A DNA stretch of 64,000 bases, taken from contig NC_089321.1 of NCBI RefSeq assembly GCF_036669915.1, positions 16,320,093 to 16,384,092 on the forward strand, written 5' to 3'. Within the stretch, counting starts at the first letter, position 1, and the number at the start of each line of letters is the position of its first letter. Under the pieces are notes generated by a model. The model was given only the letters and a program-made list of their open reading frames with translations, was not told where the DNA came from and did no database searches. Positions 1 through 64,000 of this stretch are shown here, in pieces. The translations under genes and the position numbers were made by a program. The DNA comes from Pocillopora verrucosa. Taxonomy: Eukaryota > Cnidaria > Anthozoa > Scleractinia > Pocilloporidae.

Positions 1-5
1 CTCAG

Positions 6-578
6 CACCACCGCCGTGTAGCACTCCCGTGGATCTGGCATTTATCATCGATTCTTCGGGCAGCATTGGCCGCACAAACTACAAGAAACAGAAGAACTTT
101 GTCAAGGAAGTGGCGAAGACTTTTGGCCTATCTCCAAACGGCAGCCGAGCGGCCATGGTTCTGTACAGTAACTCGGCCTCAGTGAAAGCTCGATTTGGCC
201 AGTATTCGGACCCGAAGGAGTTCGGTGGAGCTGTAGACAGTCTGCCTTACGAGAGAGGATTGACACGAATCGACAAAGCACTGGACCTAACAGCCAAGGA
301 TATCTTCGCTCAAAGTAGGTCGGGCGTGCCCAAGATTGCAATGCTGATAACAGACGGTACCCAAACCGCAGCAGCCGATGCCAAAGGCCTAAAAGAGGCT
401 TCCGAACCATTGAGACAGGCAGGTGTTCGTGTTCTAGCCGTAGGTGTCGGCAAGGGTGTGGACAGAGAAGAACTTCGACTGGTCACGGAGAGTGACGAGG
501 ATGTTGTGGTGGCGGCTGACTTCGAAGACCTGCTGTTGAAACTCAGCAACCTGACCAGCCAGGCTTGCCGACTTGCAG
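6..578 (+). CDS. vWA exon 1 (array copy 1)
   Basis: This is the reference description for the array exon, 191 residues. Residue 1 is a split Ala. Cys5 and Cys188 flank the domain. The MIDAS is complete: D16-S18-S20, T87 and D117. Two N-glycosylation sequons are present (N45, N182). The acceptor AG is at 4-5 and the donor is GTAAGC at 579. The following 783-nt intron has six TTCTTG repeats and an A/T-rich stretch (841-880) that differs from all later copies. Confidence 0.9.
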
Positions 579-3500
579 GTAAGCATCATCAGAAATCTGT
601 TCGTAGCACTTGTGGCCTCAGGGCTGCTGGGGCTTGATAAGCAGGGCAAGTGAATATCAATTGAAGGATCGAAAGCAGCTTTTGTCCTTATCAGCCGGGT
701 GTTCTTTTTGTGTGTGCTTGTTGCCGTCTGGTCGTCGTCGTTGTTCTTGTTCTTGTTCTTGTTCTTGTTCTTGTTCTTGTAGCTTTGGTCTTTGTATTGC
801 TTATTTCTTCCCGTTTGCTTTGGCCTTTCTGTTTTTGCCTTGAATTAAATTGCTTTAGTTCATCTAGTTATTTATTTTTTTATTTTTTTTTTTTTCCTAC
901 CCCTTTTTGCTTTTGTTTCCTTTTAGTTGGTCTTTCCATTAATGTTCAAAAAAACGAAAACAAAAACAGAAAAACCAACAAAAAAAAATACTTGCTATCA
1001 AAACCTGTTAGAGGTCGAGCGCTCGATGGAAGTGAACATCCGGGACTTCTCGTAAGATAACGACCAAAATACGAAACGGAACGTACAAGTTTGTCACCTT
1101 ATTTTCAGAGTTTCCTTTCGTTGCGTGCAAATCGCATCCATTTGAACTTTGCACAATACTAGTCGCTCTCTCCAAATGGGTCATTTACATCGATACACCC
1201 TCCTAGCCTCCCAATTTGACAGATTGTTTTCACCTGAAGCCTGAGCTCGACAAAGGCAATTCACAATTGAATGGGACTTTCTCCTAGCAAGCCGGGCGGC
1301 CGTTTCACATGTTTTTCAATGGCCACAACTAGTCTGACATGTTGCCTTTCTTTCTCCTCAGCACCACCGCCGTGTAGCACTCCCGTGGATCTGGCATTTA
1401 TCATCGATTCTTCGGGCAGCATTGGCCGCACAAACTACAAGAAACAGAAGAACTTTGTCAAGGAAGTGGCGAAGACTTTTGGCCTATCTCCAAACGGCAG
1501 CCGAGCGGCCATGGTTCTGTACAGTAACTCGGCCTCAGTGAAAGCTCGATTTGGCCAGTATTCGGACCCGAAGGAGTTCGGTGGAGCTGTAGACAGTCTG
1601 CCTTACGAGAGAGGATTGACACGAATCGACAAAGCACTGGACCTAACAGCCAAGGATATCTTCGCTCAAAGTAGGTCGGGCGTGCCCAAGATTGCAATGC
1701 TGATAACAGACGGTACCCAAACCGCAGCAGCCGATGCCAAAGGCCTAAAAGAGGCTTCCGAACCATTGAGACAGGCAGGTGTTCGTGTTCTAGCCGTAGG
1801 TGTCGGCAAGGGTGTGGACAGAGAAGAACTTCGACTGGTCACGGAGAGTGACGAGGATGTTGTGGTGGCGGCTGACTTCGAAGACCTGCTGTTGAAACTC
1901 AGCAACCTGACCAGCCAGGCTTGCCGACTTGCAGGTAAGCATCATCAGAAATCTGTTCGTAGCACTTGTGGCCTCAGGGCTGCTGGGGCTTGATAAGCAG
2001 GGCAAGTGAATATCAATTGAAGGATCGAAAGCAGCTTTTGTCCTTATCAGCCGGGTGTTCTTTTTGTGTGTGCTTGTTGCCGTCTGGTCGTCGTCGTTGT
2101 TCTTGTTCTTGTTCTTGTTCTTGTTCTTGTTCTTGTTGTTGTTGCTTTGGTCTTTGTATTGCTTATTTCTTCCCGTTTGCTTTGGCCTTTCTGTTTTTGC
2201 CTTGAATTATTTTACTTTATTTCATCTAATTATTTATTTTTTTATTTTTTTTTTTTTTTTTTCCCCCCTTTTTGCTTTTGTTTCCTTTTAGTTGGTCTTT
2301 CCATTAATGTTCAAAAAAACGAAAACAAAAACAGAAAAACCAACAAAAAAAAATACTTGCTATCAAAACCTGTTAGAGGTCGAGCGCTCGATGGAAGTGA
2401 ACATCCGGGACTTCTCGTAAGATAACGACCAAAATACGAAACGGAACGTACAAGTTTGTCACCTTATTTTCAGAGTTTCCTTTCGTTGCGTGCAAATCGC
2501 ATCCATTTGAACTTTGCACAATACTAGTCGCTCTCTCCAAATGGGTCATTTACATCGATACACCCTCCTAGCCTCCCAATTTGACAGATTGTTTTCACCT
2601 GAAGCCTGAGCTCGACAAAGGCAATTCACAATTGAATGGGACTTTCTCCTAGCAAGCCGGGCGGCCGTTTCACATGTTTTTCAATGGCCACAACTAGTCT
2701 GACATGTTGCCTTTCTTTCTCCTCAGCACCACCGCCGTGTAGCACTCCCGTGGATCTGGCATTTATCATCGATTCTTCGGGCAGCATTGGCCGCACAAAC
2801 TACAAGAAACAGAAGAACTTTGTCAAGGAAGTGGCGAAGACTTTTGGCCTATCTCCAAACGGCAGCCGAGCGGCCATGGTTCTGTACAGTAACTCGGCCT
2901 CAGTGAAAGCTCGATTTGGCCAGTATTCGGACCCGAAGGAGTTCGGTGGAGCTGTAGACAGTCTGCCTTACGAGAGAGGATTGACACGAATCGACAAAGC
3001 ACTGGACCTAACAGCCAAGGATATCTTCGCTCAAAGTAGGTCGGGCGTGCCCAAGATTGCAATGCTGATAACAGACGGTACCCAAACCGCAGCAGCCGAT
3101 GCCAAAGGCCTAAAAGAGGCTTCCGAACCATTGAGACAGGCAGGTGTTCGTGTTCTAGCCGTAGGTGTCGGCAAGGGTGTGGACAGAGAAGAACTTCGAC
3201 TGGTCACGGAGAGTGACGAGGATGTTGTGGTGGCGGCTGACTTCGAAGACCTGCTGTTGAAACTCAGCAACCTGACCAGCCAGGCTTGCCGACTTGCAGG
3301 TAAGCATCATCAGAAATCTGTTCGTAGCACTTGTGGCCTCAGGGCTGCTGGGGCTTGATAAGCAGGGCAAGTGAATATCAATTGAAGGATCGAAAGCAGC
3401 TTTTGTCCTTATCAGCCGGGTGTTCTTTTTGTGTGTGCTTGTTGCCGTCTGGTCGTCGTCGTTGTTCTTGTTCTTGTTCTTGTTCTTGTTCTTGTTCTTG

Positions 3501-6500
3501 TAGCTTTGGTCTTTGTATTGCTTATTTCTTCCCGTTTGCTTTGGCCTTTCTGTTTTTGCCTTGAATTATTTTACTTTATTTCATCTATTTATTTATTTTT
3601 TTATTTTTTTTTTTTTTCCCCCCCCTTTTTGCTTTTGTTTCCTTTTAGTTGGTCTTTCCATTAATGTTCAAAAAAACGAAAACAAAAACAGAAAAACCAA
3701 CAAAAAAAAATACTTGCTATCAAAACCTGTTAGAGGTCGAGCGCTCGATGGAAGTGAACATCCGGGACTTCTCGTAAGATAACGACCAAAATACGAAACG
3801 GAACGTACAAGTTTGTCACCTTATTTTCAGAGTTTCCTTTCGTTGCGTGCAAATCGCATCCATTTGAACTTTGCACAATACTAGTCGCTCTCTCCAAATG
3901 GGTCATTTACATCGATACACCCTCCTAGCCTCCCAATTTGACAGATTGTTTTCACCTGAAGCCTGAGCTCGACAAAGGCAATTCACAATTGAATGGGACT
4001 TTCTCCTAGCAAGCCGGGCGGCCGTTTCACATGTTTTTCAATGGCCACAACTAGTCTGACATGTTGCCTTTCTTTCTCCTCAGCACCACCGCCGTGTAGC
4101 ACTCCCGTGGATCTGGCATTTATCATCGATTCTTCGGGCAGCATTGGCCGCACAAACTACAAGAAACAGAAGAACTTTGTCAAGGAAGTGGCGAAGACTT
4201 TTGGCCTATCTCCAAACGGCAGCCGAGCGGCCATGGTTCTGTACAGTAACTCGGCCTCAGTGAAAGCTCGATTTGGCCAGTATTCGGACCCGAAGGAGTT
4301 CGGTGGAGCTGTAGACAGTCTGCCTTACGAGAGAGGATTGACACGAATCGACAAAGCACTGGACCTAACAGCCAAGGATATCTTCGCTCAAAGTAGGTCG
4401 GGCGTGCCCAAGATTGCAATGCTGATAACAGACGGTACCCAAACCGCAGCAGCCGATGCCAAAGGCCTAAAAGAGGCTTCCGAACCATTGAGACAGGCAG
4501 GTGTTCGTGTTCTAGCCGTAGGTGTCGGCAAGGGTGTGGACAGAGAAGAACTTCGACTGGTCACGGAGAGTGACGAGGATGTTGTGGTGGCGGCTGACTT
4601 CGAAGACCTGCTGTTGAAACTCAGCAACCTGACCAGCCAGGCTTGCCGACTTGCAGGTAAGCATCATCAGAAATCTGTTCGTAGCACTTGTGGCCTCAGG
4701 GCTGCTGGGGCTTGATAAGCAGGGCAAGTGAATATCAATTGAAGGATCGAAAGCAGCTTTTGTCCTTATCAGCCGGGTGTTCTTTTTGTGTGTGCTTGTT
4801 GCCGTCTGGTCGTCGTCGTTGTTCTTGTTCTTGTTCTTGTTCTTGTTCTTGTTCTTGTTGCTGTAGCTTTGGTCTTTGTATTGCTTATTTCTTCCCGTTT
4901 GCTTTGGCCTTTCTGTTTTTGCCTTGAATTATTTTACTTTATTTCATCTATTTATTTATTTTTTTATTTTTTTTTTTTTCCCCCCTTTTTGCTTTTGTTT
5001 CCTTTTAGTTGGTCTTTCCATTAATGTTCAAAAAAACGAAAACAAAAACAGAAAAACCAACAAAAAAAAATACTTGCTATCAAAACCTGTTAGAGGTCGA
5101 GCGCTCGATGGAAGTGAACATCCGGGACTTCTCGTAAGATAACGACCAAAATACGAAACGGAACGTACAAGTTTGTCACCTTATTTTCAGAGTTTCCTTT
5201 CGTTGCGTGCAAATCGCATCCATTTGAACTTTGCACAATACTAGTCGCTCTCTCCAAATGGGTCATTTACATCGATACACCCTCCTAGCCTCCCAATTTG
5301 ACAGATTGTTTTCACCTGAAGCCTGAGCTCGACAAAGGCAATTCACAATTGAATGGGACTTTCTCCTAGCAAGCCGGGCGGCCGTTTCACATGTTTTTCA
5401 ATGGCCACAACTAGTCTGACATGTTGCCTTTCTTTCTCCTCAGCACCACCGCCGTGTAGCACTCCCGTGGATCTGGCATTTATCATCGATTCTTCGGGCA
5501 GCATTGGCCGCACAAACTACAAGAAACAGAAGAACTTTGTCAAGGAAGTGGCGAAGACTTTTGGCCTATCTCCAAACGGCAGCCGAGCGGCCATGGTTCT
5601 GTACAGTAACTCGGCCTCAGTGAAAGCTCGATTTGGCCAGTATTCGGACCCGAAGGAGTTCGGTGGAGCTGTAGACAGTCTGCCTTACGAGAGAGGATTG
5701 ACACGAATCGACAAAGCACTGGACCTAACAGCCAAGGATATCTTCGCTCAAAGTAGGTCGGGCGTGCCCAAGATTGCAATGCTGATAACAGACGGTACCC
5801 AAACCGCAGCAGCCGATGCCAAAGGCCTAAAAGAGGCTTCCGAACCATTGAGACAGGCAGGTGTTCGTGTTCTAGCCGTAGGTGTCGGCAAGGGTGTGGA
5901 CAGAGAAGAACTTCGACTGGTCACGGAGAGTGACGAGGATGTTGTGGTGGCGGCTGACTTCGAAGACCTGCTGTTGAAACTCAGCAACCTGACCAGCCAG
6001 GCTTGCCGACTTGCAGGTAAGCATCATCAGAAATCTGTTCGTAGCACTTGTGGCCTCAGGGCTGCTGGGGCTTGATAAGCAGGGCAAGTGAATATCAATT
6101 GAAGGATCGAAAGCAGCTTTTGTCCTTATCAGCCGGGTGTTCTTTTTGTGTGTGCTTGTTGCCGTCTGGTCGTCGTCGTTGTTCTTGTTCTTGTTCTTGT
6201 TCTTGTTCTTGTTCTTGTAGCTTTGGTCTTTGTATTGCTTATTTCTTCCCGTTTGCTTTGGCCTTTCTGTTTTTGCCTTGAATTATTTTACTTTATTTCA
6301 TCTATTTATTTATTTTTTATTTTTTTTTTTTTTCCCCCCTTTTTGCTTTTGTTTCCTTTTAGTTGGTCTTTCCATTAATGTTCAAAAAAACGAAAACAAA
6401 AACAGAAAAACCAACAAAAAAAAATACTTGCTATCAAAACCTGTTAGAGGTCGAGCGCTCGATGGAAGTGAACATCCGGGACTTCTCGTAAGATAACGAC

Positions 6501-9500
6501 CAAAATACGAAACGGAACGTACAAGTTTGTCACCTTATTTCAGAGTTTCCTTTCGTTGCGTGCAAATCGCATCCATTTGAACTTTGCACAATACTAGTCG
6601 CTCTCTCCAAATGGGTCATTTACATCGATACACCCTCCTAGCCTCCCAATTTGACAGATTGTTTTCACCTGAAGCCTGAGCTCGACAAAGGCAATTCACA
6701 ATTGAATGGGACTTTCTCCTAGCAAGCCGGGCGGCCGTTTCACATGTTTTTCAATGGCCACAACTAGTCTGACATGTTGCCTTTCTTTCTCCTCAGCACC
6801 ACCGCCGTGTAGCACTCCCGTGGATCTGGCATTTATCATCGATTCTTCGGGCAGCATTGGCCGCACAAACTACAAGAAACAGAAGAACTTTGTCAAGGAA
6901 GTGGCGAAGACTTTTGGCCTATCTCCAAACGGCAGCCGAGCGGCCATGGTTCTGTACAGTAACTCGGCCTCAGTGAAAGCTCGATTTGGCCAGTATTCGG
7001 ACCCGAAGGAGTTCGGTGGAGCTGTAGACAGTCTGCCTTACGAGAGAGGATTGACACGAATCGACAAAGCACTGGACCTAACAGCCAAGGATATCTTCGC
7101 TCAAAGTAGGTCGGGCGTGCCCAAGATTGCAATGCTGATAACAGACGGTACCCAAACCGCAGCAGCCGATGCCAAAGGCCTAAAAGAGGCTTCCGAACCA
7201 TTGAGACAGGCAGGTGTTCGTGTTCTAGCCGTAGGTGTCGGCAAGGGTGTGGACAGAGAAGAACTTCGACTGGTCACGGAGAGTGACGAGGATGTTGTGG
7301 TGGCGGCTGACTTCGAAGACCTGCTGTTGAAACTCAGCAACCTGACCAGCCAGGCTTGCCGACTTGCAGGTAAGCATCATCAGAAATCTGTTCGTAGCAC
7401 TTGTGGCCTCAGGGCTGCTGGGGCTTGATAAGCAGGGCAAGTGAATATCAATTGAAGGATCGAAAGCAGCTTTTGTCCTTATCAGCCGGGTGTTCTTTTT
7501 GTGTGTGCTTGTTGCCGTCTGGTCGTCGTCGTTGTTCTTGTTCTTGTTCTTGTTCTTGATTGTTGTTCTTGTGTTGCTGTAGCTTTGGTCTTTGTATTGC
7601 TTATTTCTTCCCGTTTGCTTTGGCCTTTCTGTTTTTGCCTTGAATTATTTTACTTTATTTCATCTATTTATTTATTTTTTTATTTTTTTTTTTTTCCCCC
7701 CCTTTTTGCTTTTGTTTCCTTTTAGTTGGTCTTTCCATTAATGTTCAAAAAAACGAAAACAAAAACAGAAAAACCAACAAAAAAAAATACTTGCTATCAA
7801 AACCTGTTAGAGGTCGAGCGCTCGATGGAAGTGAACATCCGGGACTTCTCGTAAGATAACGACCAAAATACGAAACGGAACGTACAAGTTTGTCACCTTA
7901 TTTTCAGAGTTTCCTTTCGTTGCGTGCAAATCGCATCCATTTGAACTTTGCACAATACTAGTCGCTCTCTCCAAATGGGTCATTTACATCGATACACCCT
8001 CCTAGCCTCCCAATTTGACAGATTGTTTTCACCTGAAGCCTGAGCTCGACAAAGGCAATTCACAATTGAATGGGACTTTCTCCTAGCAAGCCGGGCGGCC
8101 GTTTCACATGTTTTTCAATGGCCACAACTAGTCTGACATGTTGCCTTTCTTTCTCCTCAGCACCACCGCCGTGTAGCACTCCCGTGGATCTGGCATTTAT
8201 CATCGATTCTTCGGGCAGCATTGGCCGCACAAACTACAAGAAACAGAAGAACTTTGTCAAGGAAGTGGCGAAGACTTTTGGCCTATCTCCAAACGGCAGC
8301 CGAGCGGCCATGGTTCTGTACAGTAACTCGGCCTCAGTGAAAGCTCGATTTGGCCAGTATTCGGACCCGAAGGAGTTCGGTGGAGCTGTAGACAGTCTGC
8401 CTTACGAGAGAGGATTGACACGAATCGACAAAGCACTGGACCTAACAGCCAAGGATATCTTCGCTCAAAGTAGGTCGGGCGTGCCCAAGATTGCAATGCT
8501 GATAACAGACGGTACCCAAACCGCAGCAGCCGATGCCAAAGGCCTAAAAGAGGCTTCCGAACCATTGAGACAGGCAGGTGTTCGTGTTCTAGCCGTAGGT
8601 GTCGGCAAGGGTGTGGACAGAGAAGAACTTCGACTGGTCACGGAGAGTGACGAGGATGTTGTGGTGGCGGCTGACTTCGAAGACCTGCTGTTGAAACTCA
8701 GCAACCTGACCAGCCAGGCTTGCCGACTTGCAGGTAAGCATCATCAGAAATCTGTTCGTAGCACTTGTGGCCTCAGGGCTGCTGGGGCTTGATAAGCAGG
8801 GCAAGTGAATATCAATTGAAGGATCGAAAGCAGCTTTTGTCCTTATCAGCCGGGTGTTCTTTTTGTGTGTGCTTGTTGCCGTCTGGTCGTCGTCGTTGTT
8901 CTTGTTCTTGTTCTTGTTCTTGTTCTTGTTGCTGTAGCTTTGGTCTTTGTATTGCTTATTTCTTCCCGTTTGCTTTGGCCTTTCTGTTTTTGCCTTGAAT
9001 TATTTTACTTTATTTCATCTATTTATTTATTTTTTTATTTTTTTTTTTTTTTTTTTCCCCCCCTTTTTGCTTTTGTTTCCTTTTAGTTGGTCTTTCCATT
9101 AATGTTCAAAAAAACGAAAACAAAAACAGAAAAACCAACAAAAAAAAATACTTGCTATCAAAACCTGTTAGAGGTCGAGCGCTCGATGGAAGTGAACATC
9201 CGGGACTTCTCGTAAGATAACGACCAAAATACGAAACGGAACGTACAAGTTTGTCACCTTATTTTCAGAGTTTCCTTTCGTTGCGTGCAAATCGCATCCA
9301 TTTGAACTTTGCACAATACTAGTCGCTCTCTCCAAATGGGTCATTTACATCGATACACCCTCCTAGCCTCCCAATTTGACAGATTGTTTTCACCTGAAGC
9401 CTGAGCTCGACAAAGGCAATTCACAATTGAATGGGACTTTCTCCTAGCAAGCCGGGCGGCCGTTTCACATGTTTTTCAATGGCCACAACTAGTCTGACAT

Positions 9501-12500
9501 GTTGCCTTTCTTTCTCCTCAGCACCACCGCCGTGTAGCACTCCCGTGGATCTGGCATTTATCATCGATTCTTCGGGCAGCATTGGCCGCACAAACTACAA
9601 GAAACAGAAGAACTTTGTCAAGGAAGTGGCGAAGACTTTTGGCCTATCTCCAAACGGCAGCCGAGCGGCCATGGTTCTGTACAGTAACTCGGCCTCAGTG
9701 AAAGCTCGATTTGGCCAGTATTCGGACCCGAAGGAGTTCGGTGGAGCTGTAGACAGTCTGCCTTACGAGAGAGGATTGACACGAATCGACAAAGCACTGG
9801 ACCTAACAGCCAAGGATATCTTCGCTCAAAGTAGGTCGGGCGTGCCCAAGATTGCAATGCTGATAACAGACGGTACCCAAACCGCAGCAGCCGATGCCAA
9901 AGGCCTAAAAGAGGCTTCCGAACCATTGAGACAGGCAGGTGTTCGTGTTCTAGCCGTAGGTGTCGGCAAGGGTGTGGACAGAGAAGAACTTCGACTGGTC
10001 ACGGAGAGTGACGAGGATGTTGTGGTGGCGGCTGACTTCGAAGACCTGCTGTTGAAACTCAGCAACCTGACCAGCCAGGCTTGCCGACTTGCAGGTAAGC
10101 ATCATCAGAAATCTGTTCGTAGCACTTGTGGCCTCAGGGCTGCTGGGGCTTGATAAGCAGGGCAAGTGAATATCAATTGAAGGATCGAAAGCAGCTTTTG
10201 TCCTTATCAGCCGGGTGTTCTTTTTGTGTGTGCTTGTTGCCGTCTGGTCGTCGTCGTTGTTCTTGTTCTTGTTCTTGTTTTTTCTTTTTATTTGGTCTTT
10301 GTATTGCTTATTTCTTCCCGTTTGCTTTGGCCTTTCTGTTTTTGCCTTGAATTATTTTACTTTATTTCATCTATTTATTTATTTTTTTATTTTTTTTTTT
10401 TCCCCCCCCTTTTTGCTTTTGTTTCCTTTTAGTTGGTCTTTCCATTAATGTTCAAAAAAACGAAAACAAAAACAGAAAAACCAACAAAAAAAAATACTTG
10501 CTATCAAAACCTGTTAGAGGTCGAGCGCTCGATGGAAGTGAACATCCGGGACTTCTCGTAAGATAACGACCAAAATACGAAACGGAACGTACAAGTTTGT
10601 CACCTTATTTTCAGAGTTTCCTTTCGTTGCGTGCAAATCGCATCCATTTGAACTTTGCACAATACTAGTCGCTCTCTCCAAATGGGTCATTTACATCGAT
10701 ACACCCTCCTAGCCTCCCAATTTGACAGATTGTTTTCACCTGAAGCCTGAGCTCGACAAAGGCAATTCACAATTGAATGGGACTTTCTCCTAGCAAGCCG
10801 GGCGGCCGTTTCACATGTTTTTCAATGGCCACAACTAGTCTGACATGTTGCCTTTCTTTCTCCTCAGCACCACCGCCGTGTAGCACTCCCGTGGATCTGG
10901 CATTTATCATCGATTCTTCGGGCAGCATTGGCCGCACAAACTACAAGAAACAGAAGAACTTTGTCAAGGAAGTGGCGAAGACTTTTGGCCTATCTCCAAA
11001 CGGCAGCCGAGCGGCCATGGTTCTGTACAGTAACTCGGCCTCAGTGAAAGCTCGATTTGGCCAGTATTCGGACCCGAAGGAGTTCGGTGGAGCTGTAGAC
11101 AGTCTGCCTTACGAGAGAGGATTGACACGAATCGACAAAGCACTGGACCTAACAGCCAAGGATATCTTCGCTCAAAGTAGGTCGGGCGTGCCCAAGATTG
11201 CAATGCTGATAACAGACGGTACCCAAACCGCAGCAGCCGATGCCAAAGGCCTAAAAGAGGCTTCCGAACCATTGAGACAGGCAGGTGTTCGTGTTCTAGC
11301 CGTAGGTGTCGGCAAGGGTGTGGACAGAGAAGAACTTCGACTGGTCACGGAGAGTGACGAGGATGTTGTGGTGGCGGCTGACTTCGAAGACCTGCTGTTG
11401 AAACTCAGCAACCTGACCAGCCAGGCTTGCCGACTTGCAGGTAAGCATCATCAGAAATCTGTTCGTAGCACTTGTGGCCTCAGGGCTGCTGGGGCTTGAT
11501 AAGCAGGGCAAGTGAATATCAATTGAAGGATCGAAAGCAGCTTTTGTCCTTATCAGCCGGGTGTTCTTTTTGTGTGTGCTTGTTGCCGTCTGGTCGTCGT
11601 CGTTGTTCTTGTTCTTGTTCTTGTTGTTGCTGTAGCTTTGGTCTTTGTATTGCTTATTTCTTCCCGTTTGCTTTGGCCTTTCTGTTTTTGCCTTGAATTA
11701 TTTTACTTTATTTCATCTATTTATTTATTTTTTTATTTTTTTTTTTTTTCCCCCCTTTTTGCTTTTGTTTCCTTTTAGTTGGTCTTTCCATTAATGTTCA
11801 AAAAAACGAAAACAAAAACAGAAAAACCAACAAAAAAAAATACTTGCTATCAAAACCTGTTAGAGGTCGAGCGCTCGATGGAAGTGAACATCCGGGACTT
11901 CTCGTAAGATAACGACCAAAATACGAAACGGAACGTACAAGTTTGTCACCTTATTTTCAGAGTTTCCTTTCGTTGCGTGCAAATCGCATCCATTTGAACT
12001 TTGCACAATACTAGTCGCTCTCTCCAAATGGGTCATTTACATCGATACACCCTCCTAGCCTCCCAATTTGACAGATTGTTTTCACCTGAAGCCTGAGCTC
12101 GACAAAGGCAATTCACAATTGAATGGGACTTTCTCCTAGCAAGCCGGGCGGCCGTTTCACATGTTTTTCAATGGCCACAACTAGTCTGACATGTTGCCTT
12201 TCTTTCTCCTCAGCACCACCGCCGTGTAGCACTCCCGTGGATCTGGCATTTATCATCGATTCTTCGGGCAGCATTGGCCGCACAAACTACAAGAAACAGA
12301 AGAACTTTGTCAAGGAAGTGGCGAAGACTTTTGGCCTATCTCCAAACGGCAGCCGAGCGGCCATGGTTCTGTACAGTAACTCGGCCTCAGTGAAAGCTCG
12401 ATTTGGCCAGTATTCGGACCCGAAGGAGTTCGGTGGAGCTGTAGACAGTCTGCCTTACGAGAGAGGATTGACACGAATCGACAAAGCACTGGACCTAACA

Positions 12501-15500
12501 GCCAAGGATATCTTCGCTCAAAGTAGGTCGGGCGTGCCCAAGATTGCAATGCTGATAACAGACGGTACCCAAACCGCAGCAGCCGATGCCAAAGGCCTAA
12601 AAGAGGCTTCCGAACCATTGAGACAGGCAGGTGTTCGTGTTCTAGCCGTAGGTGTCGGCAAGGGTGTGGACAGAGAAGAACTTCGACTGGTCACGGAGAG
12701 TGACGAGGATGTTGTGGTGGCGGCTGACTTCGAAGACCTGCTGTTGAAACTCAGCAACCTGACCAGCCAGGCTTGCCGACTTGCAGGTAAGCATCATCAG
12801 AAATCTGTTCGTAGCACTTGTGGCCTCAGGGCTGCTGGGGCTTGATAAGCAGGGCAAGTGAATATCAATTGAAGGATCGAAAGCAGCTTTTGTCCTTATC
12901 AGCCGGGTGTTCTTTTTGTGTGTGCTTGTTGCCGTCTGGTCGTCGTCGTCTTGTTTTGTTCTTGTTCTTGTTCTTGTTGTTGCTGTAGCTTTGGTCTTTG
13001 TATTGCTTATTTCTTCCCGTTTGCTTTGGCCTTTCTGTTTTTGCCTTGAATTATTTTACTTTATTTCATCTATTTATTTATTTTTTTATTTTTTTTTTTT
13101 TTCCCCCCCTTTTTGCTTTTGTTTCCTTTTAGTTGGTCTTTCCATTAATGTTCAAAAAAACGAAAACAAAAACAGAAAAACCAACAAAAAAAAATACTTG
13201 CTATCAAAACCTGTTAGAGGTCGAGCGCTCGATGGAAGTGAACATCCGGGACTTCTCGTAAGATAACGACCAAAATACGAAACGGAACGTACAAGTTTGT
13301 CACCTTATTTTCAGAGTTTCCTTTCGTTGCGTGCAAATCGCATCCATTTGAACTTTGCACAATACTAGTCGCTCTCTCCAAATGGGTCATTTACATCGAT
13401 ACACCCTCCTAGCCTCCCAATTTGACAGATTGTTTTCACCTGAAGCCTGAGCTCGACAAAGGCAATTCACAATTGAATGGGACTTTCTCCTAGCAAGCCG
13501 GGCGGCCGTTTCACATGTTTTTCAATGGCCACAACTAGTCTGACATGTTGCCTTTCTTTCTCCTCAGCACCACCGCCGTGTAGCACTCCCGTGGATCTGG
13601 CATTTATCATCGATTCTTCGGGCAGCATTGGCCGCACAAACTACAAGAAACAGAAGAACTTTGTCAAGGAAGTGGCGAAGACTTTTGGCCTATCTCCAAA
13701 CGGCAGCCGAGCGGCCATGGTTCTGTACAGTAACTCGGCCTCAGTGAAAGCTCGATTTGGCCAGTATTCGGACCCGAAGGAGTTCGGTGGAGCTGTAGAC
13801 AGTCTGCCTTACGAGAGAGGATTGACACGAATCGACAAAGCACTGGACCTAACAGCCAAGGATATCTTCGCTCAAAGTAGGTCGGGCGTGCCCAAGATTG
13901 CAATGCTGATAACAGACGGTACCCAAACCGCAGCAGCCGATGCCAAAGGCCTAAAAGAGGCTTCCGAACCATTGAGACAGGCAGGTGTTCGTGTTCTAGC
14001 CGTAGGTGTCGGCAAGGGTGTGGACAGAGAAGAACTTCGACTGGTCACGGAGAGTGACGAGGATGTTGTGGTGGCGGCTGACTTCGAAGACCTGCTGTTG
14101 AAACTCAGCAACCTGACCAGCCAGGCTTGCCGACTTGCAGGTAAGCATCATCAGAAATCTGTTCGTAGCACTTGTGGCCTCAGGGCTGCTGGGGCTTGAT
14201 AAGCAGGGCAAGTGAATATCAATTGAAGGATCGAAAGCAGCTTTTGTCCTTATCAGCCGGGTGTTCTTTTTGTGTGTGCTTGTTGCCGTCTGGTCGTCGT
14301 CGTTGTTCTTGTTCTTGTTCTTGTTCTTGTTCTTGTTGTTGCTGTAGCTTTGGTCTTTGTATTGCTTATTTCTTCCCGTTTGCTTTGGCCTTTCTGTTTT
14401 TGCCTTGAATTATTTTACTTTATTTCATCTATTTATTTATTTTTTTATTTTTTTTTTTTTTCCCCCCCCTTTTTGCTTTTGTTTCCTTTTAGTTGGTCTT
14501 TCCATTAATGTTCAAAAAAACGAAAACAAAAACAGAAAAACCAACAAAAAAAAATACTTGCTATCAAAACCTGTTAGAGGTCGAGCGCTCGATGGAAGTG
14601 AACATCCGGGACTTCTCGTAAGATAACGACCAAAATACGAAACGGAACGTACAAGTTTGTCACCTTATTTTCAGAGTTTCCTTTCGTTGCGTGCAAATCG
14701 CATCCATTTGAACTTTGCACAATACTAGTCGCTCTCTCCAAATGGGTCATTTACATCGATACACCCTCCTAGCCTCCCAATTTGACAGATTGTTTTCACC
14801 TGAAGCCTGAGCTCGACAAAGGCAATTCACAATTGAATGGGACTTTCTCCTAGCAAGCCGGGCGGCCGTTTCACATGTTTTTCAATGGCCACAACTAGTC
14901 TGACATGTTGCCTTTCTTTCTCCTCAGCACCACCGCCGTGTAGCACTCCCGTGGATCTGGCATTTATCATCGATTCTTCGGGCAGCATTGGCCGCACAAA
15001 CTACAAGAAACAGAAGAACTTTGTCAAGGAAGTGGCGAAGACTTTTGGCCTATCTCCAAACGGCAGCCGAGCGGCCATGGTTCTGTACAGTAACTCGGCC
15101 TCAGTGAAAGCTCGATTTGGCCAGTATTCGGACCCGAAGGAGTTCGGTGGAGCTGTAGACAGTCTGCCTTACGAGAGAGGATTGACACGAATCGACAAAG
15201 CACTGGACCTAACAGCCAAGGATATCTTCGCTCAAAGTAGGTCGGGCGTGCCCAAGATTGCAATGCTGATAACAGACGGTACCCAAACCGCAGCAGCCGA
15301 TGCCAAAGGCCTAAAAGAGGCTTCCGAACCATTGAGACAGGCAGGTGTTCGTGTTCTAGCCGTAGGTGTCGGCAAGGGTGTGGACAGAGAAGAACTTCGA
15401 CTGGTCACGGAGAGTGACGAGGATGTTGTGGTGGCGGCTGACTTCGAAGACCTGCTGTTGAAACTCAGCAACCTGACCAGCCAGGCTTGCCGACTTGCAG

Positions 15501-18500
15501 GTAAGCATCATCAGAAATCTGTTCGTAGCACTTGTGGCCTCAGGGCTGCTGGGGCTTGATAAGCAGGGCAAGTGAATATCAATTGAAGGATCGAAAGCAG
15601 CTTTTGTCCTTATCAGCCGGGTGTTCTTTTTGTGTGTGCTTGTTGCCGTCTGGTCGTCGTCGTTGTTCTTGTTCTTGTTCTTGTTGTTGCTGTAGCTTTG
15701 GTCTTTGTATTGCTTATTTCTTCCCGTTTGCTTTGGCCTTTCTGTTTTTGCCTTGAATTATTTTATTTATTTCATCTATTTTTATTTTTTTATTTTTTAT
15801 TTTTTTTTTTTCCCCCCCTTTTTGCTTTTGTTTCCTTTTAGTTGGTCTTTCCATTAATGTTCAAAAAAACGAAAACAAAAACAGAAAAACCAACAAAAAA
15901 AAATACTTGCTATCAAAACCTGTTAGAGGTCGAGCGCTCGATGGAAGTGAACATCCGGGACTTCTCGTAAGATAACGACCAAAATACGAAACGGAACGTA
16001 CAAGTTTGTCACCTTATTTTCAGAGTTTCCTTTCGTTGCGTGCAAATCGCATCCATTTGAACTTTGCACAATACTAGTCGCTCTCTCCAAATGGGTCATT
16101 TACATCGATACACCCTCCTAGCCTCCCAATTTGACAGATTGTTTTCACCTGAAGCCTGAGCTCGACAAAGGCAATTCACAATTGAATGGGACTTTCTCCT
16201 AGCAAGCCGGGCGGCCGTTTCACATGTTTTTCAATGGCCACAACTAGTCTGACATGTTGCCTTTCTTTCTCCTCAGCACCACCGCCGTGTAGCACTCCCG
16301 TGGATCTGGCATTTATCATCGATTCTTCGGGCAGCATTGGCCGCACAAACTACAAGAAACAGAAGAACTTTGTCAAGGAAGTGGCGAAGACTTTTGGCCT
16401 ATCTCCAAACGGCAGCCGAGCGGCCATGGTTCTGTACAGTAACTCGGCCTCAGTGAAAGCTCGATTTGGCCAGTATTCGGACCCGAAGGAGTTCGGTGGA
16501 GCTGTAGACAGTCTGCCTTACGAGAGAGGATTGACACGAATCGACAAAGCACTGGACCTAACAGCCAAGGATATCTTCGCTCAAAGTAGGTCGGGCGTGC
16601 CCAAGATTGCAATGCTGATAACAGACGGTACCCAAACCGCAGCAGCCGACGCCAAAGGCCTAAAAGAGGCTTCCGAACCATTGAGACAGGCAGGTGTTCG
16701 TGTTCTAGCCGTAGGTGTCGGCAAGGGTGTGGACAGAGAAGAACTTCGACTGGTCACGGAGAGTGACGAGGATGTTGTGGTGGCGGCTGACTTCGAAGAC
16801 CTGCTGTTGAAACTCAGCAACCTGACCAGCCAGGCTTGCCGACTTGCAGGTAAGCATCATCAGAAATCTGTTCGTAGCACTTGTGGCCTCAGGGCTGCTG
16901 GGGCTTGATAAGCAGGGCAAATGAATATCAATTGAAGGATCGAAAGCAGCTTTTGTCCTTATCAGCCGGGTGTTCTTTTTGTGTGTGCTTGTTGCCGTCT
17001 GGTCGTCGTCGTTGTTCTTGTTCTTGTTCTTGTTGTTGCTGTAGCTTTGGTCTTTGTATTGCTTATTTCTTCCCGTTTGCTTTGGCCTTTCTGTTTTTGC
17101 CTTGAATTATTTTATTTTATTTCATCTATTTATTTATTTTTTTATTTTTTTATTTTTTTTTTTTTTCCCCCTTTTTGCTTTTGTTTCCTTTTAGTTGGTC
17201 TTTCCATTAATGTTCAAAAAAACGAAAACAAAAACAGAAAAACCAACAAAAAAAAATACTTGCTATCAAAACCTGTTAGAGGTCGAGCGCTCGATGGAAG
17301 TGAACATCCGGGACTTCTCGTAAGATAACGACCAAAATACGAAACGGAACGTACAAGTTTGTCACCTTATTTTCAGAGTTTCCTTTCGTTGCGTGCAAAT
17401 CGCATCCATTTGAACTTTGCACAATACTAGTCGCTCTCTCCAAATGGGTCATTTACATCGATACACCCTCCTAGCCTCCCAATTTGACAGATTGTTTTCA
17501 CCTGAAGCCTGAGCTCGACAAAGGCAATTCACAATTGAATGGGACTTTCTCCTAGCAAGCCGGGCGGCCGTTTCACATGTTTTTCAATGGCCACAACTAG
17601 TCTGACATGTTGCCTTTCTTTCTCCTCAGCACCACCGCCGTGTAGCACTCCCGTGGATCTGGCATTTATCATCGATTCTTCGGGCAGCATTGGCCGCACA
17701 AACTACAAGAAACAGAAGAACTTTGTCAAGGAAGTGGCGAAGACTTTTGGCCTATCTCCAAACGGCAGCCGAGCGGCCATGGTTCTGTACAGTAACTCGG
17801 CCTCAGTGAAAGCTCGATTTGGCCAGTATTCGGACCCGAAGGAGTTCGGTGGAGCTGTAGACAGTCTGCCTTACGAGAGAGGATTGACACGAATCGACAA
17901 AGCACTGGACCTAACAGCCAAGGATATCTTCGCTCAAAGTAGGTCGGGCGTGCCCAAGATTGCAATGCTGATAACAGACGGTACCCAAACCGCAGCAGCC
18001 GACGCCAAAGGCCTAAAAGAGGCTTCCGAACCATTGAGACAGGCAGGTGTTCGTGTTCTAGCCGTAGGTGTCGGCAAGGGTGTGGACAGAGAAGAACTTC
18101 GACTGGTCACGGAGAGTGACGAGGATGTTGTGGTGGCGGCTGACTTCGAAGACCTGCTGTTGAAACTCAGCAACCTGACCAGCCAGGCTTGCCGACTTGC
18201 AGGTAAGCATCATCAGAAATCTGTTCGTAGCACTTGTGGCCTCAGGGCTGCTGGGGCTTGATAAGCAGGGCAAGTGAATATCAATTGAAGGATCGAAAGC
18301 AGCTTTTGTCCTTATCAGCCGGGTGTTCTTTTTGTGTGTGCTTGTTGCCGTCTGGTCGTCGTCGTTGTTCTTGTTCTTGTTCTTGTTGTTGTAGCTTGGT
18401 CTTGTTGTTGCTGTAGCTTTGGCCTTTGTATTGCTTAATTATTTTATTTTATTTCATCTATTTATTTATTTTTTTATTTTTTTATTTTTTTTTCGGTCGT

Positions 18501-21500
18501 TTTGACAAACGCCTGCTCTAATATTATGCTTTTTTTATTCTAATGGATTGATATTTTGAAGTTCCATAGCATTATAGGTAAAGGTTATTTTTAATTTGTA
18601 CTACCAGACTTTATATAGTATATTTATAGGGGGTGTTTAGTAAAAGCTTTTTATTTGGGGTCTCTCACTGATATAAGATATTTTATTGCTTTGTGTTTAG
18701 TTTGCTAGTATTTGTTTTGAGTGCTAGACTGCTGGAATTTAGATTTCCGGGCTTTTAGATTTTGAATTTTCCTGGGTAAGTTTTTCCGTTGAACTCCTTT
18801 AATGTAATGTGACTTTTGCGGGAAGAAACGCCTTTTTTAATGCAGGCAGCCGTCTATAGAATGTTACTATGGAAACCTCAAGAATTTTTTATTTTCGAGT
18901 CATTTTATTGGTTCATTAGTCTTATTACGTGATACTCTCTACCTTAGATAGTGTTTTCACAGTTGTGTTGGGTCTGAATTCTTTAGAGCTGTATATTTCG
19001 CTGGATTTGTGCTTTTGTGATAAGTATACACATAAGGCTTAGATTATTTAACTTCATTGCGTATCTAGTCGTTGTTAAATAGAGAATAACACATGGGTGC
19101 GCGTGGATATGGAGTTTCTCTTCGAGTGTTTAACTCGATGGCTCACGAGTGAGCACAGCGAACGAGTGAGATGTCGAGTTGAATAGGAGAAGAGAAATTT
19201 CATATCTAAAAGCAACCATGTATTATTTTGTTTATCACATAAACACAATAGCCCTTTACTTGCAAGAAAATATCTCTTTTTTTTCACGTGTATTGTTACG
19301 GTTTCTCTCGGGGCTGGAAATCCTTGTAAAACACTGTAGTTTATATGATGAATATACAATATATTTTGGCTGTAATCATCAAATTTGTTTCTTTGCCAGC
19401 GAAACGGAGGTCGTCTTGTTTGATTCCCATGGATATTGCTTTCCTGTTGGATTCTTCAGATGCCGCTGGAAAGGCTGGTTTTCAGAGGGAGAAGGAGTTT
19501 TTCAAACTTATGTCAAGTACTCTATCATTGTCTCTCAGTGGTACTCGTGTAGGTGTAATTTCTTACAGTGCACAAGCAAACCTCGCAGTGGCTCTTCAGG
19601 AAAATACCACCGCCCAAAATTTGCGATCTGCCATCGATGCGCTTCAATTTGTGGGAGGAACTCCCAGAATTGAGAAGGCACTTGAATCTGTCCTTACTGA
19701 CTTGTTTACCTTCGATAGGGGGACCAGGTCTGGAATCCCAAAGGTAGCCGTTCTTTTGACGAAGGTATCAGACTCAAACATTTTGCAGTATGAAACTCTC
19801 AGGAGGGCAGCCGCACCATTAAAAACAGAGGGTGTGGAATTAATTGCCGTAGGTGTAGGCCGAGACGGCGATCTTCAAGATTTACGTGTATTAGTTGGCA
19901 GCGAGGAATATGTTTTAGGAACAGAGTCCTTTGATAGCCTTTCTGAATTGGTAGAAGACGTTACGCTTCTTGCATGTAAAGCTGCAGGTGAGAGAACTTT
20001 ATCTTTACATAATACATTAAATTTTACATAGAGTTACAGCAGTGTTCACGTGGCGAGTTTTAATGGGAAATTTCCATATTTGGAAGACGGAAAAAGGCTG
20101 GTAACTTGAAAGGATACTCGTCAATGAATTTAAATGATTTTGGGATATACATACACCAGTAAGTTTTCCAAGGCAAGTGTATTTCACTCGCTATCTTTAC
20201 TAATGTTTAAGTTGAAACCCTATTTCGTAATATGCGCTCTTGCAGAAACATTTGCTGGTGTAAATGTTGCTTGTAAAATGTGTAAAGAACAAAACTGGGG
20301 TGAACAGTTTGCCAAATGTAAACGTTTGCTGTGATCTATTACTGAAAAGACGCATATTAACATGAAAGTTATTACTTTCATATTAAAAAGAAAAAATTAA
20401 AGATGAGGTAATCTGAGATCGGTAGATCGTAAGCAAGGACCAATCAAAATGCCTGTATAATTCAGCCAATCAATTAGTAATCTAGAAATCACTCACGTCA
20501 ATTCCTCTTACATGAGTTATTTGAGTTTAAACAGTTATGTTCGCTGTTGCAAAAAAGTGCTCTTTTATTAATCAAATTTTGCGCCTCTACATGTCTTCTA
20601 GAACCAAAACGGATCATTTATCCTATGGACGCTGCAATCCTAGTTGACACGTCCGCTGGCATTAGTGCCCTCAACTTCCAGAGGGAGAAAGCTTTTGTTA
20701 AGACTCTTATAAGAAGTTTTACCATTTCAAGGAACTTGAGTCGTGTAAGCCTGTTATCTTACGGTAACAAAACAGAAGTCACCGTAAATTTCTTTGACCA
20801 GCAAAACAGAGAATCTCTCACACGAAATGTCGATTCTTTGCCCCTCTTGGGTGGGCCGTCGCAAATAAATCAAGCTCTAGAGGTCGCAGCTTCGCAGCTT
20901 TTCTCCCCTTCTGGTTCGTCTCGCGCCGCAGTGCCAAGGACTATTGTGGTAGTAACGGATGGTCGACAGGATCTTACGGTGGGCTCCGGTGGTCTAAATG
21001 AGACAATAGCCCTGTTGAGGCAAAATGGCGTTAAGATTCTAGTGGTGGCTGTTGGCGGTGAAGACGTTGACGAGGATGGATTGGGCAGCCTTGTTGAAGA
21101 GGAAGATCATATATTTACCGCTGAATCGTTTGAAACTTTGGCCGCTAAATTGGAGAAAGTCAGCACTGTAGCCTCCGAAATTGCAGGTTAAATTAAATGT
21201 CTTAATTTACCCGATATTTCATCCGTTATATTTCTTTTTTGAAACACTAAGTTTTTGCGCCTAAGCGTGTACACTTCTTACCATTGATCCGATGTAGAAA
21301 TCAACTTACAGAATTCCTTTCAATGCAAAACAGGTAACGGCAAGATACTTTTAGCTATTGTTTGCGACGAGAAACAAAACTACCTTAAACTTGACGGAAT
21401 GCACAAATTGTTGTTTCGGTGAGATAAAGAAAACGTCGGCAAAACAAAGATAAAACCGAGTAGAAAACAATAAATACAGTGAGTGATTTATGAGTTTGAA

Positions 21501-24500
21501 ATACTGCAATCTCAAGATACACAAACCTTCCTCATTTTAGTCATTTCAATGAAGTGAGCAAAACTAAAAAATCATTTATCACTGTACTTGTTACCACAGT
21601 TTCTTTTTCACAGTTGTCTGATTGGGCTGCAAAAAGAACAATCAATAACTTGCGGAATTAATCCTTAATAAATAACAATTACCGATATTTCAAGTCCTGT
21701 TAATCAGCGACGTACAGAATTACGCTAAGCAAAACTCTAGGATAGGAAGAATAAGCCAGAAAGGAGTAAAGGAAGAAATTGACTCGGATTGCAAATAAAA
21801 AATGCAAGCCAAATTTGTTAAGATTTGCACACTTGGACGTTGCTCCTTCGACAAATTGTCCTCAGAACCATGCGACGTAAGAATTCGTTTTCCTTTGCCA
21901 CAAGTTTGAGAATGCCTTAAAATGGCAAAACGAAAAAAACAGTTAAGAAAACACAATAAAATATTTCTGCTGTTGTCTTTCCCAGCACCTGACCGTTGTG
22001 GTAAAGTGACTGACATCGCCTTTATAATGGACGCCTCGGACAGTGTTGACAGCCAGAGTTACCGCATTCAAAAGGACTTTGTCAAAGCAATCGCAAAGAG
22101 CTTCGGTTTGCAACCAGGGGCGAGCCGAGCAGGAATCATTCTTTCCGGCAAGAAACCAACAGTGAACATTAAGTTTGATGACTACTTGCAAACCGAAGAC
22201 TTCATAGAGGCGGTAGATAGACTTCCTCACCCTCGCGGACATGCTGGAATAGACAAAGTCCTCGATGTGGCTCTAACTCAGCTATTGGCCAACAGAGGTG
22301 GTGCAAGACCTGGATTGGGGAAGATACTAGTGCTATTAACAGCAAACACTCAAAATCAATCTCTAGATACAAAGTTGCTGGATAGTGTCACCAGAAGGCT
22401 CCAACAGTTGGGAGTGGCTTTGGTTGTTATCGGTGTCGGTAAACAGGTGGATGAGACACTGCTTCGTCCTTTGGTTACGAAAGGAGAGAATCTTTTCCTA
22501 GAAAGATCGTTTGAAAGTCTGATGCTTAAAGCTCGACAAGTAGCACAAATTACGTGTGACAACGCAGGTATTTTTCATTACCACCGCTGAAACTTTCGAA
22601 GAGAGCCTTAAGTAGTCCGGAGTGGTCCATGTACCCATATTTCAATTTCAAAACCATTCTTCAAAGTCAGAACTGAATATCAAATCACTTAATATTAAAA
22701 AGAATACAAAGATTTCTTACGAGCACTAAATGAAAACCACTTATGAGGCAATGTTAAAGAGAATTGTTTATCCAGTTACCTTTTTATCTAGCTAGGAGGA
22801 TACGCTAACCTTCCCCTCCCCCCCTCACCTTTGTCACTCCGACAGTTTGACTTTACTCGCCTGAGATGTTTATTAGTATTCAATTTTCTGAGGAATTTTA
22901 GTTTGCTACAAGTTGCATTGGTAATATAACTCGCCATTTAAAAAGTGTGAACTCACGCGACAGTTTAAAATGCTGTAAGTTCCTTTACAATTTTCACATG
23001 AACAACACATTTTATGCGTTTATTTGAGACTAGTTCGTTCTATTCCTCGCCGCCTTTGACCGCAAATTAAATGATAAATTAAGAAAAATTATGTCTGCAA
23101 TAGGAAATATTTTTGGAATAGATCTAACAGCGAAAGTGATGGAGGCAAGATTTAATACATACAATATATTAATATGATTTTTTGATAAATATGATTTATT
23201 TCCCTTCGTGTAGGATACTCAAGATGCAGAAACCCAGTTGATGTCGCTTTTCTGGTGGACTCTTCGGGTAGTCTTGGCGAGGAAGGTTTCCGCGAGCAAA
23301 AGGACTTTATAAAAGTGATTACGAACACCCTCAATGTATCTCCCTCACACAGCAAGGCGGGTGTCATCACTTACAGTGATAGAGCTTCTGTGGCAATAAA
23401 ATTTTCAGACTATCAATACCACGCACAGTTGGTCAATGCCCTTGACGCGCTGCCATATCAAGGTAAAACCACACGGATTGACAGGGCCATTGTGAAGGCC
23501 TCTAAAGAACTCATGACAGTGGAAGGAGGTAGAAGAAAGGATATACCTGGAGTTATGGTCATAATGACCGACGGGAGACAGACTCAGGACTTTGACGTCA
23601 CGCCTTTAGAGCAAGCAGCTGCGGTCTCAGAGGAAATGGGGGTAACAACTTTGGTGCTCGGAATTGGGGAACTGGCCAACGTGAATGAGCTCAGAAAAAT
23701 GACTGCACGAGATGGCGACGTTTTCTTGGCTTCCTCTTCTCGAGCTTTGAACAGTTTTGCACAACCAGTTGCCACAAGAATATGTAATGCTGCAGGTACC
23801 TTAAATTGTTGCTTTATACGTTCTGTTCATTTTGGGTACCTTCCCAGGTTAACAACTATGATTTTGGTCATAAGTGGTTTCAAATGCCATACTGAGTCCA
23901 TCAGATGAGCCATATTCAAGGTTATTCCCTTAATTTCATATGTCACTCCCATTTCCAGAGATGCTCCGAGAGTATAGAAAGTCACGCGGACTTTCAATTT
24001 CCATAAGGTTATCAATTTCTTCCTGAAAAGAAAGCGTTTTGTAAGTTAACAGAAGATATTATCTTTTTAGCACCAAAGACATGTGATGTTCCACTAGATG
24101 TTGCCTTTTTGGTTGAGTCGTCTGAGAACATTTCACCAAGAGACTATAAAAGAATTAAAGATTTCATCAAAGAGGCGGCCACCTACCTGTCAAGAAGCGA
24201 CAACGAACAGCAAGTTGGTGTCATTGTGTTCAATACCGAGGCCAAGATATCCATAAAGTTTGGACAATATTGGTCCGAATACGATTTTGATCGTGCAATT
24301 GATGATCTTCCTCTAAACACAGGACCATCGCAACTTGATACAGCTCTTCGCGTTGCCACCAAATTGTTCACTGCTGAAAATGGAGCCAGACCCGGGGTTC
24401 AGAAAGTCGGCATCGTATTAACAAATGGAAAGCATCCTGCTGTAGAAGACCTGGAGGACCTGAAGGATGTGGTAAGACCTCTTCATCAAGCAGGGGTCCA

Positions 24501-27500
24501 TGTCATACCCATTGGAGTGACGTCGTCGGTGGATTGGAAAAAATTGCGCTCCTTAACTGTGGACGACAAGGATGTTATTGTGTCACATTCTTGTGACAGT
24601 TTATCCAACAAGATTAACTATCTTTTCAGACGCATTTGCCTCGAAGCTGGTAAGGAAAAAACTTTGTTTTAGATAGCTTGTACTGGCTATAAATGATGTG
24701 CGTTCTTCGGCTTACAACAGTTATCTGGGAGGAACTGGATTTATTCACTCTACTTAAATTACATCAAAACTTCGGTGGTCAAACCCTTTTTTTGAAATCG
24801 AATATGATCCAGTTGGTTCAAATCGTATTGGTAACCGTGTTCTTGGCCTAATGTTTTTCAAGAACATCTTTCACCTCTGGGCTTTTTAGTTAAAGGTGCC
24901 AAAGACAACTCGGCTTGTAAATAAACAAATTAAGGCTCTGGCTATTCGTTGTTTTCAGTTTATAATGAATTTGCTTTGATTTTGATCTCGAAGCTTACAA
25001 AAAATGCGATGGGGTAGCAGATGTGGTATTTGCGATCCACTCCTCGGGGACACTCAGCCCTTCAGAATACCGCAAAGAAAAAGAATTGGTTAAAAGAGTG
25101 GCGACAACTCTGAACATTTCACCCGGTAGGAGCCGAGTAGCTTTAATTCTTTATAGCAACTTCGCCACGGCAGCCCTTAGACTTGACGAAAAGATCACCA
25201 TGGAGTCTTTTGACAATCTTGTGGATAGCTTACCTCATGAACGTGGAGTGACGCGCATCGACAGAGCTTTAAAGCTTGCTCGATCCATTTTCGACTCCGA
25301 CAGTGCTGTAGTGCGACGAGGAGTGCCTAAGGTATTGATATTGTTCACCGATAGCAAGCAAACCGTTGCTCAAGATGCATTTAGTCTGGTGGAAGCTGCC
25401 CGACCCCTTCTCTATGAGGACGATGTTAGGATTCTTGCAGTGGGAATGGGAAACAATGTAGACGTCAGGGAGCTACGAGCTACAACAGTTGATGAGAAGG
25501 ACGTCTTTCTGTCTCCGTCGTCGGAGAATCTTCTCAGTTTAAGCGGATCTTTGTCTGAGGCCATGTGCGAGGCAGCCAGTGAGTATACAGTGAAAATAGC
25601 ATTGTCCTATAAACGTAAGGTCAAGTGTAATATAGTTGGCTCTGTATGGTAAGAGCTGCATGACTGTTCATGTTTTCTTTATTAAAAGTTCATTAACCTG
25701 ACGGAGGCCTTGGAGTTTTTAGCAGTAAAATCTTGACCATGCATCAATGACTGATCAACCGACAGACTGACCAACCCACTGATCGAAAGACCGACCGGTC
25801 GACCAAACGACAATTTGTTAATAATCCATTTATTCACTCGTTAATGATAATATTCCAAACATTTAACAAAGAGACCTCCAATCACTCAAAAGTTGTCATG
25901 GTGGTCTACAGTGATTAACTAATGCTTAGAAATCTAGCAACTGGCCAACAGCCACTAGGATGAATGTTAATCGTCTAAGAAAGTGAAAAAGGTGAAGAGT
26001 AGTGACCAAAGCTGATTGAAAATGAACGTAAAAAAAGATTGAGAATTATTTTCAAATTTCTTTTAAAATCACTCAATTATATTTTCAGAGCCTCCAATTT
26101 GCCCTGAAGCCATGGATGTCGCCTTCCTGATGGATGCCTCCGGCAGTGTGGGAGCAGACAACTTTGAGAAGCAGAAAGAGTTCATCAAAGCAGTAGCCGG
26201 TACTTTAGGACTTAAAAGTGGCTTAGCCCGCGCTGGGTCTCTGGTCTACAGTGACATGGCAACAGTACAACAGTCATTCAACAGCTGCAACGGGACTCAT
26301 TCGGTTGTAGAAGCAGTAGATCACATTCCATACTATGGTCGAACCACGCGCATTGATCGCGCCTTGTCACTTGCCAATACAGATCTGTTTAGTGATGCCG
26401 GTGGAGTGCGATCGTATGTCGCTAACACTCTTTTACTCTTAACGGACGGCAGGCAAACTCCAGCAGCTGACTCGATTTCCATGGAACGCGCCGTGAAACC
26501 CCTTAAAGAAAAGAAAGTGAAAAGGATAGCTTTGGGAATCGGTAGTCAAATTAGTCCCGATGAGCTTCGCAAGGTCGTTGATGGAGACGAAGACGTCGTT
26601 ACAGTAGACAGTTTTGACGATCTTATCTCTTCAATGCATATGGTATCGGAAAAATTATGCACAAGTGCAGGTGAGAGAGTCACCTTAATACCTCTTCCCT
26701 TAGAAAAATAGTGTTGAGACAGATTCCTTTAGTACAGTCTCGCCTTAGGTATTTACATGTGGGTTTGTAGTTAGATTAAACTTCTTTCAAGGTCCTTGAA
26801 CTGAACAAACTTAGTTTACAATTCGGTTGACAAAACAGAACTTACTTAGTCAAAATGTGTTTTTGTTTCAAAGAGCAGAAGAAAGGAAAAGATTAAAAGG
26901 AGAACTTAAAGTGAGAAAAGGGTGAACCGACTTTGGTGACGGACCCTAATTTATATCGGTTTTGCGTTTGAACGATTGGCAATGTGACACCAGTTTTCTC
27001 GACAATAAGAGGTTCTATGAATGTGCAAATATAGGTAATGAAAGAAGCACAAGTGGAATTGTTCTAATATGTAATGAATTAATCTCTTGGCAGCTTTAAA
27101 GAAGTGCCCTGTTCCTGTAGATATCGCCTTTCTTCTGGACTCATCAGGAAGTATTGGTGAACCAAACTACCGCAAAATGAAAGACTTTGTCAAGGCTGTT
27201 GCGAACACCTTTATCATCGGATCAGGCAAAACACTAGCTGCATTAATTTTGTACGGTGACACCGCAACTACGGCCATCCGATTTAGCGATCACGCGAACA
27301 ACGCCGACTTCGACGCTGCAATAGACGTTCTTTCATATTTGGGAGGTGAAACTCGCATAGATAAAGCCCTACAGCTTGCTTCCACAGAGCTTTTAACAGA
27401 ACGTAGCGGCGCACGGGTTGGTGTTGCCAAAGTTGTGATCCTCGTGACAGACGGGCGGCGGTCTCGAGCGCCCGACGGCGTTGAACTTCATAAGGCTGCG

Positions 27501-30500
27501 AAGCCAATTTTATCGGCAGGTGTGCGTTTGTTTGCAGTGGGTATTGGAACTGAGGTTGATGAAAAAGAGTTACAACTTATCGTTGACAGGAGAGATGACG
27601 TCATACTGGTACCGTCGTATAATGGACTCGCCACGAGAGTGAGACAGTTGTCCATTGCCACGTGTGAAAGCTCAGGTAAAACCAGCATCATTTCTTTAAA
27701 TAGCTCATATATTTTTTAATCATTTAGTAATATGTAACGACGCGCAATATTTTCTCCTCGGTGAATAGTACTTGCTAATCACTCTATTCACCTGTGAGAT
27801 TGATACTGACTTGGTTTGACTCAAAGTCCCACGTGTCGTCGGTGACTGATTTTTAAATAAGCCCACCTTCGTCAAACTTTTGAAAGTACGAGCACGATCG
27901 AGTTTATAAACTTTTCAAGTTGCAAAAATCTTATGATGATCAGGAAAAACAGTTGTTAAGTAGCGTTAATCAACAAAGTATTTGGAGGTTCACTCCACAG
28001 ATTATAGCAAAACTTGCATGTTTTTCATTCAACTCGCAAGCGTCAACGAAAAATCAGCAATTAGGTGAATGGCGTAACGTTTTTCAGGTGAAGAAGAATA
28101 CAAATTCCTTCCTGAAGGGGAAAATTTGGGAAAAAGTCTTTTTCACTCTTGGAATGCCAGCTTAGCTGTTTTTAACAAATGGAAGATACTTGAAGGTAAC
28201 TGTGCAATAAATCTCTTCCTCAGAAATAGAAGCTTGTGATAATATCATGGACGTAGGTTTTGTCCTCGACTCCTCTGGCAGCCTATCTGCATCCGAATTC
28301 CAACAAGTCAAAGACTTCGTCGATCTCATAGCTAACTCCTTCCTCAAAAACAAAGTCGGTAGCCGTGTGGGACTTATGCAATACAGCATCTTGCCGAAGA
28401 TGAATGTTCGGTTTTCCGACGAACTCACGAGAGAGCAGTTCCGAAGTGTCCTGGACAAAGTTCGTTACGAGGGAGGCTACACTCGGCTCGATCGAGCTCT
28501 CAAGCTAGCAGCTCAGGAGTTGTTTGTGAATGAAGAAGGTTCTCGTAAGGACATTCCTCGAGTCATGGTTATAATAACAGACGGCATCAACACGGAGGAG
28601 CCTGATTCTGTAGCGTTAGACACCGCCGTCGCGCCTCTAAAACGCGCCGGGGTCACAGTGTTTGTTGTCTGCATTGGTAGTGAGAAGGGTCGTGATGAGA
28701 TGTACCTACTCACAGAACAAAACAAAAACTTGTACTTTGTTCGAACTTACAATGAACTTTCTCTTCAGCTTCGGAAAGTATCCAAGGACGTTTGCGAGAG
28801 TGGAGGTGAGATGTTTGCATGGATTCGGAGAAGGGGGAGGGCGTTTCTCTGTTATTTACTATACCCGAGAAAATGTCTGCTTTTAGATTGCTTTCTTCCA
28901 ATTATACTAAGAATCAATGGTGATCTATTTTCACATGCTATGGCAACGATCTGCACTAATTCGTCTTCTTACATGTTAGAGGTCGTGTTCTTAATCAAAC
29001 ATTGCATGTTTACCAGATAACGAACTTTTGACACGAAATTAATTTCGCAAGTCGCTTCTACTTTTTTGAAGTGAAAATAAATCGGGAAGATGTTTTTCTT
29101 GGCACGATAAGCAATTTGACGAATGTTTGAACGATCAATCGATAATCTTTGTATTAGTGACAAAATACAATACGGTTTCACTTTCAAAATTAATGACTTT
29201 AAGTGACTATAAACTCGCTTTGATTTAGAGTACCTCCTCTTTTAAATTCTCCAAACTGCCATGCTTCGAAAGGGCATCTCATGTTAAACATCAACAGCAG
29301 ACTGATCCTTTTTTTTTCTTCCAAACAGCCCTTCCTGGATGCGACCGAGTGATGGATGTCAGTTTTTTGGTAGACTCTTCAGAGAGTGTTGGCTTACAAA
29401 ATCTTCAGAAACTTCTCGACTTCGTGCGCAGAATTGCCAAAACCATGCGTATCTCCCCGAGAGGTAGCCATGGAAGTCTCGTCGTTTTTAGTGACAACGC
29501 CAAAGTTCAAATCAAACTTGACGACTACGATAATATACAGGAATTCAGCAATGCTTTACGAGATGTCCCCTATATGGGCCAAAAGACCCGGATCGACAAG
29601 GCTTTGCGGGTTGCACTGAGCGGAGTTTTCAACAGTAGAGCCGGTATGAGAGCCGGAGTACAAAGAGTTGCGGTCTTGTTGACCGAGGGTCATCAAACGA
29701 GAACGTTCGATGCGATACCGCTGAGATACGCGGTAGAACCACTGAGGCGCAGGCGAGTCAATGTGTTTGCGGTTGGCATCGGTAGTGATGTACGTTATAA
29801 CGAACTCCGATCTGTCACAAGTAGTGATCAAAATGTAATGTTGGTGGAAACGTTTGACGACCTCGCAAGAATTGGTGAAGAGCTGAGCCACAAGATGTGT
29901 CGAGGTAGGAGAATGATTTTCGCTTCACTATAAAGTATCAGTTCTCTTGCCTCTGTCCTCAAAAGGGCACGCAGGAACGTGCCTCGCGGAAGTAAGGAGG
30001 GAAGGGAACTGACACTTCATATGAAACGTTATTGCAAAGTCACTTGTTGATTTTGAAAGATTGCAGCACTTGTTGTTATGAAAGATAGTATTTCTCAAGT
30101 GATCGTTGCCTTGTCCTCTACACTTATCCAATTCATGACGACATGGTAAAGCTAAATTGAATTTTAACACTACTGGTTCCGTCATGATTGAGAGAAATGA
30201 ACGGTCAATAATTTTATATCTGTTGTGTTCTTGGGAGAGATTCTTACCGTAGAGGTAACGGTTTCCTCGCAAAGGTATGGATAAGTAGATTTTATGATGA
30301 GCCACAACACCTGTTATTCTTATGAAGCGACAGCACATATCTAGTGAAGCGATACGAGTCAAAATATGATTCAATGATGAATCAAGGGCCACCGCACTCG
30401 TAAAGAGTCAAACAATTTCCTAAGTTTACCCTTTAATTTAATCCTTGTCATTTTATGAGTTACTCCACCCTGAAAACTTGAGACAACCTGATGCTGCTCT

Positions 30501-31032
30501 AAAGCGCACGTTGGTTGATTGCACGTTGTATAACCAAGGCAGCTAGATCACAGATGAATATCAAAATGAACTAGCGAAAATTCAGGGAAACCAAGCAGAC
30601 CGATTGGAAAGCAGAACAAGTGACCAAGCTGCGATTTTTGTTTTGGCATTTGATTCGTTAATAGCTGATGCATTTTTTCTAGACCTATTACAAATGTATG
30701 ATAAAGCGGAACTAAAGTAATCTTGAGCCACTTTCATCTTGCAACTCAAATCGCTCCTAACTCCCACAAATGACCAAACAGAATTTCTCCACACCATATC
30801 GATACAGAATCAAGCAGATAAGTGAGAAGAATAATGAAAAATATCAACAAGGGCGTTATTAGTTGATCCAATACCAAATTCTCAGAACTAATATAATACA
30901 AGTTGTATAACGATCGGTAAGGAGAGTTACTAATGAGATCTTGGTAGTAAAAGGGGTTAAAACGAAGTGTGGGCTCTTTATGAGCACTTGGCATTATTTT
31001 CATTCTCTTTCTCTTCTTTTTCAGGTGGATGA
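6..31032 (+). CDS. Gene 1: giant multi-vWA-domain extracellular protein, 3' part (25 exons in window)
   Basis: This is a spliced gene whose 5' end lies left of the window. I assembled 24 vWA exons plus one terminal exon, totalling 13,853 coding nt (about 4,616 residues). Every vWA exon has an AG before it and a GT after it, is phase 1 at both ends, is 573-588 nt long, and carries a Cys near each end that would close a disulfide around the domain. vWA domains bind protein ligands or matrix, often through a metal ion held by the MIDAS motif (DxSxS, then Thr, then Asp). No transmembrane or other domain type is visible in this part, so a secreted, string-like adhesive or matrix protein is likely. 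The function is inferred. Introns not listed separately show no gene. Exon boundaries are well supported because all are length-consistent. The N-terminus, signal peptide and full domain count are unknown. Confidence 0.85.
1362..1934 (+). CDS. vWA exon 2 (array copy 2)
   Basis: Protein identical to array copy 1. The acceptor follows a CT-rich tract (1341-1361). The downstream intron is 792 nt, the longest in the array. It has six TTCTTG repeats followed by extra TTG units and lacks the TAG that follows the microsatellite in most copies. Confidence 0.9.
2727..3299 (+). CDS. vWA exon 3 (array copy 3)
   Basis: Protein identical to array copy 1. The downstream intron is 784 nt with six TTCTTG repeats. 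From this copy on, the intron shows the CTATTTATTTATT form seen through most of the array. Confidence 0.9.
4084..4656 (+). CDS. vWA exon 4 (array copy 4)
   Basis: Protein identical to array copy 1. The downstream intron is 787 nt, with six TTCTTG repeats followed by TTGCTG. Confidence 0.9.
5444..6016 (+). CDS. vWA exon 5 (array copy 5)
   Basis: Protein identical to array copy 1. The downstream intron is 780 nt with six TTCTTG repeats. It lacks one T in the CCTTATTTTCAGAG stretch (near 6,540) that all other copies keep. Confidence 0.9.
6797..7369 (+). CDS. vWA exon 6 (array copy 6)
   Basis: Protein identical to array copy 1. The downstream intron is 791 nt. Its microsatellite is interrupted: four TTCTTG, then ATTGTTG, then a further partial repeat. 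Confidence 0.9.
8161..8733 (+). CDS. vWA exon 7 (array copy 7)
   Basis: Protein identical to array copy 1. The downstream intron is 788 nt, with five TTCTTG repeats and the longest poly-T tract seen (about 9,037-9,056). Confidence 0.9.
9522..10094 (+). CDS. vWA exon 8 (array copy 8)
   Basis: Protein identical to array copy 1. The downstream intron is 773 nt. Its microsatellite has three TTCTTG repeats and then a private T-rich run in place of the GCTGTAGC end. Confidence 0.9.
10868..11440 (+). CDS. vWA exon 9 (array copy 9)
   Basis: Protein identical to array copy 1. The downstream intron is 773 nt, with three TTCTTG repeats then TTGTTGCTG, a form shared with copies 12 and 13. Confidence 0.9.
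12214..12786 (+). CDS. vWA exon 10 (array copy 10)
   Basis: Protein identical to array copy 1. The downstream intron is 781 nt. The start of its microsatellite is altered (CGTCTTGTTTTG), a private change. Confidence 0.9.
13568..14140 (+). CDS. vWA exon 11 (array copy 11)
   Basis: Protein identical to array copy 1. The downstream intron is 787 nt, with five TTCTTG repeats then TTGTTGCTG. Confidence 0.9.
14928..15500 (+). CDS. vWA exon 12 (array copy 12)
   Basis: Protein identical to array copy 1. The downstream intron is 776 nt, with three TTCTTG repeats and a private A/T-rich variant near 15,760-15,810. Confidence 0.9.
16277..16849 (+). CDS. vWA exon 13 (array copy 13)
   Basis: Protein identical to array copy 1, but residue D125 is coded GAC (near 16,648) instead of GAT. 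The 780-nt downstream intron has a private G-to-A change at 16,921. Its A/T tract (TATTTTTTTATT) is shared only with copy 14. Confidence 0.9.
17630..18202 (+). CDS. vWA exon 14 (array copy 14, last)
   Basis: Protein identical to array copy 1, with the same synonymous GAC as copy 13. The downstream intron follows the array pattern for about 290 nt, with a rearranged microsatellite and a missing block after it. It then changes to unique sequence within the poly-T tract near 18,490. The whole intron is 1,197 nt. Confidence 0.9.
18491..19399. other. Unique intron sequence between the array and exon 15
   Basis: AT-rich sequence with no convincing exon. The right third is occupied by a dispersed element (about 19,077-19,350) listed separately. 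Confidence 0.6.
19077..19350 (-). mobile_element. Short, internally deleted copy of a palindromic non-autonomous element
   Basis: This segment, read in reverse, matches the two ends of the longer element at about 47,195-47,935. Shared pieces include CATAAACT..GTGTT..CAAGGATTT, the CACGTG-poly(T) tract, AGGGCTATTGTGTTTAT, the AATACATGG block and an imperfect palindrome of TCTCTTC with ATATCTA. About 450-500 bp of the longer copy's middle is missing. It sits in the intron just before vWA exon 15. Non-autonomous DNA transposon (MITE-like) is the likely class; no protein is encoded. Confidence 0.6.
19400..19987 (+). CDS. vWA exon 15 (divergent, MIDAS degenerate)
   Basis: This is a 196-codon vWA exon, phase 1-1, between acceptor TTTGCCAG and donor GTGAGA. 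The domain fold is recognisable (MDIAFLLDSS, RIEKAL, ELIAVGVG) and the flanking Cys are present. The MIDAS is damaged: DSSDA lacks the last Ser, and the usual TDG is TKV, so the metal-binding Asp is gone. It is probably a structural or metal-independent binding domain. An in-frame ATG at 19,345 lies upstream, but the sequence there looks like intron. Confidence 0.85.
20602..21186 (+). CDS. vWA exon 16 (divergent, MIDAS partly degenerate)
   Basis: This 195-codon exon runs from acceptor CTTCTAG to donor GTTAAA, phase 1-1. MIDAS part 1 reads DTSAG (final Ser replaced) and the Thr region reads GGPSQIN. The VTDG aspartate is kept. No Cys is obvious at the N-terminal edge, and the C-terminal SEIAG end also lacks the usual Cys. 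This exon has therefore lost the flanking disulfide pair, unlike its neighbours. Confidence 0.82.
21986..22567 (+). CDS. vWA exon 17 (divergent, MIDAS partly degenerate)
   Basis: This is a 194-codon exon between TCTTTCCCAG and GTATTT. Its first residues (APDRCGKVTDIAF) resemble the array exon start. DASDS is intact, but the Thr site reads GHAGID and the TDG site reads TANT, so two of the three metal-binding motifs are lost. Flanking Cys are present (DRC, ITCDN). Confidence 0.85.
23214..23795 (+). CDS. vWA exon 18 (MIDAS intact)
   Basis: This is a 194-codon exon, acceptor TTCGTGTAG and donor GTACCT. DSSGS, TTRID and MTDGRQ give a full MIDAS. Flanking Cys are at SRC and RIC. It is the one complete metal site between degenerate neighbours. 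Confidence 0.87.
24071..24649 (+). CDS. vWA exon 19 (MIDAS lost)
   Basis: This is a 193-codon exon, acceptor ATCTTTTTAG and donor GTAAGG. The frame is open and the fold is recognisable, but DxSxS has become ESSEN, the Thr region reads TGPSQLD, and TDG is TNG. All three metal-binding parts are changed, so classical metal-dependent binding is unlikely. Confidence 0.85.
24994..25578 (+). CDS. vWA exon 20 (MIDAS Asp replaced by His)
   Basis: This is a 195-codon exon. The acceptor is GATCTCGAAG, chosen because it preserves phase 1, and the donor is GTGAGT. The first MIDAS residue is His (HSSGT). TRID and FTDS are kept. Cys pairs are at KKC and AMC. Confidence 0.82.
25748..25811. repeat. Degenerate GACC/GACTGACC short repeat
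   Basis: The intron after vWA exon 20 contains a run of imperfect GACTGACC, GACCGACC and CGACC units, an old microsatellite. Confidence 0.5.
26089..26670 (+). CDS. vWA exon 21 (MIDAS intact)
   Basis: This is a 194-codon exon, acceptor TATTTTCAG and donor GTGAGA. DASGS, TTRID and LTDGRQ are complete. It carries an additional Cys (FNSCNGT) in the middle of the domain. Confidence 0.87.
27094..27675 (+). CDS. vWA exon 22 (MIDAS intact)
   Basis: This is a 194-codon exon, acceptor CTCTTGGCAG and donor GTAAAA. It has DSSGS, ETRID and VTDGRR. The opening (ALKKCPVPVDIAF) resembles the array exon. Flanking Cys are present. Confidence 0.87.
28224..28805 (+). CDS. vWA exon 23 (MIDAS intact)
   Basis: This is a 194-codon exon, acceptor CTTCCTCAG and donor GTGAGA. 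It has DSSGS, YTRLD and ITDGIN. This domain is noticeably more divergent (NSFLKNKVGSRVGLMQYS) and has an internal Cys (VVCIGS) in the strand that usually reads AVGVG. Confidence 0.87.
29329..29904 (+). CDS. vWA exon 24 (last vWA of gene 1)
   Basis: This is a 192-codon exon after a T-rich tract and CCAAACAG; the donor is GTAGGA. DSSES and KTRID are kept, but TDG reads TEG, a conservative loss of the metal-coordinating Asp. The domain ends HKMCRG and is followed by the stop-only exon 1.1 kb downstream. Confidence 0.85.
30765..30965. repeat. Dispersed repeat family A, copy 1
   Basis: AT-rich segment in the last intron of gene 1 that matches 43,620-43,830 along most of its length. Shared blocks are GAATTTCTCC, AGATAAGTGA, AATATCAA, CCAATACCAAATTCTC, GAACTAA and TAATGAGATCTTGG. 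Class unknown; possibly a MITE or SINE tail. I recall this kind of sequence as common in corals, which I cannot verify here. Confidence 0.6.
31025..31032 (+). CDS. Terminal coding exon of gene 1 (Gly-Gly-stop)
   Basis: A strong acceptor (CTTTCTCTTCTTTTTCAG, ending 31,024) is followed in phase 1 by GT GGA TGA. It adds Gly-Gly and a stop to the last vWA exon. A poly(A) signal follows within 40 nt. Gene 2 ends in the same way, with a two-codon terminal exon, which supports this model. Confidence 0.65.
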
Positions 31033-32003
31033 GGATCGATTATGGGAAGACAATACAGACAAATAAATTAGTACAAAAATTTAAGCTAATATGTAGTGTG
31101 CAGTGCTTCAAATATTTCTATTTCATACGAGAGGTTAGCAATGCATTTGCGCGGCTAAGAAACAAAGAAAGGAAAGATTACTCAAGAATTCATGTTGTTA
31201 CAACACTACAATAATCCAAAACAACTGGATCCATCGGTTTGACACGCAAACTATTCTGCGTGTTTCAAACAGCAGCGCCTGTATATTTCAATTTAAAGTA
31301 AACTCCTGCCTTGAGTTTTATTTATTTTTGAAAAGTCGTCACTTTTTATAAATGGATCTCCCGTAATATTCAGTGACGGAAATGTGTAACTGTCTTTAGT
31401 TTTCACCGATTCCATGATTCGTTGTGATCAACATGAAAGAATGACGACCATTTTGTAAAGTTTTCTGAGTAAAAAGTTATACTCATTGTGGTAAAGAAAA
31501 TTAACACAATGACCTGCTGAAAGTATTGCAGTTATTAGAGGAGCCCTTTTAAAGGAATGAATCACTGAGTAGCCGAATATATACGTTAATAGATAATACA
31601 ACGTAAGTTAAATGGCCTCAAAGGCCGATAAGTTAAATTTTTGTTATCTAAAGTAAGAATAACATTGTATTGAATAAATTAATAATTCTAAATGCAAAGT
31701 AGTCGTAGATGCGATTATTTTGTTGTGAGGACTCGCTTCGGGTCTTATCTATACTGCCCCTTTAAAAAAAATCCATCTTCACTTATGCTTTGCATGAAAA
31801 AAGAAGTCTCTCTTCTTTATAACTTCTCCTTATGCGTGGCTCCTGCTCCAAAGGAAATCGTCTTAGCGTCTCAAGAATTACGTGAAAACGTAAAATATAA
31901 TCTAACTGGAGGCGAAGTAGTCTACGTTTCCCTTCCCTGCCCCTCCCCTCTCCTCCCTTCCCCCTCCCCCCTCCCACACCCCTCGCGTTTTACTCTCCAC
32001 CGC
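31033..32003. other. Intergenic sequence after gene 1
   Basis: No gene found. It contains a possible second poly(A) signal (31,673) and a C-rich tract (31,930-31,985) of closely spaced CCC runs. The G-rich complement could form a quadruplex. Confidence 0.5.
31062..31067 (+). terminator. Poly(A) signal of gene 1
   Basis: AATAAA lies 30 nt after the proposed stop codon, giving a very short 3' UTR. Another AATAAA lies near 31,673 and could serve a longer transcript. Confidence 0.5.
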
Positions 32004-32012
32004 GTGAAAAGA
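32004..32012. repeat. Left target-site duplication of the MULE
   Basis: GTGAAAAGA directly abuts the left inverted end and recurs at 34,996-35,004 next to the right end. Confidence 0.8.
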
Positions 32013-32197
32013 GGTCGGCATTAGATTCCATCCATCAAAACCACCTCGGTCGAGAGGGACTGAGATGCAATATTTAATGACTTGCAAAACATAACCGAAG
32101 ATTCGCAAGTGATGTAGCCGAACATCCGAAGCTGTAAATCCCATGAATCTTGAGGAACAAACAGAAACAGCATAGCGAGAATTTTAAGTCGCGAACC

Positions 32198-32672
32198 ATT
32201 GCTTGATGGTAGACATGCAGATAATTTAGGATACGTAAATTCTGTTGATGAGGCTCATAAACTTATTGCGGAATTTGAAACAGGATTGACGACGAAGTTT
32301 TCTTTCTTTAAAGCTGTCAAAGGTTTCGGGAACACCGGTGTATATATATATATATACACCGGTGGCATTACAAAGCTTTGCTATCGCTATTGTGCATTCT
32401 CACTAGTTTATCTAGTTCAAGTCCTCTGGCATGGCTTGGATGATACCACAATTGTGGAATCATTCGGTTAACTTAATGCTTACACCTCCTTCCTCGGACA
32501 GAAGTCACAAAATACTGGGGGAAGATGCATGAGATATTTAAGGAGCAAAAATTCGTTTTTTACTGGTGTGCCTTTCCTAATTTTGGGAAGGAAAGTGTTC
32601 AATTGCCAACACGGCATAGATAAAACAGCTGGAGAGAAAAGGAAACGAAAAGATGCAGAAGAAGTACTGTAA
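32198..32672 (+). pseudogene. Transposon-encoded N-terminal protein fragments (MULE/ZSWIM-like)
   Basis: Two open pieces lie inside the transposon. The first (to about 32,340) reads AHKLIAEFETGLTTKFSF..KGFGNTG. The second (about 32,570-32,672) reads VPFLILGRKVFNCQHGIDK followed by a basic run and a stop. These resemble the DNA-binding N-terminal region I associate with MULE-derived and ZSWIM-type proteins. A TA-rich palindrome interrupts the first piece. With no catalytic domain in the element, this is a relic or part of a deleted copy. Family assignment is tentative. Confidence 0.4.
32333..32364. repeat. Perfect 32-bp palindrome
   Basis: CACCGGTG arms surround a (TA)8 core, so the whole 32 bp is self-complementary. 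It lies inside the MULE, within the first protein fragment. Confidence 0.85.
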
Positions 32673-34442
32673 ATAATAATTTCTTTTTATCCTCAACCTT
32701 TGTGTTACTGTCAACTATGGTTTGCTAATTCGAAAGGTCAAATACATGAATGGGTCATATAACATCGATCTCAGAATACTTTTAGGACAAACGTGATAAC
32801 ACTTCAATCTTGGCTAAATTGAAGATGGTTTAGAAGTTAACAATTATAAGAACTTTTCACTAACATATGCTGCTGACAAAGGAGAAAATATATACAATTC
32901 TGCATTTTTTGCTTTCTATCAAGCAATCATATGTTGGCTCCTTATCACGCTATGACACTTCCGTTTTGTCACATTCCAAAAAATAAATTGAGAAATACAC
33001 TGTCACTCATCTTACACTGTTATATTTACCTATTACAGAAGGCTGAAAACAAAGATTTTGTTTTCAAGAAAATAAGATTTCTTTTCCAAGACACAAGGAA
33101 GTTTGACTGCAAAGCACAAATAAAAATGCAATAAATTTTTTTTTTCAGAGAACAAAGTAGTTCTACCCATGTATAAACAGAACAAATCCAGTTTAATAAA
33201 TCAGATATGCGGCATGACTCCTTTTCTTCCATCCCCACTCAAAACAAGCAAACACACCTATATAGGTTCCAGTCTGGTCTGCAAATGAAAAGGAGGAAGG
33301 TGATCACTACTAAATTAAGCATTAGGGTTCTTATTTATAACATATTGATTATTGTATACTGGTATCAAGAAATTAAGGCTGCAAGTAGCAGCCAGCTGAG
33401 TTTTGAGTTTTATCAAGTCCATTACTTTGTTAAATTTAGAGTAACCTTGTCTTGAGAGAAGGAAATTGAGGAGCTGTAATATACTTATCATCAATTAGGG
33501 ACCACAAAGAAAAAGTTATTTATAGAGACTTTTGAAGGAGAGGGGTAAGACTTGTGACAAGCTGGCAGACATATAGATAAACTTTACTGCTAAATGGGTT
33601 ACAATACAAAGTGCTCAGTATTTGGATCAGCTATGGCTCAACTTAAACTTTGCTTTAGCTTCAAGTTTAATCCTTTGTGGTTTCCTTTCTCTGTGTTTAT
33701 TTTTCAAGTTATATACACAGAAGAACACAAAAATGACAAGGAATGCTTTTGAATATTAAGAGGCTGGAATAAGCAAGAAACCAAAACTGAATTTTAAACA
33801 GTACAAAGTTAATTTGATCTTCCAATGTTATTTAATTTTAACCATTAATAGAATTTGCTATTTAGATTTATCCCCTCCATTTTTCTGGATATTGTGAGCA
33901 AAAACAAACAATTATCACAAAATGCATGGTATACAATGGTTTGATTCCAATGTGGCAAAGGCCTTTCACTGTCTATCCATAAAAAGGGAAATAGTTTGTA
34001 AAATGTAAAACATTCTGCATCTTGAGTGTATACTTATTCATCCATGCAAAATTAAAGGTTACTTGAAATAAATGTGAAAGATTGATAGGATTTTCAGACC
34101 CCTGATAACAATTACTGATGTGCTGATTTGTTGTACTTAAAGGTTATGATTTTAGCGGAAATAGTGGAAGAATTTCTGGACCTGGAATTTTGTTGCAAAT
34201 GTCTGTTTAAGTCAGTTTAAGTCAGTTATAAACTCTCCTGTTTCAAGATTACATGATTGCCACACCAGAACCTTTTGTATTCTATATTGTGCACCATGTT
34301 ATGATTATGGTTTCAATAATAAAAGGTGCTGACTCAAGAACTTTGCAAAATATCTCTACATACAAAGAAATAGATTGTGGTTATGTACTCCAAATAGCAG
34401 GTCACATCAGTCTTCTGTAAGGAAGTAGCAGAAATTGCTATG

Positions 34443-34482
34443 GTGGTTTTGGTGGATGGAAAGAAACATCCACCAAAACCAC
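34443..34482. repeat. Perfect hairpin 1 in the MULE (16-bp stem, 8-nt loop)
   Basis: Left arm GTGGTTTTGGTGGATG, loop GAAAGAAA, then the exact reverse complement. The arm matches an internal part of the transposon's 55-bp inverted end, so it may be a sub-terminal transposase binding site or the trace of a nested related element. Confidence 0.8.
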
Positions 34483-34670
34483 TTTATTCTATGTGTTAAG
34501 AGTTATGATAATCACTATGAACGTTTGGTCGGTCAGCAATTGTGCACCATAAAACATAATTAGCCAGAGCACTAACTGCTAATTAGTAGTATAAATCTTT
34601 TGTCTCCCTGAACATCTAACAGTGGCTATAGATAAAATTAAAAAAATATATTGTTGATGGTTTTGGTCAA

Positions 34671-34709
34671 AGTTTTGGTGGATGTTCCCTGATGACATCC
34701 ACCAAAACT
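34671..34709. repeat. Perfect hairpin 2 in the MULE (15-bp stem, 9-nt loop)
   Basis: AGTTTTGGTGGATGT pairs exactly with 34,695-34,709. It shares the TTTTGGTGGATG core with hairpin 1 and with the right inverted end. Confidence 0.8.
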
Positions 34710-34995
34710 ACGTAACATCTGGGCACCTTTTAAATACGTGAAATATCTGCATAAAATTGCGTAAAATGTTTTAAAATATTACAATCGAACAATAAATTAA
34801 TACTTACCATTTCTTGAGTAAAAAGTTTTGACGCAATTTCCCAAACAAATAATACACTTAGGTCATCGGGATAAGTCGGCATGTTGTCGTAGCTTCCTAA
34901 TTTTAGTTTAGTATAACAAGTCATGAGTTGTCCATCATTCCATCTCAGTCCCTCTCGACCAAGGTGGTTTTGGTGGATGGAATCTAATGCTGACC

Positions 34996-35004
34996 GTGAA
35001 AAGA
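34996..35004. repeat. Right target-site duplication of the MULE
   Basis: GTGAAAAGA, identical to the left flank. It marks the right boundary of the insertion. Confidence 0.8.
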
Positions 35005-38000
35005 AGCTTGGATGATATCCAAGGTCATCCATTGCGTTACATTTCAAGGACGTCTGCGAAGGAGCTCAGCACGACCAGAAAGCAACTTGATGCCACTGTT
35101 GAAAACACGTGGCGAGGATGCCATATGTTTTGTAATGGATTCCGATTAAGAGAGAACCATGCTTCATTCGATAATGAAGTACCTTCCCGAATACGTATCA
35201 GAAATAAAGCCAAATGATTCTGGGTAATGTAGTGTCTCGCCTGTTTGTGTATTTCTTTCCTTTGGCAGTTAAGTATATCACCATTCTGTTTTTTTGGTTT
35301 TTTTTTTTTACCGAAAAAGCGCAACTGATTCAATAAACACCCACACCAATGTCAAAAAAAGAAACATCAGGAATCTTTCACCGATTCCTCTCAGACATTT
35401 GAACAAAAGGTCAGACGAGCTTCATTTGACACCAGAACCATCCGTCAGCTTTGCAAAAATAGACCAATTATTACTGTTTTGGGATCATCTAGGCTTCCTT
35501 AAGCATAAAAAAATGCTATACTGGTGAGGAGAAGAAGTAAATGGCTGATACTCTTTACCTTTAATGTTATGTCAAATATCGTCTTCCGATATTCACTGCT
35601 CGTTACCGAATGTTGTGAAAGATCCGTGATTTAATAAATCTTGAGTGGTTTTGATTGTTATATTAATGCCATTAAGATCTTATTGAAAGACATACAAAAG
35701 ATTTTGATTTTTTTCGCTTCCGATTTGAGCCAAGGCCCGACCAATGCGGCAGGAAATTTTGAAAGGATTTAACCCCGATCTAGCTGACACTTCGATCACC
35801 AAATCGGATAAAAAACTGTGTGAAAGATCACCACGCCTAAAAATCTCTGCAATTTTTACATGCATCAGTCACAAACTGCAGAAAACAGTATTTTTGTCTC
35901 TGGGAAGGCACGATTCTCACGCCTCGCAATTTCCGCTGTTCCCCATCCGTGTTAGATCATAAAAGAGTCAGCGGTACCAGCCTTTCACGCCTCGCGAGAT
36001 ATTGACACATAAACCAGTTAATACTTCAGTAGAATAATCCATGGTTTATCTGACTCCTAAGTATAATACAACACAATACTGGATGTTATAAGTTATTGAC
36101 CTCTATCACGTAATACCTGAGGGTTACCAAGTATGTGGATTTCTTTCCTCTGTGTTGTTTGTCCTTCGCCTTGTTAGAAAAAAGTAATGATGAACTAACT
36201 TGGCATTTCCCCAAACAAAAGAGCGTTATTCCTGCAGGATCTCCTGTTGGGATAATCCTGTCTCTTCCCTAATTATTTACATGTCAAATTGTGGGTGGGC
36301 AAACGTTTGATACGGATTCAAGATTCATCTATCAACAAAATTAACTTCGCTAAAATAACGATTACTGCTAATTTCAATCGTGGCGCGTGGGTTACAACCG
36401 CAATTTTATTGTCTCAAAACCAGACAAAAAACTTTCACTTCGCAGATTTCCTCTCCACTCAATTCTTGTCCTTTATCATTGTTGTTCTCTGTTAGAACAA
36501 TTAAGTTTCTAAAAACTGAATCAAACCACTCTTAGTCTGAGTTGATCAATATTTCTTACAACTAATATTTCCTCCGTGTGGCTTAACAAAGAACCCCATC
36601 GTACAAGTGTGAATGATGCCTCGCTAGCACGCGCCTAGACACACAGAAAACTTCTGTTCTTCTCAATTTTCTAACCGTAAAACAAAGCCCCCCTTTTTTC
36701 TTCAGCTACCCCAACGTTTCTAAACAGATGTTCAACTGTCACCTTTCGCTAACTTAACCTACGGTCCAAAATTTTGGAAAACTTGCTTGGTAATTCTTTT
36801 AACTATATGATAAAGAATTGATTAAACGAAAAGTTCGGAATGTTTATTCCTAATGTGGTTTGTAGACGATTCAGAGCTCCGTGAAACTTCAGCTTCGCTG
36901 AAAAGTGGACTTTTACTCCGTTTTTCAGAGGAAATGGAAACAAAGCGTCCTGTAATTCAGATCATCGTGTCATTTTATTCGTGAACGAGTGAAACATGGT
37001 TTAGTTTTTGCATCCATCCACTGATTGGCATCCATTCCTATACAGCATAATTTTGAGATAAAAATAGGTCAAAAAGAAAATAAAAAGTATTTAACCATTT
37101 GGAAACGTTTCAGCAGCTTCAAAAGTTGTGTTGAAGAGGTGTGGCCACCCGGCTGTTACGCTAACCTCTGTCTGAACCGCGGTTTCGGGCGCAACAATTC
37201 ATGCTGTCTAGCACCTTCTATTCTTTAAGAGAATTGCTGCCAGGAAATTGCGAAAATATGAATCAATGATAGGAAAAAATCTTTTTCTCTATTAAAATCC
37301 CTTTTTATTTTGGCATCAGATACGCGTTTCATAGCCATATATTACGAATATTTGGCTGTCTGAGAAATCATTGAGGGAAAAGGAGGTATTGAATCGAAAA
37401 CACTTCAAGTCGGCACTGTATAAACAAATATTAAGAGTTTCTATCCAATTACCGCTTCCTATTTATTTCAAATAACCAGTTGTTGTGAGAACTATGGGAA
37501 GTAATCTTGAAGTATTTTTGTTCAGATGACACCAAGGCCAGCAAGAAGTTTGATCGATTTTTTTAAGTTGTTGAAAACTGTTGGCATAACGACAGCACTA
37601 ATCGATTAAGAAACTCCAAAGGAAAAACAAGAAAATATGAAAGTTTTTAAAGTGTCTAAAAGCGAAACTGAGCCACACCTTGCCCAATGGTTTATTTCTA
37701 ATAACGATATTTCCGGTGTTCCATACTGTGATGCTGAAATCAAATAGTAAACGTTATGTTATCTTTTTTAAGGTTATAACCCCAGTCAGTCAAAGAATAA
37801 TGAGATATTCGCTTCGATTTCTTGAGCGTAGTTTCGCCCAAAATTTGTCAAATTTGACAGATAATAATTTCAGGTGAATTCGGCGGTCATTCCTGTACAA
37901 GTTGGGATTCCAGAAGTTGTTGCTTTAGTCCTAACCAAAATCTCACCCTGTACATGAACAAAGTACGTTATATTTGAAAACGATCGTGGAAGCTTCTAGA

Positions 38001-39999
38001 TAATAGACCACATAGATGGCCGGCTTTAATTCCTTCGCTAAATCGGTAATATTCATACTTCGTAACATTTTTTCATATCCGCCCCTCTTCAGAGTCCTTT
38101 CGCCTTCCGCAGCTCCGCCAGAGCTCCCTTGGCTCCTCGGCTTTCGTGAGGAAGGCCTTGAACGCAGCGAAACTTGAAAAATTTGCCATCAGAGCTCTCG
38201 TCTTTGAAGTACGCAAACCGAAGTTATTTTAAGTTGTGGTCTGGCATCCAACGCCTACAAAATACAGGAATTTCTTTTTTTTATTCACTAATGACTCATT
38301 GGAATTCGGAATTCTTTTGTTTCTGCCATTGTGGTTTTTAAACGGTTCCCTAATAGTTCTTCTAGTATCGACCATTGTTTACCTCTGATTCTTTATGTTC
38401 GTGGCAAAGAGATCTAGTTTAGATTCATTCACCATTAAACTTCCTCCCCCTCATCAAAATTATCAGCGGTAATTTTCACTCAACCAGCAAGTCGCGTGGG
38501 CAACAACCGTTGCCTTCTTGGAATTAAAAAGAACACACACAGACACACTTCCTCCTCCTTACCTGAACATCTTATCCTGCTTTTGATTCTCTTTAAAAAC
38601 CACAGCCTTGATTTTTTTCGTTTTAAAAAGCCAAATTCGCTCTAAATCAAAGCGATATTTCAACCTTTTTGAAACCTTTCACACGGCAACTGATAGACCT
38701 TCTATTAACCTTGTCTGACATTATCTTTTATAGATACTCGCTTATTATGTTATACAGTAAAGAAGACAAAGGAACTGCTCGTTAAGTTTTTTTCGTTAGG
38801 AACAATCGGTCTTACAACTGTTGAATAAAAAGCACGTTTTTGTAATTGTATGCATTAGCAATCTTACGGCGGCCTGTTAAAAACCTGACCGAAATATTCA
38901 GTCGTGATTTGTTTTGTAATTCGTCTCAACCTTAACAATCCTTGCCTATCTTCTTTAATTTCTGGTCTTTTCGCCCCACGCTGATGTTTTTCTTTCCATT
39001 CTGACAAATATTTTGAGATAACTCTCACCTCGAAGATTCAGGTCTGATAATTTGCGTGTTGCAGGTAAACAGCTAAATTTCTCATAACTCAAAAGTTCAC
39101 TTCTGATGTTCCTTAGGGCAATTTCGTCACTTTGTGAAATGTCATTTGGCAGTGAAATCATCCTTATCAAAAATATCTATTAAAGTCGATGAATCTCGGA
39201 AAATTTTTGAAGATCTCTTAGTTGCAGATAACGTAAGCGTTGAACCCCATGGGAAATCACAGTGACAGTTCTTGTGATTAAATTAAATCAAAGCTGGCTT
39301 GCGCAAAACCAATCTATGGCACAGAGGTTCTGTAATTTCAGAACACCAAAGAAAGTTACACAAACGTGAAGTCGGTTTGCTTCCGCGGTCCACGGCTTAC
39401 AAGAGAGTGGAAGAGACTATACAACGGCTATGTGGAAAAATGGTCAGCCTGGGTGGGTGTTTTTACGTTAGAAAGGTGTGGTAATTATTTAAACAAACAA
39501 TTCTGCAATCATGAGAGAATTGGTGACCACAAAATGGGCCAAAATGGCTGAAACGACGGAAACGACGAGAATTTATACAACACAGCTTCTTTTCTAAAAT
39601 TAAGGTGTTGCAAATTCAAAGGAAATTTCAAAAATCCTGATCTTGTCTTAAGAACAACCAAAATACCATAACAACTTGCGACGGTTCTGATAAATGAGAT
39701 TAGAGGGCATCATTATTATGTAAATTGTGTTGCGAAAATTCAAATACTGCTCATTTATACGTGACTGGTCATAAAATATTTGACAACAGCCCGTTGCGCG
39801 AGGATGCGTGACACTAGCGCAGGAAACCAATCATAAACTGTGAGTGACACCCCACGCGGAAGCTGTTTATTTTCGTCAGAGTCCTGCCCAGATTTCTAAA
39901 TGTAATGATTGTAAACAAGCGGCGCATAGTTTAATCCATCCTTGAACTCCTCAAGGTGACGACTGATGCGGAGGTATTTACACGAATTACGCCTCTCTC
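35005..39999. other. Intergenic region upstream of gene 2
   Basis: About 5 kb without a convincing exon. Open frames here are short, AT-rich and show no domain I recognise. It presumably includes distal regulatory sequence of gene 2, but no specific site stands out. Confidence 0.5.
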
Positions 40000-40000
40000 G

Positions 40001-40007
40001 TTATAAA
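40001..40007 (+). promoter_or_regulatory. Putative TATA box of gene 2
   Basis: TTATAAA lies 73-79 nt before the start codon. It would place transcription start near 40,030 and leave a 5' UTR of about 50 nt. No other core-promoter element was identified. Confidence 0.5.
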
Positions 40008-40079
40008 TTCAGCTGAGCGTTTCGACGTTACAGAGGTAGTGGATTCATTGAAGTCAAAGCGACTGGTGAATTAAGGAAC

Positions 40080-40158
40080 ATGGCGACTTTGTACGCGGAG
40101 TTTTTCGTGATTTTTGCCCTGATTCTTGTTACGGTGGATTCTCAGTCAGGTGAAAGAA
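40080..40158 (+). CDS. Gene 2 exon 1: start codon and signal peptide
   Basis: The ATG (AACATGG context) is followed by a classical signal peptide. Its hydrophobic core is [10 protein letters not shown], with a polar TVDSQS stretch after it where cleavage is likely. The exon ends in phase 1 at donor GTAAGT, which fits the phase of the next vWA exon 2.6 kb away. This start was chosen because the TATA box, signal peptide and phase all agree. Confidence 0.8.
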
Positions 40159-43100
40159 GTAAGTAAACACATTGTTGTTTCGACAAAAAGCCGATTTCTT
40201 CTGAAATTGGAGCGTTTTTAATTTGCTATTTGGAAAATTTTACGAAAGTTAGCTCTCCGAGTAGGACTTAACTTAAGCGGAAAACTGAAGAAAGAACTGA
40301 AAAATTTCGCCGAAATTTGAAATCAGTGTAATTCAAGATTGCTCATTTTGTTCTAGGTAATTAGTCTTGCATCCCTTTTGAACGTTTTTTTTTTTTTTCG
40401 CTTGGAGAATTGTTTATATGGGGAAAAGTTTCGTTTTCAACACGTCTTTTTATATCCTGTGGGTAAATCTGCATGTTCTGAAGTCGTATTCTACCAAAAA
40501 ACCTTTTAATGATTTGCCATACATCCTTAATATATTGACTGGATACCATTGTCGCCAGAATCAAGTATCAAACTTTTCAATTCTAATATTTATTTTATCC
40601 TTAAGAAATTGATTTACCTTCGTCGATTAAAAATTCCAGTTAAGACTATTTGAAGACGAGATTCAAGCAAAATTTCTACCAACAAAGGAACGATCAACAG
40701 GTCAAAGTCTCTAAAATATTTCAGACAAATGATTTAATCAATAATTAGAAGTCATTGAGCCCTAGCCAGACCCGAAAGCTTCTCAGCCATATTGCTTTTA
40801 GTATTTTGTTTTTTACGATAAGATCTTAGGAACACTGTGATATTCCGATATCTCGCCAATGTTTACCAAACTCGTAGTACCCCCATGTAGGTACCATGCT
40901 GCCTAATTGATTGCTCATGATTGCCGAGGAACACGTATCTTTGGCTGTAAAAATTCTTTTCGTTTTCCGAGGACAAATTAGCGAAAATGAACGGACACCT
41001 AAAACTATGTATATTTTAAGTTCCACGAATAACTAACAAAAAGAAAGAAAATTCTTGTTTTCATTCTCCATGACTTGGCTGAAATTCCTTAATGCAGGCT
41101 TTATTTCCTTGAAGATAAGCTTTTTAAGCTAATCGTCTTAAAAGGTCTTGCTAAATATAGCATATCCCATGAACATTTCCCTTTAATTTCGAAACTGGAT
41201 TTTCTCAGGAAAAGTTCAAGTTTGATGCACCCTAAAAATGTTGATAGCTGCTGTGTGAAAGGAAGCGATTATTGAAGCTAACTATGCCAGTCACTTTTTT
41301 TATTTTTTCATCTTGTAAACATTGCGAATTAAGACAATTAGTACTGACTTGAGAGCGGTAGAGGCCACTCAACAGGAATCTGGCGGATCACTTTAAGCCT
41401 CATAAACCGGATCAGAGTTTGCGTTTTTTGGCAAAAAGAATCAAATACTACAAAGAAAGAGGGGCTGTCTTGCCGCGATTATATCGCTTTTCGTTTGTGT
41501 ATTTATGTTGGAACCGGACATGCAAAGCGACAATTAAATCTTGTCACGTTCTTTCAGGGTCAAAAATTTCCTATGACTAAAATTAACATTCCGCCGGCCT
41601 TGCTTGGAGGACTGCATTACAATATCGAGTAAAGTATACTTCACACAAGCATCTTTTAAATGCTATTTAAACTAGTGCGGTTTTGCGGTTTGCCCTGACC
41701 TTCTAAGGCCGAGGCAATTTTAAACGGAAAATTTTGAGCATCAATACAAGTCTTCCTTTCAAATGCTCAAAACATTAGAAAGCTTCCAATATAACCCCAT
41801 GAAATGTATTTGAAAAGCCCTTTGAAAGCCACTTCCTGGGTGAAGTCTTAACTTTCAATTAACACGTGATAACAACTATATCATAATATCAAAGTGTATT
41901 CGTTCTAAGACAGACACCTTTAAGTAATCTCTCCTGGAATACTGTCACAAGACCCTTTTTCCTATTCTTACAAACTCACTTTGGCAACATTTTGCACGGA
42001 ATCCATAGATTACAGCAAATCTAAATTTTTTTTCCAGAATTGTGACTGCGAATAAAAACTACTTTGTCAACTATATTATGCCTGCATGCAGTGAAGCAAC
42101 CTGTATTTTGAAATGCTACAACGTTTTTGTTAGCCAGCTGGTGTTTTCTGTCAAGAAAATCTTGTTTTGACATTGAAAGGAATGACAAACCACAGAAATT
42201 ATAAATAACTTGTTGCATGCAGTATGACATGCTGCAAATCATTCAAAAGTTATGAACAGGAGCAAATTCACTATCACTTTTTCCATAAGATGATAAAAAT
42301 TGTCTGAAAAACTAATTCGATACTTTCTTTTCGTGCCATGTTCTTTTTGGGTTGGAAAGTAAGAAAGATAAATTTGAGGAGACTTTCAACTGAAACATAT
42401 CAAGTGGCAGCTGACACATAATCTCATAATCGCAAACGGGCACCTCCGCTCGACTGCCTGCACTGAAATCTCATTTGAACACTCGCATTTCAACGCTGCA
42501 TTTCACATTCTTGTCAGTAAGACTATGATGCAGTGACCAGGAATTAAAACTTTCATAGCCCACCCTTTTGCAGGTGGTCCGTTAGTATTTGGGAAGCAAA
42601 CTCTCCCTAAAAGTTATTTCGATCCACGCTACGATCACTGACTCACCCGTTTACTAACTCAGCACCTGGAAAAGACGATTGCGAGTGTATAACCGAACCC
42701 AACCACAAGGCGTTGCTTCTCTTGTTTGATTACAATTCCTTCTAAGAACGCATCAATGAAAATGAATTAATTTGATCTATATACTCCTCCATCAGAACAA
42801 TGTACTCAGAAATCAGACATCGTATTTGTGGTGGACTCTTCGGGGAGCATCTCCAGACGAAACTTTAAAAGAGAGAAACTATTCGTTGAAGAAGTCGCCT
42901 CAACCTTCAAGATGGGCCCCGACCAATCACAAATCGCCGTTATCTCATACAGCGAGAGCGCTCAAGTCGACATCAAATTCGGGGAATATACCAACGTTAA
43001 CGATTTCACCGCAGCATTGGGCGAAGTGCGACATCAACGAAAAAGAACACGCATCGACTTAGCACTTAAACTTGCTGCCGAAAAAGTCTTCACCGCCGAG

Positions 43101-46100
43101 GGTGGAGCGCGTCCTAACGTCACCAAGGTGATGGTCATTTTGACAGACGGACAACAAACTGAGACGAACGATAGTACGCCGCTGGACGAGGCTGTACGGC
43201 CGCTTTTGGACATGAACGTGACCATTTTTGCTGTCGGTGTTGGGAGCGCTATCGATATTACCGAGTTATTAGAGTTGGTGGGTTACAGGGATGAGAATTT
43301 GTTCAGGGCGGAAAATTTTGATCAATTGGCAAGAGACAGTGTAAAGGTTGCTACTCAAACATGTAAACAACTACAGCCAGGTAAAATTGCTTATATCTTT
43401 TTTATTGACATGAAGCCCATTGCTAAACTTTACAACATGAACGCCGGCGAGATGATAAATCCCAAGTTGCTTGCTTCTCGAGATTCTTTTATTTGACCCT
43501 TTACACTTTAACAATGGTATGCATATTCCCCTCACTTTTTTCTACTCGTTACCTGTGGTATTAACACGGAGAATCTGTTAAACGATCAAGAGCTACTTAA
43601 GTTAGTGATCGTATCCTTTATTCTCATGAGTGACCAAGAAAGAATTTCTCCTTACGATATAAATACAATATCAACAAGATAAGTGATGAGAATAGAGAAC
43701 AATATCAATTTGGGAATAATTATTTGATCTAATACTAAATTCTCTGAACTAACATTAAAAGAATTGTATGGTTGACGGTAAAGAGAATTACAAATTTGAT
43801 CTGGGAGTGAAAGGGTTGAAGGGTTAAAGGGAAGTGTGCTCCGAAAGCTAATAGACTGTTATCTCCCCCACTGGTCCATAGATTGTTTCATTGATTGAAC
43901 ATTGATTGACAGTTAAGCTTTGTACTTTACATCACATTTCAGTCAGGAAAATCAATTTCAAAAGGAAAGGTCTAGTGTAATTTGCTAACCCGAAACAAGC
44001 CTTTAAGCTAACCTGTAGCCAGCGGCCCGCCACAGAAATCGAATAATTGCAGTATCGTCTCAATAAACAACAATCAAATTATACGATTTGTGGTGGATCA
44101 GTTCATCAGCATTACTTTCTCCGCGGAACAATGATAACAATCTTAAAATATCATCGCATTTCCTTATTCTGCTTAGATCTCACGGCTACTGAAAAAAAAT
44201 GCATCTTAAGGCATTTTAAATCAGCAATTCGACAGAGATCCCTAATTATGTAGCACTTACCCTTCCAAAGAGGGAGGAGATATTTCTGAGTTACTTCTGG
44301 TTATCATTAGGGATATAACTTAATATAATCAGAAGCGTTGCATCGAGAAATCGGGTTATTAATTTTTATGATATCGATAACGCTCTTCGAATCATTTGCG
44401 TTTCAGTTCATGGTAACTGGTCTGCCTGGGCAGAATGGAGTGACTGTTCTGCTTCTTGTGGAGGAGGGATCCAGGGACGTCGACGTTACTGTATAAATCC
44501 ACCGCCCAAAAATGGCGGCCGAGATTGCTCTGGCAAAGGATACGATGTTCAGAGATGCAATACGCAAGGTTGTCCAGGTAAAGTGCCAAATAGTTGATGT
44601 TTATTAAACTTCTCTTCCGGAAACAACCAGAATAGTGGGAGACGTAGAGATCATGAAATATATCTGGACTGGACTAGACTGCACTGGACACCGGATCGAA
44701 AGTTCCGGTTTCGATCTTTGAGAAAGACTCTCGATTCTTACAAAACGAAACGTTTTTTTATTTTATTTCTATCGTCCGTTATTATTGATTTAAAATCACG
44801 ATGTAGCGGTTTAATATGGGTGACAGTGGAACATTGTTCGTGTTATTAAGTGCAAAATTAAAATGAATATATGACAGAAAAGCAGGGGAAAATGATTTTC
44901 GATCAAATTCGCAAGAGTTTGATTTCTCGTGAGTAGACTCTAAGGTTGTAGTTTGTTGATAAAAAGAAAACAGAATGGGAATACAAAATTAACTAGGAAT
45001 GGAGAAGAGGAAATGACCGCTAAATCAAAAGAAGCCCAAAAGTTATCTTTAGCTAAGACTTCGAAATACCAGAAGTGAAATCATGAAGCACCCCTGCACG
45101 AATATATCAGAGGATAGGATTAAAACGAACTTAGATCCTGCTCATTTGATTTGGTTCATGGTTCACTGATATCTCATCTGGAAATCTACCACAGTAAACG
45201 GATCTTGGACTGAGTGGAGTGACTGGGGTTCCTGTAGTCTTACCTGTGGTGATGGCGGAATCAAGAAACGTATTAGAACTTGCACCAACCCTCCCCCGGC
45301 CAACGGTGGATTGGAGTGTGAGGGAGCTGGGGAGGAGACAGAAGCATGCAAAGCTGGAGAGTGTCCAGGTATGTAGAATATCCGTTTACACATTTTTGCG
45401 AAACGTTTAAGCCTTTGACTACCGATATCAAAACTTCAATTCTCTGTACTGTTTGTCATGCATTTCATATTGTTTTAGCTCCAAGAATTTGCTGTTTAAT
45501 TGAACAGTAAACCATGACTACAATTTTTCTTTCTTCCTATTACATGTTTTAAAAATGTTGTAATATTACTCTCAGTAAATCTTAAGTAATGAAAGTTAAA
45601 CAGCGTTTATCCTCAGAAATTTTCAAAACAACTATCTATCAGAAAAATGGCAACAGATTGTCGCTATGTGAAGAGTGAAAGTTCCAGTGTTTCAAAAAAC
45701 AATATGACGCTTTTCTACAGAGAATCCAAAAATCAAATCGAGGGTCATCATAACAGCCAATCAGGACAAAGGAAATAAACAGTAGCCAATGAGAACTCGG
45801 AGAAAAAATTAAGCAAACAGACCGAGGCGCTGGAATTCAAATTGAGTTAAGTTTTGAATATGAGTGATTGAGATGATGGCGCGACCTTCCTGGACAAATC
45901 ACAAAGCGTGGCAAAGCAAGACCAAAAGAGTCTTGGATTATTTTCAACACTAAATAAAAAAATTTTTCTCTGTCAAGCGTTTCTCTATAGAACTTGCGAT
46001 GACTCCGACAAAAACCGTTTAATAGAAGAAATGTCATCTAATTTTCTTTATAGTGGATGGAAAATGGGGCGAATGGAGTGACTGGGGTGTTTGCTCGAGA

Positions 46101-49100
46101 TCATGTGGAACCGGAATTCAATCACGCTTTCGAGACTGCGATAATCCACCACCAGCACACGGAGGAAAGCAGTGTCCAGGGTTGAGCACGGAGACGCGCA
46201 ACTGCAGCACAAATAACTGTCCAGGTACAAAATTGACTAAGGTCAAAGGAGTTACGTTATAAAGACAGTTTATACATTTCGATTAAGTATCGCAAAACCT
46301 AAGTACTCACAACAGCCAATCATGGCAGAGGATGGAATCACAAGGAGACAATCAAAACCTAGTAACAAATAAACTGCCTGAAGCGCAAGAAAAGGCGAAT
46401 GACTACCAGTTCTTTCAGTTTTGAATCTGATTGATTAAGGACGTGGTAGTAGGTTTCTGGATGAATTTACATATCGAAAAATGCAAAACCGAGGCAATAC
46501 CAAGTTTATTCCGACAACCAGCGGAAAATTTCTCTAACGGAAGGAAACATTGAAATATTTAAGAGACCTTGTTGTTACAGAGAGACTTCAAGAAAGTAGG
46601 AACAGATCAAAGATACGAGAATGGCTAAGAATGTCCAAGATTAACACATATTTCAAATGAAGAACTTAAAAATTATCTTATAACAACGATACAAATCCTT
46701 TTAAGTCTAAAACAGCCCGAACGGTATTTAAGCAACCTCACTTGGAAGTGGAGTTTAAATTGTATTTGGCAGCAGCGCATCTTGGAGAAGTTTTTCATCC
46801 ATTTACCGCAAATTGGAAACCACCTCATAAAACACTTAAGAGTCCCGCATAAAGAAAATTTCATTTCTCTTTGTTTCATCGGCCGTTAACTATGGTTTCA
46901 TAATGTTGATTAGAGTCATGATATAAAACATACACCTGTTTGAAATCGTCAAACCAAAAAGGAAATATGACTAGGTTCAAAATTTGATGATCTTTTTAAT
47001 CTCTAGTGGACGGTGGGTGGACTGTCTGGAATCAATGGGGCAGGTGTTCGAAATCTTGTGGCGGTGGGTCACAAACCAGCTCTCGCACGTGCACAAATCC
47101 TCCCCCGGCACATGGCGGTAAAGAATGCAGCGGAGAAAGTGAACGGTCGCGTGAATGTAACACACAGCCCTGTCCAAGTAAGATAATAACATTAATTATC
47201 ACATAAACTGCGGTGTTATACAAGGATTTCTGGCCCTGAGAAAAGCCGTAACAACACACGTAAAAAAAAATATCGTATTTTTTCACGTGTGTTGATATAG
47301 CCCATCAGCTGCTTATACGTCACTCGCCTTTGGCGCTACTCGGTCTGGTTGATGAATGAACGGCAAAGCCTTCACGATTCTCAATGCAAGTTGTTGGTCG
47401 GAGTTTTCTCCAATTATGGCGGCTAAAACACCAAAAAATCCGTATCGCTGGCAGACAATGAGGTTCAAACTTTACTAGAAAGGGAAGAAAATCAATGTAC
47501 TAAAAGAAAAACCGAAAGTTGCGTATTCAGTGGCTTCGGTGTTAGCATTTCTCTCGTCTGATAACGAAAATCGACAACTGGAAGATTTGCTACTACTTGA
47601 AAGACTTCTTCTGTCGGTAAGGACAAATTTAATAAATAAGAATTTTGTAAATTGAAAATTACGACCATTGTTGTTTTTGTACTCATGATTCAACGCATTT
47701 TTCCATCTAAAGAGTCAGCGCTAACGCACTATACGATTATTATTCGAGGATTGCCGATTCATTTATTTTCATTCATTAATGAAGTCGGCTTTTCTTCCCA
47801 ATAAAGGGCTATTGTGTTTATATGATAAACAAAATAATACATGGTTGCTTGTAGATATGAAATTTCTCTTCTCGTGTTCAACTCGAAGAGAAATTCCATA
47901 TCTACGCGTGCCCATGTATTATTCTCTATTTATTGTTTGACTGGCTCCAGGAAGAAAATTTGTGATTCCTTTACTTTAATGAATCTTTGTAATTTCTAGT
48001 CGACGGTAGATGGAGCGAGTGGAATCAATGGGGCACTTGTTCTAAATCTTGTGGAGGTGGAACACAGAACAGCTCTCGCACGTGCATAAATCCTCCTCCA
48101 GCACATGGTGGAAAAAATTGCAGCGGAGAAAGTGAACGAACTCGTGAATGCAATACGCAGCCCTGTCCAAGTAAGAGCAGCGATTCCTCTTAAATACATT
48201 ATTCCTTCACATCAATCTTTAATCGATTACTGGAGGCTCAAGACTAAACCTCAAGAAAAGTCTTTTTGTCGCGTCCACTATATCAAATCTTTCAAGATAA
48301 ATGTAGGGCAACATCGGTAATCCTGATTAGAACGAATCATGCTCTAAACGATTCAACCTTCTGTAAATAATCTTAAGAGACTTCCTTGGGTAAATGCAAA
48401 CGTACATCAGTGAATTTCATCGGTCCCTCGGCTATCCAATATGAGTGAAGCTCGAGTTATCAGTGGAAGGGAACCTGACCATTAATTAGGCTCGTCCGCA
48501 TGTTCTATTAAAAACGTTAAGCTGTTAAATAGTTTTACGGTTGAGCTGAACTGGCAAAAAAAATACTTTAAAGTAAATAAGTAATTTTAAAAAAGCACAA
48601 CCCAGCCTTGTGAATGAGTTGAGAAGGTGGAACAATTTGTTTTTCGCTAAAGGAATTCTTAGATATGGAAATTTAGCACCAAAACTTCTCTTAATGAATG
48701 TTAGTTTTTTAGGTGCCTCATCAATTTCCCTAAAATCACTTTTGACATGGTAATTGATTTTAATCAAGAGAGAAGGAGCTTTCTGTTACTATCCTAGTTG
48801 TTACTGATCCTATGCACATAGAGTCTTAACATGATAGTGTTTCCTTAACAGTTGATGGTAGTTGGAGTGATTGGAGAGAGTGGGGTCCTTGTACAAAATC
48901 CTGTGGTGGCGGAGAACAGAGGAGAACACGAAGTTGCACCAATCCATCACCTGCTTTTGGTGGTAGAAACTGTATTGGAGAACGACAACAGACACAAACC
49001 TGCAATCAGAATGTGTGTCCAGGTGAGCTATTTCTTCTTCAGCTAAATCTAATTCTGCTGCTCGGTTACCTTGGCTATGACTTCTGCAAGTAGTTCAACA

Positions 49101-52100
49101 CTGCACTACACTACCATTTCCTTTTTTTTGAAGACACCTGTTGTAAGTCAACGGTTAACTTTGTCAGCTATTTTTCCTCACAAAGATAAGGATCAATGTC
49201 AGTATCTAAGGCACTGCATACCTACCCCTCCCCTAACACAACCTTAACCTTAACTTGTTATAACTCGACTGCTTTTGGCTCAGGGAGGGGAAGGTATGCA
49301 GTTGCTGAGTTACTGACTTTCAAGAGGTAAATAAGCAAAGAAATTGAGATCAAGTTTTAATTTTTATCTACTACCATTCTAGTGGACGGTCAGTGGAGGC
49401 GCTGGACGGACTGGACTATCTGTTCCAGGACATGTGGAATTGGACTCAAGAAACGCTCTCGAACTTGCACAGAACCAGCACCTGCTCACGGAGGCAAGGG
49501 TTGTGAGGGATCAGCAGATGAAACACGGGAATGTAGCGAGAGAATTTGTCCAGGTTAGCGTGTGATCCGTTCTTCAGCGAAATAATAAAACCTTTCCTTC
49601 CAGGATTTGGAAACCAACGTCGGTTTCTGTCGAGAGTTTTAATTTTCATGAAGGGCTTTCCGGATTAATGGTGGTTTTATCAAATTTCTTGCACAGTTGA
49701 CGGTGGATGGAGTGAATGGAAGGGCTGGACGCTATGTTCAGCTTCATGTGGTAACGGAACTCAAGAACGTGAACGCTCGTGCACAGAACCGCGCCCAGAA
49801 TTTGGTGGGAAAGATTGTGATGGTATCAGTCGGGAAACCAAGACATGTCAAACAATACCATGCCCAGGTTAGTTTGTTATTTTAATGGATTCATCGAGTA
49901 AAATCCACTTGTACGAATGGAGTCACAAACTCCTTTCTACTAATAAAAACTTCTATCAAGTTGGGAACATCAGACATAATGTTTCTTTTTATAAAAGTGC
50001 ATGGTCAGTGGAGTGAGTGGAAGGAATGGACATCCTGTTCAAAGACTTGTGGCACTGGAACACAAGAAAGGGAACGTTCGTGTACCAATCCGCCCCCAGC
50101 GTTTGGTGGGGAGGATTGCGTCGGCTTGGGAAGGCAAATCAAATCATGCCAGGAAAAAATTTGTGCAGGTAAAAGAAATCAAATTGCTCTATACATATTG
50201 ATTCAAAAGCAATCTAGGTGAACAATTTCAACAAATTCATGCCTCTCACCTTGAAGTTATTTTCCCTTTTTTGTTCCCCAGTTCACGGAGGCTGGAGTCC
50301 CTGGAAGGACTGGGGCCCTTGTACCAAAACATGTGGATCTGGACAACAAACAAGAGAGCGAAAATGTGATAGCCCCAGGCCAGAACATGGAGGAAGACCG
50401 TGTGAGGGGTCTGGAGAACAAGTGCGAGTGTGCAACACCAGGCAATGTCCAAGTAAGATTCTCACCGTTGCTTAACAATTTTCCTGTAATTTCAAAAATA
50501 CCTGTGGGAAACTGGTAGCCCAGCGGTTAGTGCGCAAACTCCGGGCTGAGAGGTGTGGTTTTAAGCCCTAACGTAGTCACCGTGTTGTGTGTTTAGACCC
50601 AGGGGTATGGCTGAGGTGCGGCCAAATGTCAAGGAAGCCTGGCGAAACGTAGGGTGGGGGAGGGGGGAGGGGTTAAGGGGAAGAATGGGGCTGCCTGCAA
50701 TGCAGTCGCTTCAAGGTACAAAAATCAGAATAAGCTCCAACGACTTGGCTCGATTGTAAACTTTATTTTACTTTATTTAGAGTTATATTGCTTCTTATCT
50801 ACCAACAATGTTTCTAACAATAAAAGAAAACTATACGTTAACCGAATGATGCCAAGTAAGTTTCACCTTTGGTTTTTGTACACAGTTGATGGACAGTGGA
50901 GTGAATGGAAACCTTGGACAGAATGCACAAGAACTTGCGGCGGAGGAGTTCAGACGCGTGCCCGCACGTGCACTCAACCCAGTCCCGCGTATGGGGGAAA
51001 AGATTGCGAAGGTCGTATAGACGAGACTAGACCTTGTGGCAGTGACGCATGTCCAGGTAAACTGATGTGGAAAAAAGCCTGACATGAGATAATTGATATT
51101 TGATACGAGAGTTTATTTGCAATATGTCAAGAGGAAGGTTCTAAGAAGTATTCAAGAGCGGTGGGGATAACTGTAGAGCAAGAAATGAATGGGAAAGGAA
51201 ATGTCACCTAGAGGGTCTACCTTACATATTTTTGCGAAACGACATCCTTAGATGTCAAGTAGTGTTTGAATAGGCTTCATCTCACAGAAATTATAATTCC
51301 GATGTCATCCGTAGTTGGAACAAATGTGGAACGAACAAATTGAAGATAATGTATCCATGGCGATTTCTAAAGAAGTACTTACAAAAGTGTTAAAAATTTG
51401 AGCCGTAAAAGCAACCGTTATGATTCGGAACTTGGATTTTAATAGTAGGTCCTTACGTGGGTAAAAACAACTGATGAGGAGAAAGGTGGTAAGTTAGAAG
51501 ACTATCGCGTGATGTTGTGGCTCCGAATTCTTAATCTATTTATGAAATGATTTCAGTCGATGGAAGCTGGACCGAGTGGACAGAATGGCGGGAATGTTCC
51601 AGGTCCTGCGGCGGTGGATTCCATTCTCGATCAAGAACCTGTACCAATCCCCACCCAAACATGGTGGGAAAAACTGTTCGGGAAGACCTGATGAGACTCG
51701 GCCTTGTAACACGCAGACTTGCCCAGGTGAAAAATCTTACCAAAATCAAGAAAAAATATCGAAAAATTGTAGGAGTGAGAAGTGTTTTTTTAGTTAAAAT
51801 AGTAACCGACTTTGGTTTCTCTCACACATTTGGCGTGTTTTTTTTTTCCTTTAAAGACAATAAAGCCGTAATTTTGTAAATGAGCGCTCAGTTCTGTAGC
51901 GTCGGATCATCAACAAAAAATTGGTAAAGGGCATCGCTGCATCGACATTTCAGTAACCAAATTTGCCTTCTTGCTTAAATATGTTTCATTTTCACAGTGG
52001 ATGGCCAGTGGAGTGACTGGACTGACTGGACGGCCTGCACAAAGTTGTGTAGTACAGGTGAGCGAGAGAGGACCAGAACCTGTACCAAACCGGCCCCAAC

Positions 52101-55100
52101 CAATGGCGGAAAACAATGCTTTGGTCGAGATCGGCAGACACAGGAGTGTAATGTTCAACCATGCACAGGTACGTTATAGCTAAAAAAAATTTCTAGAGAA
52201 GTGTTTCTACGAGACTCTGATTTATTTAGACTAAGTGAAGTCCCATTTTTCGACGAGGTCTGTTTCACGAGTCCAAAAAATATCGGCGGAAAAAGAATTT
52301 GATTTTTGCGCGCCGCTCGGATCTCTGAGGTGAAATGCAAGAAAAGTTTTTCGTGTGCCTCACATCCATAGTTCCGTGCGCCGAGCGAATATCCCTTTGT
52401 TATTCGCTGAATTTTTTTGACTCGTAAGATGGACTACGCCAAAAAGGATATAACCTATGATTTGTGCCAAACATGAAGCTAAGGGATAGAACGCCCGCCA
52501 TATTGGGTTCGAGCAGTTTCGGTATCAATGAATAACGAGGTACAATGAGAGTCGGATTTTCTCCGCGTTCTTTTATAAATGTCCTGAACCTTTATAGTGG
52601 AATTGAAGCTAAACATTTAAGTAGGCTTGGAAAAAAAAGTTAAAATCGAGCGAAAGCGAGAATATTGTATACTTGATTTATATCGAAAAAAGGAACACAA
52701 GGCCTTGACATTTTTTCCTGCGCAGACCTACTTTTTTAAAGCTTCAGAATCGAACGGAAGCGATGTAAGATCGCTAACCATACCCTTCTCCTTTGATAAC
52801 TAGGTTGCTCTGAAATCGCTGATATTGCCTTTCTGGTGGATGCGTCGGAAAGCATGACAGAAAAAGACTTTGAAAAAGAGAAAGACGTTATCAAGAAAGT
52901 TGCAGCTACCTTCGACGTCGGCGAAACTAAGTCCCACCTCGGTCTCATCTCATTCAGCAGTAACGCAAACATCGACGTGAAATTTGGAGACCTTTTGGAC
53001 CTGCGCAGTTTCCAAGACGAAGTCGACAAAATTCCATTTTCAGCCGGTGGCACACGATTTGACAAAGCGTTCGGCGTAGCGGCCAACGGGCTGTTCTCTC
53101 CTAGCGGCGGAGTTCGCTCTAATCTCCCCAAAGTCCTGATCATCCTTACAGATGGCAAGCAGAGCGCTGATTTTGATGCTGTGCCAGTGGAGAAAGCGGT
53201 GCTTCCCCTGCGCCATCTTGGCGTCCGGGTTTTCGTCTTAGCAATCGGGAGCCAAATCGACATGGTAGAGCTTCAACAAATGGTAACAAATCCAAAAGAT
53301 ATTCTCGTAGTGAATAAATTTGACGAGCTGTTAGATGACGTGAAAAAGATTGGAAACAAAACTTGTGAAACCATCAAAAGACCCGGTAGGTTGTTGAAGA
53401 ATGAAGCTTTTAGAGAATGTACATTAGCTTAGACCAGATCCTTATGTTAACGAGGCATACACAAATTAGGCAACCGCATACTAACAGTGTAGCCAAAGCA
53501 TATGTATATAGCTTTGTAATCCAATGGATGTTTAAAGCATATACTCCAAACCAGGCAGAATGGAAGAGCAGTAAAGCTTTGTTGTCGTGCCCAGGCCCAA
53601 ATGTATCTGTAGTCAATCCACTCGATCATGAGGGATCTGAGGAGGAGACTAGATAGAGAGATTGGCTTAAAACTTTGAATATAAATACTCTAAACACAAA
53701 GCAAAGGAAATATCCAAGAAAGGTAACTAAAACTTCTCGTTTACCCGTACCTTGCCTACGTCCTTGGGCGTTGACTTGGGACAGTTCTTGTAAAGTTCCT
53801 ATTACTTATGCTTGTGCCTGCTCGAGCAGAGTAACACTCAGTTCCTTTTGAAGCATTGGCACAATAACTCTGGCCCTAGCTGCGTGAACGATATAAAACA
53901 TTAACGAAATTCGGTGAATAACTGTTTGCAGAATCAACTGCTCACATAATTAAAACTAAAATTCTAGGTATTGATTTTTTTCTTATATCACTCTGAACTC
54001 AGAACTTCTCTGCACCGAAAAGGCTGATGTTGCTTTTCTCATGGACGGGTCTGAGAGCATGACAGAGCAAGATTTTGAGAAGCAGAAGGACTTTGTAACA
54101 AGAGTTGCTGAATCATTTCACATGACTCCAACAATGACTCAATTTGCCCTCATCACCTACAGTAGCAGCGCAAACCTGCACATTCGGTTCAAAGATCACA
54201 TGAATCAGAGCGCTTTTAGCACGATAGTAAGACAACTTCCCTTCGCGGCTGGTGGAACACGATTTGACAAAGCTATCAAGCTCGCAGCGGAGAACGTTTT
54301 CACAGAAGAAAGTGGAGCACGGCCTGGTGTGCCAAAGGTTATGATCATTCTCACAGACGGGCAACAGAGTCAAGAATACGACGCCCTACCTCTACAACAA
54401 GCTGTCCTTCCATTGCACCGCCTCTCGGTCCAGGTTCACGCTGTCGCGATCGGCAATCAAGTCAAAATGGCGGAGCTACGCAAGTTAGTACAGAAAGAAG
54501 AGGATATTTTCAGCATAAAGGACTTTGATAATTTGGTTGACAAGTCTCGCCAATTGGCCAGGAAAACGTGCGATATCATAACGCGTCCTCCTCAAGGTAA
54601 CTACGGCTGTTATGGCCTTAAAAAAATGCAAAAACTTCATACCTTTTCCTTCTAAGTAACTTTCCGTCAAGATATCGCCAATTCTCTGGCCACTGCTTGG
54701 TTAAAATTTCTCTGATAAAAAGTATTTAAAGCTGTGCAAAAAATTTTGAACTCGGTAGTCGATTAACCTAGCTTCACATCCTAACTTAAGCATGCATATT
54801 CTCCATACATTTTCTAAGGTGTTGACAAGGAGAATTTGTCTAGCAATCAAGAGCTTCTTCAGTTGATGATCATTTCCTTTATTCTCGTGACCTAAATGTG
54901 CAATTCAGGAGTGATATTGTACGGAGAAATTAGATGCAAGTCAATCTTAGAGGTCAAAGAGTTGAAAAGGACTTTTTAAGTTTAATTTCTCAACTCATCA
55001 TCTTCCATTTTTCCTCGTGTCTTTTCAGTTGTGAAATGTTCTGATGACACAGACGTTGCCTTCGTAGTCGACACATCTGGAAGCATCAGTGACGAGAACT

Positions 55101-57856
55101 TTGTTAAACAAAAAGACTTCATCAAAGTTCTTGCCTCTGCATTCGATCCCTCCATAGAAGACCATCAGCTTGGTCTAATATCATATAGCAGTGACGCCCA
55201 AGTAGAAGTCAGCTTTCGAGACAAAGCCGATGCAGCACAATTCGAAAGCGCCGTCGACCGTGTTCCACATACGAAGGGGCGGACGCGCCTTGATAAAGCG
55301 TTGGCGTTAGCGGCTACTCAAGTGTTTTCCACCAGCGGCGGCACACGCTCGGGAAAACGTAAAATCATGGTGATCCTTACAGATGGACGACAGAGTCAAG
55401 ATCCAGATACGATACCCCTTCAGGAAGCTGTCAGTCCTTTACGAAAGCTTGGTGTACGCGTTTATACAGTGGCAATTGGAGACGAAGTCGATCTTAACGA
55501 ACTTTATCAAGTTACTGAAGGGAAAGAAGATGTGTTCCCCGTCAGTGATTTTGCTAACTTGGCTAACATGGCAACCGACATTGCTTTGAAAACGTGCAAA
55601 GTAAAACCTTTCCAAGGTAAGTATTTTTATTTATTATATCGCTGGCAGCGCCCGTGGGCAAGATGAAGCGAATCCTGTGTTCTAATTGGCTATCTGCGCG
55701 GGCAAGAAAGGCCCATATTGCCCTCTCGGGGTTGTCCGCTTTGATCTCTAGGAAATGAAAAAAAGTTGCGTGTTGTAAACTGACAAAGTTTGTTTACGAA
55801 GTCCAAAATAATTGACTGATTATTTTTATTTATTGTATGAAGCTGAATGTAAAGAACGCATCAACTTGGCTTTCGTTATGGATATGTCAAGTAGCATCAC
55901 AGCCAAAAACTACCCAAAACAAAAAGACTTTATCAAAAGAGTGGCAGACACATTTTCGATCTCAGAGACGCAGACGGACGTTGGTGTTATCACTTACAAC
56001 CGGGAAGCCAAGTTATGGATCAGTTTCGGACAGTACAACAACAACAACGAATTTAAAGATGCTGTTGACAAGATTCCATACTGGGGAGGTCAAACGCGAA
56101 TCGACAACGGTCTTGAAATGGCAGCTGTTTCGCTTTTTGGTGAGTTGAAAGGCGGACGCGAAAAGCTCCCAAATGTGCTGATTCTACTAACGGACGGCCA
56201 GCAATCTTCAGATCTGAAAGCTACGCCTTTAGAGGAAGCCGTGGTGCTGTTGTTTCAGCTCGGTGTTAAGGTGTTTGCTGTTGGGGTTGGTGACCAGTTC
56301 TCGCGCGATGAGCTAAGGTTGATTGTTGAAAAGGATCGCGACATCTTCACTGTGAATGATTTTGATGACCTGCTCACGAAATCTCACGAGATTGCTCGCA
56401 CAGCCTGCGACGCAGCTGAAAGTAAGTGTTTTAGAGGTGTTGCTTAATCATATTTGCTGACTTAATGATTTGAAAGTAAGTGCTCGAAACAGTTGTCATC
56501 ATCATATGCCAAGGCTGCCAGGGCATTTGGGATTGTACTGACTTGGAAGGTTTTAGAATCTTGGTGTACTATGATGTCAATTATACTCGTCTTTTGCCAG
56601 GGCGACCCAGCATTCTTTAAAAAGTATTTGTTTCATTTCTCCCGTTCTAATCCGTCATAATTTTTCAGATTCACAGGGATCAGCCGGTAATTACCAGCCA
56701 AAGTCTTGTTTCAAAAACATAGACGTCGGATTTACTGTCGACTCTTCAGATAGCGTCAGCGAACAGGGATACCAAAAACAGAAACAGCTTGTTCAGCGGC
56801 TCTCCTCCTTTTACGATATCTCAAAACAGGACACCAGGATCGGAGTTGTAATATACGGTGATAAAGCTTTCACTACCATCGGGATGAACAGTTACCGCGA
56901 CTCCTCCATTCTCCAGCGTGCTGTAGGATTTCTACCCCGTCTCGGTGGAGGCAACAGAAAGGAGAAAGCCTTGGTTGCAGCTAGGAAGATGTTCAAGGCA
57001 AAACGACCACCAAGCCAGTCGGGAGCTTCACAGCCAACCAAAGTTCTAGTCTTCATTACAGAAGGCCCGCAGTCTGCCACAGAATCTGACACATTCTCAT
57101 TATACCACGCGGTTCACCCGCTCGAGAGAAACGGAGTCCGTGTTATTGCGGTGGGGATTGGGTCCAAAGTGGTATATCAGGAGCTCAGAAGCCTTGTGCT
57201 AGATTCCAATGACATTTACCTGACAACGTCATTGGATGACGTAGACAAAGTATCACGTGATCTGATCAAGCTGATTTGTAAGGTAAGTTGAGATTTCATT
57301 GTAACGCTAAAAATAATCTACCAGCTGGCTTTGTCGATTGCAACATCTTTCTTCAATCCTTGAACCCCTTTCCGAGCTTAAGATTCACCATCTAACTTGT
57401 GGCTTTCCACATTACTGATCCTGCCAGTTTGCTGGATGTGATATCGACCTATTAATGGAAGATGATTTGGTTCCATCAACTTAGTTGATAATGTAAATTG
57501 GCCACTGTCAAGAGTTTTTAAAGCGGACGTTTCGAGCGTTAGTCCTTCGTCAGAGCGTTAGCAGTGCCTTAAGGTGATTCTATGGGGCGCCGAATCAATC
57601 AATATTCCCTCTGTATTTCTATGACCCAGTTTACTATTTATATGGACAATTCGACTCTTAATATGGTCAACTCGACTTTTTATGTGATCAACTTTTTACT
57701 ATTTATATGGTTGATTCGACTTTTTAGCTAACGATTAAAGCCCTGACCTCCTCCCCCATCCACTCCCCCCCCCCCTTTCAGTCCTATAGGGAAATCTGCA
57801 GCGTTTTAGATAAAAATTGCTAACACCTTTTCTCAATTTTCTCTTTGCAGTATTGA
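40080..57856 (+). CDS. Gene 2: secreted vWA-TSP1 protein, coadhesin-like (21 exons)
   Basis: Complete gene model. Order: signal-peptide exon, one vWA, thirteen TSP1 repeats (one exon each), five vWA, then a two-codon terminal exon. Coding length is 5,852 nt, one short of a whole number of codons because TSP1 exon 12 is 170 nt where 171 is expected; the intended product is about 1,950 residues. All internal junctions except the last are phase 1. TSP1 repeats (WxxWxxW, CSxxCG, six Cys) bind matrix and glycosaminoglycans and are usually C-mannosylated. vWA domains bind proteins, often through a metal ion. The combination resembles coadhesin-type proteins of coral skeletal matrix. No transmembrane segment or GPI signal is seen, so secretion to the extracellular matrix is likely. 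Exact function is inferred. Confidence 0.85.
40159..42795 (+). other. Intron 1 of gene 2
   Basis: A 2.6-kb AT-rich intron. I see no further exon or recognisable element in it. Confidence 0.6.
42796..43380 (+). CDS. Gene 2 exon 2: vWA domain 1 (MIDAS intact)
   Basis: This is a 195-codon exon, acceptor CTCCATCAG and donor GTAAAA. It has DSSGS, RTRID and LTDGQQ, with flanking Cys (QCTQ, TCKQ). Joined to exon 1 it gives SQSGERKQC and places the domain right at the mature N-terminus. Confidence 0.88.
43620..43830. repeat. Dispersed repeat family A, copy 2
   Basis: Located in the intron between the first vWA and first TSP1 exon. It is the best copy of the family shared with 30,765-30,965. Upstream sequence from about 43,540 (GGAGAATCTGTTAAACGATCAAGAGCT) also matches 54,825-54,860. 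Confidence 0.6.
44407..44577 (+). CDS. Gene 2 exon 3: TSP1 repeat 1
   Basis: 57-codon TSP1: [25 protein letters not shown], six Cys. Acceptor GCGTTTCAG, donor GTAAAG, phase 1-1. This sets the pattern for the repeats below; all are one exon each. Confidence 0.88.
45195..45368 (+). CDS. Gene 2 exon 4: TSP1 repeat 2
   Basis: 58 codons, the only repeat with one extra residue (CGDGGIKKR). WTEWSDW and six Cys are present. Acceptor CTACCACAG, donor GTATGT. Confidence 0.88.
45745..45960. repeat. Dispersed repeat family B, copy 1
   Basis: Intron segment with CAGCCAATCAGG, CCAATGAGAACTC, AAGCAAACAG and GATTGAGATGATGGCGCGA, followed by GGACAAATCACAAAGCG. It contains many CCAAT-type motifs. A related, more decayed copy lies at 46,305-46,490. 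Class unknown. Confidence 0.45.
46054..46224 (+). CDS. Gene 2 exon 5: TSP1 repeat 3
   Basis: [25 protein letters not shown]; 57 codons with six Cys. Acceptor TTCTTTATAG, donor GTACAA. Confidence 0.88.
46305..46490. repeat. Dispersed repeat family B, copy 2
   Basis: Shares ACAGCCAATCA, the AAACTGCCTGAAGCGC region and TTTTGAATCTGATTGATTAAGG with copy 1, but is more diverged and shorter. Confidence 0.35.
47007..47177 (+). CDS. Gene 2 exon 6: TSP1 repeat 4
   Basis: [25 protein letters not shown]. It is much closer to repeat 5 than to any other (shared [21 protein letters not shown]). Donor GTAAGA. Confidence 0.88.
47195..47935 (+). mobile_element. Longer copy of the palindromic non-autonomous element
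   Basis: Fills nearly all of the intron between TSP1 repeats 4 and 5. It has a hairpin of CAACACACGT with its complement across an A/T core (about 47,252-47,294), a middle part of about 500 bp without recognisable coding, and a terminal imperfect palindrome (about 47,840-47,930). The two outer parts match the element at 19,077-19,350 in the opposite orientation. MITE-like; superfamily not determined. Confidence 0.6.
48000..48170 (+). CDS. Gene 2 exon 7: TSP1 repeat 5
   Basis: [25 protein letters not shown]. Its near twin is repeat 4, and exon boundaries and donor GTAAGA are the same. The intervening intron holds the mobile element. Confidence 0.88.
48852..49022 (+). CDS. Gene 2 exon 8: TSP1 repeat 6
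   Basis: [25 protein letters not shown]; 57 codons with six Cys. Acceptor TTCCTTAACAG, donor GTGAGC. Confidence 0.87.
49383..49553 (+). CDS. Gene 2 exon 9: TSP1 repeat 7
   Basis: [25 protein letters not shown]; 57 codons with six Cys. Donor GTTAGC. The short introns on either side show nothing else. Confidence 0.87.
49697..49867 (+). CDS. Gene 2 exon 10: TSP1 repeat 8
   Basis: [25 protein letters not shown]; 57 codons. Acceptor TTCTTGCACAG, donor GTTAGT. Confidence 0.87.
49998..50168 (+). CDS. Gene 2 exon 11: TSP1 repeat 9
   Basis: [25 protein letters not shown]. It ends ICAG where others end CPG. Intron before it is only 130 nt and after it 113 nt, the shortest in the gene. Confidence 0.87.
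50282..50452 (+). CDS. Gene 2 exon 12: TSP1 repeat 10
   Basis: [25 protein letters not shown]; 57 codons with six Cys. Acceptor TTTGTTCCCCAG, donor GTAAGA. Confidence 0.87.
50513..50690 (+). mobile_element. tRNA-derived SINE fragment
   Basis: TAGCCCAGCGG (50,516-50,526) fits the RNA polymerase III A box. GGTTTTAAGCC about 32 nt later is a decayed B box, with tRNA-like spacing. G-rich sequence follows (50,650-50,680). It lies in the intron between TSP1 repeats 10 and 11; the right end is uncertain. Confidence 0.5.
50886..51056 (+). CDS. Gene 2 exon 13: TSP1 repeat 11
   Basis: [25 protein letters not shown]; 57 codons with six Cys. Acceptor TTGTACACAG, donor GTAAAC. Confidence 0.87.
51557..51726 (+). 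CDS. Gene 2 exon 14: TSP1 repeat 12, one base short
   Basis: The first half reads [21 protein letters not shown] in frame. The second half ([22 protein letters not shown]) is clear only in another frame. The exon is 170 nt, whereas sister exons are 171, so one base appears missing near the CCCC run at 51,649-51,657. Read literally, translation would shift, run through exon 15 out of frame and stop early in the next vWA exon. Either an assembly error or a real lesion or allele. Confidence 0.75.
51998..52168 (+). CDS. Gene 2 exon 15: TSP1 repeat 13 (last)
   Basis: [15 protein letters not shown] (the usual CG is CS), [10 protein letters not shown]; 57 codons. It ends PCTG, not CPG. Donor GTACGT. 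Confidence 0.86.
52804..53385 (+). CDS. Gene 2 exon 16: vWA domain 2 (MIDAS intact)
   Basis: This is a 194-codon exon: DASES, GTRFD, LTDGKQ. Acceptor TAACTAG, donor GTAGGT. It shares GGTRFDKA with domain 3, so the two are close relatives. Confidence 0.87.
54003..54596 (+). CDS. Gene 2 exon 17: vWA domain 3 (MIDAS intact)
   Basis: This is a 198-codon exon: DGSES, GTRFD, LTDGQQ. Acceptor CTGAACTCAG, donor GTAACT. The exon ends with a short Pro-rich linker (TRPPQG). Confidence 0.87.
54800..54965. repeat. Dispersed repeat family A, copy 3 (partial)
   Basis: Matches the left part of the 43,540-43,680 copy (GGAGAATTTGTCTAGCAATCAAGAGCT, TTTCCTTTATTCTC) and then ends in GGTCAAAGAGTTGAAAAGG, like the right end of the family. 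Internally deleted. Confidence 0.45.
55029..55616 (+). CDS. Gene 2 exon 18: vWA domain 4 (MIDAS intact)
   Basis: This is a 196-codon exon: DTSGS, RTRLD, LTDGRQ. Acceptor GTCTTTTCAG, donor GTAAGT. The basic stretch SGKRK precedes the TDG strand. Confidence 0.87.
55843..56421 (+). CDS. Gene 2 exon 19: vWA domain 5 (MIDAS intact)
   Basis: This is a 193-codon exon: DMSSS, QTRID, LTDGQQ. The acceptor is TTGTATGAAG, weak but forced by phase; the donor is GTAAGT. Confidence 0.85.
56669..57282 (+). CDS. Gene 2 exon 20: vWA domain 6 (MIDAS degenerate)
   Basis: This is a 614-nt exon, the longest. It starts in phase 1 and ends in phase 0 at AAG|GTAAGT. It has an 11-residue polar leader ([11 protein letters not shown]) before the domain. 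DSSDS is kept, but the Thr site reads GGNRKEK and TDG reads TEG, so the metal site is probably lost. The end is LICK followed by Tyr and stop from the next exon. Confidence 0.82.
57500..57570 (-). repeat. Dispersed repeat with hammerhead-like core, possibly Penelope-like
   Basis: On the minus strand this reads CTGACGA (57,547-57,553), a GGACTAACGCTC stretch, then GAAACGTC (to 57,526). This matches the conserved CUGANGA and GAAA boxes of hammerhead ribozymes that are described in Penelope-like retroelements. A normal stem III is not obvious. It lies in the last intron of gene 2; only a short fragment remains. Confidence 0.4.
57851..57856 (+). CDS. Gene 2 exon 21: terminal two-codon exon (Tyr-stop)
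   Basis: Acceptor TTCTCTTTGCAG (to 57,850) then TAT TGA in phase 0. Without this splice, the preceding exon would read only two more codons before a stop. The structure mirrors the end of gene 1. Confidence 0.7.
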   Translation, partial: Y

Positions 57857-57939
57857 GATGACGAATAACATCAAGAGGCGAGTGGATTCCAGTCACATCC
57901 TATATTGGTGGCAGCTAAGAACATTTCACAAAATGACAA

Positions 57940-57945
57940 AATAAA
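57940..57945 (+). terminator. Poly(A) signal of gene 2
   Basis: AATAAA lies 84 nt after the stop codon, giving a short 3' UTR ending near 57,960. Confidence 0.6.
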
Positions 57946-60481
57946 TCTGGTTTGGAAAATATATTTGTGGATACAAAACCTCGTACCATTATCAACAAAA
58001 ACCAAGTGACGTCTAACCGTATCGTACTCTCCAATTTGGGAAAGTTTCTGATTGGTTACGTAACGGAAGCTTTTTGTTGGTTTCCCTATCTTGTCATCCA
58101 GTCAAAGAGGAAGATACTACATAAATATGACTGGCGTCATCCTTCTTCTGACGCGCGTGGCTTGATTTTGAGTGGTAGGAAGTGAAGGAAATCCATTTCG
58201 AGATGTTACTGGTCAATCAGAAACTTAATCAACTGAAGCGGTACAGTCCTTTTCTCCGCAAGATTTTATAAACGAGACAATAAGCTGAAATTTGTTGAAA
58301 CAGGCAGATTTTCAGGAGAACTGGTAATATTACATGCTACAATTAATTGATATGATTTTAAATATACAATATGTGTATTTTTTTGTAAGTTGACTACGAT
58401 CAGAACGCTTTGGTTGATTGTGACAAAGCGGATCAGGAAGATAGTCATTGAATATTTTGACTAAATGTAACGCGCGTAAATTACATCTCTTGACGTGCAC
58501 TGCCAAGAAATTATTTTACAAGCAGCTTTCCTTTCAGAAATAAATGAATTAAGACACAAGGAAATAGTTGAAATTATTTATTGTCATTTGATAAAAATAA
58601 GAGTTTGGTATTTTAAAACTGCTGTTGAAAGGATTTGTAAATAATCCAATTAAGACATTGTTAGGGAATAAAAAGAATTGACCTTAATCCATGGTATGTT
58701 TGTTTATAAAACGGTTGAAATTGTAACGCGTGGAGGCGTTTGCGATCAAACTAAGTAAAGGCTGGAGGCGGAGAACCTGAACGCTGTTCTATTTAACAAA
58801 TAAAGAAGCCTTGATTGTGCTCTGTTCTGATGTAAAGTACACCCGAAGCAGCTAGCGCACGAAAGAAGTGTAAAAAGAAACAGGAGACGTAGTTCTTGAG
58901 TGCTCCAGCCGCTTCCAAGACTACATTTCTTTTCCCAAGATTTAAGTGTAATATGAAGACAGAAAAAAAACAGTCTGTCAATTCAAGATTTTATTAAAAA
59001 TTCTTCAAGTATTTTTCATAAATAAGCATTGAATATTCTGGTTGCCTGAAAGTCTGGAACAGACTCCATGCAACAACCATAATTTATTCACAATTTAATA
59101 TAAAATTCAACAAAATTTTTCAAATCACTTTTTACAAGTGATGGAAACTTTTCATTCTTCTGTTCCATTGATGCATCATATCTATTCCAAAATTTTGCAT
59201 GCATTTGAAGCCAATTGAATTGAAATGCATTTATTTAGCAATGTTTAGAAAAGAAACTAATAAATTGAAAATGACTATCTATTATATACTTTACATACTT
59301 TCCTCTTCTCTTTCTAGGAATGGGACTATAGTAAAGTGTAATTACAAACTACTGGCATTCTCACACTTTACTGCAATTAGCATGCAAAAGAAAAAAAGCA
59401 AAAGAATTCACAAAGATGAACAAACAAACTTCTAGTCACCTGAATAAGTACTGTGCAGATACACTTTAAAAAAAGTCAACATCAGCAAACCCAACTTACA
59501 GGTTTAAATCTCATGACAAGGACATCCCAACTAAATAAGTTTGAGAAAGAATGAGTTTTCCTCCAATGGCACATAAACATTATGTCAAAATTTCTCTTAT
59601 TTGGGTCACCATATGAGGAGAACAGAACAAGTTTTCAATTCAAAGTGAATGCAAATATCTTCATAAACAGCTTAAGGCAAGCCAGCTAGCAAAGCGTAAA
59701 TTTACCATCTACAAACAACACAATTTTTATGGCCTTACTTGAGCTTAAGTGACATTTTAAAATAACCAAATCCATCAATCTTTTGGGAGCTGGTTCTAAG
59801 GTCCTTTCCATGAACCCTTTCACTTAACATATCAGAGGAGTAATCCTCCCTTTGGACTCCAGGAAAATTAATAGAGAGAACTTGGTGTTATTTCAAGATT
59901 TCAACCTCTAGATGATGTGTTGGTCTGTTCTTATCACCTGATTACTTAACAATGTATTAATATTGTAGAGAGAGGTTCCGAATTAATAACCTCTGGGATT
60001 TACGTGTGCAATTAAGGTTGGGTTGTGTCGAAATAATCTGAAGAGCAACTATTGGCAATGAAAGTAATAATACAAAAAAAAAAAAATACTCAAAAGTGAC
60101 GTAAACGAATTGTCTTCAAAGCTGAAATTGAGATGGGTACAGAGTTCTCATGCTAAAAATAAAACATGAGAAATATAAAATAGCTCCGATCTGCGTAATA
60201 ATACATCTTATATTGAGCAATGATTTTTGTTTTTCAACCCCATCACTCAGACTTCAATATATGATCATGATATTGTTAATATTTTTACCAAAAAAAATAT
60301 GCACAAGAAATGAAAAGGGAAAAGTAAAAAAACCCCAAGACTGACTTGTGTCCACTTTCTCTGGACAATTTCTAACACATTCATATATACCTGTGAGAGA
60401 ATTTTTTTTTCAAGATTTTGAATTAGTACAGTCAGAGTACCAGTATTTAGAAATTTTATGCCAGCGAGGACCAAATTCTTC
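57946..60481. other. Intergenic region between gene 2 and the IQ-motif gene
   Basis: AT-rich, no convincing exon on either strand. The right part may include the 3' UTR of the minus-strand gene; TTTATT (AATAAA on the minus strand) occurs at about 58,990 and elsewhere, but none can be assigned. Confidence 0.45.
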
Positions 60482-61450
60482 TCATTTTTGGTGATCAGTT
60501 GGTTCATTTGTTAATGAGCTTGAGGTATTTGGAAGGGTATTTTCAATCTTGGAAAATTCACATTCCTCAATGATAGCAACTTCTTGGACTGTATCAGAAC
60601 ACATGTCAATGCCGCTGTCAGCCAATGAGAGAGCATCTGCATCACCAGCGGGAGAATTATCTCCATTCTGGTCTATGTAGACATCTGTTTCACTGAGATT
60701 ATCAGCACTCCCCATAAAAGATTCAGTGTCGAGACTATCAAATGAAATGTCAAATTGGTCAGTTTCATCCACAGTGATTCTCGTGCACAGAGTTCCTCAT
60801 TACCATGAATCAGTTCCTTGCAGTTACACTGGCAGTTGTCTCTTTCATCCTCAAAGCCTCCATTTGTTGGTTCTCTTTCATCTTCAAATTCTCCATGAGA
60901 TGTCTCTCTTTCACCTCCTCTTTCTTTGTTTTCAGTATGAATACCATCAACTTTTCCATTCAGCAGATTTGGCATTGAACCACTCTTTTGTTCCCCTATT
61001 TCAAACTTTCCTTTGTGCTTTAGAGATTTTAGCCGAGGCCTTTCATTCGACTGTCTCAATTTAAGCCACTGTCTCACACTCCTTTGTATTACTGTGGCTG
61101 CTTTCTTTAGTTTCAGAAAATGGCGCCTTTCTCTGAAACGTTTAAAGGCAGCTTGAATGATTCTTACTGCATTATCTAACACAGCTTCTTGAAACTTCTC
61201 AATTAGTTTGTTACAGGCACTGTAATCTTCTTTAGATGCCAGTGATTCTTGATTATTTTGAAGACTATTTTCATCCTTTGTGTTGTATGCACAATCCACT
61301 TTATCTTTATTGTATAAATCTATGCTCTCATGCCCTCTTTCTAAATCCTTTTCATTGCTCCCAACCCCTGCTGAATTGCGGTCACTCTCTCACCTTTAAT
61401 TGTGTCATCTTTTGCATTTTTCACCTTGTTCTGAGATTGGCTGCAGGGCC
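60482..61450 (-). CDS. Gene 3 exon 2: IQ motifs and acidic tail
   Basis: The acceptor (GTTGTTGACAG on the minus strand, at 61,451) follows a T-rich stretch. The opening GG CCC TGC AGC is in phase with exon 1. IQ motif 1 maps to about 61,111-61,170 and IQ motif 2 to about 61,050-61,105. The C-terminal acidic segment (SFDSLDTESFMGSADNLSE) lies at about 60,690-60,760 in a different frame from the IQ motifs. Confidence 0.55.
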
Positions 61451-63408
61451 CTGTCAACAACACAAATCAGACAAGCAAGCATGAGTCACTTTGCATGAAT
61501 GTTCTCTGTGTCAAAAATCTCTGACATCCTTCAATATTTAACATGCATTGCTTTTGACAAAAAGTGCCTTATCAGAATTTGTCTTTACAAATAGAAATTG
61601 TACAACATTGTCTGTTGTTTATACTCTACTCGGGTAATTAACCCTGATTTTGTTTTCGTTTCACTTTCGTGTCATCTGTGATCTAATTGACAAGATATAA
61701 ATGGAAATGAACTGTATTTGTTTTTGTTTTCCTTTAAGCAATGATTATGCTCAACAGTTTCTGCTGGTGAAAAGGCAACGTGGCTGTCTTCAGAATTCAG
61801 ATCTGTAACAGTTGTCAACTTTACTCAATAAACATCTAGCAAGTGACAACTGGCTCTGCCAGAGGCTAGCAGAGCATGCATTGTGATAATCTAATGAATA
61901 GCCAAGTTATTAAAATTAGGCTTAAAGGAAGCACACATGTTATCAATAACAGGAATCAAATGCTTAAGCTTGTGAGGAAGAGGTACGAGATGCTAGCCAG
62001 CACTGTGTAAAAATTAAACCGTTTCCAATCAACAGTATAAAATTGAAGCTATATATGCGTGAGAGAAGTCACAGATGATACAGCATAAAAGTTTGTAGCT
62101 AGACATGATTGAGAGAAATCAGAAATGATTCAGAATTGACTAACAATTAGTAGGTTTTTTTACAAAGTAAGCAATAGCTGTTTGCGGTTTTTTGAGGAGA
62201 ACACTCCTGTGACCGAATGTCATCAGTGTTACACAACGATGGAAATCTGATGTGTGGTTTCGCTACTGTAAACCAATACGAAGTTCATTAAAAACAATAG
62301 GTCCACGTGTTTACCATAGAGAAAGAAAAACCGCCTACTATTTTTGTGAATCACAAGCCACATCCAAAATCCTTAGGGGTAAAAACCGACCACAAACTAT
62401 TGTGTAGTTGATGGTTCTAGAAAATTAATGCCAAAGTGTTGTTTTGGGCGACAAAACTCTCATGGCAGGCGACAACAATTCTAAACACAGCGAGGAGTTC
62501 AACTTGTTTACCAGTTGACAAAAAATAAAACCAATATACGTCGCAAACGAATTAAAAACCGTCTGCAAAAATAATGTGTTCAGGATTATTAAAATTAAAG
62601 GACTTTATCCTCGTCGAGAAGCGAAATTGTTTAGCTTCTGTGGTTTGGCAAGTTATTAAATATGAATCGAAAATCATTGTGTTTTGAGATCGATGAACGA
62701 TTTCATACGCGTGCCCAAATATTCTTCCCATAATAAAAATTCGAAGTGGTCTCGACTCAACACTTAAGGAAGACCAATACAAAATATTTAAGAAAGAGAA
62801 GCTTTCGAACAGCCGCGAACTACAAAGGGGTTTTACCCGAATATTTTCAATTTCGTGCCTACACAGATAAAACCGGGGATTTTTAAAGAGAAAGAAATTC
62901 ACCTGACCGATGAAATTAACCAAGTGTTCAAATTTGGATTTCGTTCGTTAGATGTTTTCAAGAATATAAAAAATCTGAGATGAAATTCATATCAAGTCGA
63001 CCGAATCGACTCTTTGCGATATTGAAGAACTACGAGAAACCATCTGCTGTAACATATTTTTTTGCAAAAGTAATTCTCAACGCCTATCATTTACGCTAAA
63101 ACATTCTGCAAACGCATACATCTGAAATACCAGTAATAATGCATCTTTGTGATATTAGAGTTGAACAACTTTTGTCACACACAATGATGCGATGTTTGCC
63201 TCTGGAATCCACGGGGAGTTCATTACCGTGCAGAATATCTGCGAACATGACGAAGGATGTGAAGTATCAGCAATTACAGTGATTGCCGCCAATTCAAGTA
63301 AAACTACTCGATCCAAACATGCAGAAAAAGGTTTTGATCTTGCCACAAGGGGAGATGCTAAAATAAGAAAAACATACCTCGTAAAATACTTCCATCTCCA
63401 TCTCCCAT
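60482..63408 (-). CDS. Gene 3: IQ-motif (calmodulin-binding) protein, frame interrupted
   Basis: A large 3' exon (60,482-61,450) encodes two adjacent IQ motifs, IIQAAFKRFRERR and VIQRSVRQWLKLR. IQ motifs usually bind calmodulin or similar EF-hand light chains. A basic linker and then a Glu/Asp/Ser-rich acidic tail follow, ending at TGA 60,482-60,484. A likely first exon lies at 63,378-63,408. The protein-like frame changes twice within the large exon (near 61,395 and near 60,790), each needing one extra base. The gene is therefore either affected by assembly errors or a decaying pseudogene. I do not recognise a specific family beyond the IQ motifs. Confidence 0.55.
61451..63377 (-). other. 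Proposed intron 1 of gene 3
   Basis: 1.9 kb, AT-rich. A 123-codon open frame at 62,552-62,923 (minus) shows no domain and no coding signature. I see no exon here. Confidence 0.4.
63378..63408 (-). CDS. Gene 3 exon 1: probable start exon (MGDGDGSILR)
   Basis: On the minus strand ATGGGAGATGGAGATGG.. runs ten codons plus one base into donor GTATGT. Its phase 1 end matches exon 2, giving ILRGPCSQSQ. The evidence is limited to phase and splice site, so another first exon is possible. Confidence 0.4.
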
Positions 63409-64000
63409 TACTCTGTTTTTGACGAAAACTGCGTTTGACAGCGGGGCCGACTTTAAACACTTTACAGTGCTCGCGGCCAGTACATTCGGTTCACTTTCAG
63501 GCGTAGAAAAGTTCTCGCGATGTCTTTCTTATTTTCTTACTGAGGGCCCTCTAGGAATTCATTGACTCTTTAGCGCTGAGCGCGACCAAATGTCGAGGCA
63601 ATACGTGGTTGAGAAGCCAGGTTTATAATGTTGTAATCTGGCAACAGACGAGTTATAGCAACTGTTTTCAAACACGATTCTCCGTTCTGTACGTACGGGA
63701 AGTAGGGGAGGGAATAATTTCGAACTTTGAAAACAGAATGTGAAAATGTTGGGTGGAGTATTGCTCGTCAATGGGCTGCGCGCAGTCACAGCTGACCGAT
63801 GTTGAAAACCATCTGCTCTAAAGAGCTTTCAATCAATCAAGTTCTGACATATCTTTCAAGTTGATACAACAATTGTACCACTTAAGTAAGTTCGAAGCCA
63901 ATTATTCCGTTATTTGGCGAAGATCGTTTATCAAAAAACAGATCATCGAAAAACTCTCGACCCAAGACGTAAAAATACGGATTAGGTCCAAGCCGCTCTC
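63409..64000. other. Upstream flank of gene 3
   Basis: Sequence that would hold the promoter of the minus-strand gene. It is somewhat more GC-rich than the intron, but has no clear TATA box or other site, and no gene of its own. Confidence 0.35.

Follow-up and report, generated by a model that had tools for sequence, protein, structure and literature searches.

The coral Pocillopora verrucosa appears to carry, within a multi-domain extracellular vWA gene, an intragenic coding macro-VNTR of the LPA kringle-IV-2 kind, shaped by recent amplification and ongoing unequal exchange (probability about 0.6). The DNA analysed, referred to here as the window, is a stretch of 64,000 nucleotides (contig NC_089321.1, positions 16,320,093 to 16,384,092, forward strand). 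Exact comparison and translation identify 14 exons of 573 nt between positions 6 and 18202, all encoding the same 191 residues (Table 1), which confirms the count, product and coordinates proposed in a sequence-only reading of this region. Fourteen-fold identity of this kind is impossible by chance. As the window opens 5 bases before exon 1, 14 units are a minimum, and the array may extend upstream.

Exons of the Array

Only two DNA sequences occur among the 14 exons, one in exons 1-12 and the other in exons 13 and 14. The sole exon change is the T>C at exon position 374, and because this single change is synonymous, the strength of selection on the protein is unmeasurable. All 14 exons are preceded by AG and followed by GT, and the splice sites are strong (acceptor CTCAG/CACCACC, donor GCAG/GTAAGC; for the acceptor of exon 1, the window covers the last five intron bases alone). 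Splice-site and frame analysis places every exon in phase 1-1, as had been claimed, and this symmetry means that units can be added or removed with the reading frame intact. The array exons sum to 14 x 191 = 2,674 residues, in agreement with the earlier figure. Given the splice sites, we infer that all of them would be joined in one mRNA.

Table 1. Positions of exons and introns in the window.
Feature	Position	Strand	Remark
Array exon 1, vWA, 573 nt	6-578	+	Phase 1-1; first exon in window
Array exon 2	1362-1934	+	DNA identical to exon 1
Array exon 3	2727-3299	+	DNA identical to exon 1
Array exon 4	4084-4656	+	DNA identical to exon 1
Array exon 5	5444-6016	+	DNA identical to exon 1; its intron has a 1-nt homopolymer deletion
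Array exon 6	6797-7369	+	DNA identical to exon 1
Array exon 7	8161-8733	+	DNA identical to exon 1
Array exon 8	9522-10094	+	DNA identical to exon 1
Array exon 9	10868-11440	+	DNA identical to exon 1
Array exon 10	12214-12786	+	DNA identical to exon 1
Array exon 11	13568-14140	+	DNA identical to exon 1
Array exon 12	14928-15500	+	DNA identical to exon 1
Array exon 13	16277-16849	+	Synonymous T>C, exon position 374
Array exon 14, last copy	17630-18202	+	Same T>C as exon 13
Repeated intron, first of 13 complete copies	579-1361	+	(TTGTTC)n + T/TTTA microsatellite block; remainder invariant in units 1-12
Truncated intron of unit 14, 3' end of array	18203-18493	+	Unit homology ends in T-tract near 18493
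Ten diverged vWA exons	19400-29904	+	All phase 1-1; 32-43% identical to array exon
Diverged vWA exons 1-5 of ten	19400-19987, 20602-21186, 21986-22567, 23214-23795, 24071-24649	+	Phase 1-1
Diverged vWA exons 6-10 of ten	24994-25578, 26089-26670, 27094-27675, 28224-28805, 29329-29904	+	Phase 1-1
Single vWA exon after ~13-kb gap	42796-43380	+	Fits phase 1-1; same gene or first exon of a second one
13 TSP1 exons, ~171 nt	44407-52176	+	Phase 1-1 in the 11 delimited
Five vWA exons	52804-53385, 54003-54596, 55029-55616, 55843-56421, 56669-57282	+	Four of five fit phase 1-1

Variation Among the Repeated Units

Each unit consists of one exon and an intron of ~780 bp, and units are spaced 1346-1365 bp apart. 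The intron contains a microsatellite block of 158-177 bp, in which (TTGTTC)n is followed by T/TTTA tracts; units were split around this block into a left part of 735 bp and a right part of 459 bp, or 1,194 bp compared. Outside the block, units 1-12 have zero substitutions over 1,194 bp each, introns included, and the sole indel is the 1-nt deletion in unit 5, which may be a consensus error. Unit 13 has two substitutions relative to units 1-12 (the exon T>C and an intron G>A at 645), unit 14 has one on the left part, and unit 1 carries a private intron variant block. The mean number of differences per unit pair is 0.41.

The introns had been described as nearly identical. This holds for the 1,194 bp outside the microsatellite block in units 1-12, but not inside the block, where all 13 complete units differ from each other. 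The block differences involve whole 6-nt units and private motifs, beyond homopolymer length; the small ones are not to be over-read, since they, like the unit 5 deletion and a frameshift in a TSP1 exon (see below), may be consensus errors. Block similarity drops with distance along the array (rho 0.38, permutation p 0.005). Most private differences are held by the end units, the edge units being the most divergent.

At the 3' end, the T-tract where the homology of unit 14 stops is for that reason the likely breakpoint of the founding duplication. The intron directly after the array contains one of two inverted copies of an element (19076-19270 and 47790-47932; 90-93% complementary), which is probably a short transposable element. 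Apart from the truncated intron of unit 14, nothing else in the window matches the array intron convincingly, and the interpretation of this intron as a local dispersed repeat was rejected on this ground.

The Encoded vWA Domain

The assignment of the array exon to the vWA family is upheld by profile match, predicted fold and metal site. The exon matches the Pfam profile PF00092 with 118.5 bits (cut-off 23.8, E 5e-34) and encodes one complete, intact domain. Its AlphaFold model (pLDDT 95.9) has a Rossmann-like vWA fold, and TM-scores of 0.8-0.9 were obtained against domains of mussel byssus PTMP1, vWF (A1/A3), integrin I and collagen VI. The terminal Cys pair, C4 and C187, is almost invariant across the vWA exons.

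The MIDAS residues (DxSxS, T, D) are frequent but not universal in vWA domains. The array exon has all five (D15, S17, S19, T86, and D116). Of the other 16 vWA exons in the window, 9 also carry the full set, which is incomplete in v2, v3, v4, v6, v7, v11, and v17 (vWA exons numbered along the window). Loss of MIDAS residues affects five of the first six vWA exons 3' of the array (19400-25578), whereas the array copy and most exons beyond this group retain theirs. The intact site in the array and its loss in most of the nearest downstream copies mean that the amplified copy is one in which the metal site was preserved. In a tree of the vWA exons of the window, the array exon has no closely related partner with support; the one well-supported fork lies elsewhere. 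Relatives were found neither by protein search of viral contigs nor by exact-DNA search of viral and prokaryote contigs, and an Rfam search gave no match.

Downstream Exons and Extent of the Gene

The array and the downstream exons may form one gene. The vWA and TSP1 exons at 42.8-57.3 kb are neighbouring, on the same strand and nearly all in phase 1; the best donor of the final vWA exon (56669-57282) is in a different phase. Two neighbouring TSP1 exons (46990-47183 and 47983-48176), whose flanks are 85% identical over 194 nt, are probably a younger duplication than the other TSP1 exons. The TSP1 exon near 51554 (51535-51797) has a 1-nt frameshift in a C-run region, with its halves in different frames, and reflects either an error in the consensus or decay of the exon.

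Between 29.9 and 42.8 kb (~13 kb), no recognised extracellular domain was found; the stretch contains repeat debris, a weakly matching ALS2CR8-like fragment (PF15299; 32559-32660, + strand) and an inverted pair of sequences (32013-32071 and 34937-34995; 93% complementary). There is an even chance that this stretch, which separates exon 29329-29904 from exon 42796-43380, divides two genes, an array-bearing vWA-only gene ending near 30 kb and a vWA-TSP1-vWA gene starting at 42.8 kb. Compatible phases on either side of it speak for continuity, as does the fact that neither a terminal exon nor a signal-peptide exon was identified. Either arrangement can be reconciled with the preferred explanation of the array.

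Scans of + frames at 29.9-42.8 kb and 57.2-64 kb (all frames but one in the latter interval; the gene may exceed the window) show no F5/8 type C domain, and no collagen triple-helix repeat occurs in the window regions scanned, the gene ends lying outside the window. Two open frames on the minus strand (238 and 104 aa; 60482-61389) are perhaps exons of an adjoining gene; the 238-aa frame has a borderline IQ motif, slightly below the Pfam cut-off.

Proposed Origin and Maintenance of Uniformity

The array would have grown by tandem duplication of an exon-plus-intron unit, and the 3' end of the array lies in the T-rich tract. Unequal crossing-over or conversion between units would then maintain uniformity, and units could be gained or lost by exchange without disruption of the frame. 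The predicted spliced product is a bead string in which 14 or more identical vWA domains, each bearing a MIDAS, are followed by diverged ones; unit number would set both the length of the string and the number of metal-dependent binding sites. Like that of human apolipoprotein(a), the length of the protein probably changes through unequal exchange, and copy number may vary.

Selection on the protein had been excluded as the cause of the identity, and this conclusion stands, because the non-microsatellite intron is as identical as the exon; this equality points to recent common descent or exchange. The two processes put forward in the sequence-only reading, recent amplification or ongoing exchange, gain support from the diverged edge units, the distance-dependent block similarity and a raised GC content. 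Exon GC is 0.538 in the array versus 0.471+-0.011 in 16 paralogous vWA exons, and intron core GC is 0.435 versus 0.361+-0.018. Fourfold-site GC of the array exon is raised mildly (z 1.4), so the argument leans on total exon GC and on the intron. The raised GC is moderate evidence for a trace of GC-biased conversion, given that fourfold sites are just 1.4 SD high and that the GC richness could go back to the founding unit. In a simple birth-death simulation with a mutation rate of 5e-9, where rate and model are both assumptions, ~1e-4 to 1e-3 exchanges per unit per generation reproduce the observed uniformity (0.41 differences per pair).

The extreme identity of the units could also be produced by an assembler that expanded one or a few units to 14 or placed two haplotypes end to end. 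The differences lie in tracts of homopolymer and microsatellite sequence, which consensus errors also affect, and the frameshifted TSP1 exon indicates that the consensus is possibly imperfect. Such an artefact is nevertheless unlikely: a copied contig would repeat its microsatellite blocks, whereas all 13 complete blocks are distinct by 6-nt units and private motifs, similarity declines along the array (p 0.005), and the edge units carry real substitutions. Unique blocks, distance decay, edge differences and raised GC together speak for a natural array in which exchange continues, rather than for an artefact of copying. It is doubtful, though conceivable, that the array arose in a single recent burst, with exchange absent since then and copy number now fixed. 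The lack of changes in 12 x 1,194 bp, which limits mutation rate x time to less than about 2e-4, would fit such a burst, as would fast microsatellites that have already diverged; the GC content raised in both exon and intron suggests a longer recombination history, and the graded edge-to-centre divergence fits repeated local exchange.

In every complete unit, an open reading frame of 240 aa runs from an ATG 91 nt before the exon to a TGA, placing MGLSPSK...MATTSLTCCLSFSSA, with a faint signal-peptide look, ahead of the vWA domain. That these are fourteen separate one-exon genes is highly improbable, since the MGLSPSK... stretch includes the polypyrimidine tract ahead of a strong acceptor, a strong donor ends the exon, and the ten diverged neighbours are also phase-1-1 exons without a common upstream ORF. 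This candidate was rejected on the splice-site and paralogue evidence, and a coding array maintained by exchange within one gene is the explanation retained.

Comparison with Known Systems

To our knowledge, such uniformity is rare among coding arrays of whole folded domains, and the well-studied case is LPA. The head-to-tail, near-identical, frame-neutral exon-plus-intron units typical of a VNTR of the LPA-KIV-2 type are present here, and the array is flanked on its 3' side by ten vWA exons of 32-43% identity, its 5' side lying beyond the window. Human LPA kringle IV-2 likewise consists of tandem exon-plus-intron units that are in frame, nearly invariant and located beside diverged copies of the same domain (PMC4378929). 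Judged by this organisation, it is the closest known system, and the array would be of the same kind in a new protein family. The LPA unit spans 5.5 kb with two exons, encodes a kringle and has a proven range of 1 to >40 copies, whereas the array unit spans 1.35 kb with one vWA exon and is known from a single assembled sequence.

Repetitive coding units and introns are also homogenised within Argiope major ampullate silk genes, for which unequal crossing-over helped by repetitive introns was proposed (PMC9779670), but the silk units are short low-complexity motifs and the array unit is a folded 190-residue domain. Collagen VI alpha-3, the best sequence match of the array domain in PDB, has a long N-terminal vWA run arranged as beads on a string (PMC3919171); its domains have diverged and a conserved MIDAS is missing from most of them, in contrast to the identical, MIDAS-intact array domains. 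The top fold match, mussel byssus PTMP1 (TM 0.89), is a byssus matrix protein with a tandem vWA pair and a metal-occupied MIDAS, but it has two vWA domains only, with ~29% identity to the array domain.

Among coral proteins, the TSP-1 and VWA / COL6A6-like or coadhesin-like skeletal matrix protein combines vWA with serial TSP1 and resembles the 42.8-57.3 kb part (PMC4890752, PMC8382919). In Acropora digitifera, this protein contains three vWA and two F5/8C domains, with no vWA array described, and F5/8C was not seen in the window frames scanned. In coral tandem gene duplicates, introns diverge faster than exons and gene conversion was judged uncommon (Noel et al., PMC10236652). The array is unusual in comparison with these duplicates, and the rarity of conversion among them counts against the ongoing-exchange reading. 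No comparable vWA exon array was found in the open-access papers searched, a set that covers only a minority of subscription journals.

Possible Role and Significance

Proteins with vWA and TSP1 domains are common in corals. By analogy with other vWA proteins, the encoded protein probably acts in adhesion or in the extracellular matrix, and identical MIDAS domains in a row point to multivalent binding, whose strength or reach would scale with unit number. The skeletal organic matrix of corals includes vWA/TSP1 proteins (PMC4890752, PMC8382919). In vitro, a coral vWA domain changed how calcium carbonate precipitates (PMC12662967), and coral vWA genes are already expressed ahead of settlement (PMC3204972).

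A tentative possibility, modelled on KIV-2 in apolipoprotein(a), is that the array makes an adhesive protein of hypervariable length in an early-branching animal, with unit number differing widely between individuals or clonal lineages, so that a matrix or cell-contact protein would vary in how far it reaches or how strongly it binds. Such differences are perhaps somatic, provided that the species lives long and forms colonies. Genes of this type would be collapsed in short-read assemblies and gene models. If real, the array would stand in contrast to the uncommon conversion among coral tandem gene duplicates (PMC10236652) and would provide a second, unrelated LPA-like system, in a vWA gene, in which unit turnover, GC-biased conversion and length-dependent adhesion would be approachable.
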